From IMG/VR virus record IMGVR_UViG_3300044959_000131, positions 62,001 through 126,000 of that record: a DNA stretch of 64,000 nucleotides; one strand, written 5' to 3'. The notes beneath the pieces are model-generated. The model saw nothing but the letters and a program-made list of their open reading frames with translations. It was not told the DNA's origin and made no database searches. The translations under genes and the position numbers were made by a program. The stretch comes from a virus. Positions 1-64,000 of the stretch are shown here, in pieces. How positions within the stretch are numbered: position 1 is the stretch's first letter; each line of letters begins with the position of its first letter.

Positions 1-2
1 CT

Positions 3-1223
3 GGAAATGTTATCTTCATTCCCTCTGGTAGCTTGAGCTTCGAGAATCTCGATTTCAGTTCTTGTGATATCAGAATAGTGAGTGGTGGATTAGCTCGATT
101 CAAGGACTGCTCTATCCTTGGATGCAGTCTTCGTGTACAAGGATCTGGAGGATTCCCACTTGCTACATATGGTGGATCAACTGGTGGTTGTAGGATTGTC
201 GGTTGCAAGGCCTACTCTGGTTTGTCTATTACGGTTAACGATGCCGACACTGAAGTACTCGTCGCCGACACGAAAGTATCAGGAGTATCAAGCGCGTTGA
301 CCATCTCAAAGACTAACAACAATCAGAGGGCTGTCGTCAAAGACTGTGTCGTATCTGGAAATTTGATCGTCTCTGGAGGCTTCTTCCAGGACAGCATCGA
401 TATTTCCGGCTGTATCGTAGGCGGCTATCTGAGCGCGCAGTCCGGTGGCGGTGTTGGTCGATGCACGGTATCGAACAGTACATTTAACTCCCTCGCCATA
501 CATTCTGTAGGAGCTGGACAAGAGGTTCATGTAGATGGATGCCTATTCAAAGGTAAACTTACCATAGGAGGATATGGCAATATAGTTACTATCAGCAGTA
601 ACTTCATTGGAAATGGACTTGAGTTTGTCAACGATGCTTCAGGCGGTACAGGTCTCCGCTACACAATTGATGGTAATACCATCATCTCTGATCACGGTAC
701 TCACGGTATCTCTTTCCCAGCCATTAATTTAGGAGTCGACGGTTTTCAGCATATCGTCATTTCTAACAACAACATCAATGTCGCAGAAGGAACAGCCAGC
801 GCCGGACCAGCTGTCATGGCTTCTGGGATCTACTTTGCTGATGGAGTTAGTAATGTAGTAATTGTTGGTAACTCCATCTCTCTGGGCAACGGAGTTGGCG
901 ACCCAGGAGGAACGGGCTCTTACGTGTACGCCGGTATTCAAGCTGGTAGTGTCAACACGGGTGGTGGACCGGTCTCAGCCTGTAGAAACTGGGTCATCTC
1001 AGGTAATCGAATCTCCATTGGTAGTTCCTTAAGTGGGCATTCTTTCAGATCAGGTGCATTGACGATTTCCTACATGTACATTCGACTTAACGGAAACGCT
1101 TATGGAACAAGCGTCTCCGGGAACATAATGACCCAATCGTACGGTTTACCGTCAAACACTGCTCCACAGAACGGAGCTCACTACTTTAGAGACGTTACAA
1201 CTGCACCTTACACTGTTCCATAA
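3..1223 (+). CDS. Tail fibre/spike-like parallel beta-helix protein (5' end outside window)
   Basis: The reading frame is open from the first bases of the window, so this is the C-terminal part (about 407 residues) of a longer protein. The visible chain is a run of short beta-strand repeats rich in Gly, Ser, Val, Ile and Asn, with recurring patterns such as VISGN, ISNNNI and VIVGNS. This is typical of right-handed parallel beta-helix (pectate-lyase-like) domains in phage tail fibres and tailspikes. No enzymatic motif is apparent in the visible part. It is followed 13 bases later by the lysis block. Role in host recognition is inferred from fold type and position. An internal TTG at 33 could be mistaken for a start but has no reason to be one. 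Confidence 0.75.
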   Translation, partial: GNVIFIPSGSLSFENLDFSSCDIRIVSGGLARFKDCSILGCSLRVQGSGGFPLATYGGSTGGCRIVGCKAYSGLSITVNDADTEVLVADTKVSGVSSALTISKTNNNQRAVVKDCVVSGNLIVSGGFFQDSIDISGCIVGGYLSAQSGGGVGRCTVSNSTFNSLAIHSVGAGQEVHVDGCLFKGKLTIGGYGNIVTISSNFIGNGLEFVNDASGGTGLRYTIDGNTIISDHGTHGISFPAINLGVDGFQHIVISNNNINVAEGTASAGPAVMASGIYFADGVSNVVIVGNSISLGNGVGDPGGTGSYVYAGIQAGSVNTGGGPVSACRNWVISGNRISIGSSLSGHSFRSGALTISYMYIRLNGNAYGTSVSGNIMTQSYGLPSNTAPQNGAHYFRDVTTAPYTVP

Positions 1224-1236
1224 GGAGGAAAAGACC

Positions 1237-1818
1237 ATGAGAACGATTGTACTTTCTGCTCTACTTACATCCTCTGTTGCTTTCGCAGACGTCGAAATCC
1301 AAGATTCCGGCACCAATTTAGATGGTGGAGTTTCATCTTCTGTCGAAGCTCCTGCTCCGATGGGTCTAGGAGAGGCATCGAATCTCGTGAAAACCGTGTT
1401 CACGAGCGTCAAAGAGGGCAACTGGTGGATGGCAGCCGGTGCCTTACTCGTTTTGGTTGTCGGCCTCTTGAGAGGCATCGGCAGAAAGTTCCACGAGTGG
1501 CTTCCAGACAACAACATCATGGATAAGCCACTTATCTTCCTCTACGACACAAAGATTGGTGGATGGGTGCTGAACTGGTTGACTGCGACAGCCGGAGGCA
1601 TCGCAACAGCCATGGCTGCTGGTGTAACCGTTGACTGGTCTCTCTGGAAGTCAGTTCTCATGGTCTCGACATCCGGCACGGCTCTGTTCGAGCTCTACTC
1701 CGACATCAAGGAGTGGTGGGTTGCGAGACAAGAGGCCAAGAAGAAGGCTGCCGAAGAAGAAGCTGCAAAGAAAGAAGCACTTGTATCCACTCAGCCGACG
1801 GACGTTCAAAATCCCTGA
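1237..1818 (+). CDS. Membrane protein with signal-like N-terminus, holin candidate
   Basis: 193 residues. The start is supported by AAGGAGG about 8 bases upstream. Residues 1-17 look like a signal sequence ending AFA before DVE. Two or three further hydrophobic segments follow: WWMAAGALLVLVVGLL near residue 70, a Gly/Ala-rich stretch near 110-130, and a weaker one near 140-155. The C-terminus is a charged helix rich in Lys, Glu and Ala. The gene lies directly upstream of the spanin pair, so a holin or pinholin role is the most economical reading, but no holin family is recognised from sequence alone. It could also be a membrane anchor unrelated to lysis. Confidence 0.65.
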   Translation: MRTIVLSALLTSSVAFADVEIQDSGTNLDGGVSSSVEAPAPMGLGEASNLVKTVFTSVKEGNWWMAAGALLVLVVGLLRGIGRKFHEWLPDNNIMDKPLIFLYDTKIGGWVLNWLTATAGGIATAMAAGVTVDWSLWKSVLMVSTSGTALFELYSDIKEWWVARQEAKKKAAEEEAAKKEALVSTQPTDVQNP

Positions 1819-1821
1819 CCA

Positions 1822-2127
1822 ATGGCTACTGCTATCCTGTCCGCACTGGCCGCTCTCTTTGGCCTCATCAGCACAGCCCTGACTTCTGGAGTGAATACGC
1901 TCAAGAAGGAGAACGAGGCTCTCAAGAAGGAGAACGCCGACCTCAAGGCTCAACTACAGTCGGCCAAGGAGACGGCGGCGACCGAGCTCAATGAGGCTAT
2001 AGCGCGTCGAGAGAAGGTCATTTCTGAACTCAAGGCAGAACTTGAGCGCTTGGAGAAGGACAATGAGGCCCAGAAAGATCCTTCTGTTGTCAGGGCTCGT
2101 CTTAGCCGGTTGCTCAACCCTCTGTAG
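1822..2127 (+). CDS. Rz: i-spanin (Rz-like inner-membrane coiled-coil protein)
   Basis: 101 residues. An N-terminal hydrophobic segment (about residues 3-22, ILSALAALFGLISTAL) is followed by a long heptad-rich coiled coil (KKENEALKKENADLK and onward to residue about 85). This is the architecture of Rz-type i-spanins: N-terminal anchor in the inner membrane and a periplasmic coiled coil that links to the o-spanin to disrupt the outer membrane. The next gene starts inside this one in the +1 frame and encodes a lipoprotein, the classic Rz/Rz1 arrangement. The start follows the upstream stop by 3 bases. Assignment rests on architecture and gene overlap rather than sequence similarity. Confidence 0.85.
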   Translation: MATAILSALAALFGLISTALTSGVNTLKKENEALKKENADLKAQLQSAKETAATELNEAIARREKVISELKAELERLEKDNEAQKDPSVVRARLSRLLNPL

Positions 2128-2395
2128 GGACTATTGCAGGCAGGATGAGCAAACACCCGTGCAGGTGGTGTCATCAGTAACCCCCTGCCTCGCAGAGCCG
2201 CCGCCGGTCGAGAGGTCGGTCACGCCGACCGTCGATGAATCCTGTCCAAAACAGTTCGTTCTCTGCTTGGAAGTTGATGCGGGGCTGGATTTGGAGTACA
2301 ACATCCGCACAACGAGACGGTGGATGAAAGAGGCTTGGGCTCGTTGTGGAACTGTGCTCGATGCCGGAGTGATGGCATTTGACGCCGGTGACTAA
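2063..2395 (+). CDS. Rz1: o-spanin (Rz1-like outer-membrane lipoprotein)
   Basis: 110 residues starting at the ATG at 2063, chosen because GGAG lies 7 bases upstream within the preceding gene. An upstream TTG at 2042 is in frame but less likely. The N-terminus MRPRKILLLSGLVLAGC is a lipoprotein signal with lipobox LAGC, so the mature protein would begin at Cys17 and be lipid-anchored in the outer membrane. The mature chain is Pro-rich and has several Cys. The first 65 bases overlap the i-spanin gene in the +1 frame. It is longer than many Rz1 proteins. Its C-terminal half (Trp- and Arg-containing) is unfamiliar. Confidence 0.85.
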   Translation: MRPRKILLLSGLVLAGCSTLCRDYCRQDEQTPVQVVSSVTPCLAEPPPVERSVTPTVDESCPKQFVLCLEVDAGLDLEYNIRTTRRWMKEAWARCGTVLDAGVMAFDAGD

Positions 2396-2434
2396 ACCGT
2401 ATCCCAGAGGCACTTTCAGCTCTGTGGAGGTACC

Positions 2435-2686
2435 ATGGGACTGAGAGAACGCCTGCTCGGTGTTGCGGGTAGCGGTAAGAGACCAACTCTCGTCATCTAC
2501 TGGGCTGACACACGAAAGCTTCTGACGTACATGGAGAGGGTACTTCTTCACCAATCCGCAGAGGTAATCTCTGTGACTCCTCTTGAGGTACTACTCCAGG
2601 ATATCAAGAGTGGTAGAAAGGTAGTCGTTCGGGGCATTACTGATGAGCATTTGCCGGAAGGCCTTTACTTTGACTCTGAAAGCTAA
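2435..2686 (+). CDS. Small protein of unknown function
   Basis: 83 residues, ATG preceded by GGAGG four bases upstream (GGAGGTACCATG). The protein is basic at the N-terminus and has alternating hydrophobic strands (TLVIYWAD, EVISVTP, KVVVRGI), suggesting a small alpha/beta fold. No family is recognised. It is the last gene of the rightward lysis block and ends just before a strong hairpin shared with the leftward operon. A lysis-control role is possible from position only. Confidence 0.65.
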   Translation: MGLRERLLGVAGSGKRPTLVIYWADTRKLLTYMERVLLHQSAEVISVTPLEVLLQDIKSGRKVVVRGITDEHLPEGLYFDSES

Positions 2687-2688
2687 AA

Positions 2689-2714
2689 AAGAGGCTAGGA
2701 GTCCCTAGCCTCTT
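2689..2714 (-). terminator. Rho-independent terminator of the leftward operon (possibly bidirectional)
   Basis: An 11-bp perfect stem (AAGAGGCTAGG, 2689-2699; CCTAGCCTCTT, 2704-2714) with a 4-base loop. Read on the minus strand it is followed by a run of T (the complement of the A-run at 2685-2690), as expected for a terminator after the gene at 2736-2939. It also lies directly after the stop of the rightward gene at 2686, so it may serve both converging transcripts. Confidence 0.85.
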
Positions 2715-2735
2715 AAAGCCCTACGGTGCCCCTGC

Positions 2736-2939
2736 TCACCTCGAAGCGACCGCTGCATTCACGATCTTCGTGAGGATTACGGAGCGCTTCGTACCTCGCG
2801 GAATGACGATTCCGAGCTTCGTATCAGCGAACTCGATGAGCTCTTCGTCAGAGAGCTTCTCCAGGTCTGCGCTGTCGACCGCTAGGTACGTCGTAGGGGC
2901 AATGGTATTCGGACGCCGACCAGCAGGAGGCGGGCTCAC
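2736..2939 (-). CDS. Small C-terminal-helix protein, SAP/HeH-like, unknown
   Basis: 67 residues from a GTG start. The C-terminal two-thirds (LEKLSDEELIEFADTK ... SVILTKIVNAA) resembles a short helix-extended-helix of the SAP/Rho-N type that binds nucleic acid, but the match is by eye only. The N-terminus is Pro-rich. The start is uncertain: the frame stays open upstream through the end of the neighbouring gene, and AGGAGG directly abuts the GTG rather than lying at normal spacing. It is the last gene before the terminator of the leftward operon. Confidence 0.55.
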   Translation of the reverse strand: MSPPPAGRRPNTIAPTTYLAVDSADLEKLSDEELIEFADTKLGIVIPRGTKRSVILTKIVNAAVASR

Positions 2940-2965
2940 CTCCTGCTGCGTCTGTGCCGACGTCC

Positions 2966-3937
2966 CTACTGAGGGAGGTACTTGCTGATGTACGTCTTGA
3001 AGCCTGGAAGAGTGGTACCTTCCTGTCCAGCGCTCTGGCCCAGAGTCCCAGTGCTGAGGTAGATGTGGTGGACAGCAGCCATCAGCATCTCGACTGACTT
3101 CTTGAGATCGACGAACTGCGTTGCCAACGACATCAGGGATTTGTTGGTCTCAGACGTCTGGGCCGATAGGTTCCCGACCATCGTCCTGAAGTCTTTTCCC
3201 TGCCGTTCGAGCTCTTCAGACACCATCGACAGCCCCTTACCAATGGAGTCGATCTTGGACACAATGTCGTTCAGGATGGACGTCTGTTGGGAAGGCTGTG
3301 GTGGCGACACTGGTGAAACTGGGGCAGAAAGAACCACCGCCCCAGAATTTTGAACAGGTGGTGCGACCGGAACCTGTGCTGGCTGAACAGCAGGAACCTG
3401 TGCTGGTTGAACAGCAACAGTAGGTGCAGCAACAGGTGCCGCGAGTGGCGGTGGTGCTACTGCTGACTGTAGACCTTTTGGAGCTGGCCTCTTGAGCCCT
3501 GTAGTAGGCGGTGCAGAGGGAGGATCCTGTGGAGGGGGAATCGGAGTCTGAGCAGCGGCAATGGCCTGTGCCGGAGAAGCTACCGGTTGAGGCTGGAACT
3601 GTTGCATGGAGATAGGTGATTGTACGGCGGGTCCTGAATTGGTTCCGTTAGTTTGCACAGTTGCTCCAATCTGTTGCGACGCTTGGTTGTTGACTACCTG
3701 TGAATTGTTTCGGTCATCCGTAATCCATCCCTGAGCGAGCTCGTATTCGAGAACTTTGTTCCTTACCATATCTCTATCGCTCAGGGTTTCGTGGTAGCTC
3801 ATCAGTGCTGTGCCGTCTGGCTTCTTGTACTGCTCCGTTACGGCTTTCCTGATAGCCAGGAACTTGCACGTCAGGAGCTGTTCTTTCCTCACCGAGTATG
3901 GGATCGGAGACTCTGGAGGGAACTTAGGGTCACTCAT
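2966..3937 (-). CDS. Pro/Ala/Gln-rich protein, unknown function
   Basis: 323 residues. A globular N-terminal part of about 90 residues (with Lys, Glu and aromatic residues, including YELAQGWITDD) is followed by a long low-complexity linker rich in Pro, Ala, Val and Gln (about residues 95-215, with repeated VPAVQPAQV). A C-terminal helical region (ILNDIVSKIDSIGKGL and onward) looks like a coiled coil. This two-domain-plus-linker layout suggests a scaffold or adaptor, but no family is recognised. It overlaps the start of the next upstream gene by 8 bases, so translation is probably coupled. Confidence 0.75.
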   Translation of the reverse strand: MSDPKFPPESPIPYSVRKEQLLTCKFLAIRKAVTEQYKKPDGTALMSYHETLSDRDMVRNKVLEYELAQGWITDDRNNSQVVNNQASQQIGATVQTNGTNSGPAVQSPISMQQFQPQPVASPAQAIAAAQTPIPPPQDPPSAPPTTGLKRPAPKGLQSAVAPPPLAAPVAAPTVAVQPAQVPAVQPAQVPVAPPVQNSGAVVLSAPVSPVSPPQPSQQTSILNDIVSKIDSIGKGLSMVSEELERQGKDFRTMVGNLSAQTSETNKSLMSLATQFVDLKKSVEMLMAAVHHIYLSTGTLGQSAGQEGTTLPGFKTYISKYLPQ

Positions 3938-4151
3938 TGTTTTCTCCTTCTTCTTGTCGTTCTTCTGGTTTCTCCAACATGGCTTTGACAGCTAATTCTT
4001 CGCCAAATTTCTCCATCATCTGAGCCCTTGCCAGGTAAACCGGCTCTTCCACCGGTTCGTAAAGAACGCAAGTGAAATCTGCGAGAACCTTTTCGACACT
4101 CGTCTGTGCGCAGTTACCTAGGCGCGAGCAGCTCAGACAGTCGCCTCTCAT
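3930..4151 (-). CDS. Small Cys-containing protein, unknown
   Basis: 73 residues. The N-terminus holds CLSCSRLGNC, a possible metal site, and a fourth Cys follows near residue 28. The C-terminus is acidic (EERQEEGENNE). It overlaps both neighbours by a few bases (4 and 8), so it sits in a tightly coupled run of small genes. Function is unknown. Zinc binding is inferred from Cys spacing only. Confidence 0.7.
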   Translation of the reverse strand: MRGDCLSCSRLGNCAQTSVEKVLADFTCVLYEPVEEPVYLARAQMMEKFGEELAVKAMLEKPEERQEEGENNE

Positions 4152-4480
4152 TTGATACCTACCACATTCTTGTTTGGCTCAAAGCACAAAGCATGTCGGC
4201 CCTCTGAGCATGGGAAGGTCGTACACTTCCCATTGCATCCCGGAAGCTGACTCCTGCACTTATCCCAGTACCTGGCAATGAAGTCCTCGAGCATCTTCCG
4301 GCTATATTTCGTGTCGGCATAGTGCTCAGGAGCTGGGTCCTCTTCTCCTCGTACGATTCTGACTAGGAGGTCTTTCGGAAGACCTCTCCGGAGATGTCCC
4401 AGTCCCTGAGCCTTTGCCAACGCTAGTAGCTCTGTCTCGTTACAAGTGTAAAGAACCGAATCGTCAATCTGTGTCGTCAT
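4148..4480 (-). CDS. Cys-rich small protein, unknown
   Basis: 110 residues from the ATG at 4480, preferred because AAGGAA lies about 5 bases upstream; an in-frame ATG at 4522 would add 14 residues within the neighbouring gene. The middle contains a short SAP-like helix pair (ETELLALAKAQGLG ... LPKDLLVRIVRG). The C-terminus has a cluster of Cys (CRSQLPGCNGKC, then C and C), probably a metal site. Unknown role; possibly a nucleic-acid-binding accessory protein of the replication block. Confidence 0.7.
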   Translation of the reverse strand: MTTQIDDSVLYTCNETELLALAKAQGLGHLRRGLPKDLLVRIVRGEEDPAPEHYADTKYSRKMLEDFIARYWDKCRSQLPGCNGKCTTFPCSEGRHALCFEPNKNVVGIK

Positions 4481-4886
4481 CGGCTTCCTTGGTGAATCGC
4501 TTCCATCTAGAGAGCCACCCATATTTGGACTTGTCGATATGAAGCTCTGCGAGCTCCTCTACCGATGGACATGAGCCGCAGAATGGGAACGGCATCTCTT
4601 TGCACGTCGCGAGTTCTGTTATTACATATGTCTCTGGTTGTTCTCCCCTGTGTAAGTCAGCTATCGACTTCCATCGTGGACACATCACCTGTTCGATCTT
4701 CTTCTCTTGAACCTCGAAGAAGAGCGTAAACCTACTATTCGGGCAAGTATGGCAATGTGGCCTAGTCTTCAACAGGCACGAGGCCCTATGTACTTTCTCG
4801 ACGATCTCTGGGTCTTCTGGAACAGGATGACAGAGTACAAACCGTCCTGACACTCCCTCCTTTATCGGCTTGTCGTCATCACTCAC
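4464..4886 (-). CDS. Cys-rich protein, unknown
   Basis: About 140 residues from the GTG at 4886, which has AGGAGG at suitable spacing. An in-frame ATG at 4910 (within the last bases of the RusA-like gene) is the alternative start. At least seven Cys are present, including HCHTC, CPRW and CGSC, suggesting one or more metal-binding centres. No known family is recognised. It overlaps its downstream neighbour by 17 bases. Confidence 0.65.
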   Translation of the reverse strand: MSDDDKPIKEGVSGRFVLCHPVPEDPEIVEKVHRASCLLKTRPHCHTCPNSRFTLFFEVQEKKIEQVMCPRWKSIADLHRGEQPETYVITELATCKEMPFPFCGSCPSVEELAELHIDKSKYGWLSRWKRFTKEADDDTD

Positions 4887-4896
4887 ATACCTCCTC

Positions 4897-5337
4897 CTAG
4901 AAGATGCCAAACAGTTTCGGATTTAATTCTTCAATCTCGATCTCGACTCTCGGATTCTTCTTGTCGAGGTGTTTCTCTTGAGAAGCCGCAAATGTCTGGG
5001 AATCGTCGATGTCCAACGCATCCCTGACACAGTCTTCCAAGAGCTTAATCCTGTTTGTGAGGTCAATCCTCTTATACCGAGACTTTGCCCTTCTTGATGG
5101 TGGCTTTGTAACGTCGTCCCAAGTTTCGTTGATGAGATTGTCGAAGAAGAACTTGAGATGAAGACCGAATATCCCCTTGGTGTTCATCTCCGAAATCTCT
5201 GGGAGGAACTGCTTGGCGAAGGCGGCAAATTTCTCTGCGTAGACTCGAGCTTCTTTTGTCAGGATGGTCCCTCGAATGTATATCTTGTTTGATGTTGGAG
5301 GTAGTTCGTTGAACACCATCTTCAAGTAGGTGCGCAT
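4897..5337 (-). CDS. rusA: RusA-like Holliday junction resolvase
   Basis: 146 residues, close to the usual length of RusA-family crossover junction endodeoxyribonucleases. The C-terminal half carries the family signature: RIDLTNRIKLLEDCVRDAL followed by DIDDSQ, giving the acidic residues that bind magnesium. The N-terminus NELPPTSNKIYI also fits the family, whose members begin with a short strand and a Pro-containing loop. RusA enzymes resolve four-way junctions formed during recombination and replication. It lies beside the recombination genes. The start ATG overlaps the stop of thyX by one base and has GGAG about 8 bases upstream. Confidence 0.85.
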   Translation of the reverse strand: MRTYLKMVFNELPPTSNKIYIRGTILTKEARVYAEKFAAFAKQFLPEISEMNTKGIFGLHLKFFFDNLINETWDDVTKPPSRRAKSRYKRIDLTNRIKLLEDCVRDALDIDDSQTFAASQEKHLDKKNPRVEIEIEELNPKLFGIF

Positions 5338-6341
5338 CAGAGAATCTCCGCCCCTGCCTTGTAGAGCTTTTCGAAGAACTCATTTCTCTTGGATCCGGAC
5401 AGTCCTGATTCCTCTGCCGCCTCGAACTGGTTCCAGTTCCCGTACATCATCATCCGAATGGCTTTGATTTCAGAGCGGCTGAGTGTTGTTCCATACAGGT
5501 CGTACTCCTCGAATAGTGACCAAACTCTCGGCCAGATGCTCTTGATGATCTCTCCGACGGCATTTGCGTACTGTCGGATTTCCCATTGTGCAGCTGGTCG
5601 CATTCGAAGATTGAGGAATCCAAGCCAGTTCCTGAGATTGGCCTTCGCTCGCATCTTCGAGTAGCGAGAGACTGGGGTGTTGAGTCGAGCAACCTCCTTC
5701 GGAACCCCAGCCTTCAAGCTCTCTTCGTAGTTATCGTAGATCTCTCGCTGCTCTTCGACGAAAACATTCCTGATATCATCGAAGTTCGCTTCAATGTGAT
5801 CGTACGATGTAATGCTCGATTCCTGCTTGTTACCAGATTTCTTGGGTGTGAACCGATCAATCTCAGGGACGTAGTGAAGGTCTGGCATCTGAGAGTATCG
5901 AGCCGAGAACTCGTTGAAACTTTGGGTGCGGTGCCGCATCCACTCTCTGAACACCATGATTGGCGCCTGGACTTCGATGACGAGCTCACACATCTCGAAG
6001 GGTGTAGCATGCTTGTGGCGCCATAGGTTATCGAGAAGTCCAAGGTCCCCTTTCGGGAAATGAGTGAACTCTTGGGATGTGACCGGATTGTTCTCACACT
6101 TATCGCAGGTCTTTTCTGCTCCATCTTGGTTGAACGGAATCGGCTTTGACTTCTCTGGATCCGATTGGTCCAGTTTCCAGACGGACTCGCATGTCTTGCA
6201 GCGGTAGTATGGATCCCACGACACGAATCCCCTGCCTGTGCTCATCCGTGCGGCTTCGACGATGGTCTCGTCGGTGCCCATCGAATCGATGTACTTCACG
6301 TATCCATGGTCGAGAACTTTGAAGGTAGTTCCTTTTTCCAT
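5337..6341 (-). CDS. thyX: Flavin-dependent thymidylate synthase with a zinc-ribbon-like insert
   Basis: 334 residues, longer than most ThyX proteins. The diagnostic motif RHRTQSFNEFSARYS is at residues 136-150. ThyX converts dUMP to dTMP using FAD, NADPH and methylenetetrahydrofolate. Downstream conserved Arg-rich helices (RMRPAAQWEIRQYA) are present. An unusual insert lies between residues about 45 and 95, with CKTC (48-51) and CDKC (79-82), a likely zinc ribbon replacing a short loop. The gene is followed by rusA with a one-base overlap and sits near a dNMP kinase, consistent with dTTP supply for replication. Confidence 0.95.
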   Translation of the reverse strand: MEKGTTFKVLDHGYVKYIDSMGTDETIVEAARMSTGRGFVSWDPYYRCKTCESVWKLDQSDPEKSKPIPFNQDGAEKTCDKCENNPVTSQEFTHFPKGDLGLLDNLWRHKHATPFEMCELVIEVQAPIMVFREWMRHRTQSFNEFSARYSQMPDLHYVPEIDRFTPKKSGNKQESSITSYDHIEANFDDIRNVFVEEQREIYDNYEESLKAGVPKEVARLNTPVSRYSKMRAKANLRNWLGFLNLRMRPAAQWEIRQYANAVGEIIKSIWPRVWSLFEEYDLYGTTLSRSEIKAIRMMMYGNWNQFEAAEESGLSGSKRNEFFEKLYKAGAEIL

Positions 6342-6351
6342 GATCTACTTT

Positions 6352-6558
6352 CTAAAGTGAATCTGCATACTTCTCAAACGCTTCTGTAGCCTCATCAAGA
6401 GACTCGAATGGGCCATATAGAAAGGCCCATGTTTCGTCGGAGAAGTACCATCCAGCTTTTGTTACACCAGACCCTGGCTCGTACTTTTTGAGATCGTCTT
6501 CTGAAATGAACATGAGTGGGCTTCTGATGTTTAGCTTATCTTCTTGTCTTTCACTCAT
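6352..6558 (-). CDS. Small protein, unknown
   Basis: 68 residues, Glu/Asp/Lys-rich with several aromatic residues (GWYFSDETWAFLYGPF, then ATEAFEKYADSL). The pattern suggests a small one-domain fold with a C-terminal helix. No family is recognised. It overlaps the upstream gene by 8 bases, implying translational coupling, and directly precedes thyX in the operon. Confidence 0.65.
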   Translation of the reverse strand: MSERQEDKLNIRSPLMFISEDDLKKYEPGSGVTKAGWYFSDETWAFLYGPFESLDEATEAFEKYADSL

Positions 6559-6814
6559 TTTCTTCTGCCTCGGCGAGTCTTTTGTACATCATGTCCATCG
6601 CTTCTTTCGTAGGAACCCCCTCATGAAGTGAGTGGTAATGGCTCGCTGCGTGTGTGCCGTTCTTCTTGATTAGGACGTAGCCAATCGAGCTGAAACCGCG
6701 AGAGGCATGACGATTCAGTTTTACAATGGCCCATTTCTTACCCTCCTTGACGACTTCCGGATTGAGGACATCAAAGTCCTTTCCGTAGTACATCTTCAAC
6801 CACTGCGCCGACAT
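6551..6814 (-). CDS. Small protein, unknown
   Basis: 87 residues with an AGGAG about 6 bases upstream of the ATG. The sequence alternates strands and turns (KWAIVKLN, IGYVLIKKNG) and then has a His-containing helix (SHYHSLHEG). No family is recognised. It is part of the small-gene run between the kinase and thyX. Confidence 0.65.
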   Translation of the reverse strand: MSAQWLKMYYGKDFDVLNPEVVKEGKKWAIVKLNRHASRGFSSIGYVLIKKNGTHAASHYHSLHEGVPTKEAMDMMYKRLAEAEENE

Positions 6815-6834
6815 CTACTTCTCCTTCAATGAAG

Positions 6835-7497
6835 TCAACAGGCTTTGGGCCGGTCGAATGTAGGTAGTTTCTTCAACATTTTGTCTACTTCTTCGTAGAG
6901 CTGAGACAGAGATCCAGTATTGTTGATGGTGTAGTCGAAGTCATCATCGGTCAATGACTTCTGCTCTTCTTCAGATGAGTGTCCTTTCAGACCTACAAGG
7001 CCAATAGCACCTGGCCTAAGAACTCGGACTACGAAACCGTTTGTCCTCCTACGAATTTTATCGACCTCGTTCTTGAATCGAACATCTGAGAAGACGACTC
7101 CTTGTCTATTTCGAGACATGAGGCTTCTCCACCAGCTAGGCTTCGATACGCCTTTCTTCGGGTCGTAGTGCATGCCACGAGACAAGATGTCGTCTGCGAC
7201 TTTGAGGCCGTAATTTATCCACGTATCAAGGTACAGCGAACGGCCCCACTCTGTCCCAAGAGTCTGTAACGCAACTCTAGGAGATAGATATCCCTTCCCG
7301 GTTGGGTATCTGAAGTCTGGTGAGTTTCTCATGTCAGGCGGACCCCACAACTGCAAATCGCTGAAGCCGTATACTTCTTTGCAGATTCGCTTGAGTGGGT
7401 CTGCGAGTGCAACCTTCACGAAACGATACTTTTTGACGAGGTAGTCGGCGATTGTGTCCTTGCCGGAACCAGATTGTCCGAGAATTCCAATAATCAC
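6835..7497 (-). CDS. Deoxynucleoside monophosphate kinase-like P-loop protein
   Basis: 220 residues. A P-loop GQSGSGKD is at residues 7-14, followed by a helix and KVALADPLKRICKEVYGFS, matching the dNMP kinase families of large phages and adenylate-kinase-like enzymes, where a DPLK segment contacts the nucleotide. Further features include FSDVRFKNEVDKIRRR, close to the 'DvRf.nE' motif of T4 gp1-type kinases. The predicted role is phosphorylation of deoxynucleoside monophosphates for DNA synthesis. Exact base specificity cannot be read from the sequence. Confidence 0.85.
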   Translation of the reverse strand: MIIGILGQSGSGKDTIADYLVKKYRFVKVALADPLKRICKEVYGFSDLQLWGPPDMRNSPDFRYPTGKGYLSPRVALQTLGTEWGRSLYLDTWINYGLKVADDILSRGMHYDPKKGVSKPSWWRSLMSRNRQGVVFSDVRFKNEVDKIRRRTNGFVVRVLRPGAIGLVGLKGHSSEEEQKSLTDDDFDYTINNTGSLSQLYEEVDKMLKKLPTFDRPKAC

Positions 7498-7499
7498 TC

Positions 7500-8084
7500 C
7501 TACCTCCTGAACGGGTTCCGCAAAGTCGACTGATTTACCTGATTTGCCACTGTCTCCACTCTTCGCATCCTCTCGATGTCTTGACCGCGCTGAGTGATCC
7601 TTCTCGATACCGTTTCCCAGGAACGTTGCGCCATCTCCTTTAGAGATTTCAGTACGTTGTACCTTGTGAAGTGGAACAAGTACTTTGAGTGTGCGGCAGA
7701 GACACGGACATCGTTTCTCATGGCGTCCGTCTTGTCCTGGACTGTCATCCTTCCATCATGGTGAGCTTTGAGAGCAATGCGCACGCTGGATTGGATGAAC
7801 TCAAGCTGAGCCTTGGCTACTTCGAGTTCACTTTCGGCCTTGGCGAATTCAGCCCCAATGAACCCGCACCAGTTACTGAGCTGCTGTAGAAGATCTCCAA
7901 GTTCATCATCTCCAAGATCCGTAAGTGACGCCGGAATTGTTCCGTTGAATCCATTCTGAGGCTTTGATGGCAAAACGATACCGGATTCGTAGAGTGAGCG
8001 CATTGCGTCTTCGATCACATCAAGTTGCTTCAGGCCAGTATCTGGGTCGATAGTAGTCAGGTTCAGAGAACCGAGAGTTGGCAC
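7500..8084 (-). CDS. Helical protein, possible UvsY-like recombination mediator
   Basis: 194 residues, mainly helical with Ala, Glu and Gln heptads in the middle (residues about 70-130) and an Arg-rich C-terminus ending NPFRR. The order of a Trp-containing helix, a long Ala/Glu helix and a C-terminal RGQDIERMRR segment recalls T4 UvsY, and a RecA/UvsX protein is encoded nearby. This similarity is by eye and weak; other helical phage proteins could look the same. The downstream neighbour is the dNMP kinase. Confidence 0.6.
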   Translation of the reverse strand: MPTLGSLNLTTIDPDTGLKQLDVIEDAMRSLYESGIVLPSKPQNGFNGTIPASLTDLGDDELGDLLQQLSNWCGFIGAEFAKAESELEVAKAQLEFIQSSVRIALKAHHDGRMTVQDKTDAMRNDVRVSAAHSKYLFHFTRYNVLKSLKEMAQRSWETVSRRITQRGQDIERMRRVETVANQVNQSTLRNPFRR

Positions 8085-8098
8085 AGTTTCCTCACTAT

Positions 8099-8989
8099 TT
8101 ATTTCTTGGCTGGTGTCGAATTCTTTGTCAGCGCCGCGTATGCATCACAGTCATAGACATACGGGCACTGATTACAGTGGAAGCCGGTCGTTGCAGGAGG
8201 CGGAGTCTTCGATTCGAAGTGACTTTTCAGAAGACGAGCTTTCCCTTCAATGACCGCCCATAGTTCAGGATCAAACTCCACTGGGAAGTCAGCGATGTTC
8301 GAGTCATTCTTATTGAAGTAGAGGTATACGACGACCGGCCTGTTAAGGGCCGCAGCATATACCATTGCCTGAAACTTGTGCTCAGGCTTTGGTCTTGTAA
8401 GCTTCTCGAAGCCGCTGGAGTTAATGCTCTTGTATTCATGCACCAGACCGACTTCGTAGATGTATGGTGAGTCAGGTATGTCGTCGATGATGAGGATGTT
8501 TTCTGCGTCTGCGTGACCTTCAATCATGAGACTTTCTGAGAGCTCTTGTAGGTCCTTAGAAAGTCTCACTTCGTGGTAGTACTCGGGCCCCCAAGCGCCC
8601 ATTCTTCCATAGCTCTGGAGCATGTCGTGTATCGCGTGCCCCAGATCGAAGATGAGCATTGTTCTGGCCTCGATCTTCTCTTGGCCCTCTTTGCCTATCA
8701 TCTCGTTGTACGTCTTTAGAAGGCACGGATGAGGGAGTTGAGATGGATGGATTCCTGGCAGTCTTGGTTCGGTCGGAATCCACCCACGCTTGTCACAAAC
8801 TGGGCAAGGTCTCCATTTTGAGTCCTCGTTGTGTATTGTCTTTTTCTTGTTGTCCGACCACTTTTCTTTCAGGAACTTGTAGAGTCGGTCCTTCAGCTTG
8901 ATGTGCTGGAGGATGATTGGCCTCATCGCTTTGTCGAGCTCCATCCACTGATCAATTGTGTGGAGCTTGACTATTTTCTTGGCTGTCAA
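8099..8989 (-). CDS. Cas4/RecB-like PD-(D/E)XK nuclease with probable Fe-S cluster
   Basis: 296 residues. The nuclease core is visible as EGHADAENILIIDD (acidic residue 161) and YEVGLVHEYKSIN (E-Y-K at 186-188), preceded by a helix with LGHAIHDML. A Cys at 89 and a C-terminal CNQCPYVYDCD cluster (near residue 270) match the four-Cys iron-sulfur arrangement of Cas4 and AddB-type nucleases, whose 5'-3' exonuclease activity can supply single-stranded ends for recombination. An additional CPVC pair at 62-65 is extra. The gene overlaps its downstream nuclease neighbour by 4 bases (8986-8989). No Cas genes or CRISPR arrays are nearby, so this is a replication/recombination nuclease. Confidence 0.85.
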   Translation of the reverse strand: MTAKKIVKLHTIDQWMELDKAMRPIILQHIKLKDRLYKFLKEKWSDNKKKTIHNEDSKWRPCPVCDKRGWIPTEPRLPGIHPSQLPHPCLLKTYNEMIGKEGQEKIEARTMLIFDLGHAIHDMLQSYGRMGAWGPEYYHEVRLSKDLQELSESLMIEGHADAENILIIDDIPDSPYIYEVGLVHEYKSINSSGFEKLTRPKPEHKFQAMVYAAALNRPVVVYLYFNKNDSNIADFPVEFDPELWAVIEGKARLLKSHFESKTPPPATTGFHCNQCPYVYDCDAYAALTKNSTPAKK

Positions 8990-9327
8990 GATTGATTCCT
9001 CGTATCAGAATTCTGGCTACGCAAGTCCAAGTATTCCTGCCAATCAATCACGGCGAATCTCTTTGGCGGATTCCCTTGGAACTCGATTTGGAACGCCCAT
9101 CCCTCCATACCACCCATTACGGCTTCAGCCCTGATCTTCTCAAGGTCGGCCAACTGTAATCGGTAGGACTTGGCAGAGGTTGTCTTGCACTCCAATCTCA
9201 TGTCACCTGCTTTTCGAGCGTCGCTTTTGTAGAACTCTGGTGCGCCTGACCCTGGCTGTACTCTTCCGCCGATGTCTATTGCGGCGCGTCTTTCTTGAAG
9301 CTGACTTTTTCTTCGATTTCTGTTCAT
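8986..9327 (-). CDS. Small PD-(D/E)XK-type endonuclease
   Basis: 113 residues from the ATG at 9327, which has GAGGAG about 8 bases upstream. The pattern GGRVQPGSGAPEF, then a basic-acidic stretch with AGDMRLECKTT, fits the phage family of small Holliday-junction-resolvase-like nucleases with D-x(n)-E-x-K active sites (here D and ECK). The C-terminal part has a substrate-helix pattern LADLEKIRAEAVMGG. The first 125 bases overlap the end of the next upstream gene in another frame, which is unusual. Exact substrate is unknown. Confidence 0.75.
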   Translation of the reverse strand: MNRNRRKSQLQERRAAIDIGGRVQPGSGAPEFYKSDARKAGDMRLECKTTSAKSYRLQLADLEKIRAEAVMGGMEGWAFQIEFQGNPPKRFAVIDWQEYLDLRSQNSDTRNQS

Positions 9328-9601
9328 CAACTAGTCTCCTCACATGCGATTCAATCTGCCGATTGACGTCAAAAAGTACCGCCCCTGGCATCCTCTTGTG
9401 CGACGAGAACGTCTTCCTTCCGCATTCGACCATCAAGGCGAATTCATCCGTCTTGAGGCTATGCTGCATGGTAACGAACACCTTCTCCCCAGAGGCGACA
9501 GACAATCTCGTCGCATTTTTAGCCAGCATCGAGAACTGCTTCTCCAAGTACCGGTTACGCTCTGGCGCCTTCGGGGAGAAGGTGAATGATGTCTTCATCA
9601 T
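9203..9601 (-). CDS. Basic protein, unknown, overlapping the downstream nuclease gene
   Basis: 132 residues. The first 95 residues look like a normal globular protein (KVFVTMQHSLKTDEFALMVE, then MPGAVLFDVNRQIE). The last 35-40 are almost entirely Lys, Arg, Ser and Thr, and lie in the region that also encodes the start of the nuclease gene in another frame. The basic tail could be a real nucleic-acid-binding tail or a by-product of the overlap. The ATG follows the recA-like stop by a few bases. No family is recognised. Confidence 0.6.
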   Translation of the reverse strand: MMKTSFTFSPKAPERNRYLEKQFSMLAKNATRLSVASGEKVFVTMQHSLKTDEFALMVECGRKTFSSHKRMPGAVLFDVNRQIESHVRRLVDEQKSKKKSASRKTRRNRHRRKSTARVRRTRVLQKRRSKSR

Positions 9602-9607
9602 ATACTT

Positions 9608-10903
9608 CTACTTCCAGTTGTTGTACTTGATGTCGATTCCGACTTTCCTGAAGCAGGCCTCACGGATGTAGTTCATGTATGTGTTACCATCTCCGGCTTT
9701 GCTCTTTTCGATGACGTCATCCTTGAGGGCTTTGATGAAGGCGTCCTTTCCTTGGGCACGTACAAGGTACTTACTATCGTCGAATGGGTCTCTGACACCG
9801 AGCCACGCACCCGATTGTTCGATGACGCCGTGAGTAACTCCAGCGACTAGTGTGTCGAGGAAAAAGTCAAAGTTGCTCGTATCGTACAAGAATACGAACT
9901 TACCTTTACCTCCTTCGTGCATCCCGGCCTTGCCCTTTACAATCTTCCAGTTCACTTCCTTCCCGTATGGAATGAACTGCTGCTTCCATCCAGCAGGCGT
10001 GTAAACGGCTTGATCATTACCGAGCATCGTTCCGGACTCGACGTACAAATCGACCAACTTGGCGTGCTCTAGTGCATTACCTCCAGGTGCTTTGTACGGC
10101 GCGTTCGGGTCTTTGATGTTGTCTCGGACCTGGTTGATTCCAATGATGCAGGTGTCCCGGACATCGCCCCAGTCCGTTTCCATCGTCAGCATGTTTGTTA
10201 GCTTCTTGAGGAACATGGTGTTTGGGGCTGACGTTCCACCGTACGTCTTATCGTGAACTGACTCGTTCTCTTGCTCTGCGTTTGCCAGAGCGTTTCCGAT
10301 GCTGTCGATGATGATGAGGTGGTATGTGTTCTGCTCTACCGCCCGTAGAATCACGTCGTAGAAGTCTTCAGCCGCCATTGCGTGAAGCTCGTGAATGGTC
10401 CCAATCTGAGGGAACAGTTCATCGGCTTCCTTGCGGGTGAGTGGCTTCTCTCCCTTCATCATCCTCCCTTCGTTCAGGGCGTAGAGTTCATCGTCACCGA
10501 GGTGGATCTGAACCCCCACTTTTCGTGCCTGGGATCGGTCGGCAGGAATTTCCGTCATCGCCAACAGGACCATCAGGTTGTCACCGATGAAGTGCTGGAG
10601 CTGGCGAACGCATTGCCACGCAAGAAGTGTCTTTCCTGCGTTCCTGCGACCGATGATTTGACTGATTCCACCGCACGGAAAACCTCCACGGAGCTCGATG
10701 TCTAGAGTCAAAAGACCCGTCGGCACCCTCTTGGTGGACCATGGAAGAACGTATTCCGAAGCGGGCTTCAGGATCGCACGGCCCCTCATCTTCTTGTTCA
10801 CTTCGTCCATCAAAGCAGCGGCACGTTCTGCCCTGCTCAGAGGAGCCCCATCCTTTTGGTTTTTGACAGACTTTTCCTCTTCAGCCTTCTTCTTGGCCGC
10901 CAT
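9608..10903 (-). CDS. RecA/UvsX-like recombinase
   Basis: 431 residues. Walker A GRRNAGKT is near residues 84-91, followed by a Walker B-like segment YHLIIIDSIG and later GINQVRDNIKDP ... APGGNALEHAKL, which matches the L2/Gly-rich region of RecA/UvsX. These proteins form ATP-dependent filaments on single-stranded DNA and carry out strand exchange, and in phages they drive recombination-dependent replication. An extended, Lys-rich N-terminus precedes the core. Nearby nucleases and the possible UvsY-like protein fit a recombination module. Confidence 0.9.
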   Translation of the reverse strand: MAAKKKAEEEKSVKNQKDGAPLSRAERAAALMDEVNKKMRGRAILKPASEYVLPWSTKRVPTGLLTLDIELRGGFPCGGISQIIGRRNAGKTLLAWQCVRQLQHFIGDNLMVLLAMTEIPADRSQARKVGVQIHLGDDELYALNEGRMMKGEKPLTRKEADELFPQIGTIHELHAMAAEDFYDVILRAVEQNTYHLIIIDSIGNALANAEQENESVHDKTYGGTSAPNTMFLKKLTNMLTMETDWGDVRDTCIIGINQVRDNIKDPNAPYKAPGGNALEHAKLVDLYVESGTMLGNDQAVYTPAGWKQQFIPYGKEVNWKIVKGKAGMHEGGKGKFVFLYDTSNFDFFLDTLVAGVTHGVIEQSGAWLGVRDPFDDSKYLVRAQGKDAFIKALKDDVIEKSKAGDGNTYMNYIREACFRKVGIDIKYNNWK

Positions 10904-10930
10904 GACACTCCTCTTAAGTTTGTGTGATGA

Positions 10931-11107
10931 CTACTTCACTCTGATAGGAGGACGCTTTTCGAATGGCTCAGTACCACAGTTTGGACACCACATGAGGAAC
11001 TGGCTGTTCTCAATGCACTCCTCGCCGCATCTGGGACAGATCAATGTTTTCTTCGTTGAAGCTGTCTTTACTGCTTCGTCTTCGTAGACGACTCCGAGCT
11101 TCTCCAC
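10931..11107 (-). CDS. 58-residue zinc-ribbon protein
   Basis: A GTG-start gene with AGGAGG about 5 bases upstream. Two pairs of Cys, CPRCGEEC and CPNCG, separated by about 15 residues, form a probable zinc ribbon; the C-terminus is basic (KRPPIRVK). It lies between the HU-like gene, whose end it overlaps by 40 bases in another frame, and the recA-like gene. It is too short for standard gene length cut-offs, but the ribosome-binding site, coherent Cys pattern and tight packing support it. Function is unknown, possibly nucleic-acid binding. Confidence 0.75.
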   Translation of the reverse strand: MEKLGVVYEDEAVKTASTKKTLICPRCGEECIENSQFLMWCPNCGTEPFEKRPPIRVK

Positions 11108-11352
11108 TTTGACCTCCTACTTGACTTGAATCGAACTCTCACTCTTGGACCCACTTTTTGTTTACCACCGAAGTACGACATTGGGCCGACGACTGTCGGT
11201 GTCAGTGTACCGAACGCCCTCAGTTTGACAGGTTCTCCATCTTTGAGAGCGTCCGACATCTCGGACAGTAGCATGTTGAAAATGCGTGCTACGAGAGACT
11301 TATGAATGCCCGATTTCTTCGCTACGGACTCTATTAGTTCGACCGAAGTCAT
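11068..11352 (-). CDS. HU/IHF-like DNA-bending protein
   Basis: 94 residues. The first 80 match the HU/IHF fold: MTSVELIESVAKKSGIHKSL, a helix pair, then KLRAFGTLTPTVVGP and a basic beta-arm region ending RVRVRFKSS. HU-like proteins bend and compact DNA and aid replication or recombination. The conserved Gly and Pro positions of the arm are recognisable. The Ser/Thr/Lys-rich C-terminal 15 residues are non-standard and overlap the downstream zinc-ribbon gene. The upstream neighbour is the DNA polymerase in the same direction. Confidence 0.85.
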   Translation of the reverse strand: MTSVELIESVAKKSGIHKSLVARIFNMLLSEMSDALKDGEPVKLRAFGTLTPTVVGPMSYFGGKQKVGPRVRVRFKSSRRSKWRSSESSTKTKQ

Positions 11353-11367
11353 CTTCCAATCAAGTGC

Positions 11368-13356
11368 CTACTTGGCAGCTGCCCACGAGTACCCATCTCC
11401 AACTTCTGCTGGCAGTGGGACACGAAGCGGAGTATCGAATGGGTTTTCCATGAGTTCCTTCGCCCTCTGTTTGACCTTTTCAACGGTCTGAGGGTCATCT
11501 GGGCACTCCCAGATGAGCTCGTCATGGATCTGAAGCAGTAGCTTCGCTCCGAGCTCATTCATGATAGGATCATGCTCAGATGCGATCATTACCACCTTTG
11601 CGATGTCGGCTGCGCTCCCTTGGATGATCGAGTTTACGCCCTGACGCTCGGCTTGACTTCGGTCCTTTGGAGACATTGATTTTAAGTCTCCAAACCTGCG
11701 ATAGCGTCCGGTTATTGTTTGAACGTATCCGTTCTTATACATGAACTCGTGGGTCGCTTGGATGTACCTTCTAACGCCTGGGAAGACGTTGAACCATTTC
11801 TCAATGAGCTGAAATCCCTCTTCCTCGGTAACGACCTTATTCATCTTGGCCGCGGCAGCAGCCTGTGTAAGACCGATCGCTAGACGCTTCCCTCCGATGC
11901 CGTAGATGATTCCGAAACCAGTTGCCTTGGCAGATTGCCTCATGAACAAGAGCTCTTTCTCCCGTTCTGTAAGCTCTCTTCCAAGACTTCCCTTCTTGTG
12001 TTGCTTCTCAGCCTTCACGGCTCCAATGACCTCGTCGTACGGGATGCCGTGAATTTCGGCGACCGTAAGACAGTGCAGGTCGATTCCGTCGTGAATGGCC
12101 TGGATCATCTTCTCATCGCCAGAGAAGTGAGCCATGAGCCTCATCTCAAGCTGGGAATAGTCAGCGACGATGAGACGCTGTCCAGCTCCAGCAATGAATG
12201 CCTCTCGTATGACGAACTCATCTTCAGAAGCACGGGGTATGTTCTGAAGATTTGGGTCCGAAGATGAGAGTCGACCTGTTACGGTTCCGTGTTGATTCAG
12301 AGTCGAGTGAATTCGATGGTTGTCATCAATCCAGCTCTGAAGACCGACGACGTAGGTGCCATAAATCTTGGATATACCTCTATACCTCAGCATGAGCTGA
12401 GCCCAAGGATCCCCATCGTCGGCCCACTTCTCTAAGACGTCAGAGTCGGTCGAGGGCTTTTTAACTCCCGTCCTACCGCCCTTCGTCATTTTCACAACCT
12501 TCTTCTGAAGGTGATCGATGAAGAACCAACGAATGTCGTTCGTCGAGTTAAGGTTTATTGGTCTTCCAGCTTCCTTCGCAAACTCCTTGTCGATTCGAAG
12601 CATCTCCTTCTCCATCGGAGCTTGTAGCTCTCGGAGATAGCCTCCATCGACCGTGATACCTCGGCGCTCCATTTTGTAGAGCACCTTCGTGAATGGGACT
12701 TCGATTTCGTAGAACAGCTCGTACAACCCAGCTTTCTTCAGAAGCTTGTCGAAGTGCCTTCTAAGCATCGTTGAGTTGTAGGCATCTAGGCTGGCGTAAT
12801 CTACTGCCGCCATCCTCTTTTCTGGGTCGTCGAACGCCTCGCGAATGAGCTCGCCAGTTGTCTTGACTATTGGATTTGTCTTCGTTCTTCTATGGACCTT
12901 GCCGAATGTTTGTTCGAAAGTTGGAGTTACGCGGCCAAAATGGTCTTGGACGCATTCCTTAAGACCGTGACGGCCTTGGTTGTTCTCATTCAGCATCCAC
13001 GACTGAATCATCGTGTCGCACCACCGGCCTGCTTTGGTCAGGTCGATTCCGGTGTTGGCAAACATGTGAGCGTCGAACTTTGCGTTCGTGAAATCGAAGT
13101 TGATTTCAGGATTTTCGAGAATCGGCTCCTTGAACAATGGTAGCAACGATGCTGGTAGGCAGATGCGATGAATGCCGTCCGATAACGACCACACTACAAC
13201 GACGTCTTTATGTCGAACGAGACCAGTTGTCTCTGAGTCAATTCCAAGAGAGCCTTGTGTCTTATGACTCTTCTGGAAATACTCTATCCACTTCAGTGCC
13301 TCTTCTTCAGTGTCGACGAGATGGCCAGCAGGAATGCTGAGATCGAAGCCTTGCAT
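11368..13356 (-). CDS. polA: Family A DNA polymerase with 3'-5' exonuclease domain
   Basis: About 662 residues. An N-terminal DnaQ-like exonuclease has DSETTG and NAKFD motifs, and no 5'-3' exonuclease domain is present. The polymerase domain carries motif A (DYSQLEMRL), motif B (RQSAKATGFGIIYG) and motif C (IHDELIWE), all complete. The ATG at 13356 is preferred because the frame upstream of it runs through a perfect terminator hairpin at 13395-13428; an ATG at 13437 would add 27 residues encoded by that hairpin. This is the probable replicative polymerase of the phage, encoded alongside primase and helicase. Confidence 0.93.
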   Translation of the reverse strand: MQGFDLSIPAGHLVDTEEEALKWIEYFQKSHKTQGSLGIDSETTGLVRHKDVVVVWSLSDGIHRICLPASLLPLFKEPILENPEINFDFTNAKFDAHMFANTGIDLTKAGRWCDTMIQSWMLNENNQGRHGLKECVQDHFGRVTPTFEQTFGKVHRRTKTNPIVKTTGELIREAFDDPEKRMAAVDYASLDAYNSTMLRRHFDKLLKKAGLYELFYEIEVPFTKVLYKMERRGITVDGGYLRELQAPMEKEMLRIDKEFAKEAGRPINLNSTNDIRWFFIDHLQKKVVKMTKGGRTGVKKPSTDSDVLEKWADDGDPWAQLMLRYRGISKIYGTYVVGLQSWIDDNHRIHSTLNQHGTVTGRLSSSDPNLQNIPRASEDEFVIREAFIAGAGQRLIVADYSQLEMRLMAHFSGDEKMIQAIHDGIDLHCLTVAEIHGIPYDEVIGAVKAEKQHKKGSLGRELTEREKELLFMRQSAKATGFGIIYGIGGKRLAIGLTQAAAAAKMNKVVTEEEGFQLIEKWFNVFPGVRRYIQATHEFMYKNGYVQTITGRYRRFGDLKSMSPKDRSQAERQGVNSIIQGSAADIAKVVMIASEHDPIMNELGAKLLLQIHDELIWECPDDPQTVEKVKQRAKELMENPFDTPLRVPLPAEVGDGYSWAAAK

Positions 13357-13394
13357 TTCGCTCTCTTTTGAACGTGTGTTCAGTACAAAACAAA

Positions 13395-13428
13395 GAGGTC
13401 CCCTATCTGTGGACAGATAGGGGACCTC
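13395..13428 (-). terminator. Strong Rho-independent terminator between the Zn-rich protein gene and polA
   Basis: A perfect 16-bp stem (GAGGTCCCCTATCTGT, 13395-13410; complement at 13413-13428) with a two-base turn. On the minus strand it is followed by TTTGTTTTG, the expected U-rich tail. It lies just after the gene ending at 13438 and before polA, so the long leftward block is probably split into at least two transcripts, or polA is read through at reduced level. Confidence 0.9.
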
Positions 13429-13437
13429 CTTACTCAC

Positions 13438-14853
13438 TTACTTACTGAAGTTTGGCTTGAACGGTGGCTGGAAAGGCTGTGGTCCAGGAACGTTCGTCAG
13501 AGTCTGCGATGGATTGTATGGAGCGTACTGAGGCGCGGCAGCCGGCTGCTGCGGAGAGTACGGCACATATGGCGCGTATTGCTGCTGGATAGGCGCTCCT
13601 TGTACCTGTTGAGGCATTCCCATCGCGTTGGGTGGTACGAATGGAGAGTAGGCGCTGACTTGTGGTGCGCCGAGTTGAGGTAGGTTGAGCTCCAGTCTCT
13701 TCGCCTGTTCTTCGAGAGATCTTGGCCTGAAGATATTGTCGAAGTCGAATGGCTCGGACAGCTCCTCGATGACGTCTTGGACGCTCTTACCGCCCAACAG
13801 CTGTTGGATGTGAGGCGGCAACGTCCTCTGGAACTCTTCAATAGTTTGGAATTGCTGTAGGAACAGCTGGCTTTGAGTCCCTTCTCCCTGCCTCTTCCCC
13901 CACAGGACGACGTCCTTGAGTCCGAGTTGAGAGAACTGTCGACCAGCACTGGCGCACATCTCGCAGCTCACGACCTCTTTTAGCCAGACTCTCTTCTGGC
14001 ACTTCAAGCAGACGTATGGCTTCGCGGCCACCATCTCGAGCTCTTTGTCGCTGCGAGGATCCGTGGCAAGGTCGATGAGTACGCTACCGCACTGAGAGCA
14101 GTTATATGACTCTCTCGTGAGCTGCTGCGAGCATCGAGCGATCAGTTGCCCCTGTTGGTTGTAAATCAGTGCGCTGCACTGACTCGAAATCTGAAGATCC
14201 CACGCCTGAAGATTGGCGAGGTGGTTCTTACCGACTTCGATGTACCGTCTGTGCCCGAATTCCGTTGTGATGTCGTTCGGGTTGTATGGGAATGATTCCC
14301 CATGTTGTAGTACAGGGGGCTGGCCCGACTTTACCCGGCAGAAGTTGCAAGTCCGACCCTCGCACTCCGAGTAGGTGAAAACAGGACCGGAGTTGTCCTG
14401 CCTCATCCGTACCTGTCCGGTTTTGTAGTCGATGTACGGGTGGCGGTGATAAGGCGTCAGGTGAACGATACCGAAAGCGAATCTTTCAGACCTTGTTACT
14501 GATTTATCTCCCATGTCCTGAGCCATGCATCCGGCGCAGGGCTTTGGGTTGTGAGGGTCGTGTCCTTGTGAGCATGTCTCTTTCGGGAAGTACTCTTTCC
14601 CGTTCTTGAAAATCTTCCTCGTGTGCTGCTGGAACTTGAAGAAGATGTTTTTGACAGGAAGTGGCTTTCCATCCGGACCGAACTCGACGGTCTCAGGCGG
14701 CGGATTCGGGTCGATGTATTCTGCGTTGATGATGACGAATGGGGTGGCGTTTCCGTGTGGCAATCGGTAGTTGTCGTACCATCCACCTCCTCCACCACCG
14801 CCCTTCGGCTTTTGCTGCGAGTTGGCCATTGCACTGCGACGGAACTGATTCAT
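13438..14853 (-). CDS. Zinc-binding protein, possible single-stranded DNA-binding protein
   Basis: 471 residues. After a Gly-rich stretch near residue 20 the chain carries many metal-type pairs: C-x3-H-x7-CAGC, a CEGRTCNFC cluster, CSQC, CLKC and CEMC. T4 gp32 has a comparable but shorter His-Cys zinc site, and the position between primase and polymerase fits an ssDNA-binding protein, but the assignment is inference. The C-terminal third is Pro/Gln-rich (QQQYAPYVPYSPQQPAA) and ends PFKPNFSK, lacking the acidic tail typical of SSB proteins. The ATG has GGAG 8 bases upstream. Confidence 0.6.
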   Translation of the reverse strand: MNQFRRSAMANSQQKPKGGGGGGGWYDNYRLPHGNATPFVIINAEYIDPNPPPETVEFGPDGKPLPVKNIFFKFQQHTRKIFKNGKEYFPKETCSQGHDPHNPKPCAGCMAQDMGDKSVTRSERFAFGIVHLTPYHRHPYIDYKTGQVRMRQDNSGPVFTYSECEGRTCNFCRVKSGQPPVLQHGESFPYNPNDITTEFGHRRYIEVGKNHLANLQAWDLQISSQCSALIYNQQGQLIARCSQQLTRESYNCSQCGSVLIDLATDPRSDKELEMVAAKPYVCLKCQKRVWLKEVVSCEMCASAGRQFSQLGLKDVVLWGKRQGEGTQSQLFLQQFQTIEEFQRTLPPHIQQLLGGKSVQDVIEELSEPFDFDNIFRPRSLEEQAKRLELNLPQLGAPQVSAYSPFVPPNAMGMPQQVQGAPIQQQYAPYVPYSPQQPAAAPQYAPYNPSQTLTNVPGPQPFQPPFKPNFSK

Positions 14854-14864
14854 TTGTATGTCTC

Positions 14865-15929
14865 CTAAGATGTGTATTGCTGCCTCCGAAGAGGTCCTTG
14901 ATATACGAATTGAGTTGATGACAACACCATTTCTCGAAGTTGCTCTAACGGGTAATCGTCAGGTTGTGTATTGTTGTGGTGTATAGGGTATTGAAGAACC
15001 TTCACTCTCCCGTACATCGGTTTCCAGAGAAGATTTCCTACCCGTTGCGTAGCCCTCCTTCCAGCCTCGTCGTTGTCGAAACATAGTACCACGGTTCCGC
15101 CGAGACGGTGAATTAATCTTTGCTGTCGCTCCGATAAGTAACTTCCCATCGCAGCAACCGTGTTCTTGAACCCAGCTTGAATCATCCACAAACAAGCTTT
15201 GAATCCTTCGACGATGTAGACCGTGTCATCTTGGTCTGACATCTCGACGATCCTTGGAAACACTCGATTGAAGTTCCACAGGAAGTCATGGTTTTCGCAT
15301 TTGTAGCCAGGGTACTGTTCATCGAACCATTTACCGAAGTCGCCTTCGATCCACAGTGAGCCTCGGCGGTGACCACCCTGGTATACCTTGTACTTCGGAT
15401 ACTGTCCCTCCTGTGTCGCGCCCCCAGAGATGCCAGCGAGATTCCCGTAGACATCTCTCAGTGGGTACGTGATGCGATTGTTTTTCCTATCGAACCCGAT
15501 CTCCATGTCCTGCAAAAGGTTCGGGTCGAACCCTTTTTGGACGAGCTGTAGAGGCATCCAATCAAAGACTCCCAGTATTGCCTCTGGCAGTACGTAGTCG
15601 GCCTTGAATGGATCCTTATCCGAGAAGAAGTTATCGATATTTGATTTGTAGATCTCCCTTTGACGTTCTAACTCAGGTCCGATGACGGCGAGTTCTGCGT
15701 CGATTGTTGCTCTTTGTACACCGAGTAGCCTGAGAAGTCGTCTCAGGTCTCCGCTTTCATGGCACGCAAAGCAGTTGAAGATTCCTCCTTTCACGAAGTT
15801 AACGCCGAACGACGGATTCGTTTCCTGCCCGCCTTTGTGGAACGGACATCTGCAGACGATGTTGTTCCCACTTACCTTGAACGGTCCTGGCAAGTATCGT
15901 CCAAGCAAGGCAAGGATCTGGTCTTTCAT
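14865..15929 (-). CDS. DnaG-like DNA primase
   Basis: 354 residues, shorter than bacterial DnaG. An N-terminal CHC2 zinc finger is visible (CRCPFHKG near residue 26 and CFAC near 53). A TOPRIM domain follows with VEGFKACLWM and CFDNDEAGRR, the acidic residues needed for primer synthesis. No C-terminal helicase-binding domain of the bacterial kind is apparent. It overlaps the helicase gene by four bases (15926-15929), so the two are translated together. It makes RNA primers at the fork. Confidence 0.92.
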   Translation of the reverse strand: MKDQILALLGRYLPGPFKVSGNNIVCRCPFHKGGQETNPSFGVNFVKGGIFNCFACHESGDLRRLLRLLGVQRATIDAELAVIGPELERQREIYKSNIDNFFSDKDPFKADYVLPEAILGVFDWMPLQLVQKGFDPNLLQDMEIGFDRKNNRITYPLRDVYGNLAGISGGATQEGQYPKYKVYQGGHRRGSLWIEGDFGKWFDEQYPGYKCENHDFLWNFNRVFPRIVEMSDQDDTVYIVEGFKACLWMIQAGFKNTVAAMGSYLSERQQRLIHRLGGTVVLCFDNDEAGRRATQRVGNLLWKPMYGRVKVLQYPIHHNNTQPDDYPLEQLREMVLSSTQFVYQGPLRRQQYTS

Positions 15930-17383
15930 GACACGTCTTTTACGATCTTCATCGGAATCTTTGGGTCTTTGAAGTTAGCTTTCTTGAATGGATTGTTGAT
16001 AGGCCCAGGTCCTTGTTGAGGAGGCTTTTTTGCGTATGCTGATTTGTCGTCTTCATCAGCATCTAAATTGACGATTGTTCTTATGTAGTCGAAGTTAGTG
16101 GCAGGCTCCCCGTTGATGACGATCCCGTCGAACCTGCCTTCACGAAGACCTGGTGCTGTAATGTACAGCTCCGTCCTTCTGACGTTGTTCTCGTCGATTC
16201 GGTCCTTCTTTGAAATTCGGAACACAGCATCTGCGTCTTGACCGAATGCATCAGCATACGCCAGTTCTGTTAGATCCTCTCCCTTGGACTTGTCGGCGGC
16301 TCTGTTTGCCTGAGTCACTCCGATAATTGGTATGTCGAAATCTTGAGCCGTGAGCTTCAGATCTTGGGAGATGTGTGCAATGGCCTTCCAGTCAACGGTT
16401 CGCTGGCCGGAACGGTCATCCTTCATGAGGTACATTCCATCGACAATGACAAGGTCTGGCTTTACGTCCCGAATCTTCGACTGAAGCCAAGCAACGCCTC
16501 CACCGCCAGAGCCTCCAGAGGCGGCACTTCGGTCGGACGTAATGATGAAGCACGGTGGGCGACCGCCTTCCGTCGACAAGGATTTCTCGTCATCAAGGAG
16601 CTCTTTCAGCAACGTGAAGACATTTTGCTTGATGTGAGGTTGTAGAGTTCCGTTCTTGAATGCCTTGTAGTCAACTCCTGCGATAGTCGCGGCGACACGC
16701 TGAGCTACGAGGAGTGGACCCATCTCTCGAGTATAGAAGAGAACTCTCTTCCTCGAGTGTATATAGGCGTGGACGCCGATCTTGATGGCGACCCACGTCT
16801 TCATTGATTTTGGGCGACCGTACAGGATGATGAATTGGCTCCCCTGCATCCCCTGAGTTTCTTCGTTCAACTGATCCCATGGATAAGGGATGCCGAGTAA
16901 TCCATGTGCGGCTGCAACGGCCTCGTATCTATCTAGAAGAGTACTATATGCAGATGAGATTGGAAGATCCTCGCCGACTTCAGCTAGAGAAGCCATCTTG
17001 GCCGCTTCAGTTCTAAGAATTGAGATTGCCTCCATCGGGTCTTTGTCTACGATGGCCAACAGATCTTGTGATATTTTCCGAACCTCAAGCTTTATTCTCT
17101 CTCGGCGTAGGTGGTTACAGAGAATCGCTACAGAGTCGAATGCCGGTGCAAAAAAGAAGGACGGAAACCTAAGCTTCACCATCTCCGCACTCGGCACCTG
17201 GCCGTGGGAGTGCGGGTTGAAATACTCGCTCCGTATGTACCTGTAAACCTCACGAACTTCTGGACTCGTGAAGTAACTCTCGTCAATCTGTAGCTTTGTG
17301 AGAGTGTGGAAGTCTTTTGTGTTGATTACCTGTGTGATGAGAGCGTATTCGATGTTCGCAGACACGTAATCTCTTCCCCTCAA
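15926..17383 (-). CDS. DnaB-like replicative helicase
   Basis: 485 residues. The N-terminal region (to about 130) is helical, like the DnaB N-domain. The RecA-type core has a Walker A GRPKSMKT at 189-196, where the usual Gly before Lys is Met, and a Walker B region LVIVDGMYLM. A later GVTQANRAADKSKG and an Arg-containing element fit the H3-H4 region. It should form a ring and unwind DNA at the fork, together with the overlapping primase. The altered P-loop Gly is a point to check for activity. Confidence 0.88.
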   Translation of the reverse strand: MRGRDYVSANIEYALITQVINTKDFHTLTKLQIDESYFTSPEVREVYRYIRSEYFNPHSHGQVPSAEMVKLRFPSFFFAPAFDSVAILCNHLRRERIKLEVRKISQDLLAIVDKDPMEAISILRTEAAKMASLAEVGEDLPISSAYSTLLDRYEAVAAAHGLLGIPYPWDQLNEETQGMQGSQFIILYGRPKSMKTWVAIKIGVHAYIHSRKRVLFYTREMGPLLVAQRVAATIAGVDYKAFKNGTLQPHIKQNVFTLLKELLDDEKSLSTEGGRPPCFIITSDRSAASGGSGGGGVAWLQSKIRDVKPDLVIVDGMYLMKDDRSGQRTVDWKAIAHISQDLKLTAQDFDIPIIGVTQANRAADKSKGEDLTELAYADAFGQDADAVFRISKKDRIDENNVRRTELYITAPGLREGRFDGIVINGEPATNFDYIRTIVNLDADEDDKSAYAKKPPQQGPGPINNPFKKANFKDPKIPMKIVKDVS

Positions 17384-17407
17384 CGAGTGAAGATTGAAAG
17401 GGTCCCT

Positions 17408-17435
17408 GACGGCTGAGGCTTACGCCTCAGCCGTC
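17408..17435 (-). promoter_or_regulatory. Hairpin in the leader of the helicase operon
   Basis: A perfect 12-bp stem (GACGGCTGAGGC, 17408-17419; complement at 17424-17435) with a 4-base loop, in the 143-base gap before the helicase start. It is followed on the minus strand by only a short T-run (CCCTTTC), so it is either a weak terminator or a structured leader. A second smaller stem lies at 17474-17492. Confidence 0.5.
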
Positions 17436-17473
17436 GGTCTTCCTTATCCCGAAGAATGATGGTTTCTTACTAT

Positions 17474-17492
17474 CGCCTTCGTTCAGAAGGCG
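17474..17492 (-). promoter_or_regulatory. Second leader hairpin upstream of the helicase gene
   Basis: A 7-bp stem CGCCTTC/GAAGGCG with a 5-base loop, between a possible promoter and the 12-bp hairpin. No poly-T tail follows on either strand, so it is more likely a leader RNA element than a terminator. Confidence 0.35.
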
Positions 17493-17498
17493 GTGCCC

Positions 17499-17526
17499 AT
17501 ACTACTCTTCGAAGTGTCCGAGTCAA
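17499..17526 (-). promoter_or_regulatory. Possible sigma70-like promoter for the helicase-primase operon
   Basis: On the minus strand, TTGACT (17526-17521) is followed after 16 bases by TAGTAT (17504-17499). This resembles a bacterial -35/-10 pair with a one-base-short spacer. It lies just after the stop of the upstream gene and would drive the helicase, primase and downstream genes. The match is modest and no start site was tested. Confidence 0.35.
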
Positions 17527-17832
17527 CTAGAGGCCTGGTATCTCATCCTCTAGAGGCATTTCGTGTTCATGGACTCTATCGGTAGTAGGTCCATCGGAGA
17601 ATACGACCGTGCAGATGTCCTTCTCCATCGAGTTGATGAGCTCGTTGAACTTCGTTGCGGTCTCATCGCTCCATGTGGAGAATGTCCCAGATCCAAATAG
17701 CTCGCCAGTTGTCGAGTTCATCAATACAAACTTGGCCTCGACCCCAGCACCTGGGATTTGTGGTCTTGTTACGAGGGTAAGCTCGACAACCTTGACCGCG
17801 TCGATTCTGCAGGTTCCTTGTCCCTTTGTCAT
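17527..17832 (-). CDS. Small protein, unknown
   Basis: 101 residues. A beta-rich N-terminal half (VVELTLVTRPQIP, AKFVLMNSTTG) is followed by a helical segment and an acidic C-terminus (EHEMPLEDEIPGL). It follows its upstream neighbour by a single base. No family is recognised. It is the last gene before the helicase leader. Confidence 0.7.
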   Translation of the reverse strand: MTKGQGTCRIDAVKVVELTLVTRPQIPGAGVEAKFVLMNSTTGELFGSGTFSTWSDETATKFNELINSMEKDICTVVFSDGPTTDRVHEHEMPLEDEIPGL

Positions 17833-17833
17833 C

Positions 17834-18169
17834 TTAGAAAGGTGACTTTTTCTGACGGCTCTTCATGAGCTCTTGCTCAGCGAGTTTCTGATGCTCGACG
17901 CAATACTCCCTCGCCAGTTTACCAGCAAGGTCGATCGCCTGTTCAATTGTTTCTGCATCTTGGTTACAGCTCAGGGTGACTGTGACCATTGCTCCAGCTC
18001 CTGAACCGAACTCCTTGAGAGACATATCGGCTGATACTGAGACTCTGGCCTTAGCGTCACCTAGAAGCTTCTTGTAAATGTCCATGTAGCTCTCCGGTAG
18101 ATCAAACTGACCGATTTCGATTTGGTCTCCCCACGTCCTTGAGATTGAAACTTTTGGAAGCTGCATCAA
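17834..18169 (-). CDS. Small protein, unknown
   Basis: 111 residues with mixed strands (VSISRTWGDQIEIG, MVTVTLSCN) and a C-terminal Lys-rich helix with SRQKKSPF. It overlaps its upstream neighbour by four bases (18166-18169). No family is recognised; probably an accessory protein of the DNA metabolism block. Confidence 0.7.
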   Translation of the reverse strand: MMQLPKVSISRTWGDQIEIGQFDLPESYMDIYKKLLGDAKARVSVSADMSLKEFGSGAGAMVTVTLSCNQDAETIEQAIDLAGKLAREYCVEHQKLAEQELMKSRQKKSPF

Positions 18170-18759
18170 TCATCCTTTTTCTTCTCTCCGAAGAAAGCGA
18201 TGGGCTTTGGACCTTTCACCGTAGGGGTTCCTTCTTTCTCGTCGTAAACACCTTCGATGACGTCTGTGTGTCCATGAAGCTTTAGCCACTGCATGATTCC
18301 GTCATAGTCGACAACGAATTCGTTTCTGACGAGGTGATATTCGCGACCATCTTTGGATACTCCCTTCAACGCCATCATCTCATCGAAGAATCCCTTCCTT
18401 TTCGCAAGCTCTATTAAAGTCGATGCATCGATTGATCGCCTCGTAAATGACGATACGGTGAAAGGTCCATATGTCAGTGTCGTCGGTTTTCCATCTGGAC
18501 CGCGCCATTGTGACGACCCGAGCTGGACGGCGGATCTCATTGCGTTCTTTGCCGTCAAGAGCTTTGAGTTTCTGTCCTCAAGAAGCCTTTTTAATTCCTC
18601 CAATACGAGTTTGAACTCTTCGATGATTCGCTCTACAGGCACGTCTGGAACGATGAGTTCCTTCAAGATTAGGCCCGACATGAACCTCTCTTCCAGTTCA
18701 GCGTACTTTCTGTCTGCCTCAACGAAATCATCGACAGCCTTCTCGTACTCCGGTTTCAT
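18166..18759 (-). CDS. Helical protein, unknown
   Basis: 197 residues. The first 75 form a charged helical region (EYEKAVDDFVEADRKYAELEERF and onward), likely coiled coil. A beta-containing region follows with TLTYGPFTVSSF. The C-terminus ends in a short Lys/Asp tail (FFGEKKKDD). No family is recognised. It overlaps the uracil-DNA glycosylase gene by four bases. Confidence 0.7.
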   Translation of the reverse strand: MKPEYEKAVDDFVEADRKYAELEERFMSGLILKELIVPDVPVERIIEEFKLVLEELKRLLEDRNSKLLTAKNAMRSAVQLGSSQWRGPDGKPTTLTYGPFTVSSFTRRSIDASTLIELAKRKGFFDEMMALKGVSKDGREYHLVRNEFVVDYDGIMQWLKLHGHTDVIEGVYDEKEGTPTVKGPKPIAFFGEKKKDD

Positions 18760-19580
18760 GAAATTCCTCTGTTCGGCTGTGGGATACCGAAGTTCTTCTC
18801 CATCAGAAAGTCATACACTCTGAACGCTTTCATGAAGTCCATCAGCGTCTTCGAGTAGTCACCGCCTGGTACATTCCAATCAGCTTTTCTTAAGAGGTAC
18901 GACGGGTGGAGGGTGATGATGACTGGGTAGGTTAGCTCTCCGACCTTACCTTTCATTCTCATGTCGAACAGCTCGCCTCGTTTCGTCGTCACCTCGAGCT
19001 TCTTGTTTATCAAAGTCTCAGCAGCAGTTTTTCCAGAAGCAATGATGACGATTGGATCGACGATGTAGATGATGTTCATCAATCGCTCGTTACAAGCCTT
19101 TATCTCTGGGGGTATTGGCTGTCTATTCTCTGGTGGCCTACAGCTTACGATGTTCGTTATGAAGACGTTTTTCTCTCTCCATCTGAACATGAAGTCGTGA
19201 AATTCACGCTCGGCGTTCCTTGAACGTGTGCTCTTGAGGTATTTGACGTACTCTGTCTTTACCTCCTGGTCTGCTGCTGTAGCCGCCAATATCTGGTTCA
19301 GAAGTTTACCGGAGCGACCGACGAAGGGTACCAGTTCCTTCATCTCTTCCTCTCCTGGAGCCTCTCCGACAATCATGACTCCGGAGTCCGGGTTCCCACT
19401 GCAGAATACGATGTCTTCTATCTCCTGACCATCATCAGTGCACCGGAAGTCTTTTAGACCGCATCTCTGACACTTGAACCACTGGTCATATAGAGATTGG
19501 AGCTGCTCTTCTTTTGAGCCGCGAAACGTGTGTATGACGGTTGCTGTATCTTCCTGTTGTTTGTTTGCCTTTTTTGTCAT
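18756..19580 (-). CDS. Family 4 uracil-DNA glycosylase with Fe-S cluster
   Basis: 274 residues. The motif GEAPGEEE (72-79) and the later HPSYLL, plus PFVGRSG, are characteristic of UDG superfamily 4. Cys 37 and 40 and two later Cys (in NIVSCRPP and KACNERL) fit the [4Fe-4S] arrangement of this family. UDG4 enzymes remove uracil from DNA. Cooperation with ThyX would limit uracil in phage DNA, but this is inference. Extra Cys at 47 and 60 lie in an insert. Confidence 0.92.
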   Translation of the reverse strand: MTKKANKQQEDTATVIHTFRGSKEEQLQSLYDQWFKCQRCGLKDFRCTDDGQEIEDIVFCSGNPDSGVMIVGEAPGEEEMKELVPFVGRSGKLLNQILAATAADQEVKTEYVKYLKSTRSRNAEREFHDFMFRWREKNVFITNIVSCRPPENRQPIPPEIKACNERLMNIIYIVDPIVIIASGKTAAETLINKKLEVTTKRGELFDMRMKGKVGELTYPVIITLHPSYLLRKADWNVPGGDYSKTLMDFMKAFRVYDFLMEKNFGIPQPNRGIS

Positions 19581-19582
19581 TC

Positions 19583-20044
19583 CTACCTCTTGAATGGGCT
19601 GGTCACTCTTCTTTCAGGAAGAATAAGCCCAGCATCTTCAGCCTTGAGATGGACCTTTCTATCCAGGTATTCCTTGTATAGATTAAGGATAGCTAAGACG
19701 GTCTTCGGGCTCTGTGACACGACTCTGTACCAGCAGGTCGGAGCTATGTTGATTTGCCCTTGCTCGACAAGATCGAAATCTCCCATCATGTAGCTGAGTA
19801 TGACTCCATTCCCTTGCACCTGTTGTAATCGAAGAATCCTTTTTGGATTGTGTATGCAGATGAATCCGTTCTTCTTGAGTTTCTCATTGATATGATTGAA
19901 ATCATCGTCCTCGTGTAGCTCTGCCATGATCTGATCAGAACCGACGTGGAAGATGACCAAATTCTTGGCGATTACACCTCTTTGTTTCAGCTCATCGATT
20001 ACCTTGTTGACTTCTTCGTGACCATCAATCGTATTCTGAGTCAT
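19583..20044 (-). CDS. Unknown protein
   Basis: 153 residues, with alternating strands and helices (LVIFHVGSDQIMAEL, GVILSYMMGDF) and a basic C-terminus (RRVTSPFKR). The terminal residues FKR resemble NPFRR at the end of the possible UvsY-like protein, but this may be chance. It overlaps the SF2 helicase gene by 20 bases. No family is recognised. Confidence 0.7.
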   Translation of the reverse strand: MTQNTIDGHEEVNKVIDELKQRGVIAKNLVIFHVGSDQIMAELHEDDDFNHINEKLKKNGFICIHNPKRILRLQQVQGNGVILSYMMGDFDLVEQGQINIAPTCWYRVVSQSPKTVLAILNLYKEYLDRKVHLKAEDAGLILPERRVTSPFKR

Positions 20045-21488
20045 CTTCCTCCTCCTTCAACGATTTGAATTCTGCGTCGTACACGGCCTGCACGTCTGGC
20101 GGCAGAGTGCTTGGGACCTCGAAATCTGATGGTTTGAACACCTCAAATTTGAACCCCCAATGCCTCAAACTTGTACGGATGCTAGAACAGAGCTTCTTCA
20201 GTGGTGGAGCCATCCAGTCCTCGAAGACAATCATAACCGGATGCTTCTTACCTTCTCTGAACCTTTGAATACGGCCCATCGACTGCTGGAGAGCCACCTT
20301 CGACCTGAAAGGAGTCAACCAGAACAGAGTATCGAGTCTGTCATCATCAACGCCTACGGATCCGAGTCGCGCGATGGCAAAACAGAGTCGACTGTTTCTG
20401 AGTAGATCAGTCCGTTCGTTACGATCTGTCTCTGAGACAATGAGTGAAGACCCTGGAAACATCTTGTGGAAGAGCCTTAGCTGAGCCTTTGAATGAGACA
20501 GGCAAAGTATCTTTCTTCCGTTGTCGAGAGCGCGTTTGATGCACCAATATCTGTATGTGTTCCCGGATAGGTCTTTCCCTAGAATCGTTCTTAGAATTGA
20601 GACGTTCGTTGTGTTGTTGATTTTGGCTTTCTCGAAATCAATCCTTGCCGGAGTCTGTTGGAAGTAAATGTACGGTATCAGGTCTTGTTTCAGGTCCGTG
20701 TAGAACGGCTCTCCAATGTGGTATCGATAGATTGGGTCGAGCCCATCTTCCCTCTGCACGGTCGCTGTAAGACCGATACGGTCGCCGTAGAAAGGGGATG
20801 CTGTCAGGCTGAAGACAGGTGCACCAATCTGATGTACCTCGTCGTAGATGATTTGTCCGAAGTATCTGAATAACTCTTCAGGAATCCGCCCATCACGAAT
20901 CTGAAGAGCAAGTGTGGTCACCAAGGCCAATGTGACTGGATGCTTCCAATCAAACGTTTTTCCTTGGATGATACCCAGCTTGCCATGAAACCTCAGACCT
21001 GGAGGTGTCTCGCCGTCTCCGTATATTGACCTCTTCCATTGGTCCAGAATTCCGCCATCTGGAACGATGACTAGAGTTGGAACCCCTCTCTGAGCGATCT
21101 TTTTGATAGCGAGTTTTGTCTTACCCTTCCCACACCCCAAGTTGAGGATTCCATTGTCGTTCTGAGCTAACGCCTGCCACGCCTTTTCTTGCTCTTCGTT
21201 TCTCGGAACGACCAAATCCTCGAACTCGACTTTTTCAAACTCTGGACTGATGTCTACAAACGGAAACTTGTAGTTGACGTACTCAGATGGTCTTAGAAAC
21301 TCCCTCGGGCAAATGATGTGGTGCTTAGTCTCAGACCACATCCTATGAGTTTCTTGCTTCCCCTGAACGTTAACAGTGAATTCCAGAGCTCGTTGAACTG
21401 GTCCAACTCGAATTCCGGACTTTGGGAGCCATAGGCTGTTTGAGACGTAAGCTTTATCGGGTTCTTTCTCAACGAACTCCAGAATCAT
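20025..21488 (-). CDS. SF2 DNA helicase (DEVH box)
   Basis: 487 residues. Walker A GCGKGKT is at 118-124, DEVH is in YDEVHQIG near residue 215, the SAT-equivalent is LTATVQREDG, and motif VI appears as QSMGRIQRFREG. An N-terminal region of about 100 residues precedes the core. The layout resembles UvsW/RadB-type SF2 helicases of phages, which remodel branched DNA and R-loops, but UvsW identity is inference. It is the first large gene from the left end of the leftward block. Confidence 0.88.
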   Translation of the reverse strand: MILEFVEKEPDKAYVSNSLWLPKSGIRVGPVQRALEFTVNVQGKQETHRMWSETKHHIICPREFLRPSEYVNYKFPFVDISPEFEKVEFEDLVVPRNEEQEKAWQALAQNDNGILNLGCGKGKTKLAIKKIAQRGVPTLVIVPDGGILDQWKRSIYGDGETPPGLRFHGKLGIIQGKTFDWKHPVTLALVTTLALQIRDGRIPEELFRYFGQIIYDEVHQIGAPVFSLTASPFYGDRIGLTATVQREDGLDPIYRYHIGEPFYTDLKQDLIPYIYFQQTPARIDFEKAKINNTTNVSILRTILGKDLSGNTYRYWCIKRALDNGRKILCLSHSKAQLRLFHKMFPGSSLIVSETDRNERTDLLRNSRLCFAIARLGSVGVDDDRLDTLFWLTPFRSKVALQQSMGRIQRFREGKKHPVMIVFEDWMAPPLKKLCSSIRTSLRHWGFKFEVFKPSDFEVPSTLPPDVQAVYDAEFKSLKEEEDDSEYD

Positions 21489-21501
21489 TTGTACCTCCTA
21501 C

Positions 21502-22125
21502 CTACTTATTCTCCTTGTCGTTTTTAGGCGCCCACAAGAATTGTCTGACGCCGAGAAGTAACTCACCTAGTGCTGACTCAACGGACGCAAGTAGCATGTT
21601 CTTCGCGACTCGCTGAACAAAATTCTCGTTTCCGAGCTGTGGCCGCATGACACTTGGAGTGCCCTTGAGAGCGGAAAACAGTGGGTCTTGGAACTGCCCG
21701 TACCGATCGTCGATGACGGGTATCAATGAATTGACTACGGTTGGTTGCTGAACAACTGTCCTCACCTGTGTCGGAGCCTGTATCGGAGCCTGCGGAGCAG
21801 GTTTTACTGGAATGACTTGTGGAGCAGCTGGTGGAGGTTGTGGGGCTTGAATAACCTGAGGCGTTGCGTACTGGGACTGTGGCTGGAACTGGCTAAAGTA
21901 GCTAGCCACTGGTGCCGGAACCGCTGTAGATACCGGAGCTGTCGTAGATACTGGAGCTGGGGCCGCTGTCTTGGACTTAATGGCCTGGTCCCGACACGTA
22001 TTTTGGAACCCACAGGCTCTGCACTCTCTATCCTCGTTGTCGTACTTTGAAGTTCCCCAACATGGTGGTCTCGGACCTAAAAGTTGAGAAGTCCCTGAAG
22101 GGTCTCCGTATCTAAAAACTGTCAT
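21502..22125 (-). CDS. Pro/Gln-rich protein with Cys motif, unknown
   Basis: 207 residues. An N-terminal Cys set (CWGTSKYDNEDRECRACGF, then C) suggests a metal site. A long low-complexity Pro/Ala/Val/Gln linker follows (residues about 60-135). The C-terminal helix-forming segment includes ALGELLLGVRQF. It resembles in style the other linker protein at 2966-3937, at the opposite end of the same operon, but they share no clear domain. Function unknown. Confidence 0.7.
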   Translation of the reverse strand: MTVFRYGDPSGTSQLLGPRPPCWGTSKYDNEDRECRACGFQNTCRDQAIKSKTAAPAPVSTTAPVSTAVPAPVASYFSQFQPQSQYATPQVIQAPQPPPAAPQVIPVKPAPQAPIQAPTQVRTVVQQPTVVNSLIPVIDDRYGQFQDPLFSALKGTPSVMRPQLGNENFVQRVAKNMLLASVESALGELLLGVRQFLWAPKNDKENK

Positions 22126-22262
22126 TGAACCTCCGAATGATAAGTCCGCACTGCAAAGTACTTATCCCGACAGTTTGGCCTTTATTGGTAACCCGTTTTG
22201 ATTGACCGAGACCCTGAATAGGGCTTAAACTGGGAGAGATAACTCCACTGCAGGAGAAACAA
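22126..22262. promoter_or_regulatory. Divergent intergenic region with candidate promoter and operator-like inverted repeat
   Basis: The start points of the leftward DNA-metabolism block and the rightward structural block face away from each other here, so promoters for both are expected. A possible plus-strand promoter is TTGACC (22202-22207), 17 bases, TTAAAC (22225-22230). A perfect 7-bp inverted repeat GATAAGT/ACTTATC (22139-22145 and 22160-22166) with a 14-base spacer could be an operator or a leader hairpin. AGGAG precedes the rightward start. No functional test is possible from sequence. Confidence 0.5.
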
Positions 22263-23639
22263 ATGAAGACCGCGGGCGTCGTTCTCGATTTCTACGATGA
22301 TGTTTCTGGTGCTTATCTCAAGAGGTTATTCCCATCCCCTGATGAACTACCAGAGTGCATTAAGACGGCTCACATTTTGACGCCAGAAGAGAGAGAGGTT
22401 CTTAGAGACGAGGCGTACGCCCTTATCATGAATCAGAACGGCAAAGTTCTACGCAAGTTTGCATGTGTAGATGAGGGCAACACAGTTCTCTCTGTTCTCT
22501 ACTTCTTGGCTAACAAGGACAAGCTTCCAGAGGAAGCAGTAAAAACAGCAGCCGCGAACCTATCATACTTTTGTGAAGAGTTCGGCCTGCCGATTCCTAA
22601 GACCGTAAAGCTGGCAGCTCGGTCTGGGATGGCACGGACCCGGGACCCAATCAAGCAGCCCATTCTCGGAGACTCCGCAGATTGGGCTCAGCGAACCAAC
22701 CTCGTTTCGGTTCGTGGAGGAGCAGACCAAGGCCGCGTCATACCAACTGCTAGTCAAATGAAGACAGCAGAAAAGAAGCAATCGAGCGATCGTGGAACAG
22801 GAGCGACTAACCTTGGTGGTGGTGAGGTTCTCACAGACGACAAGCGTCACATCGGCGTCAAATCCAAGATGCCAAGGCTGAATGAGAACGACAGAATCAA
22901 CCTCGATAGTTTCCACCGCCTCAATCCGAGTGCGAAGCCAAAGACCACGATGGTTGACGTCACCGGTAAAGAGACGAAGCCAAAAGTAAAGAGGTCTTCT
23001 GCGAATCTAACTGCCCTTGGAGGAAGATACCCACTCGACTCGATGGCTGATGTTCAAAAGGCGATTCAGTACTTCGAAGAGAATCGCAAGGAGATGGAGC
23101 CGATCGAGGTTCATATCTTCGCCGTCAAGACAGCAGCGCGCGCCGAAGAGCTCGGGTTGCCGATTCCTGAAGACATGCGCAGATACGGCTCAATCGAGTT
23201 CGCCCCAGACGTAGACTTCCACATGGCTAATAGGCTGGCTGTCTGCGCACCTGAGTACAAAGAGTTGTACACAACTCTGCGAGAGAAGAGAGCTTACATG
23301 GAGCCAGAAGAGTTCGCTGAACTCCTGACACAAGCTGATACCGTGTCCAATCTTCGATGGTATTGGGGAGGTGAGATTGCCGATCCCTACTACGCAACGT
23401 TCGGCAAGACGGCTTCTTCTTGGAGCTGGCAAAGCAGGACCGGGGACTTCGTCTCAGAGGACGACCTCAAGTGGCTCGCCAGAAATGGTCGTCCTCTCAT
23501 TCACAAACACTTCTCAAGCGAGCTTGTGAATGAGTTCATCAAGGATCCTATTGCCATCTTTGAGTCTCTACCAGATGACTCAAAGGTGATTATTGCTCGC
23601 TTGGCCGCAGATAGATTCGATGGATTGGGGGCAAACTGA
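22263..23639 (+). CDS. Probable virion protein, unknown, with repeated motif
   Basis: 458 residues. Two segments share the pattern AVKTAA ... GLPIP: one at residues about 92-112 (CEEFGLPIPK) and one near 290-308 (RAEELGLPIPEDM), suggesting an internal duplication. KTA or KLA segments recur elsewhere (MKTA, IKTA, VKLAA, GKTASS). It is the first gene of the rightward block, its stop overlaps the next start (TGATG), and a portal follows a few genes on, so a virion or head-assembly role is likely. No family is recognised. Confidence 0.75.
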   Translation: MKTAGVVLDFYDDVSGAYLKRLFPSPDELPECIKTAHILTPEEREVLRDEAYALIMNQNGKVLRKFACVDEGNTVLSVLYFLANKDKLPEEAVKTAAANLSYFCEEFGLPIPKTVKLAARSGMARTRDPIKQPILGDSADWAQRTNLVSVRGGADQGRVIPTASQMKTAEKKQSSDRGTGATNLGGGEVLTDDKRHIGVKSKMPRLNENDRINLDSFHRLNPSAKPKTTMVDVTGKETKPKVKRSSANLTALGGRYPLDSMADVQKAIQYFEENRKEMEPIEVHIFAVKTAARAEELGLPIPEDMRRYGSIEFAPDVDFHMANRLAVCAPEYKELYTTLREKRAYMEPEEFAELLTQADTVSNLRWYWGGEIADPYYATFGKTASSWSWQSRTGDFVSEDDLKWLARNGRPLIHKHFSSELVNEFIKDPIAIFESLPDDSKVIIARLAADRFDGLGAN

Positions 23640-24112
23640 TGCTACACTCAACTGTTGAAGGGTTCATGTCTGGTCTCAAGGCTCTTCCAAAGGTCGGGCC
23701 AGAACGTGGTCGATTCATCACTGCTCATATGAGCCACGCACCGTTTCAATCTGCTCTGCAGGCGCATCCGCAGGGTCCTCAAATCCGTTCTATGTTGAAT
23801 CAGTACCTCAATTCGAAAGCCAATGCTGGATTGAGGCCTGGTTCCACGGTAACGAAAGCTGCGTCTATATACGCCTTCTTCGACGAACTCTACAAGATTG
23901 CGGACGCCGGTCATATTGCCGAGCTTACCGGTCTTGGAATTCTCGCAGCACCGAGCGTCAAGACTCTGTTAGACCCAAAAGCATCTAATAAGGAGAAGTC
24001 TCACGCCAAGTTTGAAACAGTAGGACTTGGAGTTCTCGCGGCGCCGAGCGCTTACAAGCTCCTTACAAAGAGGGCGGCCAGATACCACACTGGTTCACCA
24101 TACAGATGGTAG
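23639..24112 (+). CDS. Small protein with FDELYKIA motif and repeated hydrophobic hairpin
   Basis: 157 residues. The motif FFDELYKIA is at 80-88 and matches a peptide recurring across virion-region genes of this window. Two copies of a Gly/Ala segment follow: GLGILAAPSVKTLL and GLGVLAAPSAYKLL, likely short membrane-active or packing helices. The stop of the upstream gene and this start are coupled (TGATG). Function is unknown; packaging or ejection role is inferred from the shared motif. Confidence 0.7.
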   Translation: MLHSTVEGFMSGLKALPKVGPERGRFITAHMSHAPFQSALQAHPQGPQIRSMLNQYLNSKANAGLRPGSTVTKAASIYAFFDELYKIADAGHIAELTGLGILAAPSVKTLLDPKASNKEKSHAKFETVGLGVLAAPSAYKLLTKRAARYHTGSPYRW

Positions 24113-24174
24113 CACCATCGGTCCGGTCAAGTGGTTTGATTACATGAATCGGTAAGTTCTTCAAGGGTTTATAA

Positions 24175-25110
24175 GTGCAAAATCCAGAACTCGACTTGTT
24201 TGAGCGCTTGAAGGGCGTAGCTAACGTCAAGCCAACGGCTCCTTCAGAGGGGTCCGCGATGGAAGAGGAGTTGAAAAAGTCGAACCCAGACTATTCGACT
24301 CCTCTCTCCATCAGCAACCTCTTCACTCATCACGATGTTCATCCAGTCGTTCTGGATTTTGCTCTCCTCAAAGCGTTCGGCACCGATTGGTTTGGATGGG
24401 ATACGACGACGGTCTTTCAGGAAATAAAGAGAGTTTTCTCTTCGCAGATTTCTGAACACTCTCGGGCGAAGATTCAGGCTGTCAAGACCCTACATCTCGT
24501 AGGAACACCTTGGACAAGTTGGCAGGTCTTCGAGAAGATCATCCAAGCATTGAATAACAACATTCCTAGATGGGAATTGATGCAGGCACCGACTCTTGAG
24601 CAGCTCTACGCCGGCATCGACATCATGGATGAGATTCGTAGAGAAGAATTCGACGACGAAGTCAAGCAGTACATGGCTGCTGCCGTTCTGAACGAGGACG
24701 TTTTCTTTGTACCCCCTCCTCTCGACTTCATTCAGCTTGAAGTCAGTCAGCCGCACTATGTCTGCTTGGACTGCGGCAATCAAGATTCTGCCCTTTTCAG
24801 CGACGGCACTTGTGATACCTGCACACGCAAGTACGCTCCAGAGAACGGACTTTCGTTCAGGCCGGATCCTGATGTTCTAGACAGTGGTAAGGGTAAGAAC
24901 CTTAAGCTTGTGCTGAGGTTCGACCCGAGCCCAGTTGAGGCTCGGTGGAACCAGGTTTCGCATATGGCGAGTAAGGATGTAGATCTGCAAGAGAATCAGG
25001 TTGACATCCAAGTTGCAAAGCTGCTCGTAGCAAGAGATTACATGAACATTCGCAGGCGTCAACTTGCGGATCAGCTCATCGCATTGAAGTCTTGGTTGGG
25101 GTCCGCATGA
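24175..25110 (+). CDS. Zinc-ribbon-containing protein, unknown
   Basis: 311 residues, GTG start with a weak AAGGG upstream. The first half is helical (FQEIKRVFSSQI, WQVFEKIIQALNNNI). A zinc-ribbon-like pair CLDCG ... CDTC is near residues 200-222. The C-terminal helix (VAKLLVARDYMNIRRRQLADQL) is basic. It ends in an ATGA overlap with the next gene. Placed just before the portal, it may be a head or neck component, but this is inference. Confidence 0.7.
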   Translation: MQNPELDLFERLKGVANVKPTAPSEGSAMEEELKKSNPDYSTPLSISNLFTHHDVHPVVLDFALLKAFGTDWFGWDTTTVFQEIKRVFSSQISEHSRAKIQAVKTLHLVGTPWTSWQVFEKIIQALNNNIPRWELMQAPTLEQLYAGIDIMDEIRREEFDDEVKQYMAAAVLNEDVFFVPPPLDFIQLEVSQPHYVCLDCGNQDSALFSDGTCDTCTRKYAPENGLSFRPDPDVLDSGKGKNLKLVLRFDPSPVEARWNQVSHMASKDVDLQENQVDIQVAKLLVARDYMNIRRRQLADQLIALKSWLGSA

Positions 25111-25607
25111 ACATCCACATGATTTCTGCGTTCACAGATGAACTCGAGAAGATTGCCCTCACCGAACGTGGTGCCGAAGTTTTTAGGAAGCAGGTCAAAG
25201 AGTATCGAGAAAGGGCATCGAAGCCTGGATTCAAGCGATCGCAGCAACTGCCCGGTTTCTGGAAAGGTATCATCAATAACATCCGGGCTACGGGCCGTCG
25301 ATTCAAGAATCCGAAGATGATGCTGAAACGATTCAAATGGTCGCTCACGGCTCCAGGTGTACCTAGGTACATAAAAGCCCTATCTGGACTTGGAATTGCC
25401 TATGAAGCTCGCGAAGTTTTGAAGAAAGGTGATGAAGGGACTAGCAGACTGCGACGTGCTCTTGAGGGAGCAGGAGGTCTCATTGGTGGGACTGCAGGAA
25501 GGGGGATTACTGGTTCAATTGTTGGCGGCACAGCAGGTGCGTTAATTGGAAGCCAAGCTGGTAAGGTAATCGACAAGATTCGAGGCTACAAGCCACATAA
25601 AGAGTAA
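25107..25607 (+). CDS. Small protein with N-terminal FTDELEKIA motif and glycine-zipper segment
   Basis: 166 residues. The ATG at 25107 overlaps the upstream stop (ATGA). FTDELEKIA lies at residues 9-17, the clearest N-terminal copy of the recurring motif. A basic central region follows (RATGRRFKNPKMMLKRF), then a Gly-rich C-terminal segment with regular Gly spacing (GAGGLIGGTAGRGITGSIVG), typical of a glycine-zipper membrane helix. This combination suggests a head-packaged, membrane-active protein; no family is recognised. Confidence 0.72.
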   Translation: MNIHMISAFTDELEKIALTERGAEVFRKQVKEYRERASKPGFKRSQQLPGFWKGIINNIRATGRRFKNPKMMLKRFKWSLTAPGVPRYIKALSGLGIAYEAREVLKKGDEGTSRLRRALEGAGGLIGGTAGRGITGSIVGGTAGALIGSQAGKVIDKIRGYKPHKE

Positions 25608-25613
25608 TCAACG

Positions 25614-27674
25614 ATGTCATTCGACAGCCTCAGCCTTGGATTTGGTGGAACTTCACGCTTTTCTGGTCAGCGTGGACGTACTGCGGACGGCATGTCACGG
25701 AGCGGTATTCGTTACCCGTCTCCGTTCTTTGACATCGGACATACCTACCTGCCGCCGTCCCTCAAGGCTCTTCTCAGGTGGTGTAGGTACTACTACCTCG
25801 TGAATCCGCTCATCAACGCGGTCATTCACAAGATGTCGGAGTATCCAATCACCGAAATTGTCATCGACGAAAAGGACCCCGAAATCAAAAACAAATGGGA
25901 CTCTCTCCTTGGAGAGATTCTTCGGATTCGTCCATTTCAAATAGAGGTTGGCCTGGACTACTACACATACGGGATGTGCATTGTCACGATTCACTTCCCG
26001 TTCGACAAGTTCCTTATCTGCAGGAACTGCGGATTCAAAGACAAGGCGACGAAGATCAACTACCGTTGGCGTAACCTCGACTACATTGTCGATTGCCCAA
26101 AATGCGGCCACTCGGGACCTGCAAAGGTTCAGGACTTCTACAAGCGAGATGTCAACGGCATCCGATTGATGAGGTGGAATCCAGAGTACGTGAACATCGA
26201 TCCGGCATTTGCTGGTGCAGATCCAGTCTACACATTCGAGCTCCCACTTCAGGTCCGGAATGACGTCATCCTCGGTAAGAAGAGTGTGCTCGACACCATC
26301 CCGGACACATTCATCGAGGCGATGAAGAGGAACAAGTATGTCCGTTTCTCAGACGACAACCTCTTTGTTTTCAAGCGGCCCATCATCAGCCAGAAAGATT
26401 CTGGTTGGGGTATGCCGCTCATCTTCCCTGTCCTCAAAGACACGTTCTATCTACAGATATTGAGGAAGGCACAAGAGGCTATTGCTGCTGAGCACATTGT
26501 TCCACTCCGAGTTCTCTTCCCACAACCCGGCTCTGCATCCTCGGATCCATACTCGACGATTTCACTCGACTCGTGGAAGAGCAGGATCGAAAGCGAGATC
26601 GCGAAGTGGAAATACGACAACAACTACATTCCTATTCTCCCTCTTCCAATCGGAAATCAGACCATCGGCGGGCAAGGCCGTGCGTTGATGCTTCACCAAG
26701 AGATGGAGGTCTGGTCTAGGCAGATCGTTGCTGGGATGGGTGTTCCGCAGGAATTTGTATTCGGTGGAATGCAGTACTCTGGATCCAATGTCTCGATGCG
26801 AATGGTCGAGAACATGTTTCTTGGGTACAGAACCGATCATGATTTGATGCTCAATCACTTTGCCATCAAGCGCATCGCTCATTTCATGGGGTGGCCGCCT
26901 GTGAAGGCACACATGAGACGATTCAAGATGGCAGATGACCTACAACGTTCAGCCTTCTTCTTTCAGCTAAATCAAGCTGGAAAGATTTCAGACCAGACGT
27001 TGCTGCAAGAAGTTGATTTCGATCCAGCAACTGAGGAGACTCGTCGCAAGATTGAGCTAGACAAGCAACTTGAGTTCAATCGCAAGATGCAAGTCGCTCA
27101 AGCTTCTATTCAGGGCGAGATGCAAATCGTTCAGGCTCGCTATCAAAAGCGGGTTTCAGAGCTTATGCAGCCTCCTGCCGAGAATATGTCTCCTGTAGCT
27201 CCTCAAATGGCTGAATCCGGAGGTGGTGCTCTAGTAGAGCCGCCTCCTCCAGAGAATCCTTCAGAGAACACTGAAGGCGGTCCAGTTACGACACCGGAAG
27301 GTGAAATGCTACCTGGTAAACAAGTCGACCCGGCCATGCCTTCTAATTCGACAGTGTCATTCGAGAATGCTCAGAGTGCTCCATCAGAGGGTATCCCACC
27401 AGAGATGATGAGCCCACTCTCGGCGAGCATGAAGGGCGGTGGATTCAATCTTCTCTATTTGGCACGACGTGCGGCAACCGCGCTTCTCAAGATGGATGAA
27501 GGTCAGAGGATGGCCGAGATGAACAACATGAAGATGACCAACCCTCAGCTATACAGCCTAGTATTACAGCTTTTGAATCGCGAAAGAGGATCGCAGGAGA
27601 ATCCTCTTGATGCTGTTCAAAGCCCTCAGCCGCAGATTAAGCCCTCACGTCGTGCGAGCTCAACTGGTGTTTGA
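25614..27674 (+). CDS. Portal protein with zinc-ribbon insert
   Basis: 686 residues. The overall pattern matches large-phage portals: an N-terminal aromatic region with RWCRYYYLVNPLINAVI, a core with WGMPLIFPVLKDTFYLQIL and GMGVPQEFVFGG, and a C-terminal helix-rich tail. The portal forms the DNA entry ring and motor platform at one head vertex. A CRNCGF ... CPKCGHSG insert near 140-170 is likely a zinc ribbon and is unusual for this family. The C-terminal 150 residues are Pro/Gln/Glu-rich. It follows the small FTDELEKIA protein and is followed by convergent minus-strand genes. Confidence 0.85.
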   Translation: MSFDSLSLGFGGTSRFSGQRGRTADGMSRSGIRYPSPFFDIGHTYLPPSLKALLRWCRYYYLVNPLINAVIHKMSEYPITEIVIDEKDPEIKNKWDSLLGEILRIRPFQIEVGLDYYTYGMCIVTIHFPFDKFLICRNCGFKDKATKINYRWRNLDYIVDCPKCGHSGPAKVQDFYKRDVNGIRLMRWNPEYVNIDPAFAGADPVYTFELPLQVRNDVILGKKSVLDTIPDTFIEAMKRNKYVRFSDDNLFVFKRPIISQKDSGWGMPLIFPVLKDTFYLQILRKAQEAIAAEHIVPLRVLFPQPGSASSDPYSTISLDSWKSRIESEIAKWKYDNNYIPILPLPIGNQTIGGQGRALMLHQEMEVWSRQIVAGMGVPQEFVFGGMQYSGSNVSMRMVENMFLGYRTDHDLMLNHFAIKRIAHFMGWPPVKAHMRRFKMADDLQRSAFFFQLNQAGKISDQTLLQEVDFDPATEETRRKIELDKQLEFNRKMQVAQASIQGEMQIVQARYQKRVSELMQPPAENMSPVAPQMAESGGGALVEPPPPENPSENTEGGPVTTPEGEMLPGKQVDPAMPSNSTVSFENAQSAPSEGIPPEMMSPLSASMKGGGFNLLYLARRAATALLKMDEGQRMAEMNNMKMTNPQLYSLVLQLLNRERGSQENPLDAVQSPQPQIKPSRRASSTGV

Positions 27675-27708
27675 TGGCATCGTACTTCGAGGCCTAAAAA
27701 AGGTCGGA

Positions 27709-27939
27709 CTACTCGTCCGCCTTCGGGAAACAACTCTTGATCTCTAACAGCTTGAGATGCGCTTGTCGGAAGTGCTCATTTATCTCGGCCAATCTCTGAA
27801 GTAGCCCTTCAGGAGCCCCTTGATGGTGTGCTCTCTGCCAGAACCGATACTGAGTCTTCCACATCGCTAGCGCATCTTCTGCGAATCGTTCGATGTCGTC
27901 CTGCCAGATTTGCTCTTCCAAGTCAGTCTTCTGGGCCAT
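27709..27939 (-). CDS. Small helical protein, unknown
   Basis: About 76 residues from the ATG at 27939; an in-frame ATG at 27963 would add 8 residues overlapping the upstream gene. The chain is helical and Gln/Glu/Arg-rich, with several Trp and Phe. It lies at the downstream end of a minus-strand cluster that converges on the portal gene. Unknown function. Confidence 0.6.
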   Translation of the reverse strand: MAQKTDLEEQIWQDDIERFAEDALAMWKTQYRFWQRAHHQGAPEGLLQRLAEINEHFRQAHLKLLEIKSCFPKADE

Positions 27940-28276
27940 CGAGCTGTGCCTCACACGCGGCACAATACCGTGCTGAGCTTAAAAGCTCTGAGTATGGAAC
28001 ACCGAACATGTCTCCTGTGAGTTCGTCGATGACGGCTTCGTACTCGTCTGTGCTATCGACGATGTTCATTACGAGGTATGCCACAGAACAGAGCTCGTGC
28101 ATGACGGCATCTCCTGTGGTGCTATCACCATCAACAACAATTGGCTGACCACTTTTTCGACCCTTCCCCAATACTCCGTGATGGATGTAAACGGACCTGT
28201 CGCCAAGAAATATTGGCCTATCACACCACTTGCACATGGTGTGAGAAGGAGGCTTGTACGGCAATTCTTCACCCAT
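27923..28276 (-). CDS. Cys-rich small protein, unknown
   Basis: About 117 residues from the ATG at 28276, preferred because GGAG lies about 9 bases upstream and because this ATG overlaps the upstream stop by 8 bases. In-frame ATGs further upstream (28291, 28318) also exist. CKWCDR near the N-terminus and CAAC near the C-terminus could bind zinc. It is part of a run of overlapping Cys-rich genes. No family is recognised. Confidence 0.6.
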   Translation of the reverse strand: MGEELPYKPPSHTMCKWCDRPIFLGDRSVYIHHGVLGKGRKSGQPIVVDGDSTTGDAVMHELCSVAYLVMNIVDSTDEYEAVIDELTGDMFGVPYSELLSSARYCAACEAQLDGPED

Positions 28277-28490
28277 CGATTCGTTCTCCATGCGCACCGA
28301 TGAGTGACATCGGAGCACCGCTCTTCACTGGACAGAGGTAGTGCGCATACCGCTCATCGGATCCATCGTCGAAACGTCTTCGTAGAAGTGTGAATTTAGG
28401 GTATAGATCTTCGTTCTTGAATCGATAGACTGTCAGTCGAAGAATCCAGTCGTCCTCCTTGAATTCTTCACCGCAGATGCAGCAGTTCAT
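28269..28490 (-). CDS. Small Cys-rich protein, unknown
   Basis: 73 residues. MNCCICGEEF at the N-terminus and HYLC near residue 50 provide Cys/His ligands for a treble-clef-like metal site. The gene overlaps both neighbours by a few bases. Function is unknown; the whole cluster may be a set of small regulators of phage or host proteins, but this is speculation. Confidence 0.65.
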   Translation of the reverse strand: MNCCICGEEFKEDDWILRLTVYRFKNEDLYPKFTLLRRRFDDGSDERYAHYLCPVKSGAPMSLIGAHGERIDG

Positions 28491-28891
28491 GTTGTTCTTC
28501 TAAGAACGAGTTGAAGAACCATCGATCCCCATCCACATCGAGTGCATCCATCCAAGAATCGTTCTGGCTCAACCAACTCCCTGTCCTCAGGTGGACCGCG
28601 ATACCTGCTTGACTGATAAAACTTAGGTGTCCACCTTGGTGTATCTTTGGTCTCCTCTAGGCAGTGAACACATTCCCATCCAATCTGGAATCCTTCTGCT
28701 GCCCTCTCATTGCACCATCGAACGAGAAGCTCGCACTCTCCACAGTCGTACGCTTCATCGCATTTGCCTCGAATGAACGTTCTGGCCTCCTGAGTCTGTC
28801 GAAAGATGGGACGACCTTTCTGGTCGAACTGACCACCATTCGCTGCGAACAAAAGTGGGCAGAAGGCTACTCGGACCGGGTTTTCAGGCAT
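28487..28891 (-). CDS. Cys-rich protein, unknown
   Basis: 134 residues with Cys in CDEAYDCGEC, WECVHC and GCTRCG, giving probable metal sites. An Arg/Glu-rich loop lies between the last two clusters. The start ATG overlaps a 31-residue gene upstream by 8 bases. No family is recognised. It lies on the minus strand between portal and RNA polymerase genes. Confidence 0.65.
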   Translation of the reverse strand: MPENPVRVAFCPLLFAANGGQFDQKGRPIFRQTQEARTFIRGKCDEAYDCGECELLVRWCNERAAEGFQIGWECVHCLEETKDTPRWTPKFYQSSRYRGPPEDRELVEPERFLDGCTRCGWGSMVLQLVLRRTT

Positions 28892-28979
28892 TTTGCTGGA
28901 GTTTTACTAGTGCCGCCGTAAGTCTGGCGGCGAGGTAAGTCATGAAGCTCAGAAAAAATGAAGCTAAGAAGAGTTTCAT
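28884..28979 (-). CDS. 31-residue membrane-like microprotein
   Basis: An uninterrupted 32-codon frame starting ATGAAACTC and ending at TGA (28884-28886). It overlaps the upstream gene by ATGA (28976-28979) and the downstream gene by 8 bases, so it is fully translation-coupled. The peptide is hydrophobic at the start (LFLASFFLSFMTYLAA) and ends LQQNA, consistent with one membrane segment. It is below usual gene length thresholds. Coding is supported by the packing but has no conservation evidence here. Confidence 0.55.
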   Translation of the reverse strand: MKLFLASFFLSFMTYLAARLTAALVKLQQNA

Positions 28980-29158
28980 TCTTCCTCGGTCTCCGTCTCG
29001 TCGACAGCGTCTTCGTCGTTTTCTTCGTCTTGCTCAGTCGGATAAAGAATTTGCCCCAAGATCGAGTTCATCAAGTCTTCTTGGAACATGTCCAACTGAG
29101 TAACTTCTTTTGGCACTGTCAGGCCTCCGATTCTTGAGGCCAGCGTATCGCTGACCAA
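28976..29158 (-). CDS. Small acidic-tailed protein, unknown
   Basis: 60 residues from the TTG at 29158. A helical part (LDMFQEDLMNSILGQIL) is followed by an extremely acidic tail (DEENDEDAVDETETEEE). The frame stays open upstream for about 14 more codons without a standard start, so the true start is uncertain and the reading NRPRYKKLVSDTLASR hints that it may lie further out. It is divergently placed from the RNA polymerase gene. Function unknown. Confidence 0.5.
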   Translation of the reverse strand: MVSDTLASRIGGLTVPKEVTQLDMFQEDLMNSILGQILYPTEQDEENDEDAVDETETEEE

Positions 29159-29190
29159 CTTCTTATACCGAGGCCTATTGAGGTTCTTCG

Positions 29191-29220
29191 TTGACGTTAT
29201 TTACGAGCAGACTGTATTCT
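29191..29220 (+). promoter_or_regulatory. Possible promoter of the RNA polymerase gene
   Basis: TTGACG (29191-29196) is followed after 18 bases by TATTCT (29215-29220), resembling a bacterial sigma70 promoter. If real, host polymerase could make the first phage polymerase. The downstream ATG is at 29246. The match is only fair. Confidence 0.35.
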
Positions 29221-29245
29221 GCCGTCCAAGGCTCAACGACCTCAG

Positions 29246-32200
29246 ATGCGTAGAGGTAGAGCCTGGCAAGCCATAACCCACCTACGCATAGTGGGCGACA
29301 TTAGAGAGGGCACCTTGTCGACGCTAACACCAGAGGGTTCTTTCGAAATTCTCAAGAACAACGTCGTACGCGCCATCTCTTCCTACTTCCCCTACGAGGG
29401 AAAACAGAGGAAGTTGGAGCTACACAAAGTCTGGGTTGATGACAAACTTCATACTGATGACATCAAGTCACAGACTGAGGCAAAGGACCTAGACAAGACG
29501 TGGGGCGTACCAGTCAAGGCAGATGTCTCTCTCGTCGACAAAACGACAGGCAAAGTCATCGATCGAAAGACGATGACCATTGCCAGATTACCGAAGATGA
29601 CGAACCGGTACGGGTTCATCGTCGATGGGAATGAGTACCAGATCGACCATCTCTTCCGTTTGAAGTCCGGGGTGTACGCCAGAATTCAGGACAACGGCGA
29701 CCTGGAGTCAGAGTTCAACCTCGTCAAGGGACCTGCTGGTAACAGGTTCTCAATCCTCCTTGAGAGAGAGTCCAAGAAGTTCTTCCTGAAGCAGGGGGAC
29801 GCAAAGATTCCACTATACCCAATACTCAAGTCTCTAGGTGTATCAGACGATGAGATTGAGAAGAGTTGGGGAAAGGAAATACTCGCTGCCAATCGACCAA
29901 AAACCGAAGAGAAGACCTTAAAGAGTCTTCAGACCTTTTGGAAGAAGACGTCGTTCGAAGACCAGACGGAGCCGAGTGATTTAGGTGGTTATGCCCGCTA
30001 TGTACACGACTTCTTCGATAAGACGGTCCTTCGACCAGACACAACAAAGATCACTCTTGGAAAGCCAGCAACTAAGGTTGATGGTTCTGTTCTTCTGACG
30101 GCCGCGAACAAGATTCTCGGTGTTTCTAGAGGGACCCATCAGCCAGACGATAGAGACAGCCTTGCGTTCAAGGAGATCGTATCGATAGAGGACTTCCTGC
30201 CAGAGAAGATTGAGCGATCCATGAGGACGATTCGTGGAAAGCTCCGTAACACGATTGACCTCAAAGACAAGAAATCTGTCTCTGAAGTTTTGTCTACTGA
30301 CCTTTTTGCTCGCCCAATCCGTGAGTTCTTCACAAAGGGCGGCTCTTTGACGGAGAGGCCTGACCAGACGAATCCTATTCAAATGATGTCTGGTCACAGG
30401 AAGACGACGTTGATGTCTTCCGACCTTGGAGGAATCAAGAAAGAACATTCCATCACGGATGAGATGCGTGTCATCAATCCGAGCCACTTTGGGTTTCTAG
30501 ACCCAATGCATACCCCGGAGTCAGAGAAAACAGGCATCACTCTACATCTGGGAATGGCGGCTAGGAAAAATGGAAAAGATCTTGAGACTCCTGTCTTCAA
30601 CGTCAAAGAAAACAAGATTCAATACCTAAATGCAACAGACTTTCATAACAGTCATGCTGTTCTACCAGACCAGGTTCGCTGGGTCGGTGGCAAGCCTGTT
30701 CCGATAGCCGAAAACGTCAAGATGAAGCTCCCAGGTGGGAGCATCGAGGTTCGACCATTCAGAGAAGCTCAATACGTCATGCCGTCCGCAAAGGGCATGT
30801 TCGACATCGCTTCGAATCTCATACCTTTCTTACCATCGAACCAAGGCAACCGTGTTTCGATGGCTGATAAGCAGATGGAGCAGGCCATCTCTCTAAAGTA
30901 TAGAGAGGAGCCTCTCGTACAAACCAAGACCGACCATGCGGACCCGAATCTGACATTCGAAAAAGTTCTCGGTGGGTTCACATCTCATAGAGCTCCAGTC
31001 TCAGGTAAAGTCGTCTCCGTAAAGAACGATTCAATTACCATCAGTGACGGTAAGAAAAAGCACCAAGTTCATCTCTATGAACACTTCCCCCTCAACGACC
31101 CAAAGGGGATGATGCACTCAGAGCCTGTCGTGAAGGTCGGAGACACGGTCCGACAAGGACAGGTTATTGCTGACAACAACTTCACCAAGAATGGAACGCT
31201 CTCGCTTGGAGTGAATCTTCGTGTCGGATACATCCCTTACAAGGGCTACAACTACGAAGATGGTATCGTTATATCTGAGAGCGCCGCAAAGAAACTCACG
31301 TCCGAACACCTCTATAAGAAGAAGATCGAACTCGATCCTGAGAACGACGTCATTTCAAAGAGCAAGTTCATCGCTTATGCTGCTACCAAAGCCAATCAGC
31401 TAACAAAAGAGCAGCTTGATCTATTGGACGATGATGGAGTCATTCGAGTTGGTTCCAAGGTTCGTCCAGGTCAAGTTCTGATTGCAGCAGTCGGTAAGAA
31501 CCTTACGACACGCCAAGGTAGTGCTCTCGCAGCTCTAGGAAAGAGGGCCTTTCAGCCGTACAAGGATAAGTCACTTGTATGGGACGAAGACCACGTTGGC
31601 GAAGTCGTAAAGGTCATCAAAGATCCATCTGGAAAAGGGGTCAAGGTATACGTCAAAACTGAAGAGCCACTGGTTGTAGGTGACAAGTTGTCAGGCCGTC
31701 ACGGTAACAAAGGAATCGTGACGATGATCCTTCCTGACCACGAGATGCCGTTCACCATAGACGCCGACGGAAAACGACGTCCACTTGAAGTCCTTCTCAA
31801 CCCAACAGGTGTTCCAACACGTATCAATGTTGGTCAAGTTCTGGAAACGGCGGCCGGTAAAATTGCTGAGAAGACAGGAAAGCCGTACATCGTCAATAAC
31901 TTCTCAGGCCCGAACACGAACTACCGTGAACAGGTACTGAAAGACCTTCGTGCTCATGGCCTTAGAGACGAAGAGCTTGTCTACGACCCAAAGGACCCGA
32001 AAAGGCCACTTGGCTCGGTTCTCGTCGGTCCTCAGTATCTTTTGAAGCTTAAGCATCAAGTTGAGAAGAAGCTCACAGTTCGTGGAGGTGGGACGGATGT
32101 TACCGGTCGTGGACTTCCATACGATATAGATAGGACCCCGACAAAGGGAGGAGAGAGAGGGGGCCAAGGCTTTGGAGCCCTCGACGTCTACGCCCTTCTT

Positions 32201-35200
32201 GGACATGACGCTCGCCATAATCTTCGTGAGATGGCGACTCAAAAATCCGACTTCCAAGACATGACGTTCTGGAACATGGTCCAAGAAGGCCATGAACCAC
32301 CTCCCCCGAAGCCGCCGTTCAGCTACGAAAAGTTTGTCAGTCTACTGAAAGGTCTCGGAGTCAACGTCGAAAAGAAAGGAACGGCTCTTCAACTCTCTCC
32401 ACTCACAGACCGTCATGTCATCGAGATGGCTGGAGGCCATAAGGGTGAGTTGAAGAATCCACATCTCGCCCTTCGAGCTAAGGACCTGAAAGAAGAACGT
32501 GGTGGTCTGTTCGACCCAGTTGCGACTGGCGGTATCGTTGGAGACAAGTGGAGCTATATCAAGCTCACGGAGCCGATGCCGAACCCAATCTTCGTCGGCT
32601 CAAACAACCGTCCTGGACCCATTCCGGCTCTACTTGGATTGAAGCTCAAAGAGCTTGATGAGGTCATGAAAGGCGTTCGACAGATCGACGGTAAGACAGG
32701 TGGCATGGCCATATACGATGCCTTGAAAAAGGTTGACGTCGACAAAGAACTCGCTGCTCTTCGTGAGAAGCTTCCTACACTCACAGGTGCAGCTCTCGAC
32801 CGTGCGAATAAGAAGTTCAAATATCTGTCGGCTCTGAAGGAAGCAGGTCTGAAGCCTCATGAAGCGTACGTCATGAACGTAGTTCCGGTCATCCCTCCGG
32901 TGTTCCGACCTGCTACCGTCACACAAAATGGCGATGTTCAGTACTCGTCTTTGAACGGACTATACAAAAACATCGCCATACTCAACAACAAGCTCAGCGA
33001 AGTAGATCCAAAGGTATTCTCTGAAGAACACAGGTCTCCTCTTCGCTGGCAGCTCTACGACAGCCTGAGGGCTCTTCAATCGGTTGGCGGTTCCGTCGGC
33101 TACGACATCGACTCTCCAGGAAGCAAGAGAAAGTTAAAGGGAATCCTCGACATCATAGGTGGAGGAGAGGGTGAGCAGCCGAAGGAAGGCTATTTCCAGT
33201 CCAAGCTGGTCAAGCGAAGGCAGAATCTATCCATCCGCTCAACAATCGTTCCAGAGCCAAAACTTGGAATCGATGAAGTAGGTATTCCAAGAGGCGCAGC
33301 GATGGAGTTGTACAAGCCATTCGTTGTAGCCGAGCTAGCTCACCACGGCTTTGATCCTCTATCTGCTCAGCAAGAGATGAGGAACGGAACGAAGGCTGCG
33401 TACGACGCACTTGAGAAGGTCATCAAGGAACGGCCTCTTCTTCTCAAACGCGATCCAGCTCTTCACAAGTTCTCGATCATGGCCTTTACACCTAGGCTCG
33501 TAGAGGGAAAGGCCATTCAGATTCATCCTCTAGTTACTGGTGGATACAACGCCGATTTCGACGGTGACACGATGGCCGCAACTGTCCCTCTAACAAGAGA
33601 GGCCGTCGAAGAAGCGAAGAAGATGTTTCCTTCGAAGAACCTCTTCTCCCCTACAACCGGTGGTGTAATGTATTCGCCGACTCAAGAAGCGCTCCTCGGA
33701 CTTCATCTTCTTTCGAAGTGGGGCAAGCCTATCGGCAAAACATTCTCAAACCCACTCGAGCTGAACAAAGCTGTTCAGAGAGGAGAGGTTCACCCAACAG
33801 ACGTCGTAAAGGTAGGAAACAAGGAAACGACATTTGGACGATTGCTTCTTGAGTCTAGAATGCCAAGGGACTTCTACCTCAATAAAGACATTCTCCACAA
33901 CCCATCATTCGTTATCGACAAGAAGACACTCAATAGCCAAATCATCACACCTCTTGCTAAGAATCACACTCGAGAATTTGCTTCCGTCGTTGACGAATTG
34001 AAGAATCTCGGAAATGAGTATTCCTTCAAGATGGGATTCTCTTTCGGACTCAAGGACCTCGAAACAATCCCTCAAAGGGACGTAATACTCAAGGGCGCAC
34101 ACAGAGAGGCCGAGGCTGCAAGACGCTCAATTAAAGATAAGGATGCGCTGAACACCAAGCTCATCGACATCTATCAAAAGGCGACAGCTAAACTTGAGGA
34201 GGCCGTAAAGAATACACCGTCCGATAATCGCCTCGCGACGATGGTTACCTCAGGAGCTCGCGGTAAGCTAGAACAGCTACGACAAATGATTGCTGCTCCG
34301 ATGTTGGTTCAGGATTCCCAGAACAACATCATCCCAACACCTATTACTAAGAGCTACGCAGAGGGTCTGGACATTGGTGACTACTGGCTCGCCCAGCACG
34401 GTGCGAGAAAAGGAACTCTTCAGAGAGTACTTGGAACTTCAGAGCCTGGGGTCGTCTCAAAGGACATCATGAATACAACGATGTCCACTCTCATCGTCTC
34501 ACCCGATTGCAAGACGAATCATGGCCTGCTGATGGATGTTACTCACAAGGATATCGTAGATCGATTCACTGCGAAGCCCTACAAGTTGAAGGATGGAACG
34601 ATCATCAAGGCAGGAACACTTCTAACTCCAGAGATTCTGAACCGACTCAAGAACTCAAAAATTGACAAGGTCCTGGTTCGAAGCCCTCTTAAATGCAATC
34701 ACGGAGATGGAATCTGCGCGAAGTGTTTTGGGTTGAACGAGTCTGGAAAGCTGCACGACGTCGGCACAAATATTGGCGTGCTCGCTGGTCAAGCTCTGTC
34801 AGAACCAGCCGTCCAAATGGCGATGGACGCATTCCACACTGGCGGAGTCGCAACGGGTCGTGGATCTCTGTCCGTAGATAGGCTCACTAGACTTGGAGAT
34901 ACCTTGAGAATGCCGAAGAAGTTGAAGAACTCGGCCACCCTAGCTCGTGTAAGCGGAAAAGTTACGGACATCAAAAAGGATGCCGTCGGAGGTGTCGACA
35001 TCTTCATTGGTGGAGAGAGGCACTACGTTCCAAAGCATCTCGTGTCTCCAGACATCAAGATTGGAACCGAGGTGAAGAAGGGCATGCCAATATCAAAGGG
35101 GTTTATCAACCCTCACCACCTCCTTCCACTGACAGACATCCATACCGTTAGAAACTTTCTCACAGACGAGATGTACAGCGGACTGTATGAGAAAGAAGGT

Positions 35201-35575
35201 GTTAGAAAGAGAAACGTCGAAGTAGTGGTACGTGCTCTTACCAATCTCACGAAGATAAAGGATCCAGGTTCGAGCACATTCATACACGGAGATGTGGCCC
35301 CTACCTCTATCGTTGAGGAGTTCAACCGTAACCTGCCAAAGGGAAAGAAGCCAATTGTTCATGAGCCCATGCTGAGAAGCATTGAACAGGTCCCATTGAT
35401 CGGTTCTACAGACTGGATGGCTCGATTGAACTACCGAGAGCTGCACAACACAATACAGCAAGCAGCGGCTCAGTCTTGGAAGTCCGATATCCACGGCAGA
35501 CATCCAATTCCGGGTCTGGCGTTTGGTGCTGAGTTTGGGAAGCCGCCGCCCGGCAAGCCGAAGGGTGCCTACTGA
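29246..35575 (+). CDS. Single-chain beta-beta' multisubunit-type RNA polymerase
   Basis: 2109 residues, far shorter than a bacterial rpoB plus rpoC but with both conserved cores. The beta part (about residues 1-1010) shows LPKMTNRYGFIVDG, DPMHTPESEKTG, YKGYNYEDGIVISE, LSGRHGNKGIV (near 815-825) and LLNPTGVPTRINVGQ. A Pro-rich linker (PPPPKPP, near 1018-1024) joins it to a beta' part with NADFDGDTMA (from 1435), the magnesium-binding catalytic loop. Later come the bridge-helix and trigger-loop region (QHGARKGTLQRVLGT) and a zinc site (CNHGDGICAKCF). The beta' N-terminal zinc site is absent. No alpha, omega or sigma gene is recognised in the window. It sits between portal and spike genes. The ATG at 29246 lacks a close Shine-Dalgarno; a TTG downstream is a possible alternative start. 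Confidence 0.95.
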   Translation: MRRGRAWQAITHLRIVGDIREGTLSTLTPEGSFEILKNNVVRAISSYFPYEGKQRKLELHKVWVDDKLHTDDIKSQTEAKDLDKTWGVPVKADVSLVDKTTGKVIDRKTMTIARLPKMTNRYGFIVDGNEYQIDHLFRLKSGVYARIQDNGDLESEFNLVKGPAGNRFSILLERESKKFFLKQGDAKIPLYPILKSLGVSDDEIEKSWGKEILAANRPKTEEKTLKSLQTFWKKTSFEDQTEPSDLGGYARYVHDFFDKTVLRPDTTKITLGKPATKVDGSVLLTAANKILGVSRGTHQPDDRDSLAFKEIVSIEDFLPEKIERSMRTIRGKLRNTIDLKDKKSVSEVLSTDLFARPIREFFTKGGSLTERPDQTNPIQMMSGHRKTTLMSSDLGGIKKEHSITDEMRVINPSHFGFLDPMHTPESEKTGITLHLGMAARKNGKDLETPVFNVKENKIQYLNATDFHNSHAVLPDQVRWVGGKPVPIAENVKMKLPGGSIEVRPFREAQYVMPSAKGMFDIASNLIPFLPSNQGNRVSMADKQMEQAISLKYREEPLVQTKTDHADPNLTFEKVLGGFTSHRAPVSGKVVSVKNDSITISDGKKKHQVHLYEHFPLNDPKGMMHSEPVVKVGDTVRQGQVIADNNFTKNGTLSLGVNLRVGYIPYKGYNYEDGIVISESAAKKLTSEHLYKKKIELDPENDVISKSKFIAYAATKANQLTKEQLDLLDDDGVIRVGSKVRPGQVLIAAVGKNLTTRQGSALAALGKRAFQPYKDKSLVWDEDHVGEVVKVIKDPSGKGVKVYVKTEEPLVVGDKLSGRHGNKGIVTMILPDHEMPFTIDADGKRRPLEVLLNPTGVPTRINVGQVLETAAGKIAEKTGKPYIVNNFSGPNTNYREQVLKDLRAHGLRDEELVYDPKDPKRPLGSVLVGPQYLLKLKHQVEKKLTVRGGGTDVTGRGLPYDIDRTPTKGGERGGQGFGALDVYALLGHDARHNLREMATQKSDFQDMTFWNMVQEGHEPPPPKPPFSYEKFVSLLKGLGVNVEKKGTALQLSPLTDRHVIEMAGGHKGELKNPHLALRAKDLKEERGGLFDPVATGGIVGDKWSYIKLTEPMPNPIFVGSNNRPGPIPALLGLKLKELDEVMKGVRQIDGKTGGMAIYDALKKVDVDKELAALREKLPTLTGAALDRANKKFKYLSALKEAGLKPHEAYVMNVVPVIPPVFRPATVTQNGDVQYSSLNGLYKNIAILNNKLSEVDPKVFSEEHRSPLRWQLYDSLRALQSVGGSVGYDIDSPGSKRKLKGILDIIGGGEGEQPKEGYFQSKLVKRRQNLSIRSTIVPEPKLGIDEVGIPRGAAMELYKPFVVAELAHHGFDPLSAQQEMRNGTKAAYDALEKVIKERPLLLKRDPALHKFSIMAFTPRLVEGKAIQIHPLVTGGYNADFDGDTMAATVPLTREAVEEAKKMFPSKNLFSPTTGGVMYSPTQEALLGLHLLSKWGKPIGKTFSNPLELNKAVQRGEVHPTDVVKVGNKETTFGRLLLESRMPRDFYLNKDILHNPSFVIDKKTLNSQIITPLAKNHTREFASVVDELKNLGNEYSFKMGFSFGLKDLETIPQRDVILKGAHREAEAARRSIKDKDALNTKLIDIYQKATAKLEEAVKNTPSDNRLATMVTSGARGKLEQLRQMIAAPMLVQDSQNNIIPTPITKSYAEGLDIGDYWLAQHGARKGTLQRVLGTSEPGVVSKDIMNTTMSTLIVSPDCKTNHGLLMDVTHKDIVDRFTAKPYKLKDGTIIKAGTLLTPEILNRLKNSKIDKVLVRSPLKCNHGDGICAKCFGLNESGKLHDVGTNIGVLAGQALSEPAVQMAMDAFHTGGVATGRGSLSVDRLTRLGDTLRMPKKLKNSATLARVSGKVTDIKKDAVGGVDIFIGGERHYVPKHLVSPDIKIGTEVKKGMPISKGFINPHHLLPLTDIHTVRNFLTDEMYSGLYEKEGVRKRNVEVVVRALTNLTKIKDPGSSTFIHGDVAPTSIVEEFNRNLPKGKKPIVHEPMLRSIEQVPLIGSTDWMARLNYRELHNTIQQAAAQSWKSDIHGRHPIPGLAFGAEFGKPPPGKPKGAY

Positions 35576-36657
35576 TGGCCGTTACACATCAAGGATTAGT
35601 TGGTGCTTACGTCGAGTCTGGAAGAGTTCTGGACGTCGACATCAGCAACTACACCCTGACGGTGACTACGCAGTACTCCAAGAAACCACAGACTGGAATA
35701 ACTTGGTCGAGCCCCTATCTCCACTTTGCAAACGGAGAGGGTGTGTACATCATGCCAGAGGTCGGAAGCCTCTGCTGGATTTGTTTCCCATCCGACGGAA
35801 ACAGACCATTCGTTCTTGGATGGGCGCCAGCTGGGGACGAAGGCGACTACCGCTCACGTAGACAGTCCCTGAATCCCGGGGACATCTATCTTGGAACCCG
35901 GGACGAGAACTTCATGATTCTAAGACGGGGAGGAATCGTTCAGATCGGCGGAGGACCTCTCTGTCAGAGAATGTTTCTGCCGGTGAATAACACGATCAGG
36001 GATTTCTGCGAGAACTACGCTCTCAAAACAATTGGTGGAGACCTTACTTGGACTGTCGAGAGGACCGAGAACAGTACAGACGGAAAGAGACCAGCTGTCT
36101 TATCTCTTCTAGCTCGTGAAATGGCAAATGACGCCAAACCCATTGCAGAGCTTCTCATTGGTTCCCACGGAAGTGGAGACAAGACTATCATCAGCCTGAA
36201 AATCAAGGAGTCTGGAGAGGATGGGGCAGCCACCAACATCGAGCTAAGGCTCGATAAGGACGGGAACGTGAAATGGGAAGTGAGGAAGGATGTTCAGTGG
36301 GAAGTCGACGGAAAGTACTCGATTCGGGCGAAGCAGGACGTCCTTTTCAAGAGCGACACCAAGGTCTCGATCGAAGGCGGCTCTACAATAGAAGTAACTG
36401 GTTCTTCTGGAGTAACAATCAGAGCATCGACAGGGATTGTAGAGATCGTCGGCTCACCGCTTGTCAAGATGAATTCGAGAGTAATGGTCGGAAATGCGCC
36501 GCAACCAGTTGCTCTTGCGCCACCACTTTTGACGTGGCTGGCCACGCACATACATAACATCATCGTACCAGTTCCTGGAACCCCAACAACACCACCAGTG
36601 GTTCCACCACCGATTCCGGCAATCACATCAACAACGTTGCTCGCAAGTCCTCAGTGA
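35575..36657 (+). CDS. Baseplate spike-like protein (gpV/gp45/gp5 type)
   Basis: 360 residues, coupled to the RNA polymerase stop (TGATG). An N-terminal OB-fold-like barrel (RVLDVDISNYTLTV ... GSLCWICFP) leads to a C-terminal run of short repeats (KTIGGDLTW, KWEVRKDVQWEV, VSIEGGSTIEVTGSS) typical of the triple beta-helix of membrane-piercing spikes. Near the end, THIHNIIVPVPGTPTTPP resembles the metal-binding tip region of such spikes. This suggests a myovirus-like contractile tail. Tip identity is inferred from pattern. Confidence 0.75.
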   Translation: MAVTHQGLVGAYVESGRVLDVDISNYTLTVTTQYSKKPQTGITWSSPYLHFANGEGVYIMPEVGSLCWICFPSDGNRPFVLGWAPAGDEGDYRSRRQSLNPGDIYLGTRDENFMILRRGGIVQIGGGPLCQRMFLPVNNTIRDFCENYALKTIGGDLTWTVERTENSTDGKRPAVLSLLAREMANDAKPIAELLIGSHGSGDKTIISLKIKESGEDGAATNIELRLDKDGNVKWEVRKDVQWEVDGKYSIRAKQDVLFKSDTKVSIEGGSTIEVTGSSGVTIRASTGIVEIVGSPLVKMNSRVMVGNAPQPVALAPPLLTWLATHIHNIIVPVPGTPTTPPVVPPPIPAITSTTLLASPQ

Positions 36658-36667
36658 GGAGAAGCAA

Positions 36668-38716
36668 ATGCGTCCACTCTTCCTCGACAAGCTACAAGAG
36701 ACCGTAAACGAGTTCCGAAAAGAGTCTGGGTACATTTACCGTCTCTCTGAGGTTCCCGATAACTGGGCTCAAGAGATCGGTAGTGAGCTTTACAAGCAGC
36801 TGCCGTTCCTCTCGGACTACGAGGTCAACGTATCTATCGATAAGAAAGACCCGGGTCGTGGCTTCGCATTCGGCTACGCCGATGTGTCAAACAAAACCGA
36901 GCGCCCAGAAGTTGAGCACGAGGAAGCTGGTATTCCACATATCAGGATTCCAATCATCGCTGAGGAGCGTCAGCTCCGTCCGTTCTCTGTGTTCCTTGAC
37001 GGGGAACGTGTTCTACCGATGACTGAAGAGCGTGTCCGTGAGGCGCTCTTCAACCCGGCAACATTCGATCTATCAAACTCGGTTCCGAGGGACCCAAGCC
37101 TCGTCGAGCCACTCATGCCTCCTCAACGCTCAGGTATCGGGTTGGGAGGCGAGTATAAGATGGCCTCTATTGCACCGAAGTTAGGGTCGATTGATTCCTC
37201 AAAAAATCTCAGGTCGTCGACTATTTCTCACGGTTCCAATAAGACAGCTTCTCTCCTTCAAGCTATCGCTCCAACGATTCGCGAGTCAGACCGCGACAGA
37301 TTCGTCGAGAAGGTCGCTTCAGACCCGACCATCAGAGCCGGCTTTCGAAGGTCTGGTATAGCGGAACTTCTTATCGATGTCATGGACACGAAGCTTGCGT
37401 CCGAGAGCGATAGACTTTCCGCCCTCGCAGATATCATCGAGCCGTCGGTTGTGACTTTACAAAAGCTTCCAGGTGGGGACTTCATTGTGAAGTCCGCGAA
37501 CGTGAATGCCTTTGTTGGTGGCGATCAAGCTGCTGGTCAAGTGGTTCCTTTCGATGAAGTCGCGGAGGCCATAGGAAGAGACGCCGCCAAGTCTCTTCAA
37601 CCTGGACAGATAGCGACAGTTGTGTCAGACCCTGTTCAGATTGATGGAGATGACGCAAACGCCGTCTCTGACGTTTCTGAATTCGGGACATACAAAGTAC
37701 AAGATTCCAACGGAAAGCAGATGGAGGGGTGGGTATTTCCAGAACTCTTGAACTGGGACAAAGATTTCACTCCCCAGAAGACACGACTCTTTCTCAATGG
37801 AAATGTGCACTCTATTCAAGATAGCATCGTTGGAGAGAGGGTCGGCTCATCGTCCCGTATTCCAGAAGACATTCCAAAAGGAGAAGGTGTATTTCGGCCT
37901 GCTGACGGTCGTGTAGCCACGGCTCCCATTACAATTCAGTACGGAACAACGAATTCACAAGGCATCCACACATACGTTGGCACTGACTCTTTTGGGAACG
38001 AGATCAGGGTATCGTTGGTGCCACACCTAAAGAAACCGCAGCGCATCTCTGACAACGAGTTTGCTTTGCCGAAGGATTGGGGCTTCACGAGACTGAATAA
38101 GAGGGTAAAGCTTGTCTCGAATGAGAACGCTTTTGGCCTCTCCAAGAAAGTCAGCAAGGAAAAGACTTCCGCCACCCTCTTCTATAACGGCTCGTTCAAC
38201 ATAACTGGCGGCTGTGGCTTGGACAAGATCTCATCCGACCTCAGATATGACCTGGATGCCGTCGGAGCCGAGTTCATCTTAGGACTACTCGGTGTCGACG
38301 GCGTGACGGCAAAGCAGAAAGTTGCAGAAGCCCGCAAAGTCGGATTCGTCAAGCTGTCCGGTCTACGAACCATCAGGACTCTTTCCGAGCGTTATCAGCA
38401 AGCAGTCAAAGAAGCTTCGGCCTTCCTGCACAAAATCCCAGACTTGAGGAGAGATCTAATCAAAGAGGCGGCCGCAATCGAGGATCAAGGAACTGTCGAT
38501 AAGGTCTTGGCGCTCAACTTCATCAATCCGGAGAACCTGTCTACGTTCATCGAATACCTGCCAGAGCTTGAGCAGACAAGCGAAAGAATGGCAGAGATGG
38601 TGTTGGCTGGTTACCTCGGGATGAAAGAAATCCCTCTTGGTGCAGTAGAACGCTCAATGCGAAACATGGAAGAAGTAATTCAAGGTCTCAAAGCAATCCA
38701 GCATTCTCACGATTGA
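36668..38716 (+). CDS. Large probable virion protein, unknown
   Basis: 682 residues following a GAGGAG about 3 to 8 bases upstream. Residues 1-160 form one region with ALFNPATFDLSNSVPRDPS. Later come short motifs of the recurring type (KMASIAP, NKTASLLQA, VEKVASDPT, DTKLASES). The central region is beta-rich, and the end is helical (ERMAEMVLAGYLGMKE). No family is recognised. Its place after the spike and before the J-domain protein suggests a virion or head-related role, but this is inference. Confidence 0.7.
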   Translation: MRPLFLDKLQETVNEFRKESGYIYRLSEVPDNWAQEIGSELYKQLPFLSDYEVNVSIDKKDPGRGFAFGYADVSNKTERPEVEHEEAGIPHIRIPIIAEERQLRPFSVFLDGERVLPMTEERVREALFNPATFDLSNSVPRDPSLVEPLMPPQRSGIGLGGEYKMASIAPKLGSIDSSKNLRSSTISHGSNKTASLLQAIAPTIRESDRDRFVEKVASDPTIRAGFRRSGIAELLIDVMDTKLASESDRLSALADIIEPSVVTLQKLPGGDFIVKSANVNAFVGGDQAAGQVVPFDEVAEAIGRDAAKSLQPGQIATVVSDPVQIDGDDANAVSDVSEFGTYKVQDSNGKQMEGWVFPELLNWDKDFTPQKTRLFLNGNVHSIQDSIVGERVGSSSRIPEDIPKGEGVFRPADGRVATAPITIQYGTTNSQGIHTYVGTDSFGNEIRVSLVPHLKKPQRISDNEFALPKDWGFTRLNKRVKLVSNENAFGLSKKVSKEKTSATLFYNGSFNITGGCGLDKISSDLRYDLDAVGAEFILGLLGVDGVTAKQKVAEARKVGFVKLSGLRTIRTLSERYQQAVKEASAFLHKIPDLRRDLIKEAAAIEDQGTVDKVLALNFINPENLSTFIEYLPELEQTSERMAEMVLAGYLGMKEIPLGAVERSMRNMEEVIQGLKAIQHSHD

Positions 38717-38756
38717 CTAGGAAATAGACGTAACACAAACTTAAAGGAGAAAAACA

Positions 38757-39836
38757 ATGCTCAAGCCGAAGCACCTCACACACCTCATTCTCCCTACCGT
38801 AGGTGCTGTCGGTGGTGGACTATCCTCACATCATATAGCCAAGAAGAAGATTGAGAGTTCCCCTAAGTTTAAAAAGCAGCTCGAGTCTAGACCAGGAGGG
38901 TCCAAAAAGTACATCGCGTCGAAGACTATAAGAGGTGCTCTTGGTGGATTGGGTATTGGAGCTGGCACTGAGCTATCTCGTTCCTTGTATGGTCTACGAA
39001 AGTCTCTCATCAGAACAGCAGTTCCAAAGGCTAGAGTTACAAAGGATAGATTCGGAAAGGCGAAATCAGTCATTCCAGTTCCAGATTGGTTGAAGGGAGT
39101 AACGACAAAGGCAGAAGCTAAGAAGAAGTACCGAGAGATGGCAAAGAAGTACCACCCAGATCGTAACCCTGGTGACAAGAGTGCCGAAGAGAGGTTCAAG
39201 GATATTGCGAGTCAGTGGAAGAGTTTCACAGAGAGTGATGAATTCAAAAAGCTCGGCTCTTCTATGTACGCGATCATGAAGCACATTTCTGGTGGACCCA
39301 TCATGAAGAACATCTCTCATGGTGGTTCTAAGGGACCTACAGAAGCAGCTGCACAAGTCGCGTCTGTAGCAGCAAAGTCCAAAGAGATGAACAAACTGAA
39401 AAAGTTCTTCTGGAGAAACTTTCGCAAACGCAGGTTGAAATACTATATTGGACGTCCTCTACTCAGCGTACCAATTGCTGCATCCACAGCTGGTGGTGCC
39501 GTTTTAAAAGGTATACAATCGATCACGCCAGAGGATCGTAAGAAGAAGCGTGCACTTAAGGCTTTTGGGAAAGGCGCTATCGAAGGTGCGGCTATTGGTG
39601 GACTAGGTGGTCTTGCAATTGGAGGGGTTCTACATCAAGGTCATAGACTATTACGTCACAGCATTCGTGATTCGTATCGAAATCTGAAAAAAGCTATCAA
39701 CTTTAGGGAGAGGTATATTCAAGACATGAGAAGTAGAGGACAGAGCGTACCGACTAGTGAGCTCTCCGGCCTAGATGCTGATAAGAAACGGTTAGAACGC
39801 CTAAAGAAAATCCTCTTTCCAAAGAGTAAAGAATAA
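38757..39836 (+). CDS. J-domain (DnaJ-like) protein with glycine-rich segments
   Basis: 359 residues with AAAGGAG upstream. A J-domain is centred at residues 121-155, with the invariant HPD at 133-135 (YREMAKKYHPDRNPGD) and a following helix EERFKDIASQW. J-domains stimulate Hsp70 (DnaK) ATPase. Flanking Gly-rich stretches (GALGGLGIGAG; GAAIGGLGGLAIGGV) look membrane-packing. No G/F-rich linker or zinc centre is present, so it is not a full DnaJ. Its place among probable virion genes suggests it may recruit host DnaK during assembly or early infection; this is inference. Confidence 0.82.
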   Translation: MLKPKHLTHLILPTVGAVGGGLSSHHIAKKKIESSPKFKKQLESRPGGSKKYIASKTIRGALGGLGIGAGTELSRSLYGLRKSLIRTAVPKARVTKDRFGKAKSVIPVPDWLKGVTTKAEAKKKYREMAKKYHPDRNPGDKSAEERFKDIASQWKSFTESDEFKKLGSSMYAIMKHISGGPIMKNISHGGSKGPTEAAAQVASVAAKSKEMNKLKKFFWRNFRKRRLKYYIGRPLLSVPIAASTAGGAVLKGIQSITPEDRKKKRALKAFGKGAIEGAAIGGLGGLAIGGVLHQGHRLLRHSIRDSYRNLKKAINFRERYIQDMRSRGQSVPTSELSGLDADKKRLERLKKILFPKSKE

Positions 39837-39838
39837 GT

Positions 39839-40696
39839 ATGAAACATCCAGCCGAGACATTCATCAAGTACCTCCTCATCAAGGATAAAGATGTCACGGA
39901 TGCAGAGGTGCTTAAAACGTTGCAGGACTGGGGATTCCTCTCTCCACACGACAACTATCTTGGATTCTTGAGGCAGAAGATTTCGAATGTCCCTGCTAAC
40001 TTCGACCCTACGAACCGTTTGAGCCGAACATCAATGAACTATCTCCGCGAGCACGGGGTGTTCGAGCTCTTTTTCCCGACGGCGGCGACTCACGAGGCTT
40101 GGGACATTCTCGGCGACCCATTCAAGAGACTCCAGGTCGAGCAGGTTCTTCTTGCTCGACTCGACCGTAAATCGGTAGCAGCACGACTCAACAAGAAGTA
40201 CAACTGGCACCTCACGGCCGAAGGCCTCTCTGCATTTCACGACTTCTTCTGGAACGTGAAGTCGATGTCATGGGATGAGTGGGGACGGTTCCTATTTGGC
40301 CGATCAATGATGTACGAGAGGTACCTTGGTCTGTTACAGGCGTCCCCTCAGCTTGCGTTTTTCCATCTCAGGCTTGAGCAGACGATCGAGTCGAAGGACA
40401 TGATCAAACGTGCTCAAGAGATTGCTTACTTCACTCTCGAGGAAGTCAGTCAAAAGCCAGGAACCGGGCCGGACAAGGTGAAGGCCATCGGTGTTCTCGG
40501 AAAGACAATCGTTGAATGTCACGAAGCCCTCTCGACTTCGGACATGGCTCTCAAAGACATTCTCAAGAACTTCGAGAGATTCCGTATGGAGCACCCACAG
40601 GTACAGCCACCAGACATCAAGTCGCTTGCTCCTAGAGGCAACTTCAGTGGTAGTGGGGTTGAGGAGAAGACGAGGAATACGAATTCTGAGTCATAG
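39839..40696 (+). CDS. Helical protein, unknown
   Basis: 285 residues, coupled closely to the upstream stop (2 bases). The chain is mainly helical with many Trp and Phe residues (HDFFWNVKSMSWDEWGRFLF) and a C-terminal Ser/Asn/Glu-rich tail. A terminase-small-like identity was considered because of its position before the terminase region, but no HTH is evident. Unknown. Confidence 0.65.
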   Translation: MKHPAETFIKYLLIKDKDVTDAEVLKTLQDWGFLSPHDNYLGFLRQKISNVPANFDPTNRLSRTSMNYLREHGVFELFFPTAATHEAWDILGDPFKRLQVEQVLLARLDRKSVAARLNKKYNWHLTAEGLSAFHDFFWNVKSMSWDEWGRFLFGRSMMYERYLGLLQASPQLAFFHLRLEQTIESKDMIKRAQEIAYFTLEEVSQKPGTGPDKVKAIGVLGKTIVECHEALSTSDMALKDILKNFERFRMEHPQVQPPDIKSLAPRGNFSGSGVEEKTRNTNSES

Positions 40697-40723
40697 TCCC
40701 ACTGTATTGAAAATGGTCGTCCT

Positions 40724-41842
40724 ATGCCTTTCAAGTCCGAAGCTCAAAGAAGAAAGTTTCACGCCATGGCGGCTCGAGGAGAAATATCCGAGAGCAAGGT
40801 CAGAGAGTGGGAACATGAGACACCGAACAAAGACAGTCTTCCTTACCGCGTGAAATCTGCAAGCCTGTTCGTGCCAACTCATATATCAGCAGGTTTGTCT
40901 TTTAAGACGATTGGTAGGTCTCATGGTAAGCACGCACTCCACTCAGCTAAGAAAAGGATGAGAAAGGCCATGAACAAAGAGTCAGGTGCTATCGAATTGA
41001 TTACACTAAACTCGTTTGTCAACGAGCTCGAGAAAATATCATCCAACTATTTTCCTTCTCCTGTTTCTGCTTCGGTATCTGCACGTAGAGCCGTTAGAGC
41101 AAGGGTTGCTGCGGCAGCTAGAGCTGCAGAGGAAAAGAGGAAAGCTTTAGAGGCTGCCTCTCGAGCCAAGTACAAAAACGCACCTGGCGACTTAGAGGTG
41201 GATAGGCTCAATAGGCGTCGTGATAGAGCCGCCGCCCGTGGAAGTACCACGAATCCGGCACCGCAACCAGCACAGAACGCTCCAAACACGAAGCCGCCAG
41301 AACCACCAAAACCAACGGCAGCTACTCAACCAGCAGCTAATAAACCAGCATCTACTCAACCAGCAGCTAATAAACCAGCATCTACTCAACCAGCAGATAC
41401 TCAATCGGCAGGTAAACAATCTGAGCCATCGACAAGCGGATCATCAATGAGCTCGGCGGCGAAATGGGGGCTAGGAGGCCTTGCAGCTGGTGTAGCAACT
41501 GGTGTAATTGGAACAAAGATGCTGGAGAAGAAATTGAAAAGAAATGATGAGTCGTCTTTAGACAAGACTTCCATGCCATTTCTCAAGCAGGACCGTCCTG
41601 CGAAGGTGAAGGAAATCTACAAGGCACTCAAGCGCGACCATCCAAACATGCCAGCAGAAGTCAAAGCTCGTATCGCGGCTCGGAAAGGCAAGAAGAGCCC
41701 AGAGTCAAGGAAACCTCCAGAGACCGGAGGTCCGGCATACAAGGCTCCTCTTCACTACGAGTACAAAGACGGTAAGTACAAGGCAGCAATGTATAGAGCC
41801 ATCCAGAACCTGAAGCGATCGCTTGGAGAGGTATACTGGTGA
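40724..41842 (+). CDS. Multi-part protein with FVNELEKIS motif, Pro/Ala repeat linker and membrane segment
   Basis: 372 residues. The N-terminal MPFKSEAQRRKFHAMAARGE is a short domain seen in many phage proteins. At 98-106 is FVNELEKIS, a copy of the recurring motif. Next comes a Pro/Ala/Thr/Gln linker encoded by a 30-base tandem repeat (41322-41397), and a Gly-rich hydrophobic segment (GLGGLAAGVATGVIGT). The C-terminus is basic. The layout resembles other tag-plus-membrane proteins here. Function unknown; virion role inferred. Confidence 0.7.
   Translation: MPFKSEAQRRKFHAMAARGEISESKVREWEHETPNKDSLPYRVKSASLFVPTHISAGLSFKTIGRSHGKHALHSAKKRMRKAMNKESGAIELITLNSFVNELEKISSNYFPSPVSASVSARRAVRARVAAAARAAEEKRKALEAASRAKYKNAPGDLEVDRLNRRRDRAAARGSTTNPAPQPAQNAPNTKPPEPPKPTAATQPAANKPASTQPAANKPASTQPADTQSAGKQSEPSTSGSSMSSAAKWGLGGLAAGVATGVIGTKMLEKKLKRNDESSLDKTSMPFLKQDRPAKVKEIYKALKRDHPNMPAEVKARIAARKGKKSPESRKPPETGGPAYKAPLHYEYKDGKYKAAMYRAIQNLKRSLGEVYW
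41322..41397 (+). repeat. 30-base tandem repeat, about 2.5 copies
   Basis: Two exact 30-base units, 41322-41351 and 41352-41381, beginning CTACTCAACCAGCAG, and a partial third to about 41397, all within the 40724-41842 coding region. They encode a repeated Pro/Ala/Thr/Gln linker (QPAANKPAST). They look like slipped-strand repeats and are not CRISPR-like because units are directly adjacent with no spacers. Confidence 0.9.
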
Positions 41843-41845
41843 AAG

Positions 41846-43276
41846 ATGTCTCTATCTGCCAGAGACTTCATCCTTCAGAAGCTGGCTGAGTACGCTCCTG
41901 GAATCCCAGACAAGGAGACTGCTCACCCTCTTCCAAAGATTGATAAGCCAACGACGTGGGAGTTTGGTCTCCACGAACACCACGCCGAGAAGAGAGGTCT
42001 GCACTACGACCTACGACTCGGTGACCCGAGAAGCGGTCATGCCCATTCCTGGGCGCTCCCAGCAAAATGGCCCGGCCCCGGAGAGCACATCTGGGCCATT
42101 CAGCAGCCGACTCATACCGTCAGGTACATGGATTTTGAGGGACATATTCCGAGCGGATACGGTGCTGGGAAGGTCGTCCTCAAGGACCGAGACAAGATCG
42201 AGGTGACGAAGGCAGAGCCTGGGTACATCTCCTTCAACATCTATCGTGGAACGGGCCCTGAGGAATACTCTCTCCGTCACATCGGAGGAAAGGTCTGGCG
42301 TTTTGTGAACAAGACTATTCATAGGGAGAAGCACCAGCATATACCTGAAAAGAAGCCGGATTACAAGGAGGTTCCTGTTTCGAAGGTTCCTATAGATGAC
42401 CCTCGCTATGTGATGTCGGCAAAGATTGATGACGCTCACAACATCTTCTACTTCCCGAAGGCTGGTGAGCAGGTAAGGGTCATATCTTACAGGAAGTCAA
42501 AACGAGCCCCAGGCGGGTTCATCGAGCATACCCACAAAGTTGATGGTATTTTTGGTAAAGAGACTCCAAAGGAACTGGCCAACACAGTTGCCAGAGGTGG
42601 TCTCTACGCAATCAATCCGAATACTGGACGTGCCACTGAGGCTAACATAATTGGCGGGATGCTTAATTCAAACGTCTGGAAGTCTCGTGAGAAGCAAAAG
42701 GATTTTGGAAAACTCGTACCTGTTCTCTATGACATAGACATCTTCAGGGGCAAGGATCTTTCAAAGGCGCCGTACAGGGAAAAGCTCATGGCTCTGAAAC
42801 AGATTCAGAGAGCCATGCCTGGTGTGTTTGAACTCCCAGATATGGCGTTCACCGTCGAGGAGAAGAAGAAGCTCCTTGAGGACATAAAGAATAAGAAGCA
42901 CCCACAGACAGAAGAGGGAGTCGTTCTGTGGAACGCCGTCAAGAGCGAGCCTCCAATAAAGGCCAAGTTCCGCACTGAAAGAGATGTCATCATCAGGGGT
43001 TTCTTTCCTGGAGAAGGACAGCACAAGGGTAAAGGAGTTGGAGGGTTTGTCTACTCGATGACGAAGGACGGACCAATTGTCGGGAGAGTCGGCACTGGTC
43101 TGTCTCACGCTCAGAGACGGGACATGTACAAGAACCCGGAGAAGTACATAGGACTCGTAGCAACTATTGGGTCTCAAGGAGAATTCAAGAGTAAAGCCCT
43201 CAGAGCACCAAGTTTTCTACGATTCCACCTTGACAAGAATCCTCAGTCTCGATTGGACCAGATTCAACTGTCGTAG
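41846..43276 (+). CDS. ligD-like: LigD-like 3'-phosphoesterase fused to a DNA ligase adenylation/OB-fold domain
   Basis: 476 residues. Residues 40-110 hold the phosphoesterase signature: EHHAEKRGLHYDLRL (44-58), SWALP, then FEGHIPSGYGAG (97-108), as in LigD 3'-phosphoesterases. A ligase-like part follows: a K-x-D-[GD] site SAKIDD (lysine 193), YDIDIFRG (295-302), EEGVVLW (357-362), KAKFRTERDVIIRG (372-385) and an OB-fold end (VGTGLS ... APSFLRFHLDK). The fourth site residue is Asp where Gly is usual, so activity needs checking. The N-terminus DFILQKLAEYA (7-17) resembles the recurring virion motif. In bacterial NHEJ, such domains clean and seal DNA ends. Placement with virion genes suggests packaging; no Ku gene is visible. 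Confidence 0.87.
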   Translation: MSLSARDFILQKLAEYAPGIPDKETAHPLPKIDKPTTWEFGLHEHHAEKRGLHYDLRLGDPRSGHAHSWALPAKWPGPGEHIWAIQQPTHTVRYMDFEGHIPSGYGAGKVVLKDRDKIEVTKAEPGYISFNIYRGTGPEEYSLRHIGGKVWRFVNKTIHREKHQHIPEKKPDYKEVPVSKVPIDDPRYVMSAKIDDAHNIFYFPKAGEQVRVISYRKSKRAPGGFIEHTHKVDGIFGKETPKELANTVARGGLYAINPNTGRATEANIIGGMLNSNVWKSREKQKDFGKLVPVLYDIDIFRGKDLSKAPYREKLMALKQIQRAMPGVFELPDMAFTVEEKKKLLEDIKNKKHPQTEEGVVLWNAVKSEPPIKAKFRTERDVIIRGFFPGEGQHKGKGVGGFVYSMTKDGPIVGRVGTGLSHAQRRDMYKNPEKYIGLVATIGSQGEFKSKALRAPSFLRFHLDKNPQSRLDQIQLS

Positions 43277-43297
43277 AAGAGTCTATTGGAGGCGTCC

Positions 43298-43768
43298 ATG
43301 CCGTGGATTGTGAGAGATACAAATTCGAATCGTGATTCTGCCGTCGATGGGTCGGTAGATGCGAAGTCTTTCGAGAACACAAAATCGGAGCTCTTGCCAA
43401 TTGCTCATAAAGAATCGTTGACAGGTGCGAAGACAATTCAGCCCATCGATTTTCAGCCCGTGAAAAGTCCTGGAAACTACGAGGCTGAGTTTGCAGTAAA
43501 GGGCGAGGATGTCATTTTCCATTTCTGGCCGTGGGGATATCACGAAGCAGAACGTCGGGGTGTAGCTCTTCCTCGATTCAAAAAGAACTTTGCAGAGAAA
43601 CTCAACTCTTCAATGGCCAAAACATTTGGTCAGCACCGAATACAGATTTCCGAAGACCCTGATATGGGTGCTTTCTTTGTCAAAGCCGTTGGATTCGGAA
43701 TCAATCAGTTCCACCGAGAGCTTTGCATTGAAGCATGTGAGAACCTTCACAATGAGTTTGAGGGTTAA
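43298..43768 (+). CDS. Unknown protein
   Basis: 156 residues from the ATG at 43298, with GGAGG about 5 bases upstream (TTGGAGGCGTCCATG); the TTG at 43286 would add 4 residues. Composition is mixed, with conserved-looking aromatics (IFHFWPWGYHEAERRG) and a C-terminal helix. No family is recognised. It is the last gene of this rightward stretch before a convergent terminator. Confidence 0.65.
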   Translation: MPWIVRDTNSNRDSAVDGSVDAKSFENTKSELLPIAHKESLTGAKTIQPIDFQPVKSPGNYEAEFAVKGEDVIFHFWPWGYHEAERRGVALPRFKKNFAEKLNSSMAKTFGQHRIQISEDPDMGAFFVKAVGFGINQFHRELCIEACENLHNEFEG

Positions 43769-43796
43769 GAAAGGGGGTCAAGCCCCTTCCCTCAAA
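43757..43796. terminator. Convergent bidirectional terminator
   Basis: A nested hairpin between converging genes: outer arms TTTGAGGG (43757-43764) and CCCTCAAA (43789-43796), inner arms AAGGGG and CCCCTT. It overlaps the stops of both the 43298 gene (TAA 43766-43768) and the minus-strand gene (TGA read at 43794-43792). T-rich tails are short on both sides, so strength is moderate. Confidence 0.6.
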
Positions 43797-44115
43797 CTAC
43801 CCTTTCAGACAGCTCCACATACATTTGATAGAGCTCGTCAAGGTCCTGCTTTATCCCATTCACAGTGTCAACAGCGTTTTTGAGATCGACGTGTAACTGC
43901 CTGACTTGGCATCTCAGAATGTAGAGCTGTCGAATGACTTGTCTGTTAACGTAGCAGAAGCAATCTTGGCAGACAGCGGCAGGTTTCGAGAACCCATTCC
44001 ACAAAGACATTCGAACCTTGAGTGATGAGTCGCACACTACACATGGGATCAATGCGACTTCATCTGATGAGAAATTTCCTGCAGTATCTTTTCCTGTGCA
44101 CGTAATTGATAGCAT
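43792..44115 (-). CDS. Small Cys-containing protein, unknown
   Basis: 107 residues with CVVC (residues about 25-28) and later CQDCFC, possible zinc ligands, then a helical C-terminal half with heptad-like pattern (LHVDLKNAVDTVNGIKQDL). It overlaps the end of the RNase HII gene by 56 bases in another frame, which is unusual. Function unknown. Confidence 0.6.
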   Translation of the reverse strand: MLSITCTGKDTAGNFSSDEVALIPCVVCDSSLKVRMSLWNGFSKPAAVCQDCFCYVNRQVIRQLYILRCQVRQLHVDLKNAVDTVNGIKQDLDELYQMYVELSERVV

Positions 44116-44668
44116 CTTCCGAACTTGAAATTACGAGGCCGTACTTCCTTATGGCCTGTTCATGGTCTTTTGACCCATAGCCCTTATTCTTGTCCCATCC
44201 GTACTTCGGGTGTTTCTTTGACATCTGGGACATGAGCCTATCCCTCCATACCTTGGCGATGATGGAGGCAGCGGATACGTAGACGTACTTCAGGTCAGCC
44301 TTTGGCTCTACAATCTGGTTCCCAGTCCATGCTTGCACTTTGTGATTTCCATCAACGTAGAGAATTGTCGGCTTGCAGACGACGAGGTCATCAAGTGCCC
44401 GTTTGTAAGAAATCTGTAGGGCTTGTGATGGGCCCATCTTGTCTATTTCCCATGGCCAAGCGTGACCGAGTCCGACATCTAAAGATGCGGCTACTATGGA
44501 CTCGTATAGAGACTCCATCTTTTTAGACGTGAGCTTCTTTGAGTCTGTCACTCCGGGTGGTAAAAACTTGAGGTCTTTTTCCCGGAAGACGGCAACAGCG
44601 GAGATGTACGGTCCTGCCCACGCACCGTATCCAACTTCGTCGATGCCTCCGTATATGACTGACGGCAT
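44060..44668 (-). CDS. rnhB: Ribonuclease HII-like protein
   Basis: 202 residues. GIDEVGYGAWAGP (residues 8-20) supplies the first acidic catalytic pair. DSKKL (42-46), KYVYVSAASIIAKVWRDRLM and WDKNKGYGSKDHEQAI match conserved blocks of RNase HII. These enzymes cut RNA in RNA-DNA hybrids and excise ribonucleotides. The downstream gene overlaps its C-terminal 56 bases in another frame. A phage-encoded HII-type enzyme is uncommon; RNase H of phages is usually of other families. Confidence 0.9.
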   Translation of the reverse strand: MPSVIYGGIDEVGYGAWAGPYISAVAVFREKDLKFLPPGVTDSKKLTSKKMESLYESIVAASLDVGLGHAWPWEIDKMGPSQALQISYKRALDDLVVCKPTILYVDGNHKVQAWTGNQIVEPKADLKYVYVSAASIIAKVWRDRLMSQMSKKHPKYGWDKNKGYGSKDHEQAIRKYGLVISSSEDAINYVHRKRYCRKFLIR

Positions 44669-44689
44669 TCGTTAATCGCCTCTATTATC

Positions 44690-44950
44690 TTATGCCGCTG
44701 GATGTTCATCTCTTGGAAGTCCGAGCCTTCGTTTGATGATCACCTTCGTGGTCATTGAGGTTCCTTCGGACTCGACTTTTCCTTGTGGAACGGTATCGTT
44801 CTTCGCGGCATACTGCTGAAAGAGATTCCAGGTGAGCAGCATCCTTTTGCCTGATATAGGTTCACCAAATCTGAACTTGACGATGTACACCAATGGATTG
44901 ACAGTGGTTTGAAGTTCGAATGAAACACTCGTTCCAAGGGCTCCTTCCAT
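44690..44950 (-). CDS. Small protein, unknown
   Basis: About 86 residues from the ATG at 44950. It is mostly strand-turn (SVSFELQTTVNPLVYIVKFRFG) with a basic C-terminus (KVIIKRRLGLPRD). The start is uncertain because an AGGAG lies only 3 bases before a TTG at 44938, and in-frame ATGs exist upstream at 44995. It is divergent from the terminase gene, whose start is only about 40 bases away. Function unknown. Confidence 0.5.
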   Translation of the reverse strand: MEGALGTSVSFELQTTVNPLVYIVKFRFGEPISGKRMLLTWNLFQQYAAKNDTVPQGKVESEGTSMTTKVIIKRRLGLPRDEHPAA

Positions 44951-44993
44951 TGAATGGCAAAATGATTTGAGCCAAGCGAGTGGTGGCGGTATC

Positions 44994-47858
44994 ATGGAAA
45001 GAATGCTAGTCGTTTCTTCAGATGATTATGACCGCAGCAATCGCGACGTCATTATTTCTGAGAGTGGTGAGCCTGAGCTTCCCGAAGAGTGGGACTACGA
45101 ACCTCAGGTCTTCGATGGGTTTCTCGACGACTCACAGCTTGCCAAGAAAAGCTCCGAGTTGATCGGTGTATACCCTTCTCAATTCGTCGAGTTTGCGATT
45201 CGTATACCCGACAAGAAGACTCAGCAATTAGTACCGTTCTCTTTTGAAAAACGTAGGTATCTTCGACTCCCATACGACACCCCAGCGAAGAGGACGCTTT
45301 ACAAGTGCGGGCGACAAGTTGAGAAGAGTACATTGTTGGGGAACAAGTGTTTGGCGTACTGCTGCATTATCAATGCATTCAATGTTTTGTACGTCGCCCC
45401 AACGAACATGCAAACAAAGACCTTCTCACAAGACCGTTTGAAGGAGCCCATCGAAACGTCCGATGTTTTGAAGTCTTGGACAACCCCCAAACTCAGCGAC
45501 AACGTATTTCTCAAGAAGTTCATCAATCGTAGCCAGATTACCCTCCGCTACGCTTACCACAACGCAGACCGTACTCGTGGTATCCAGGCAGACCTTGTTC
45601 TAATTGACGAGATTCAAGACGTCATCACGGACAATATCCCAGTCATCGAACAATGTGCCTCGCACTCCACATTCAAGCTCTTCATGTACTCAGGAACACC
45701 GAAGAGCTTCGACAACCCAATTGAGCATTACTGGACCAACTTCTCGACCCAAAATGAGTGGGTCGTTCCGTGCGATCGCCACGGCGTTCCAAGTGACCCA
45801 TCAACATGGTTCTGGAACATTCTAGGTGAGGAGAACATCGGTAAGAAAGGTCTCATTTGTTCGAAGTGTGGAGAGCTCATCCATGCACTGAGACCAGAAG
45901 CACAGTGGGCTTCCATGAACCCAGAGGTTCGAAAGAAGCTGACTGAGCCGTATGAGGGTTACCGAATCCCTCAACTCATGGTGCCGTGGATGGAGTGGAG
46001 CGAAATTCTCGACAGCTACGCTACATACCCTCGTCAGAAGTTCTTCAACGAAGTTCTCGGGATGTCGTACGACTCAGGAACCAGGCCCCTGACTCGGCAA
46101 GACATCATCGACAACTGCAGTTCCGACATTGTCATGTCTCAAGAAGGGTTGTCGAGAATTCGTTCGAAGATGAGTGGAGGGATGGAGGTTTTTGCCGGAA
46201 TCGACTGGGGTTGCCACGACGAGGAGACACGGATTCTCACCGATAGCGGCTTCAAATACTTTCGAGACCTGACCGACAACGACAAAGTCGCTCAATGGGA
46301 TCCTGATACACGGTTGATGTCATTCGTGTATCCGAAGGTCCGAACGGTCCGTGAATGGGATAAACCACTTCTCCATTTCAAGGCGAATGGGTTGGACATG
46401 ATGTTGTCCGACCCTCATCGAATGAGAGTGAGACCTCTCAATGATGATGGGACGGGAAAGTGGATTACGGAGCCAGCGAGTAAAACCGCAGAGCGTGGTG
46501 GCAACGTAAAATTCGTTGGGTACGTCGATTGGGACGGGTCCGAAGAAGAGTACTTCGTATTGCCCAGTCGGGACCAAACTACTGGTTACAGCGGTAGTGA
46601 AGATCGTATCTACCGCATGGATGATTGGTTGGAATTTCTCGGCTATTATTTGTCAGAGGGTTCTATCTGCTTTGATGGAGATAATCCATCATGCATCAAA
46701 CTATCTCATCGGGAATCCGTAAATCTTGAGCAGGCTCGTAGGATTGGAAGTCTGCTACAGCGGCTCTTCCCAAATGATCTATCTACGATACAACACCCAG
46801 AGACTGGTTACATCGATTGGACAATCTACGGTAAACAGCTCTGGAAGTGGGTTCATGACCAAGTCGGAAAGTTCGACGACGAGAAGAGAATACCGAGGAG
46901 ATTTCTGAATCTCTCGAAGCGCCAACTTCGAATTCTCTTCGATGCCATGATGCTTGGAGACGGAGGTGGCGGCAAAAGAAGAGGACGTACCAATGGTCGC
47001 TACTGCTCGACTTCCAAGGGTCTCTGCGAAGACTTCCAGGAGCTTTGCATCCGCCTAGGACTCCGTAGCACTCTGTCATTGCATAAGAGGGCTGAAGGAA
47101 ACCGTAAGGCCATATGGAGAGTTTCTTGGTCTCCTGGAAGAGACTTCGAATTCAACAACCCCAAGCAGAGAGTTAAGAGAGTTCCATACAATGGAAAGGT
47201 ATACTGTTGCTCCGTTCCATCTGGATACATCATCACTGAGAGAAACGGCTGCATCGCTTATCAAGGGAACACAGGAGAGAACACGTTTTCTGTGATGGCC
47301 CTTGGTACATACTTGGATGGAAAATTTACCATCTTCTACATCCACAGATTCGAAGGACAGGAGGTCGAACCACTCGTTCAACTCGACCTGATCGAGAAGC
47401 TGATTTACTACTGGGACGTCAGGCTTGTCGGAGTCGACTATGGCGGCGGCTTCGATCGTAACGATGCTCTTGCTAGAAAGTTCGGCAAGAACCGAATCGT
47501 GAAATATCAGTACTCTCAGCCAAGTCAGAAGGTGCGATGGGACGAGGGGCTGCACAGATTTTTGGTCCATCGGACAGAGGTGATGACTGACATTTTCACT
47601 GCCATAAAGAGAAGAAACGTTTTCAGGTTCCCGACCTGGGAGCAGTTCGAAGACCCATTTGGCAGGGACATGCTGAACATCTTCTCCGAATACAACGATC
47701 AACAGAGGCAGATCCAATACAAGAAGAGTCCAGACGCAACGGATGACTCATTCCACGCCATTCTTTTCTGCTTTCTTGCCTCGATGCTTCGACACCCAAG
47801 GCCGGACGTTTTGGTGCCGACTCAGAAGACGAATAGCTCGATGGACCATGACAGCTAA
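44994..47858 (+). CDS. terL: Terminase large subunit interrupted by an intein
   Basis: 954 residues before splicing, about 601 after. The ATPase part has the terminase-type P-loop CGRQVEKST (near 45305-45335), with Glu in place of the usual Gly, a variant seen in some large-phage terminases, and a Walker B LVLIDEIQDV. The nuclease part carries GIDWG, which is split by the intein (46212-47270), then GVDYGGG and DATDDSFHAI supplying the RNase H-like acidic residues. The packaging motor cuts and translocates the genome. The ATG at 44994 is the chosen start; a TTG at 44967 and an ATG at 45003 are possible. Confidence 0.92.
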   Translation: MERMLVVSSDDYDRSNRDVIISESGEPELPEEWDYEPQVFDGFLDDSQLAKKSSELIGVYPSQFVEFAIRIPDKKTQQLVPFSFEKRRYLRLPYDTPAKRTLYKCGRQVEKSTLLGNKCLAYCCIINAFNVLYVAPTNMQTKTFSQDRLKEPIETSDVLKSWTTPKLSDNVFLKKFINRSQITLRYAYHNADRTRGIQADLVLIDEIQDVITDNIPVIEQCASHSTFKLFMYSGTPKSFDNPIEHYWTNFSTQNEWVVPCDRHGVPSDPSTWFWNILGEENIGKKGLICSKCGELIHALRPEAQWASMNPEVRKKLTEPYEGYRIPQLMVPWMEWSEILDSYATYPRQKFFNEVLGMSYDSGTRPLTRQDIIDNCSSDIVMSQEGLSRIRSKMSGGMEVFAGIDWGCHDEETRILTDSGFKYFRDLTDNDKVAQWDPDTRLMSFVYPKVRTVREWDKPLLHFKANGLDMMLSDPHRMRVRPLNDDGTGKWITEPASKTAERGGNVKFVGYVDWDGSEEEYFVLPSRDQTTGYSGSEDRIYRMDDWLEFLGYYLSEGSICFDGDNPSCIKLSHRESVNLEQARRIGSLLQRLFPNDLSTIQHPETGYIDWTIYGKQLWKWVHDQVGKFDDEKRIPRRFLNLSKRQLRILFDAMMLGDGGGGKRRGRTNGRYCSTSKGLCEDFQELCIRLGLRSTLSLHKRAEGNRKAIWRVSWSPGRDFEFNNPKQRVKRVPYNGKVYCCSVPSGYIITERNGCIAYQGNTGENTFSVMALGTYLDGKFTIFYIHRFEGQEVEPLVQLDLIEKLIYYWDVRLVGVDYGGGFDRNDALARKFGKNRIVKYQYSQPSQKVRWDEGLHRFLVHRTEVMTDIFTAIKRRNVFRFPTWEQFEDPFGRDMLNIFSEYNDQQRQIQYKKSPDATDDSFHAILFCFLASMLRHPRPDVLVPTQKTNSSMDHDS
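46212..47270 (+). other. LAGLIDADG-type intein in the terminase nuclease domain
   Basis: 353 residues, in frame. It starts with Cys (CHDEETRIL) right after GIDWG and ends QGN before extein T, rejoining GIDWG to TGENTFS. LAGLIDADG-like blocks LGYYLSEGSI and LFDAMMLGDGG are present. The extein +1 residue is Thr, and the residue before the terminal Asn is Gly rather than the usual His, so splicing chemistry may be altered. Excision would restore the nuclease active-site strand. Confidence 0.9.
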
Positions 47859-47899
47859 AAAGGAGAGAGGAAGTTTCCCTCCCCCCTCCGGTCATCTCA

Positions 47900-48316
47900 T
47901 CAGCGGCTTCCGGCCGAGAGACGTACTACTTTTCCCGATACGAGCTTCTCCTGCTCGTACTTGATGAAGCCCGGCAACTGCCGGGCACTCGGGATTATGA
48001 ACCGGATGCCCTCCCACAGCAGGATGAGTGCGACCGGTGTGACCGCTGCGAGTAACACAGTCACCGTCGCGCTCTTCATGCGCACTGCTGTGTGTTTGAC
48101 CCTCTCCCCGAATGTGGGATTGTACTGCTTCCCCCTCAGCTTGGCCGCGAGGGCGAACTTGCCCTCGCTTTCGAGATCCTTAGCGACCTCTTCTATGAAC
48201 CGATCCCACTCTTCCCGCGGGATTTGTATCATCTGCTTCGGAGTGACCGGTTCACCGGTCACTCCGTCGCGCGCTTCATTCCCGTTCATTTCGATGACAA
48301 CTGACTTCTTATCCAC
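47900..48316 (-). CDS. Membrane protein with one transmembrane segment, unknown
   Basis: 138 residues from a GTG start with GGAG upstream. The N-terminal half is soluble with a possible helix (EEWDRFIEEVAKDLES). The segment VTVLLAAVTPVALILLWEGIR is strongly hydrophobic and likely spans the membrane, followed by a basic-hydrophobic C-terminus. No family is recognised. It is in a two-gene minus-strand unit behind an HTH regulator gene, suggesting possible roles in superinfection exclusion or control. Confidence 0.65.
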   Translation of the reverse strand: MDKKSVVIEMNGNEARDGVTGEPVTPKQMIQIPREEWDRFIEEVAKDLESEGKFALAAKLRGKQYNPTFGERVKHTAVRMKSATVTVLLAAVTPVALILLWEGIRFIIPSARQLPGFIKYEQEKLVSGKVVRLSAGSR

Positions 48317-48340
48317 GATTGCTCCTCCGAATGAGGTTTA

Positions 48341-48362
48341 CCAGGGACGTAAATTTCCCTGG
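48341..48362 (-). terminator. Hairpin between minus-strand genes
   Basis: Arms CCAGGGA (48341-48347) and TCCCTGG (48356-48362) with an 8-base loop, in the gap between the HTH gene and the membrane-protein gene. No T-run is evident, so it may act as a leader or attenuator rather than a full terminator. Confidence 0.45.
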
Positions 48363-48389
48363 CAACTTACTTATACCTAGAGGATAGAA

Positions 48390-49085
48390 TTATTTGCTGG
48401 TCGATTCGCTCAATTTCTTGAAGAGCGTTCCCTTCTCTGATTCAAACTTCTCAAGAAGAGAGTCAGAAACTGGTGTCTTTGATACTTGGTGCCACATGAG
48501 TAATGTAGATCGAATCTTCTTTCGACCTTCATCAAGCTTCTTGTGAAGAATCTGAAGTGGCAGGCTGTTCTTGAAGTCTTCCCTCGTAGAGACATATCTC
48601 ATCTGCGCCAAGCAGAGTTTGAAGAAGACCTCGTATGGGTGCTCAAGTCCGAGAGACTCTTTGAGCATGTCAAGAGAAACTTCATCGAGACGGTCAAATA
48701 CGTCTGTTGCCCACGACTCAATCTCTTCATCTTTCCAGACCCCGGCGGCCAGGGCTTTCGAAGCTGCTGCGTAGAGCATCTTGGCCTCGTCGGCATTCGG
48801 ACGGAGGGGGTCATCCCGAATCTCCAGAATCCTCCTACACAGGGCCATGTCCTGTTCCAGTTTCAGTACTCTTCGCATTAAGATGGCGAAGTTCTTTCGA
48901 TTGAGAGCCGGGAGATCTGTGCCGGACTCGTTTGCGAGCTGCTCTACATCCTCACGGTTGAGGACAACGTGACCATCATGAAAGGACTTGCGTAGGTAGC
49001 CTCGCTTTACGTAGTTATGGATGGTACGCTTCGAACATCCAAGCCGGTTAGCGGCCTCGTCGAAGGTGTAGAAAAGGCTTCCCAT
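48390..49085 (-). CDS. MerR/excisionase-type HTH regulatory protein
   Basis: 231 residues. The N-terminal LFYTFDEAANRLGCSKRTI is a winged helix-turn-helix of the MerR/excisionase (HTH_17) type. The rest is helical with no recognised effector domain. It is divergent from the virion gene starting at 49154, so it may regulate that promoter or its own operon. A phage transcription regulator is the best guess. Confidence 0.8.
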   Translation of the reverse strand: MGSLFYTFDEAANRLGCSKRTIHNYVKRGYLRKSFHDGHVVLNREDVEQLANESGTDLPALNRKNFAILMRRVLKLEQDMALCRRILEIRDDPLRPNADEAKMLYAAASKALAAGVWKDEEIESWATDVFDRLDEVSLDMLKESLGLEHPYEVFFKLCLAQMRYVSTREDFKNSLPLQILHKKLDEGRKKIRSTLLMWHQVSKTPVSDSLLEKFESEKGTLFKKLSESTSK

Positions 49086-49153
49086 GTCTCCCTCCGAAAA
49101 CTACCCTATTCTAGTCGCACACCGACAACCTTATTGCGACGGAGCTTACCTCA

Positions 49154-50296
49154 ATGAATGAGTTCGAAAACTATCTCTTGAGCGGAAAGAATCACGCAAA
49201 GCTGTCCGCCGAGGCTCTTGAGTTAATGGGTAAGCAGGCGGCGAACCTCTACCTCGATGAGGGTATTCCTCTCAACGATGGAATCGCAAGGATTGCTGGG
49301 GAACATCCTGATATCTCAGCAGAGCAAATCAAGAGAATCGTTGAGTTCGCCAATACCGCAGTGTACCTGGCCAAGCACGACCAGAATAAGAATGCCGGAA
49401 GAGAGTACAGCTACCCTCAATTTGAACTTGCTGATGCAGGTCGAATCATTCAGGACCTATCAGATGGCGCCAGACCAACGATTGTTACCAAGACCGATAT
49501 CGATTATGCCCGTCAGGCAAAAAAGGAGAAGTTATCGTCTCCGGAGCTTGAATCCGCACTAATTGGTCTATTCAAGACGTCATCTGGAGAGTCTGAAGAG
49601 AAGGACTACAGCCCTGATACCGTTGTACATGAGCTGATGGCGGCAAAGGACCTTCTGGTTGGTCTGCGTGATAACATTGGGGACCTTTACAATCAGCATG
49701 AGGGCCTATTTAAGGAGGCCGCCTCCGACTTCTACAACAACGTCAAGACATACTTGCTAGACGGTGGTTCCTTTGGTGAAGTCGTTGCCGCACTTGGTAC
49801 TGTCGCAAATGACGATGACCTCAAACTTCATTTGGAGCCAGTTGTCGCGAGACTCATTCGAGAAAAAGTCGCCTCTGTGCAGGAGCTCAAGAAGCAGTAC
49901 TCTGAAGTCGAAAAGATTGCTCATCGTACGGTCGACCCAGAGCATCCAATCATCTTGTCGTACTCCGCCATGGTCCTCGCTGGTGAGGAGCTACAGAAGA
50001 CAGCAGCCGCACTTGAGGAGGTTGGAACTGAACTGAATACTCTCAACGGCTTCATCAAAGAAGCCTATTTCACGAAAGAGTCACTCGCTCCACTCGTCGC
50101 AGCGGCTTCCAGAGCCCTTCCTGCTATCGGCCGCTTCGCAGCCGGAGCCGGTCGAGGTCTATTGGGGCAGATCGGACGTGGTGCTTTAAACGAGTTCAAG
50201 AACAATCCAATCTCGACCATATCCACAGCCAAGTCACTGCTTCCTCAGAGACGGCAAGCTCCAACCCCTCCGGCGCAGATGAACCCCGGATACTGA
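49154..50296 (+). CDS. Helical virion-region protein, unknown, with KIA/KTA-type motifs
   Basis: 380 residues. Several short matches to the recurring motif are present: VEKIAHRTV, LQKTAAAL, FKEAASDF, FIKEAYFT. A Gly/Ala/Arg-rich C-terminal region (AIGRFAAGAGRGLLGQIGRG) follows and then a Pro/Gln tail. The start is divergent from the HTH gene. The next gene overlaps by TGATG coupling. It directly precedes the prohead protease cluster, so a head protein is plausible; no family is recognised. Confidence 0.7.
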   Translation: MNEFENYLLSGKNHAKLSAEALELMGKQAANLYLDEGIPLNDGIARIAGEHPDISAEQIKRIVEFANTAVYLAKHDQNKNAGREYSYPQFELADAGRIIQDLSDGARPTIVTKTDIDYARQAKKEKLSSPELESALIGLFKTSSGESEEKDYSPDTVVHELMAAKDLLVGLRDNIGDLYNQHEGLFKEAASDFYNNVKTYLLDGGSFGEVVAALGTVANDDDLKLHLEPVVARLIREKVASVQELKKQYSEVEKIAHRTVDPEHPIILSYSAMVLAGEELQKTAAALEEVGTELNTLNGFIKEAYFTKESLAPLVAAASRALPAIGRFAAGAGRGLLGQIGRGALNEFKNNPISTISTAKSLLPQRRQAPTPPAQMNPGY

Positions 50297-50601
50297 TGCG
50301 TATGATGAAGAGACTACAGAAGATTGCGTCAAGTTCAGCAGCTCTTCGAAATGTCTTCTTACGTAAGGAAGCGGGCCTAGGTCGGGCCGCGGCAGGTGCG
50401 GCGAAGTACGTTGCCGACAAGGCACTTGGATTTGCTGGTAATCAAATCAAGAAACATGGACCGATTTGGGGAACCTTTGGATTGATTGGTGGTGGAATGA
50501 CGCTTGCCGAAACGCCCAAGGCTGTTCGGTCCACGTACCAAGCTTACAAGTCTGGGTTCAACCCGGCCCTTCATAGAGCAGAGCTTGGTCTTGATAGATG
50601 A
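50296..50601 (+). CDS. Small basic protein with LQKIA motif and membrane-like segment
   Basis: 101 residues. The start MRMMKRLQKIASS contains RLQKIASS at residues 6-13, a copy of the recurring motif. A basic region follows, then a hydrophobic segment (IWGTFGLIGGGMTLAE). Its ATG overlaps the upstream stop. Likely a head-packaged small protein; this is inference. Confidence 0.65.
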   Translation: MRMMKRLQKIASSSAALRNVFLRKEAGLGRAAAGAAKYVADKALGFAGNQIKKHGPIWGTFGLIGGGMTLAETPKAVRSTYQAYKSGFNPALHRAELGLDR

Positions 50602-50616
50602 TGTACGAGGACGAGA

Positions 50617-51249
50617 ATGACTACTGAAGATATTCTTACAGCTGTTTCTGAGTCCCATCCAGAGATGATGGCCAAGACGGCTAAAATCATTGCCATAACC
50701 GAGCGACTTTATCCGGAGTTCGTTCCAGGTATCATCTCTGATTTCGAGACCATTTGCTCAGTCGTCAATGAAAAGACGGCAGAGAAGATGACCGGATTGA
50801 AGCCTTATGCGATTGGTATCGCTGGTACTGTTGCAGGTGGTCTCTTAAGTGCCATCGCAACCGACCTCTACGACGCTGCCAAGCGCGGTCTCACAAAGGG
50901 ACGTAACTTCAAACGCATCATGGAGGCCAATCCAAATCTCAAGAGGGAAGTAGATAAGAAAACCCTCTTAATGGCATATGACACGCTTCATAGGTATGCT
51001 CCAGAATTTACTGCAGATCCGCTTCTCGGTGGAGCTCTCCTAAAGAACATCTCAGAGCTTCCAAACATGAGTCACAAGACCATTGTCGAACTAATTGGTG
51101 CGCAGAAGAATATAGCTGATGCCAAGAGCCGATACTTCTCTGAAATGTCAAAGCTTTCTCCACTTCTCGTCCCAGACAGCGGTCATACAGAAGTAAGATA
51201 TGAGGGCGGGGTTGAAAAGTCGAGAACGGTTAGACGTCCAGGTGTCTGA
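50617..51249 (+). CDS. Probable virion protein with membrane-like segment, unknown
   Basis: 210 residues. After an N-terminal helical region with AKTAKIIAI, a hydrophobic Gly-rich stretch (YAIGIAGTVAGGLLSAIA) lies near residues 67-85, then a helical C-terminal region. It ends in TGATG overlap with the prohead protease start. No family is recognised. Confidence 0.65.
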   Translation: MTTEDILTAVSESHPEMMAKTAKIIAITERLYPEFVPGIISDFETICSVVNEKTAEKMTGLKPYAIGIAGTVAGGLLSAIATDLYDAAKRGLTKGRNFKRIMEANPNLKREVDKKTLLMAYDTLHRYAPEFTADPLLGGALLKNISELPNMSHKTIVELIGAQKNIADAKSRYFSEMSKLSPLLVPDSGHTEVRYEGGVEKSRTVRRPGV

Positions 51250-54200
51250 TGAAGAAACAAGTTCAATTCAGAGGACATACAGAGTTTGGTGTCTTCTGTC
51301 GGTCGCTATTTGGAAGTTCAGGAGCGTTTGAGAAGATTGCTGGAGCTCCTCCTTTTGCTGATTGGCCAACAGGAGAAGAGCTTAGAAAGTACATCTCAAA
51401 GATTACCAAAGAGGACCGTAAAAAGTACGTATACGTTCTCGTAAACGCTCTCGGAGCTGGTGAGTACTTCGGTTGCTTCCCAGCAGGCTCCATTGTTCGT
51501 TCTAAGCGAGGAGATATCCCTATTGAGCATGTCGTAGTTGGTGACGAGGTTCTCACTCACAGAAATAGATGGAGAAGGGTCATTGCAACCAACCGCAAGT
51601 TTCATGATCTCGGGTTGGTTCATTTGGATGTCACCGGGGTTCCGCACTTGGCTCCGGCTATCTCAGCGACCCCGAATCATGAGGTTTTTGTCGTTCCTCG
51701 TGACGACTTGTTTCGAGCTCGTAGAGATATTCTCTACAAGCGTGGAGAGATGGATTGGAAATCCTCCTACAATGAATTTGTTTCATCTCTGAATCCAGAC
51801 TGGATGCCGATTGAGTTCATCCGCCCAGGTGACTTTCTGTTTCAGCCATTTCCGATTGAAACTCGGAATTCAGACTTTGCTCAGAAGTGGGGAGATCATG
51901 ACTTTGCGTACTTGATGGGACTCTTCGCGGCTGAGGGGTGTCTAGCAGAGAGGTACGGTCGGGATAGGAACAAGGAACGATCGGAGCTGGTTGAGAGGAT
52001 TGTTTTCGTCATAGGGGATCATGAAGATCACATCGTCAGGAATGTACAGCGCATTGTAGAGAAGCATGGGAGATCTGTGACCGTAAAAAGGACCCCAGAG
52101 ACCAAATCTATTCGCCTTGAACTTTGTTGGAAGGAGTTGGCTCAAGCTTGTTTGGAGCACATCGGCTGCCATTCAACCGAGAAGAGCTTGTCTTGGGACA
52201 TTCTCACAATGCCACATGGGTGGCAGGAGGCTTTTCTAGCTCCATATGTTGAGGGTGATGGACACTTTGTAGAGAACTCAAAGTTTGAGCGGTACAACGG
52301 CTCAGTGGTTATATCCACCGCATCTAAGAATCTGGCCTTGGACCTACGACTTCTCTACGCTCGTCTCGGGATCGTGGTATCTGTTAACGGACGGCATAAT
52401 ACCAAGGCCACTTGGTACAACGGCAACCCAATTTACACCATTCACATAGGAAAAACGTGGGCCAAAGACTGGAATGGCTCGACTAGGGCGTCAAGCTACA
52501 TCGATAAGGAACGTGGGTTCATCATTTCACCAGTGAGGAGTGTTTCGCATGAGAAGTGGTCCGGTGAGGTATTTGACCTGACAGTCGAGGAGGACAGTTC
52601 CTATGTTGTGAATGGGATTGTCGTCCACAATTCGAATATCAACGCGGACTACTTTCCTTGGAATGCTCTTGCGCATGAAGGCGACGACTACGGCTACAAA
52701 ACGTTCCTGAACGCCCATGCATTTCAGCATCACAAGAACAAGGACCCGACTAGGGCTTTCGGAGTCCCAGTTCTCTCGGTGCTGAACCACCCGATGAAGC
52801 GTGTCGAGCTCATCGTCAGACTCGACAGAGCAAAGGCAAAGGAAGAGCAGGCTGACGGCATCATCACTCGTATCGAAGCCGGAGAGTTTCCAGATGTCAG
52901 CATGGGCTGCGTCCCCAAGTACGCAAAGATATTGAGGAAGGATGGACGTATCGTTCACATCGAGGAGATCCGAGAGGGAGACGAGGTCATATCACATCGA
53001 GGACGCGCTCAGAGAGTCGTCAGCACGATGGTCCGCCGTCACAAGGGAACCATCTTTCACATCAAGCCTTATGGTCACAGAGACGCTCTGATTCTGACCG
53101 AGGAGCACCCTCTCTGGATCGTTCGTGCTGAGCAGATGGAGTGCCGTCCATCTTCGAAATCCATAAATCAGGGTCGGAGACAGCATGTATGCACCCCAGA
53201 CAGCCATCTCACGAAGAAGGGCTGTTCTGGCTGTTTAACGAGGCCCTCTTTCAAGTTTGAGTGGGTCCGAGCAGATGAGGTTTCCGAGGGAGACTATCTT
53301 GCGATGCCTATTCCGACCTTTGAGGCTGAACGAAAGTTCACAGCCGTCGAGGCAAGGCTTCTCGGATACTATTTGGCAGAGGGCTACGTCCTAAAGAACA
53401 ACTCTGGCGAGGCAATCGGGGTCGAGTTCTGCACCGGGCTGAATGAGATCGAAACCCATGACGAACTTCGTAAGCTCGCCACTCTATCTGGCCTCGCAGA
53501 TAAAGTCGTCGAGCGAGACATCCCTGAGCGCAATGGAAAATACATCGCCATCTGGGATCGGAATCTGGCTGATCTTTGCTCCACTCATTGTGGGAGTGGA
53601 GCAAAGACGAAGTTTCTGTCCGCCTCATTGATGGGGGCTGACGAAGAGACTCTACAGCTCTTCATCGGTGCCTACGCGAACGGAGACGGTGGGTGTTACG
53701 AGGGTTCCATCTACTTCTCCACTGCATCGGAGCAACTTGCTGACCAACTTCGAATCTTATTGGCCCGTCTGCGCTGCATCGCAAGCGTAAACGAGATTGT
53801 CCACAAGCCGTCGAAGTTGGTTAATACAGAGACCGTAGAGTTTCAGGTCCGTGTTGGGAAAGACTCGGCTTGGAGACTTACCGGTTCGAGGTTTTCACCC
53901 GGTCGGTCAGAGAAGATCTGTAACAAAAGGTTCTTCTACGATTTCGAGGGAACGACGTATTTGATGACTCCCATCGAGCGTATCGATGAGGTCGAATACG
54001 ACGACGATGTCTACAACTTTGGAGTCGAGAACGACGACAGTTATCTGATCGATGGTTTGGCTGTTCACAACTGTAAAGTTCCTTTTGACATTTGTTCGAT
54101 ATGTGGACAGAAATCCAAGACTAGGCTGGATTACTGCTTCCCACCTGGGACGCCAATTCTGATGGCCGATGGACAGTTCAAGGCCATCGAGGAAGTTCGA

Positions 54201-56273
54201 GTTGGTGACGAAGTTATCACCCACACTGGATCTACAAAAAGGGTCGTTCGTCTACTACCTAGCACGGCTCACGACGGGCTGATCAAGATTACGGCTTATG
54301 GATTTGGAGACATATTAGCTACTCCAAATCACCCATTCATGATTGGAAGGACAAAGACCGGTGTGAAAGGAGGTCGTAAGGCACAGCTCGACGAGTCGCC
54401 GCCAGATTGGGTCGCCGCAGAAGACGTTCAGCAATTCGACACTGTCTTTCTGCCAATTCCAAAAATTGAGCTCTCCAAGGATTCAAAATACAGCAATGCA
54501 CGCGTCGGGTGGTTACTCGGGCTCTACCTAGCAGAAGGGTCCCCAAGCTTCTCTCCTGGTGTCGCGCATCCGAAATCAGTCACGTTGTCAGTCAACGTAA
54601 GCGAATCCTTTGAGGACCGCGTCAAGGAAGCCGTAACTTTGATGGGAGGCGACGCCGCAGACGTTAGCGTCTGCGTATCAGAGGAGCGACACAGCAAGAG
54701 TATTCGAATCAACAATAGAGAGATTGCTGAGTGGCTTCTACTGATGGGTGGGCGTGGTAGTCACACTAAGACGCTCAATCCTGCAGTTTGGCATCTGGGA
54801 GAAGAATTTGCTAGGGGTGTTCTTCTCGGTTGGTGTGATGGAGATGGTAGCACTGGTGATAACGTAACAAGGATCGCAACTTCGTCTGAATCCCTTGCGA
54901 GGCAGATGCAACTTCTTGCTGCATCTTGTGGGATTCTATCAGGTCTTAAGCTATACTCTCGTGATACCAATTTCTGCCACCAGGATATTTGGTATCTCAC
55001 GTTCTCGGGAGATGCCTCGGCGGCTCTTCGTGAGCAACGTCCCCAGGAAGTTTTTGAGAATCAGTCCAAGCTCTTCTTCTGGAAGAATTACCTCTGCTCT
55101 ACTGTCAGAAGAGTTGAAGAAGTTCCATACCATGGAGACGTCTTCAACTTTGAAGTCGAGGATGACCACTCATACGTAGCCGGATGCTTTGCGGTTCATA
55201 ATTGCCATCACATGATGCCTCCTCCAGAGCTGAGGAGTGTATACGGACCGAACAAGATTCTCCCCGATGGCCGTCGCATCTACGTCATCAACACGATGCC
55301 GAAGTTCTTCGACATCAGTTTTGTATTCATTGGTGCAGACAAGACGGCGAAGGTGATGGCCAAGGTGGCATCCGTTGGAAACTCGGTTTGCCTTGGAGAA
55401 GTGTGCGCAATACCGAGACCGTCAGCCGTTGTTCACGAGCTCACTTCATCACCACCTTCTGAAGATGGATTCCGGAAGGTCGCTTCTGCAGATTGTTCTT
55501 GCGGATGTGGTGGGCCGTGTGATCCAATGTCAAAGCTTGCCGATGCGTTTGGTGCCACAAAGGTCGGGGAGATCATCAAGACCGTACCAGCTGGAAACTT
55601 TGCCAAGAACATCCTTCCAGCAATTGAGGCTTCAGAACCAGACCTACCAAAATCTCTTCTCAATGACCTGGCATCTAGGCACACAATTGGGGAGATTACG
55701 GGTCGCGCCGCCTCCCTTGGCATTGTGTTGAAGCCTGTTGAGTTCCAAAGGATTGTACTTGTAAGGATGGGAAATGGAGAACTGGCAGACGAGCTCGACG
55801 ACGAGTGCAACGTATTCAGACACGTCCAAGCTGTGGACGACTCAGTCCAACCAGACCCCCTACTTCCTGAAACTGGTCTCCTTCACCTGCTCCGTCGATT
55901 TATCTCAACTCGTTCGGGACTGGGGGAGCCACTCCGGATCCGGTCTGTTAAAGTTATGCTGGGCGTGAAAAAGCCTCTTCCCACCCGGACGCCGATCGAA
56001 CATCCTCTACTCGACAAAATCAGTGCCGCCTATAATGGGTATAGGCGGAACCTTCTGAAGAAACTTTCACAGGTCGAAAACGTGATCTACAACGACCCAT
56101 CGCTAAGAAAAGAGATCTTGGGGAATCGGTTGTCTAGCTTGTTCACAAAGACGGCCAACTCCCAAATCTTGTCTCACGATTCGTTGTCGTACATGATGGG
56201 CGCGTACTTCACGGATAGAGGCCTGTTGCTCAATACTGGCATTACTGATGTAGTGTCAGGTTTAATGGCCTAG
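51249..56273 (+). CDS. Prohead (head maturation) protease carrying three inteins
   Basis: 1674 residues as encoded, about 544 after removal of three inteins. The joined extein reads ... EYFG+SNINADYFPWNALAHEG ... AFQHHKNKDPTRAFG ... FPDVSMG+CKVPFDICSICG ... DY+CHHMMPPPELR. The His-containing HHKNKDP and the DVSMGC serine give the expected His-Ser pair of S78/U9-type phage prohead proteases, with a Cys cluster (CSIC ... CHH) after. The C-terminal 350 residues are an unrecognised region with a second Cys cluster (DCSCGCGGPC). Near the N-terminus AFEKIAGAPP matches the recurring virion motif. It likely processes capsid and head proteins. Confidence 0.82.
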   Translation: MKKQVQFRGHTEFGVFCRSLFGSSGAFEKIAGAPPFADWPTGEELRKYISKITKEDRKKYVYVLVNALGAGEYFGCFPAGSIVRSKRGDIPIEHVVVGDEVLTHRNRWRRVIATNRKFHDLGLVHLDVTGVPHLAPAISATPNHEVFVVPRDDLFRARRDILYKRGEMDWKSSYNEFVSSLNPDWMPIEFIRPGDFLFQPFPIETRNSDFAQKWGDHDFAYLMGLFAAEGCLAERYGRDRNKERSELVERIVFVIGDHEDHIVRNVQRIVEKHGRSVTVKRTPETKSIRLELCWKELAQACLEHIGCHSTEKSLSWDILTMPHGWQEAFLAPYVEGDGHFVENSKFERYNGSVVISTASKNLALDLRLLYARLGIVVSVNGRHNTKATWYNGNPIYTIHIGKTWAKDWNGSTRASSYIDKERGFIISPVRSVSHEKWSGEVFDLTVEEDSSYVVNGIVVHNSNINADYFPWNALAHEGDDYGYKTFLNAHAFQHHKNKDPTRAFGVPVLSVLNHPMKRVELIVRLDRAKAKEEQADGIITRIEAGEFPDVSMGCVPKYAKILRKDGRIVHIEEIREGDEVISHRGRAQRVVSTMVRRHKGTIFHIKPYGHRDALILTEEHPLWIVRAEQMECRPSSKSINQGRRQHVCTPDSHLTKKGCSGCLTRPSFKFEWVRADEVSEGDYLAMPIPTFEAERKFTAVEARLLGYYLAEGYVLKNNSGEAIGVEFCTGLNEIETHDELRKLATLSGLADKVVERDIPERNGKYIAIWDRNLADLCSTHCGSGAKTKFLSASLMGADEETLQLFIGAYANGDGGCYEGSIYFSTASEQLADQLRILLARLRCIASVNEIVHKPSKLVNTETVEFQVRVGKDSAWRLTGSRFSPGRSEKICNKRFFYDFEGTTYLMTPIERIDEVEYDDDVYNFGVENDDSYLIDGLAVHNCKVPFDICSICGQKSKTRLDYCFPPGTPILMADGQFKAIEEVRVGDEVITHTGSTKRVVRLLPSTAHDGLIKITAYGFGDILATPNHPFMIGRTKTGVKGGRKAQLDESPPDWVAAEDVQQFDTVFLPIPKIELSKDSKYSNARVGWLLGLYLAEGSPSFSPGVAHPKSVTLSVNVSESFEDRVKEAVTLMGGDAADVSVCVSEERHSKSIRINNREIAEWLLLMGGRGSHTKTLNPAVWHLGEEFARGVLLGWCDGDGSTGDNVTRIATSSESLARQMQLLAASCGILSGLKLYSRDTNFCHQDIWYLTFSGDASAALREQRPQEVFENQSKLFFWKNYLCSTVRRVEEVPYHGDVFNFEVEDDHSYVAGCFAVHNCHHMMPPPELRSVYGPNKILPDGRRIYVINTMPKFFDISFVFIGADKTAKVMAKVASVGNSVCLGEVCAIPRPSAVVHELTSSPPSEDGFRKVASADCSCGCGGPCDPMSKLADAFGATKVGEIIKTVPAGNFAKNILPAIEASEPDLPKSLLNDLASRHTIGEITGRAASLGIVLKPVEFQRIVLVRMGNGELADELDDECNVFRHVQAVDDSVQPDPLLPETGLLHLLRRFISTRSGLGEPLRIRSVKVMLGVKKPLPTRTPIEHPLLDKISAAYNGYRRNLLKKLSQVENVIYNDPSLRKEILGNRLSSLFTKTANSQILSHDSLSYMMGAYFTDRGLLLNTGITDVVSGLMA
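51474..52631 (+). other. Intein 1 (LAGLIDADG) in the prohead protease
   Basis: 386 residues, from Cys (CFPAGSIVRS) to VVHN before Ser. LAGLIDADG-type blocks LMGLFAAEGCL and LAPYVEGDGHF are visible. It interrupts the extein between FG and SNINADYFP, a conserved segment of the protease. Confidence 0.93.
52908..54071 (+). other. Intein 2 (LAGLIDADG) in the prohead protease
   Basis: 388 residues, from Cys (CVPKYAKIL) to AVHN before Cys. Endonuclease blocks LLGYYLAEGYV and IGAYANGDGG are present. It sits just after the SMG of the presumed catalytic serine region, splitting SMG from CKVPFD. Confidence 0.93.
54135..55202 (+). other. Intein 3 (LAGLIDADG) in the prohead protease
   Basis: 356 residues, from Cys (CFPPGTPILM) to AVHN before Cys. 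Endonuclease blocks LLGLYLAEGSP and LLGWCDGDGST are present. Only 21 extein residues separate it from intein 2, an unusually short exon. Confidence 0.93.
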
Positions 56274-56335
56274 AGGTCCTAACCTCGAAGATGGCAATCG
56301 ACTCATAACAACCACAACACGGAGAACTAGAAACA

Positions 56336-57004
56336 ATGGATCCAAGACTTGCAGAAATCTACGGAACCAACGAGGACATCAGCGACACTGAGAAGCTAGC
56401 CGCTGCCAAGCTGGCAGAGGAGCTCGCGGACGATGACGAGATCGACCTCGACGGAATGTCCGATGAGGAAATCGAAGCCCTCGCTAGAGAAGTCCTAGAG
56501 GGTGACGACAGCGACGATGACGACGAGTACGATGATGCCGCTGAGAAGGTCGCCGAGGCCGACTACCTTGGGCGTGTAATGGCACACGCCTACGTACAGG
56601 AACTAAAGAGCATCGAAAAGGCGGCTGCTCCGGAGCCGTCGGCGGCGACGGCGCTCGCGAAAAGGTCAAGGCTGAGAGAATACTACGGCAAGGGCAAGAT
56701 GCAGCTCGAGCGGGCATTGAAGGCCATTAAGTCCCATCCGAAGACCACAGCAGGAGTCGCCACTGGTCTAGCTGGTCTCGGTGCTGGTGCGTACCTGCTT
56801 AGCAGAAAGAAGGGGAAGCGTAAGCACGCCTCGGCCACTCCGGCGCTCGATGCACTCGCCGAGCAGAGGGCACTTGAGATTCTAGAGGAAAATGGAATCG
56901 ACGTAAACGATGAGAGCGATTCGAAGTACGATGTTCTCGCTCAGGCCGTTGAGTTACGTGCTCGGGAGATGCTCGAAGACGCAGGATACGAGTTCGAGGA
57001 CTAA
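56336..57004 (+). CDS. Acidic protein with membrane-like segment, scaffold candidate
   Basis: 222 residues. The N-terminal 75 are highly acidic (DDDEIDLDGMSDEEIEALAR and onward), with EKLAAAKLAEE and AEKVAEAD copies of the recurring motif. A hydrophobic Gly-rich segment (AGVATGLAGLGAGAYLLS) lies near 138-155, followed by a Lys-rich stretch and a helical C-terminus. The strongly acidic start resembles scaffold or core proteins, but this is a compositional guess. Confidence 0.65.
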   Translation: MDPRLAEIYGTNEDISDTEKLAAAKLAEELADDDEIDLDGMSDEEIEALAREVLEGDDSDDDDEYDDAAEKVAEADYLGRVMAHAYVQELKSIEKAAAPEPSAATALAKRSRLREYYGKGKMQLERALKAIKSHPKTTAGVATGLAGLGAGAYLLSRKKGKRKHASATPALDALAEQRALEILEENGIDVNDESDSKYDVLAQAVELRAREMLEDAGYEFED

Positions 57005-57019
57005 TACCAGTTCTGACGG

Positions 57020-57066
57020 TTGGGGATTCCTGGGAATTGGTATTTCTCAATCCCAGGAATCCCCAA
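57020..57066 (+). promoter_or_regulatory. Long intergenic hairpin after the acidic protein gene
   Basis: A perfect 16-bp stem (TTGGGGATTCCTGGGA, 57020-57035; complement at 57051-57066) with a 15-base loop. No poly-T tail follows, so it is probably an RNA-processing or stability element, or a weak terminator, between two head-gene transcripts. Confidence 0.6.
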
Positions 57067-57084
57067 TCTGAGAGGTCAACGACA

Positions 57085-57345
57085 ATGCCCAAGTGGCATA
57101 TCAGTTTGGGTACTGTCTTGGGCTTCTCAGATGAGCTTCAGAAGATTGCGATGTCATTTAAACCGACATCTTTTGGAGACGTGAGGAAGGAAGTGTCGTA
57201 CGCGGGAACAGCACTAGCGAGGCGAAAGCCAAGCTATGCAAAGGTCAATAAACAGCAGACACTACCGGCATCGTCATCAGAGCTCACTGAGAGCGCAAAG
57301 ACTGTTCAACCACCCCCTGCGACGATGCCCGGGGGAGATTTGTAG
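57085..57345 (+). CDS. Small protein with FSDELQKIA motif
   Basis: 86 residues from the ATG at 57085, preferred because AGAGG lies about 10 bases upstream. FSDELQKIA is at residues 14-22, one of the clearest copies of the recurring motif. The rest is Ser/Thr/Pro-rich with a basic middle and no recognised domain. Likely a head-packaged small protein; inference. Confidence 0.65.
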   Translation: MPKWHISLGTVLGFSDELQKIAMSFKPTSFGDVRKEVSYAGTALARRKPSYAKVNKQQTLPASSSELTESAKTVQPPPATMPGGDL

Positions 57346-57351
57346 GAGACC

Positions 57352-58359
57352 ATGATGCACACCAAGCTCGCCGGTCACATTCCCCTGCACGAGATGATTG
57401 CAAACACCATCAATAGTGCTCGCAACAAGCTCGCTGCCGAAGGTGCGGAGTCAAAGGAAGAGGCCAAGAAGGTTCTTCCATTCATGAAGAAGAAGGAAGA
57501 GAAGAAGGAAGAGAAGGAGAAGGCGTCATCTGCCTTCGACTTCTCTGACCCAGATGAACTTTTGAAGCTAGCATCTGTTCTTTATGAGCTCGGAGACAAG
57601 CTTGCTGACTCGAAATACGTCGGCGGCGAGAAGAGTCAAGGTGGAGAAGTTCTTCCAACCGCCTCTGCTGTCCCAGGAAAGCAGCAATACACGAAGGACT
57701 CTTCAAAGTCTCACAACATTCCAGCCAGCACTCCTGAGAAGTCAACGTCTGACAATCCAGGAGCAGCGACCGCAACTGAGACGGATGACAGGCCAGGTAA
57801 GCTTCTAAGGTACCTACGAGCCAAATACCCAAATAAGGGTGTGTTGAGAACGTCTCCAGAAGCTGGTCAGGAGAAAAAGTCTTCAGCTCTAGAATACATC
57901 CTCGGTAAGGTAGCTACGTTCGGCGCTCAAGAAAAGAGCATGGGTGGGGAGACGCTGGACAGCGCCTCAGAGCAGGGTCCAAAGCCTCCTTCTGACTCGA
58001 AGGGTGGAAACGATGCTCGGAGCCACATCCGATCGAACAAAGCCGCCATCGATATGAAGAAGGTGGAAGGCAAAAACCCACAAAAGAGGATGTTATCTGA
58101 AGTACTGACGGAGCCAGCCCAATCGAAGGCTCATGACTCAAAGGTTCACGAGAATCTGCGCAATGCCTCCAAAGGGGGCGTGAAGATCGCAGTAGCAAAG
58201 GCCTTCCTTCAGAAGATTGCTGCGGATGAGTGCCATCCGCAGCATGAGAAGTTGAAGGAAGCGTTGAAGAAGCGTCTGGAGAAGAAGAGCATGGGTGGTC
58301 TTGGAATGGGAGCACCAATGCCGACCACTCCTCCTGCTCCGATGCCAATGGCTCGGTAA
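57352..58359 (+). CDS. Ser/Lys/Glu-rich protein with internal repeats, unknown
   Basis: 335 residues. Two 13-residue repeats share EKS-x-GGE-x-L-x-x-AS: EKSQGGEVLPTAS (57628-57666) and EKSMGGETLDSAS (57931-57969). A FLQKIAADE copy of the recurring motif lies near the C-terminus, and KLA/KVA variants occur (LLKLASVL, LGKVATFG). Low complexity is high. It precedes a coiled-coil gene and the probable capsid gene; a head or internal virion protein is plausible but unproven. Confidence 0.65.
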   Translation: MMHTKLAGHIPLHEMIANTINSARNKLAAEGAESKEEAKKVLPFMKKKEEKKEEKEKASSAFDFSDPDELLKLASVLYELGDKLADSKYVGGEKSQGGEVLPTASAVPGKQQYTKDSSKSHNIPASTPEKSTSDNPGAATATETDDRPGKLLRYLRAKYPNKGVLRTSPEAGQEKKSSALEYILGKVATFGAQEKSMGGETLDSASEQGPKPPSDSKGGNDARSHIRSNKAAIDMKKVEGKNPQKRMLSEVLTEPAQSKAHDSKVHENLRNASKGGVKIAVAKAFLQKIAADECHPQHEKLKEALKKRLEKKSMGGLGMGAPMPTTPPAPMPMAR

Positions 58360-58377
58360 AGAAGAAGGGAGACCGCC

Positions 58378-58752
58378 ATGGGTAAAATCGGAAAAGTTCA
58401 GATTGGACAGATGATGAAAGTCGCTGCCCACTCCATCCGGCTCCTTTCGGAGGAGAACCAGCGTCTCAGAGAGAAGGTCGCTCAATTCGAGCACCGGGCA
58501 CGTGTCGAGAAGGTGGCCTCGCTCATGGAGGAGAAGGGCCTTCAGCCCGAGCTCTCCTTCGAAGAGAAGGTCGCAGTACTTTCTCAGAAGGACAACCTGG
58601 ATGTCATCGAAGAGGCCGTAAATCTCTCGGCGCCACAGTTCAAACTTGCCTCCGTCGATGAGGGAGGAAGAGTGACTGTGGAGGGTGGATCGGAAATGGA
58701 CAGCTCTGCTGCGGAGAACAACTTCGCAGCAGCGCTCGCAGGACTGGACTGA
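58378..58752 (+). CDS. Coiled-coil protein, unknown (scaffold-like)
   Basis: 124 residues. The middle (SIRLLSEENQRLREKVAQF and onward) has a clear heptad pattern with RVEKVASLM. An acidic C-terminus ends with AAENNFAAALAGLD. Located directly upstream of the decoration and capsid genes, it has the size and style of a scaffold-related protein, but no family is recognised. Confidence 0.6.
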   Translation: MGKIGKVQIGQMMKVAAHSIRLLSEENQRLREKVAQFEHRARVEKVASLMEEKGLQPELSFEEKVAVLSQKDNLDVIEEAVNLSAPQFKLASVDEGGRVTVEGGSEMDSSAAENNFAAALAGLD

Positions 58753-58797
58753 CCCATCTCACAGGTCTAAACATCAACTTTGAAGGAGATTTGAAAC

Positions 58798-59292
58798 ATG
58801 TCAGCACCACTTTTTCAACTTGTGACGGAGCTTCAAACCCTCACACGCCGCGATTTTCCTGCGGCTGATGAGACTTCTCTAAACCCACTAAGTGCTCGTC
58901 CTCTCGTCGATGGAGAGTGGCTCGAACTTGATTCGAACTACAAGCTTGCTCGTGGAGGCGACAACAACGCTGCAACGCCGGACGAAGGTTTGTCAATGAA
59001 CACCTTCGTCGTCCATACAGAGCGTGGCAGATATGACGTACAGGCAATCAGAAAGGTCAACGTTCTGATGCTTGGAATGTACGAAGCTGAAACTCAGGTT
59101 GTGGACACGACTGGACTAGCTCTTGGGGATGCCTTGACCGTTCAAGACATCTTGATTGGAGGTGTCGTTCGTCGTGGTCTGAAGAAGGCCGGAGCAACTC
59201 CGGGTCGTGTAGTTGTAGGATACGTCTCGAAGCTTTACCCCTCGGGTCCGGCCAAGGTTCGTTTTGTCCACATGGCGAACACCAAGTACTAA
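58798..59292 (+). CDS. Probable head decoration or stabilisation protein
   Basis: 164 residues with AAGGAG about 9 bases upstream. A beta-rich pattern runs throughout (TFVVHTERGRYDVQA, RVVVGYVSKLYPSG). It lies immediately upstream of the probable major capsid gene, the usual place of decoration or head-stabilising proteins. This rests on position and composition, not on a family match. Confidence 0.55.
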   Translation: MSAPLFQLVTELQTLTRRDFPAADETSLNPLSARPLVDGEWLELDSNYKLARGGDNNAATPDEGLSMNTFVVHTERGRYDVQAIRKVNVLMLGMYEAETQVVDTTGLALGDALTVQDILIGGVVRRGLKKAGATPGRVVVGYVSKLYPSGPAKVRFVHMANTKY

Positions 59293-59334
59293 TAAATCCA
59301 GGTGACCATTTAACAAAGTTCAGGAGAAATCAAC

Positions 59335-60453
59335 ATGAGCGCTGTTCCAGCAAGAGTCCTCAACGACCTGTTCTTCGAAAAGGTCGCCACCACAGATGGC
59401 AAGGAGAAGATTGCCGAGTTCGGTGGAACATACATCCGAGACCGCCTGCGTGAGGTATCATTCGCACGCAAGATCCTTCCTCCTCAGCCGGTTCAACGGA
59501 CTGAGTGTCAGAGGTCTGTGAACCACGACACCTTGGTCAAGATCGTCGACATCGAGCCAAACTCGAAGGCCGTCGCCTTGACATTCCGTGGCCAACCGAC
59601 TGCTCGCTTCATCCGTGCTCCTCGTTTCGAGATTCCGTTCTTCACGATCTCGTCCGAGAAGTTCGAGAAGACGGAGCAGGAACTTCTGGCTTACGAGATG
59701 CCCATCACCAAGATCATCGAGGAGAACTCGGTGAAGGACATCCAAGAGATCGAGGACCGTCAATTCCTCATCTACGTCGAGGCGGCTGTTCAGGCTATGC
59801 AACTCGATGCCAATGGTGGGGTCCCGGCGCCATTCAATGTCTCAAACCTTGGAACAACTGTCGCTTCTTCAGTGGTCAAGGGTGACGGTGCAATTGCAGC
59901 CGGTGCAAACAACTTCGTCTCATACCCCATCCTGAAGCCGGACCTCATCAAGCTGAAGAAGCTACTGCACCGCCGCAAGCTGCGTGCAGAGAGGATGATC
60001 ATCACCGAGCCTGACTACGATGACATCTCGGCCTGGACCATCCAGGACGTTGGCATGACCATCGCTGGTGAGACCTCGGTCGAGGGATGGAAGGCGTCGA
60101 CAGTGGTCGGGTTGAAGATCATCCGCACCATCAAGACCGACATCCTTCGTGAGGGCAACGTGTACTGCTTCACGGCGCCGGAGTTCTTGGGCCGGTTCTA
60201 CGTTCTGAACCAGACCAAGTTCTACATCGACAAGATTGCGAACCTCATCACCTGGCAGTCGTGGGAGGACATCGCAATTGGCATCGGTAACATCGCGTCC
60301 GTTGTCAAGCTTGAGCTCTACGGAGGATCGGTCACGCCAGGAGCGACCGACCCAGGCTACACCTCCAAGCTGCCTGTCGATGAGAGCGACCTCGGTGCAG
60401 TGAACAACAGAGCTGATGCAGGACTAACGGTACCAGCAGTAGACCAGTTCTGA
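59335..60453 (+). CDS. Probable major capsid protein (HK97-like)
   Basis: 372 residues with AGGAG upstream. The N-terminus MSAVPARVLN leads to LFFEKVATT (12-18) and KEKIAEF (23-29), matching the recurring motif and possibly a processed propeptide. The body has alternating strands and a long helix, with WTIQDVGMTI, WKASTVVGLKI and YCFTAPEFLG, of the kind seen in HK97-fold capsids. It lies after the decoration-like gene and before a strong terminator, fitting a highly expressed capsid gene. Fold assignment is by eye. Confidence 0.72.
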   Translation: MSAVPARVLNDLFFEKVATTDGKEKIAEFGGTYIRDRLREVSFARKILPPQPVQRTECQRSVNHDTLVKIVDIEPNSKAVALTFRGQPTARFIRAPRFEIPFFTISSEKFEKTEQELLAYEMPITKIIEENSVKDIQEIEDRQFLIYVEAAVQAMQLDANGGVPAPFNVSNLGTTVASSVVKGDGAIAAGANNFVSYPILKPDLIKLKKLLHRRKLRAERMIITEPDYDDISAWTIQDVGMTIAGETSVEGWKASTVVGLKIIRTIKTDILREGNVYCFTAPEFLGRFYVLNQTKFYIDKIANLITWQSWEDIAIGIGNIASVVKLELYGGSVTPGATDPGYTSKLPVDESDLGAVNNRADAGLTVPAVDQF

Positions 60454-60477
60454 AATCGATAGTATGGTCTAACATTG

Positions 60478-60507
60478 GGGAGGGAGAGAAACCTCCCTCC
60501 CTTTCTT
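60478..60507 (+). terminator. Rho-independent terminator after the capsid gene
   Basis: A 9-bp perfect stem GGGAGGGAG/CTCCCTCCC (60478-60486 and 60493-60501) with a 6-base loop, followed by TTTCTT (60502-60507). It should end or limit the capsid transcript. Confidence 0.88.
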
Positions 60508-60546
60508 GACTAAACCTGTCTGAAACAACAAGAGGAGACCTTACAA

Positions 60547-60906
60547 ATGTCAGTCGAGAAGATTGCATCGTATCTTGATGTCGACCCTGAAGACCTTGAG
60601 ATCATGGCACAGGAAGTTCTTGAGAAGGTCTCGAGTTCTGGACTCGGTCGCTATGCAGAGCTATTGGCGGGTGGAAAGAAAATGACCTTTTTGGCCCGCT
60701 CGAAAACGCCGGAGATGCTGACAGACACCCGTCCAGGTAACGTCCTTAGAGCCTTGCTACCTGGAAATCGTGTGACTCTAAAAGCTAAGCGTGAGGCACT
60801 CAAGTCTTTGGCAGCAAGACTTGGAACTGGTGGAGCTGTTGCTGCGGGCGCATACGGATTGAAGAAGCTTCGCGACAGGTACAAGAAGTCCAAGTCCAAG
60901 AGGTAA
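60547..60906 (+). CDS. Small protein with EKIA motif, unknown
   Basis: 119 residues starting MSVEKIASYL, a direct N-terminal copy of the recurring motif. It has a C-terminal Gly/Ala segment (GTGGAVAAGAYGLKKL) and a basic tail (KKSKSKR). AGGAG lies about 12 bases upstream. Likely a packaged head protein; inference. Confidence 0.65.
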   Translation: MSVEKIASYLDVDPEDLEIMAQEVLEKVSSSGLGRYAELLAGGKKMTFLARSKTPEMLTDTRPGNVLRALLPGNRVTLKAKREALKSLAARLGTGGAVAAGAYGLKKLRDRYKKSKSKR

Positions 60907-60914
60907 TTATTGAC

Positions 60915-61379
60915 ATGTACTATGAGATCACTCGCGGCCTACGAGTCGGTAAGAGTCTCACTCCCGCACAGCGTACTTCATCACTATTCGCTGAGGAGCC
61001 TGTAGTACTTGGTCGGGTTTTGAGGCGTGGAGCCGGTCCAATCCGTATCAGTCCAGAAGATTTCGAGCGCAACAAGGTTCAGCTCCTACGACTTGAACGA
61101 GCCGGGTCAATAATCATCAAACCTCCACAAGACAAACCACAGGACAAAGACGTCTCGATCACAGAATCTGTTGGTTTGGAGTCTCCAAAAATCACACAGG
61201 CTGATAATTCTTCTACAGGTACAGAACCTACAGCTGATGAGACAATGAAGGCCACTGAAATACAACAGACCGAGTCCATCATCTCTGAAGAGCCACCTGC
61301 TACGACTGCTGTGGAAGACACCAAACCTGATACTACGTCGGTAGACGAACAGCCTCGAAAGAAGAAGCGGAAGGAATGA
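60915..61379 (+). CDS. Protein with basic N-terminal domain and disordered C-terminus, unknown
   Basis: 154 residues. The first 70 look globular (VVLGRVLRRGAGPIRIS ... LLRLERAGSIIIKPP). The rest is low-complexity Ser/Thr/Glu/Asp with a basic end (KKKRKE). It overlaps the next gene by ATGA. Function unknown. Confidence 0.65.
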   Translation: MYYEITRGLRVGKSLTPAQRTSSLFAEEPVVLGRVLRRGAGPIRISPEDFERNKVQLLRLERAGSIIIKPPQDKPQDKDVSITESVGLESPKITQADNSSTGTEPTADETMKATEIQQTESIISEEPPATTAVEDTKPDTTSVDEQPRKKKRKE

Positions 61380-61741
61380 TGATGAAGGTTTTCAATCTCA
61401 CCGACCAAATAGTGGACTACCGTGGGAAGGTGATTCCGCCATACGGGTCGGAAGAGTACGACATCACATTCATCCCGGACCGCGACAGAGCATTGGAGAA
61501 GAACGGCATCCTCTCATTTGGCGCCCTTCCAAAATGGTGGAGAAAGCCAGAACAGCATTCGCCTGTTAATACTGAACCATCGAACCAGATGGAAGTCAGT
61601 AAGGAAATACACAGTTCGACACAAGAGACAAACGAGGAAGTAAAAGAAGCTAGACTCGAAGTTATTGACGAAGTGAAGGTCGTGGAAAAGTCGTCAATTT
61701 CAAACGATGAAAAGAGCGCCTACAAAAAGAAGCGATTCTAA
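61376..61741 (+). CDS. Small protein with disordered C-terminus, unknown
   Basis: 121 residues. Three consecutive ATG codons at 61376-61384 allow several starts. The N-terminal 60 residues include KVFNLTDQIVDYRGKVIPPYGS, and the remainder is acidic/Ser/Thr-rich with a basic end (KKKRF). Its layout resembles the upstream gene and they may be a related pair. Function unknown. Confidence 0.62.
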   Translation: MMMKVFNLTDQIVDYRGKVIPPYGSEEYDITFIPDRDRALEKNGILSFGALPKWWRKPEQHSPVNTEPSNQMEVSKEIHSSTQETNEEVKEARLEVIDEVKVVEKSSISNDEKSAYKKKRF

Positions 61742-61754
61742 CGAGAGATAGTCC

Positions 61755-62249
61755 ATGGCTGTCGATGTCAACGCATCCAATCTTCCGAATGCGGACCTCG
61801 AACTGAATGCCATGGTTGCCCAGGTTCGGGCGTTTCTCAGAGACTACGCCGAGCTCAACCGTCTCATCGCTGGAGTCGAGAACTCAAACAGACAGATTGT
61901 GTGGGCCATCTTTGACGCTCTAGACGATTTCAACACGACTCCACCGTTCACGTTCTTCGGAATTTCGAACTTCCCATCCAAGAGTCTTCTCGTACGTGGA
62001 ACGGTTATCAGTCTCCTTGAGTCTGTCGGCCTCTTACAAACTAGAAATCACCTCTCGTTCTCTGATGGTGGTCTACAGGTCGGCGTCAGCGATAAGACAC
62101 CATTCATCCAGTCCTGGATTCAGCTCTTCAGGAACTCATACGAAGAGAAGAAGCTGCGGTTGAAGGTGGCCTACAATATTGAATCGGCTTGGGGTGGTGG
62201 GATTCACTCAGAGTACCGGTTCGTCAACAACTTCTACGGTGAGTGGTGA
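61755..62249 (+). CDS. Probable head-tail connector or neck protein, unknown
   Basis: 164 residues. The sequence is mixed alpha/beta with a repeated Asn-rich and aromatic pattern (AIFDALDDFNTTPPFTFFGI) and a Gly-rich end (AWGGGIHSEYRFVNNFYGEW). It follows head-region genes and precedes tail-end genes, the usual place for connectors. No family is recognised, so the role is positional inference. Confidence 0.6.
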   Translation: MAVDVNASNLPNADLELNAMVAQVRAFLRDYAELNRLIAGVENSNRQIVWAIFDALDDFNTTPPFTFFGISNFPSKSLLVRGTVISLLESVGLLQTRNHLSFSDGGLQVGVSDKTPFIQSWIQLFRNSYEEKKLRLKVAYNIESAWGGGIHSEYRFVNNFYGEW

Positions 62250-62252
62250 TAC

Positions 62253-62399
62253 ATGGCTGTTGCACTCAAAGTTCGCTCCTTTAAGAGCTACAACGACCTC
62301 ACGTCCTTCGCTGCTGACCCCGCAAATAACGTCAATACGATCGTATCGATTCAGCACGACGCGGTGAGTGGAGAATGGGTTCTGTTCTTCCTGAGCTAG
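62253..62399 (+). CDS. 48-residue small protein
   Basis: Starts at an ATG 4 bases after the upstream stop and ends with TAG at 62397-62399. The sequence MAVALKVRSF begins a short strand-turn protein ending EWVLFFLS. It is below normal length cut-offs but in phase with tightly packed neighbours. Function unknown. Confidence 0.6.
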   Translation: MAVALKVRSFKSYNDLTSFAADPANNVNTIVSIQHDAVSGEWVLFFLS

Positions 62400-62437
62400 T
62401 TCCGACACACAACATCTTCAGTTACTATTGGTGATGG

Positions 62438-63214
62438 ATGACCTACTATCTTTCAAAGAATGCCTCTGTTAGTAAGCCTATGTCAGAGGCAGCGAAGCGA
62501 GTTGCTGAGTGGGTCAAGAAGAATCCACATCAGATTGCTGGTGCTGGTATTGGAGCAGCTCTCGCGGCACTTGGGACATATATCGTAAGTAGACCTGGTA
62601 AATCCGGCCGATCGATTGACCAAGGCGAGTCGAGCAAGCTCAAGCGACCAAAGAAGGACGAGACATTTGCCGAAGGTCTTGCTCGCATTTTTCACAATAC
62701 GAGAACAGAAATAGCAGATCTTGCTGCTAAGCATCCAGTGTCTATGGCTCTCGCGTCTGTTCCAACCGGAGCGGCCCTTGGACGCGCTATTGCAACTAAG
62801 CTCAAAACTGGGTCTGCCATGTACAAGCTCGCATCTCCAGAAATCATTGAACTTGTCAAGGAGTGGGGACGTGAGAGAGCAAGAAGGGAAACCTATACGC
62901 TGAACAGGATGTACGAGGCCACCGAGAAGTTGGCATTTGGAACGGACATCGGTCATGCCATCGGTTCCCTCGGGAGGCACATTATTAGGACACCATCTGC
63001 TACAAGGGCCATTATCGGTGCAGGGATAGGAGCCGCAAAACACTACTTGGTCGGTAATAATCAGGGTACGGCATCGCTTTTGGGTGATATGGCCCTTGGA
63101 GCAGGGGCTGGTCTAGGAGCACCACACGCCATAGGCTTGTTGAGTCGTATGAAGGGTGAAGGTTTTGGTGGCGCGATTGGCGAAGGTGTCCGTCGTGGTC
63201 TCGCTGGAAAGTAA
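62438..63214 (+). CDS. Protein with several glycine-zipper membrane-like segments
   Basis: 258 residues. At least three Gly/Ala-rich hydrophobic segments are present: AGAGIGAALAALGTYIV, VPTGAALGRAIATKL and MALGAGAGLGAPHAIGLL. Short KIA-type matches occur (YKLASPE, EKLAFGT). A charged middle contains SIDQGESSKLKRPKKDE. The Shine-Dalgarno is weak. The pattern matches the other tag-plus-membrane proteins of this window. A membrane-pore or ejection role is plausible but untested. Confidence 0.68.
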   Translation: MTYYLSKNASVSKPMSEAAKRVAEWVKKNPHQIAGAGIGAALAALGTYIVSRPGKSGRSIDQGESSKLKRPKKDETFAEGLARIFHNTRTEIADLAAKHPVSMALASVPTGAALGRAIATKLKTGSAMYKLASPEIIELVKEWGRERARRETYTLNRMYEATEKLAFGTDIGHAIGSLGRHIIRTPSATRAIIGAGIGAAKHYLVGNNQGTASLLGDMALGAGAGLGAPHAIGLLSRMKGEGFGGAIGEGVRRGLAGK

Positions 63215-63241
63215 TGAGCTCGCGCTACCTGTGGATTATCA

Positions 63242-64000
63242 ATGTCCAGGCGCCTGCCGATCGATGCACACCTCATCGGTTACTGGGGCTTCGACGAGGC
63301 CCTGGAGACAGATACTGCAATCGATGGAACAGGCAACTCACTCGATCTGACAGTCAACGCTTCGAGTGGTACAGCTCCAGGTCGCGTTGGAAACTCTAGA
63401 CTGTTTGATGGCGCATCATCGTATGCGTCAATCTCCAGCGCACTACTCAGGTTGACTGGTGACCTGACGTTGATGGTATGGGCAAAGCTCAATTCCTACA
63501 ACCCGTCAGGTACACAGCTTCGAGCACTCATATCATGTGGCGGTCCAACGACGGGTGATAATCTACTGTACGGTGTTGCAGTAACTCTCTCTGGGCAACT
63601 GACATACCGTCACACATCAGCGTCCGGAGAAGTCGTCGTCTCAACGCCTCCGGGCACCATCAGGACGAATCAGTTCTATTTCATTGTGATTCGTCGAATC
63701 GCAAATGGACCGAACCAAGACATCGAAATCTACGTCGACAACGTTCTGAAGTCGACGACGGTTACTGTTGGTGGCTCACCGTCGTCGATGCCAGTTCCTC
63801 CACCGTTGCCAAATCCTTCGGCCATCTTCAGCGTTGGTCGTTCACAGAGAGAACCAGATTTCGCATTTTGGCATGGGGCTGTCGACGAACTCTCCGTCCA
63901 TGACGTTGCCCGCCCATACCATGCATACCTGATCGAGGCATACTATCGAGCATCTATTCGATCAGAGACTACTAAGCTGACAACTACGAACACAGTCGTC
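63242..64000 (+). CDS. LamG/concanavalin A-like adhesin or tail fibre (3' end outside window)
   Basis: The frame is open to the last base (253 codons visible). The N-terminus MSRRLPIDAHLIGYWGF begins the pattern of LamG/pentraxin-like jelly-roll domains: YWGFDE, RLFDGASSYASI, LTLMVWAKLN, YFIVIRRI, IEIYVDNV, FSVGRS and DELSVHD. Such domains bind glycans and often sit on phage tail fibres or collars. No ORF start further upstream is in frame: a stop at 63215-63217 limits extension. The chain probably continues beyond the window. Confidence 0.85.
   Translation, partial: MSRRLPIDAHLIGYWGFDEALETDTAIDGTGNSLDLTVNASSGTAPGRVGNSRLFDGASSYASISSALLRLTGDLTLMVWAKLNSYNPSGTQLRALISCGGPTTGDNLLYGVAVTLSGQLTYRHTSASGEVVVSTPPGTIRTNQFYFIVIRRIANGPNQDIEIYVDNVLKSTTVTVGGSPSSMPVPPPLPNPSAIFSVGRSQREPDFAFWHGAVDELSVHDVARPYHAYLIEAYYRASIRSETTKLTTTNTVV

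Follow-up and report, generated by a model that had tools for sequence, protein, structure and literature searches.

Results

A single-chain RNA polymerase in a conserved structural block

The window, meaning the whole 64,000-nucleotide stretch analyzed here, comprises bases 62001-126000 of the 176,945-bp IMG/VR record IMGVR_UViG_3300044959_000131 and holds the single RNA polymerase (RNAP) gene copy of that record. The gene lies on the plus strand, as do all of its parts and the neighboring block described below, and is one open reading frame (ORF) running from ATG at 29246 to TGA at 35575, 2109 codons with no internal stop. Pfam matches along it Rpb2_2, Rpb2_3 and Rpb2_6 and then Rpb1_1 through Rpb1_5, in the cellular order, the best E value being 3e-63 (Rpb2_6) and that of Rpb1_2 being 1e-28, and a phmmer search of the PDB returns bacterial beta' chains with E values down to 3e-119. 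PHROGs assigns two unnamed families, one to each half, and its phage RNAP beta families match less strongly. One chain therefore carries a complete beta core (residues ~26-1045) followed by a complete beta' core (~1049-2109), as the initial annotation had claimed for this phage protein, and the uninterrupted frame, the Pfam order and the relatives described below bear this out. In most relatives the match begins only at residue ~20-36, so that the start codon is uncertain by about 25 codons and the first ~25 residues are correspondingly uncertain.

The anatomy of the chain was read from its alignment with E. coli RNAP and with the relatives. The beta-homologous part (residues ~1-1045, 29246-32380) aligns up to the C-terminal end of E. 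coli beta and contains, in the motif DKLSGRHGNKG (31682-31714), the two active-site lysines of the beta double-psi beta-barrel (DPBB; E. coli K1065 and K1073). Several residues of the rifampicin pocket are changed, E. coli H526 to G, S531 to T and Q513 to E. Near the end of the beta part stands the sequence PPPP (32297-32308), in which three of the four prolines are invariant among close relatives. The initial annotation took this region for a Pro-rich linker between the subunits, a reading that is ruled out by the alignments of the beta C-terminus and of the junction, because the stretch aligns with the C-terminal clamp element of E. coli beta. The beta' part begins only ~4 residues past the end of beta, where LSP...GELKNP...ERGGLFD of the phage chain matches ASP...GEVKKP...ERDGLFC of the beta' N-terminus. 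The Pro-rich stretch thus being the beta C-terminal clamp and the next residues the beta' N-terminus, the fusion is nearly linkerless.

Within the beta'-homologous part (residues ~1049-2109, 32390-35572; Pfam Rpb1_1-5 and the junction alignment), the clamp helices that form the sigma-2 docking element (32945-33088) are kept with changed contact residues, and they are followed by the catalytic Mg loop NADFDGD (residues 1435-1441, 33548-33568), the bridge helix (34376-34483), the four Zn2 cysteines (residues 1755, 1817, 1824 and 1827, 34508-34726) and the N-terminal part of the trigger loop, QMAMDAFHTGG (34787-34864). Equivalents of E. coli E813/D814, R678, R1106 and H936 are all present. The catalytic loop and the zinc site are accordingly as intact as first described, and since the catalytic residues are kept on alignment the initial reading does not fall by their loss. 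In the trigger-loop region, which it also described as intact, the histidine is kept and the equivalent of Arg933 is an aspartate. The beta' N-terminal zinc ribbon (Zn1) is absent, as had been noted, a short turn taking its place in the alignment to E. coli, and at the trigger loop nothing aligns with the long insertion of the E. coli type. Both places where sigma docks, the flap tip and the clamp helices, are retained, but the positions of the E. coli sigma contacts carry other residues. AlphaFold models of the two halves, built from a 10-sequence alignment, are of low confidence (mean pLDDT 51 and 54).

The RNAP gene lies between portal and spike genes, as originally stated, the spike being baseplate gpV. 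Upstream is the portal gene (25614-27674; PHROG portal, 31.5% identity to the portal gp204 of Salmonella phage Arash), a homologue of which precedes RNAP in most of the relatives whose flanking sequence is long enough. Downstream, the RNAP stop codon and the ATG of the gpV gene (OB domain, 35575-36657) overlap in TGATG. Homologues of gpV occur in 105 of 111 loci, and those of the next gene (36668-38716), whose 682-aa product has no family match, occur downstream in 104 of 111. The portal-RNAP-gpV block is conserved across the relatives. Two genes past gpV is a gene for a DnaJ-domain protein (38757-39836) with homologues in none of the 111 compared loci, and at 41846-43276 a LigD-type 3'-phosphoesterase is fused to an ATP-dependent DNA ligase. 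The sequence GGTATAAG(TA) recurs in intergenic regions, e.g., at window positions ~29169 and 48377 (the latter on the minus strand) and at other sites of the record, often upstream of minus-strand genes. It is a possible promoter element, given as a candidate in some intergenic regions by a k-mer search, but it is too weak to be claimed as a promoter motif and not significant by itself.

Fused and split relatives

The single frame is likewise unbroken in 13 IMG/VR relatives at 55-77% identity, and a fourteenth, incomplete in sequence, is 96% identical over the part present. At least 124 IMG/VR loci encode the four beta/beta' segments together in a single ORF, representing at least 91 distinct proteins after deduplication, a few of which are cut by contig ends. 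Because the 13 relatives and the 91 distinct proteins share the single frame, the ORF is neither a product of chance nor an assembly artefact, and the enzyme is not unique, a point raised at the outset, but a member of a widespread family. In what we term class II, beta and beta'N are one gene (~1525 aa) and beta'C is separate (~610 aa), as in the isolates Arash and Vibrio phage D69, and in class III beta (~1140 aa) and beta'N (~390 aa) are also separate genes. Both classes break beta' directly past the catalytic barrel, and phiKZ-type RNAPs break it at the same place, past the DPBB (PMC7598289). The window chain is colinear with the Arash polymerase, with 32% identity over 2010 residues.

Two further arrangements were seen. 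In Vibrio phage D181 (locus L018, 2926-8440) the RNAP gene, unbroken in phage D69, is in two pieces with a homing endonuclease gene between them that splits beta. Loci L201-L209, on contigs in bacterial metagenome-assembled genomes (MAGs), encode a diverged RNAP whose betaC and beta'N share an ORF of ~890-1135 aa. A normal rpoB is present besides in each of the genomes tested, and these are probably phage or element contigs binned into MAGs.

Separate trees of beta and of beta' each set the phages apart from 11 bacteria and so exclude bacterial contamination, the outcome that the initial annotation had named as its refutation. In a careful concatenated tree (49 rows, 808 columns) support is 100/100 for the phages, 98/98 for the full fusions and 100/100 for classes II and III together; class III nests inside class II, and L198, a class II row, lies apart from the remaining class II/III rows (100/99). 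The beta tree by itself does not group the full fusions into a single clade. On the concatenated tree the beta-beta' junction changes state twice and the beta' split once. With bacteria as the assumed root, this suggests a single basal fusion in the phage clade and a later loss of the junction in class III.

Intein-like insertions

Intein-like inserts of about 200-520 aa interrupt 13 of the 91 full-fusion RNAPs (L094, L012/L132/L133, L013, L062, L078, L101, L071, L160, L050, L059, L140 and L065) and bring their ORFs to 2391-3596 aa. Most start with Cys, and most terminate in GN or HN, followed by T, S or C. In the numbering of the window protein they are located at 425, 685, 815-826, 857, 1000, 1441, 1826 and 1860-1864, where 1441 is directly after NADFDGD, 1826 is in Zn2 and 1860-1864 is in the trigger loop. 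The RNAP of L094 has four of them. Elsewhere in the window, a homologue of the Arash structural protein gp222 (51249-56273) is enlarged to 1674 aa by several inteins, with three stretches of Intein_splicing together with LAGLIDADG and Hint domains, and the large terminase (44967-47858, 963 aa) has a LAGLIDADG_3-like segment at residues 661-722 that is probably an intein.

A sigma factor but no detected alpha or omega

The absence of sigma from the initial annotation holds for the window and fails for the record, since a sigma-70-type gene is located at genome positions 38074-39036, ~23 kb before the window starts. Its product is homologous to the Arash sigma factor Gp10, matches Sigma70_r3 above cut-off and belongs to a PHROG sigma factor family; region 2 is below Pfam detection in this product. 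A profile of the family matched against the PDB lists sigma factors only, RpoS and SigA included, over regions 2-4, and Sigma70_r3 is detected in five of the seven sigma members. Of six other full-fusion records searched, five have the gene, as do Arash and D69, and the one without it is a 79.8-kb fragment, so that the earlier appeal to unknown factors for promoter recognition gives way to a sigma-70-family candidate. Single-sequence queries of IMG/VR found no further sigma genes. Alpha (PF01193) and omega (PF01192), neither of which the initial annotation recognized in the window, have no match in nine of nine records with profiles that do match positive-control genomes and that very diverged forms could escape. 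The T7-type RNAP family PF00940 also gave no match, but its positive control was silent too.

Discussion

Proposed function and alternatives

The initial suggestion of a virion polymerase draws support from the published virion proteomics of Arash, the one phage of the family for which packaging is known and a relative at 32% identity to the window RNAP (PMC10585845). Gp206 (beta plus beta'N) has 3516 spectra, the top of all proteins, Gp216 (beta'C) has 1210 and the sigma factor Gp10 has 467 (PMC10585845). From these counts we calculate 2.3 spectra per residue for Gp206 and 2.0 each for Gp216 and Gp10, the portal standing at 1.5 and the capsid protein at 4.3, values compatible with roughly equimolar Gp206, Gp216 and Gp10, spectral counts being only semi-quantitative. 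Of the two Arash sigma factors, Gp10 and Gp196, the portions of the virion table examined contain only the former (PMC10585845).

We consider it likely that the window gene encodes a single-chain RNAP that does without alpha, depends on sigma, is packaged in the virion and starts early transcription in mReC-type tailed phages (multi-subunit RNAP-encoding Caudovirales; Weinheimer and Aylward, 2020; PMC7481178), and we infer its activity, sigma partnership, alpha independence, injection and own packaging. Specifically, beta and beta' in one polypeptide would make up an active DNA-dependent RNA polymerase of the double-psi-beta-barrel kind. The covalent join of the beta C-terminus to the beta' N-terminus would do what the alpha dimer does in assembly, so that core formation could require neither alpha nor omega. 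Promoters would be read by the phage's own sigma-70-type factor docked on the clamp helices and the flap tip. The enzyme would be made with the late structural genes of the portal-RNAP-gpV block, its translation coupled to that of gpV, and would then be packaged together with sigma and ejected with the DNA, so that transcription of the first genes would be independent of host RNAP. Counting against this reading are the Arg-to-Asp change in the trigger loop and the failure of sigma region 2 to reach Pfam detection.

A different role, possible though we think it unlikely, is that of an active but non-virion enzyme, made by host RNAP after infection and used for late genes like the phiKZ nvRNAP. 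The presence of a single RNAP in the record is in keeping with this, and the Arash authors themselves raise the point that the packaging signal might be carry-over of an abundant intracellular protein (PMC10585845). However, the Arash RNAP tops virion detection, one sigma out of two appears in the parts of the virion table examined, and the gene is placed within a structural block and overlaps gpV. That the virion protein is instead a non-catalytic structural relic of an RNAP seems very improbable: its apparent abundance in Arash virions is high (PMC10585845), but the catalytic residues are kept family-wide and the sigma gene is co-conserved.

It is also improbable, to a lesser degree, that a protease cuts the chain into beta and beta' at assembly to give a working enzyme of two chains like cellular RNAP. 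Class II and III relatives presumably function with separate chains, and the conserved, almost linkerless junction argues weakly against such cleavage. Bacterial-type rpoBC does occur in some "phage" database records, but contamination by rpoB-rpoC or a chimeric assembly has a negligible chance of being correct here, as it is refuted by the trees, with the phage clade at 100/100 apart from bacteria, by the phage hallmark genes that flank RNAP on both sides and by the number of distinct fusions.

More tentatively, the fused chain may represent the ancestral state of a large phage RNAP lineage, a one-chain core needing only a packaged sigma and neither alpha nor omega, from which the split phage RNAPs (the Arash type, then class III, possibly the phiKZ type) would have arisen by stepwise fissions at structural seams; we regard this as a rather doubtful proposal. 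The evolutionary series of one, two and three chains is relevant to how the split polymerases of jumbo phages originated.

Comparison with known systems

The closest published group is mReC, metagenomic tailed phages whose beta and beta' are caught by cellular-type HMMs, carry NADxDGD and form a clade apart from bacteria (PMC7481178). The likeness, drawn from the published criteria, is that the window RNAP has both beta and beta' on a phage contig, as one chain and by Pfam instead of COG models, exceeds 800 aa, carries NADxDGD and falls in a clade apart from bacteria. The mReC filters (both subunits matched, >=800 aa, NADxDGD; PMC7481178) would admit full fusions of this kind and exclude classes II and III, and many mReC enzymes are therefore probably fused, so that window-type enzymes may already be in that dataset. 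In its main text that paper calls beta and beta' "subunits" and refers to fusion for crAssphage alone, and the parts examined describe no sigma, synteny or inteins (PMC7481178). The major capsid protein family PF07068, present in 8 of 97 mReC contigs (PMC7481178), has no Pfam match at E<=0.01 in this record, which has instead a PHROG 2522 major head protein.

The Arash/D69 polymerase (Gp206 plus Gp216) is a colinear homologue with an RNAP gene adjoining portal and with a sigma gene, and is packaged in Arash, but its beta' is cut past the catalytic barrel into a second gene and its loop reads AADYDGD; Gp206, labeled "beta" in the Arash paper, also holds the N-terminal half of beta' (PMC10585845). 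The phiKZ/AR9 enzymes are likewise cell-type phage RNAPs without alpha or omega, and their vRNAP is packaged, but those phages have two enzymes of 4-5 polypeptides each (PMC7598289), whereas the window phage has one enzyme in one chain, distinct as first noted from the split phiKZ-like polymerases, and one RNAP locus in a 177-kb record that is possibly incomplete. The crAss-like/YonO and P23-45 enzymes are single-chain phage RNAPs akin to cellular ones, virion-borne in P23-45, but are highly diverged (PMC10770324), that of crAssphage having no match to cellular beta/beta' HMMs (PMC7481178), whereas the window RNAP keeps nearly the full cellular domain set and is matched by cellular models. With its Rpb2 and Rpb1 core domains, NADFDGD and two beta lysines it belongs to the double-psi-beta-barrel RNAPs, and it departs from the cellular form in having no detected alpha and omega partners.

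A cell-type RNAP class in tailed phages is thus known already through mReC, and the one-chain form, the packaged sigma and the putative active-site inteins are apparently undescribed, no literature on a beta-beta' fusion, a packaged sigma or active-site inteins in mReC-type phages having been found among open-access full texts. If the enzyme is active, phages that bring their own means of starting transcription would gain a family that includes cultured relatives.

Beta and beta' are also one chain in the natural rpoBC fusions of Helicobacter and Wolbachia and in the yeast killer-plasmid RNAP, none of which is known to be phage-encoded, and the cellular rpoBC fusions work with alpha, omega and the host sigma. 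If active, the phage protein of ~235 kDa together with one sigma would be a minimal sigma-dependent transcription machine of the cell type, and its single chain would allow a direct test of why alpha and omega are needed.
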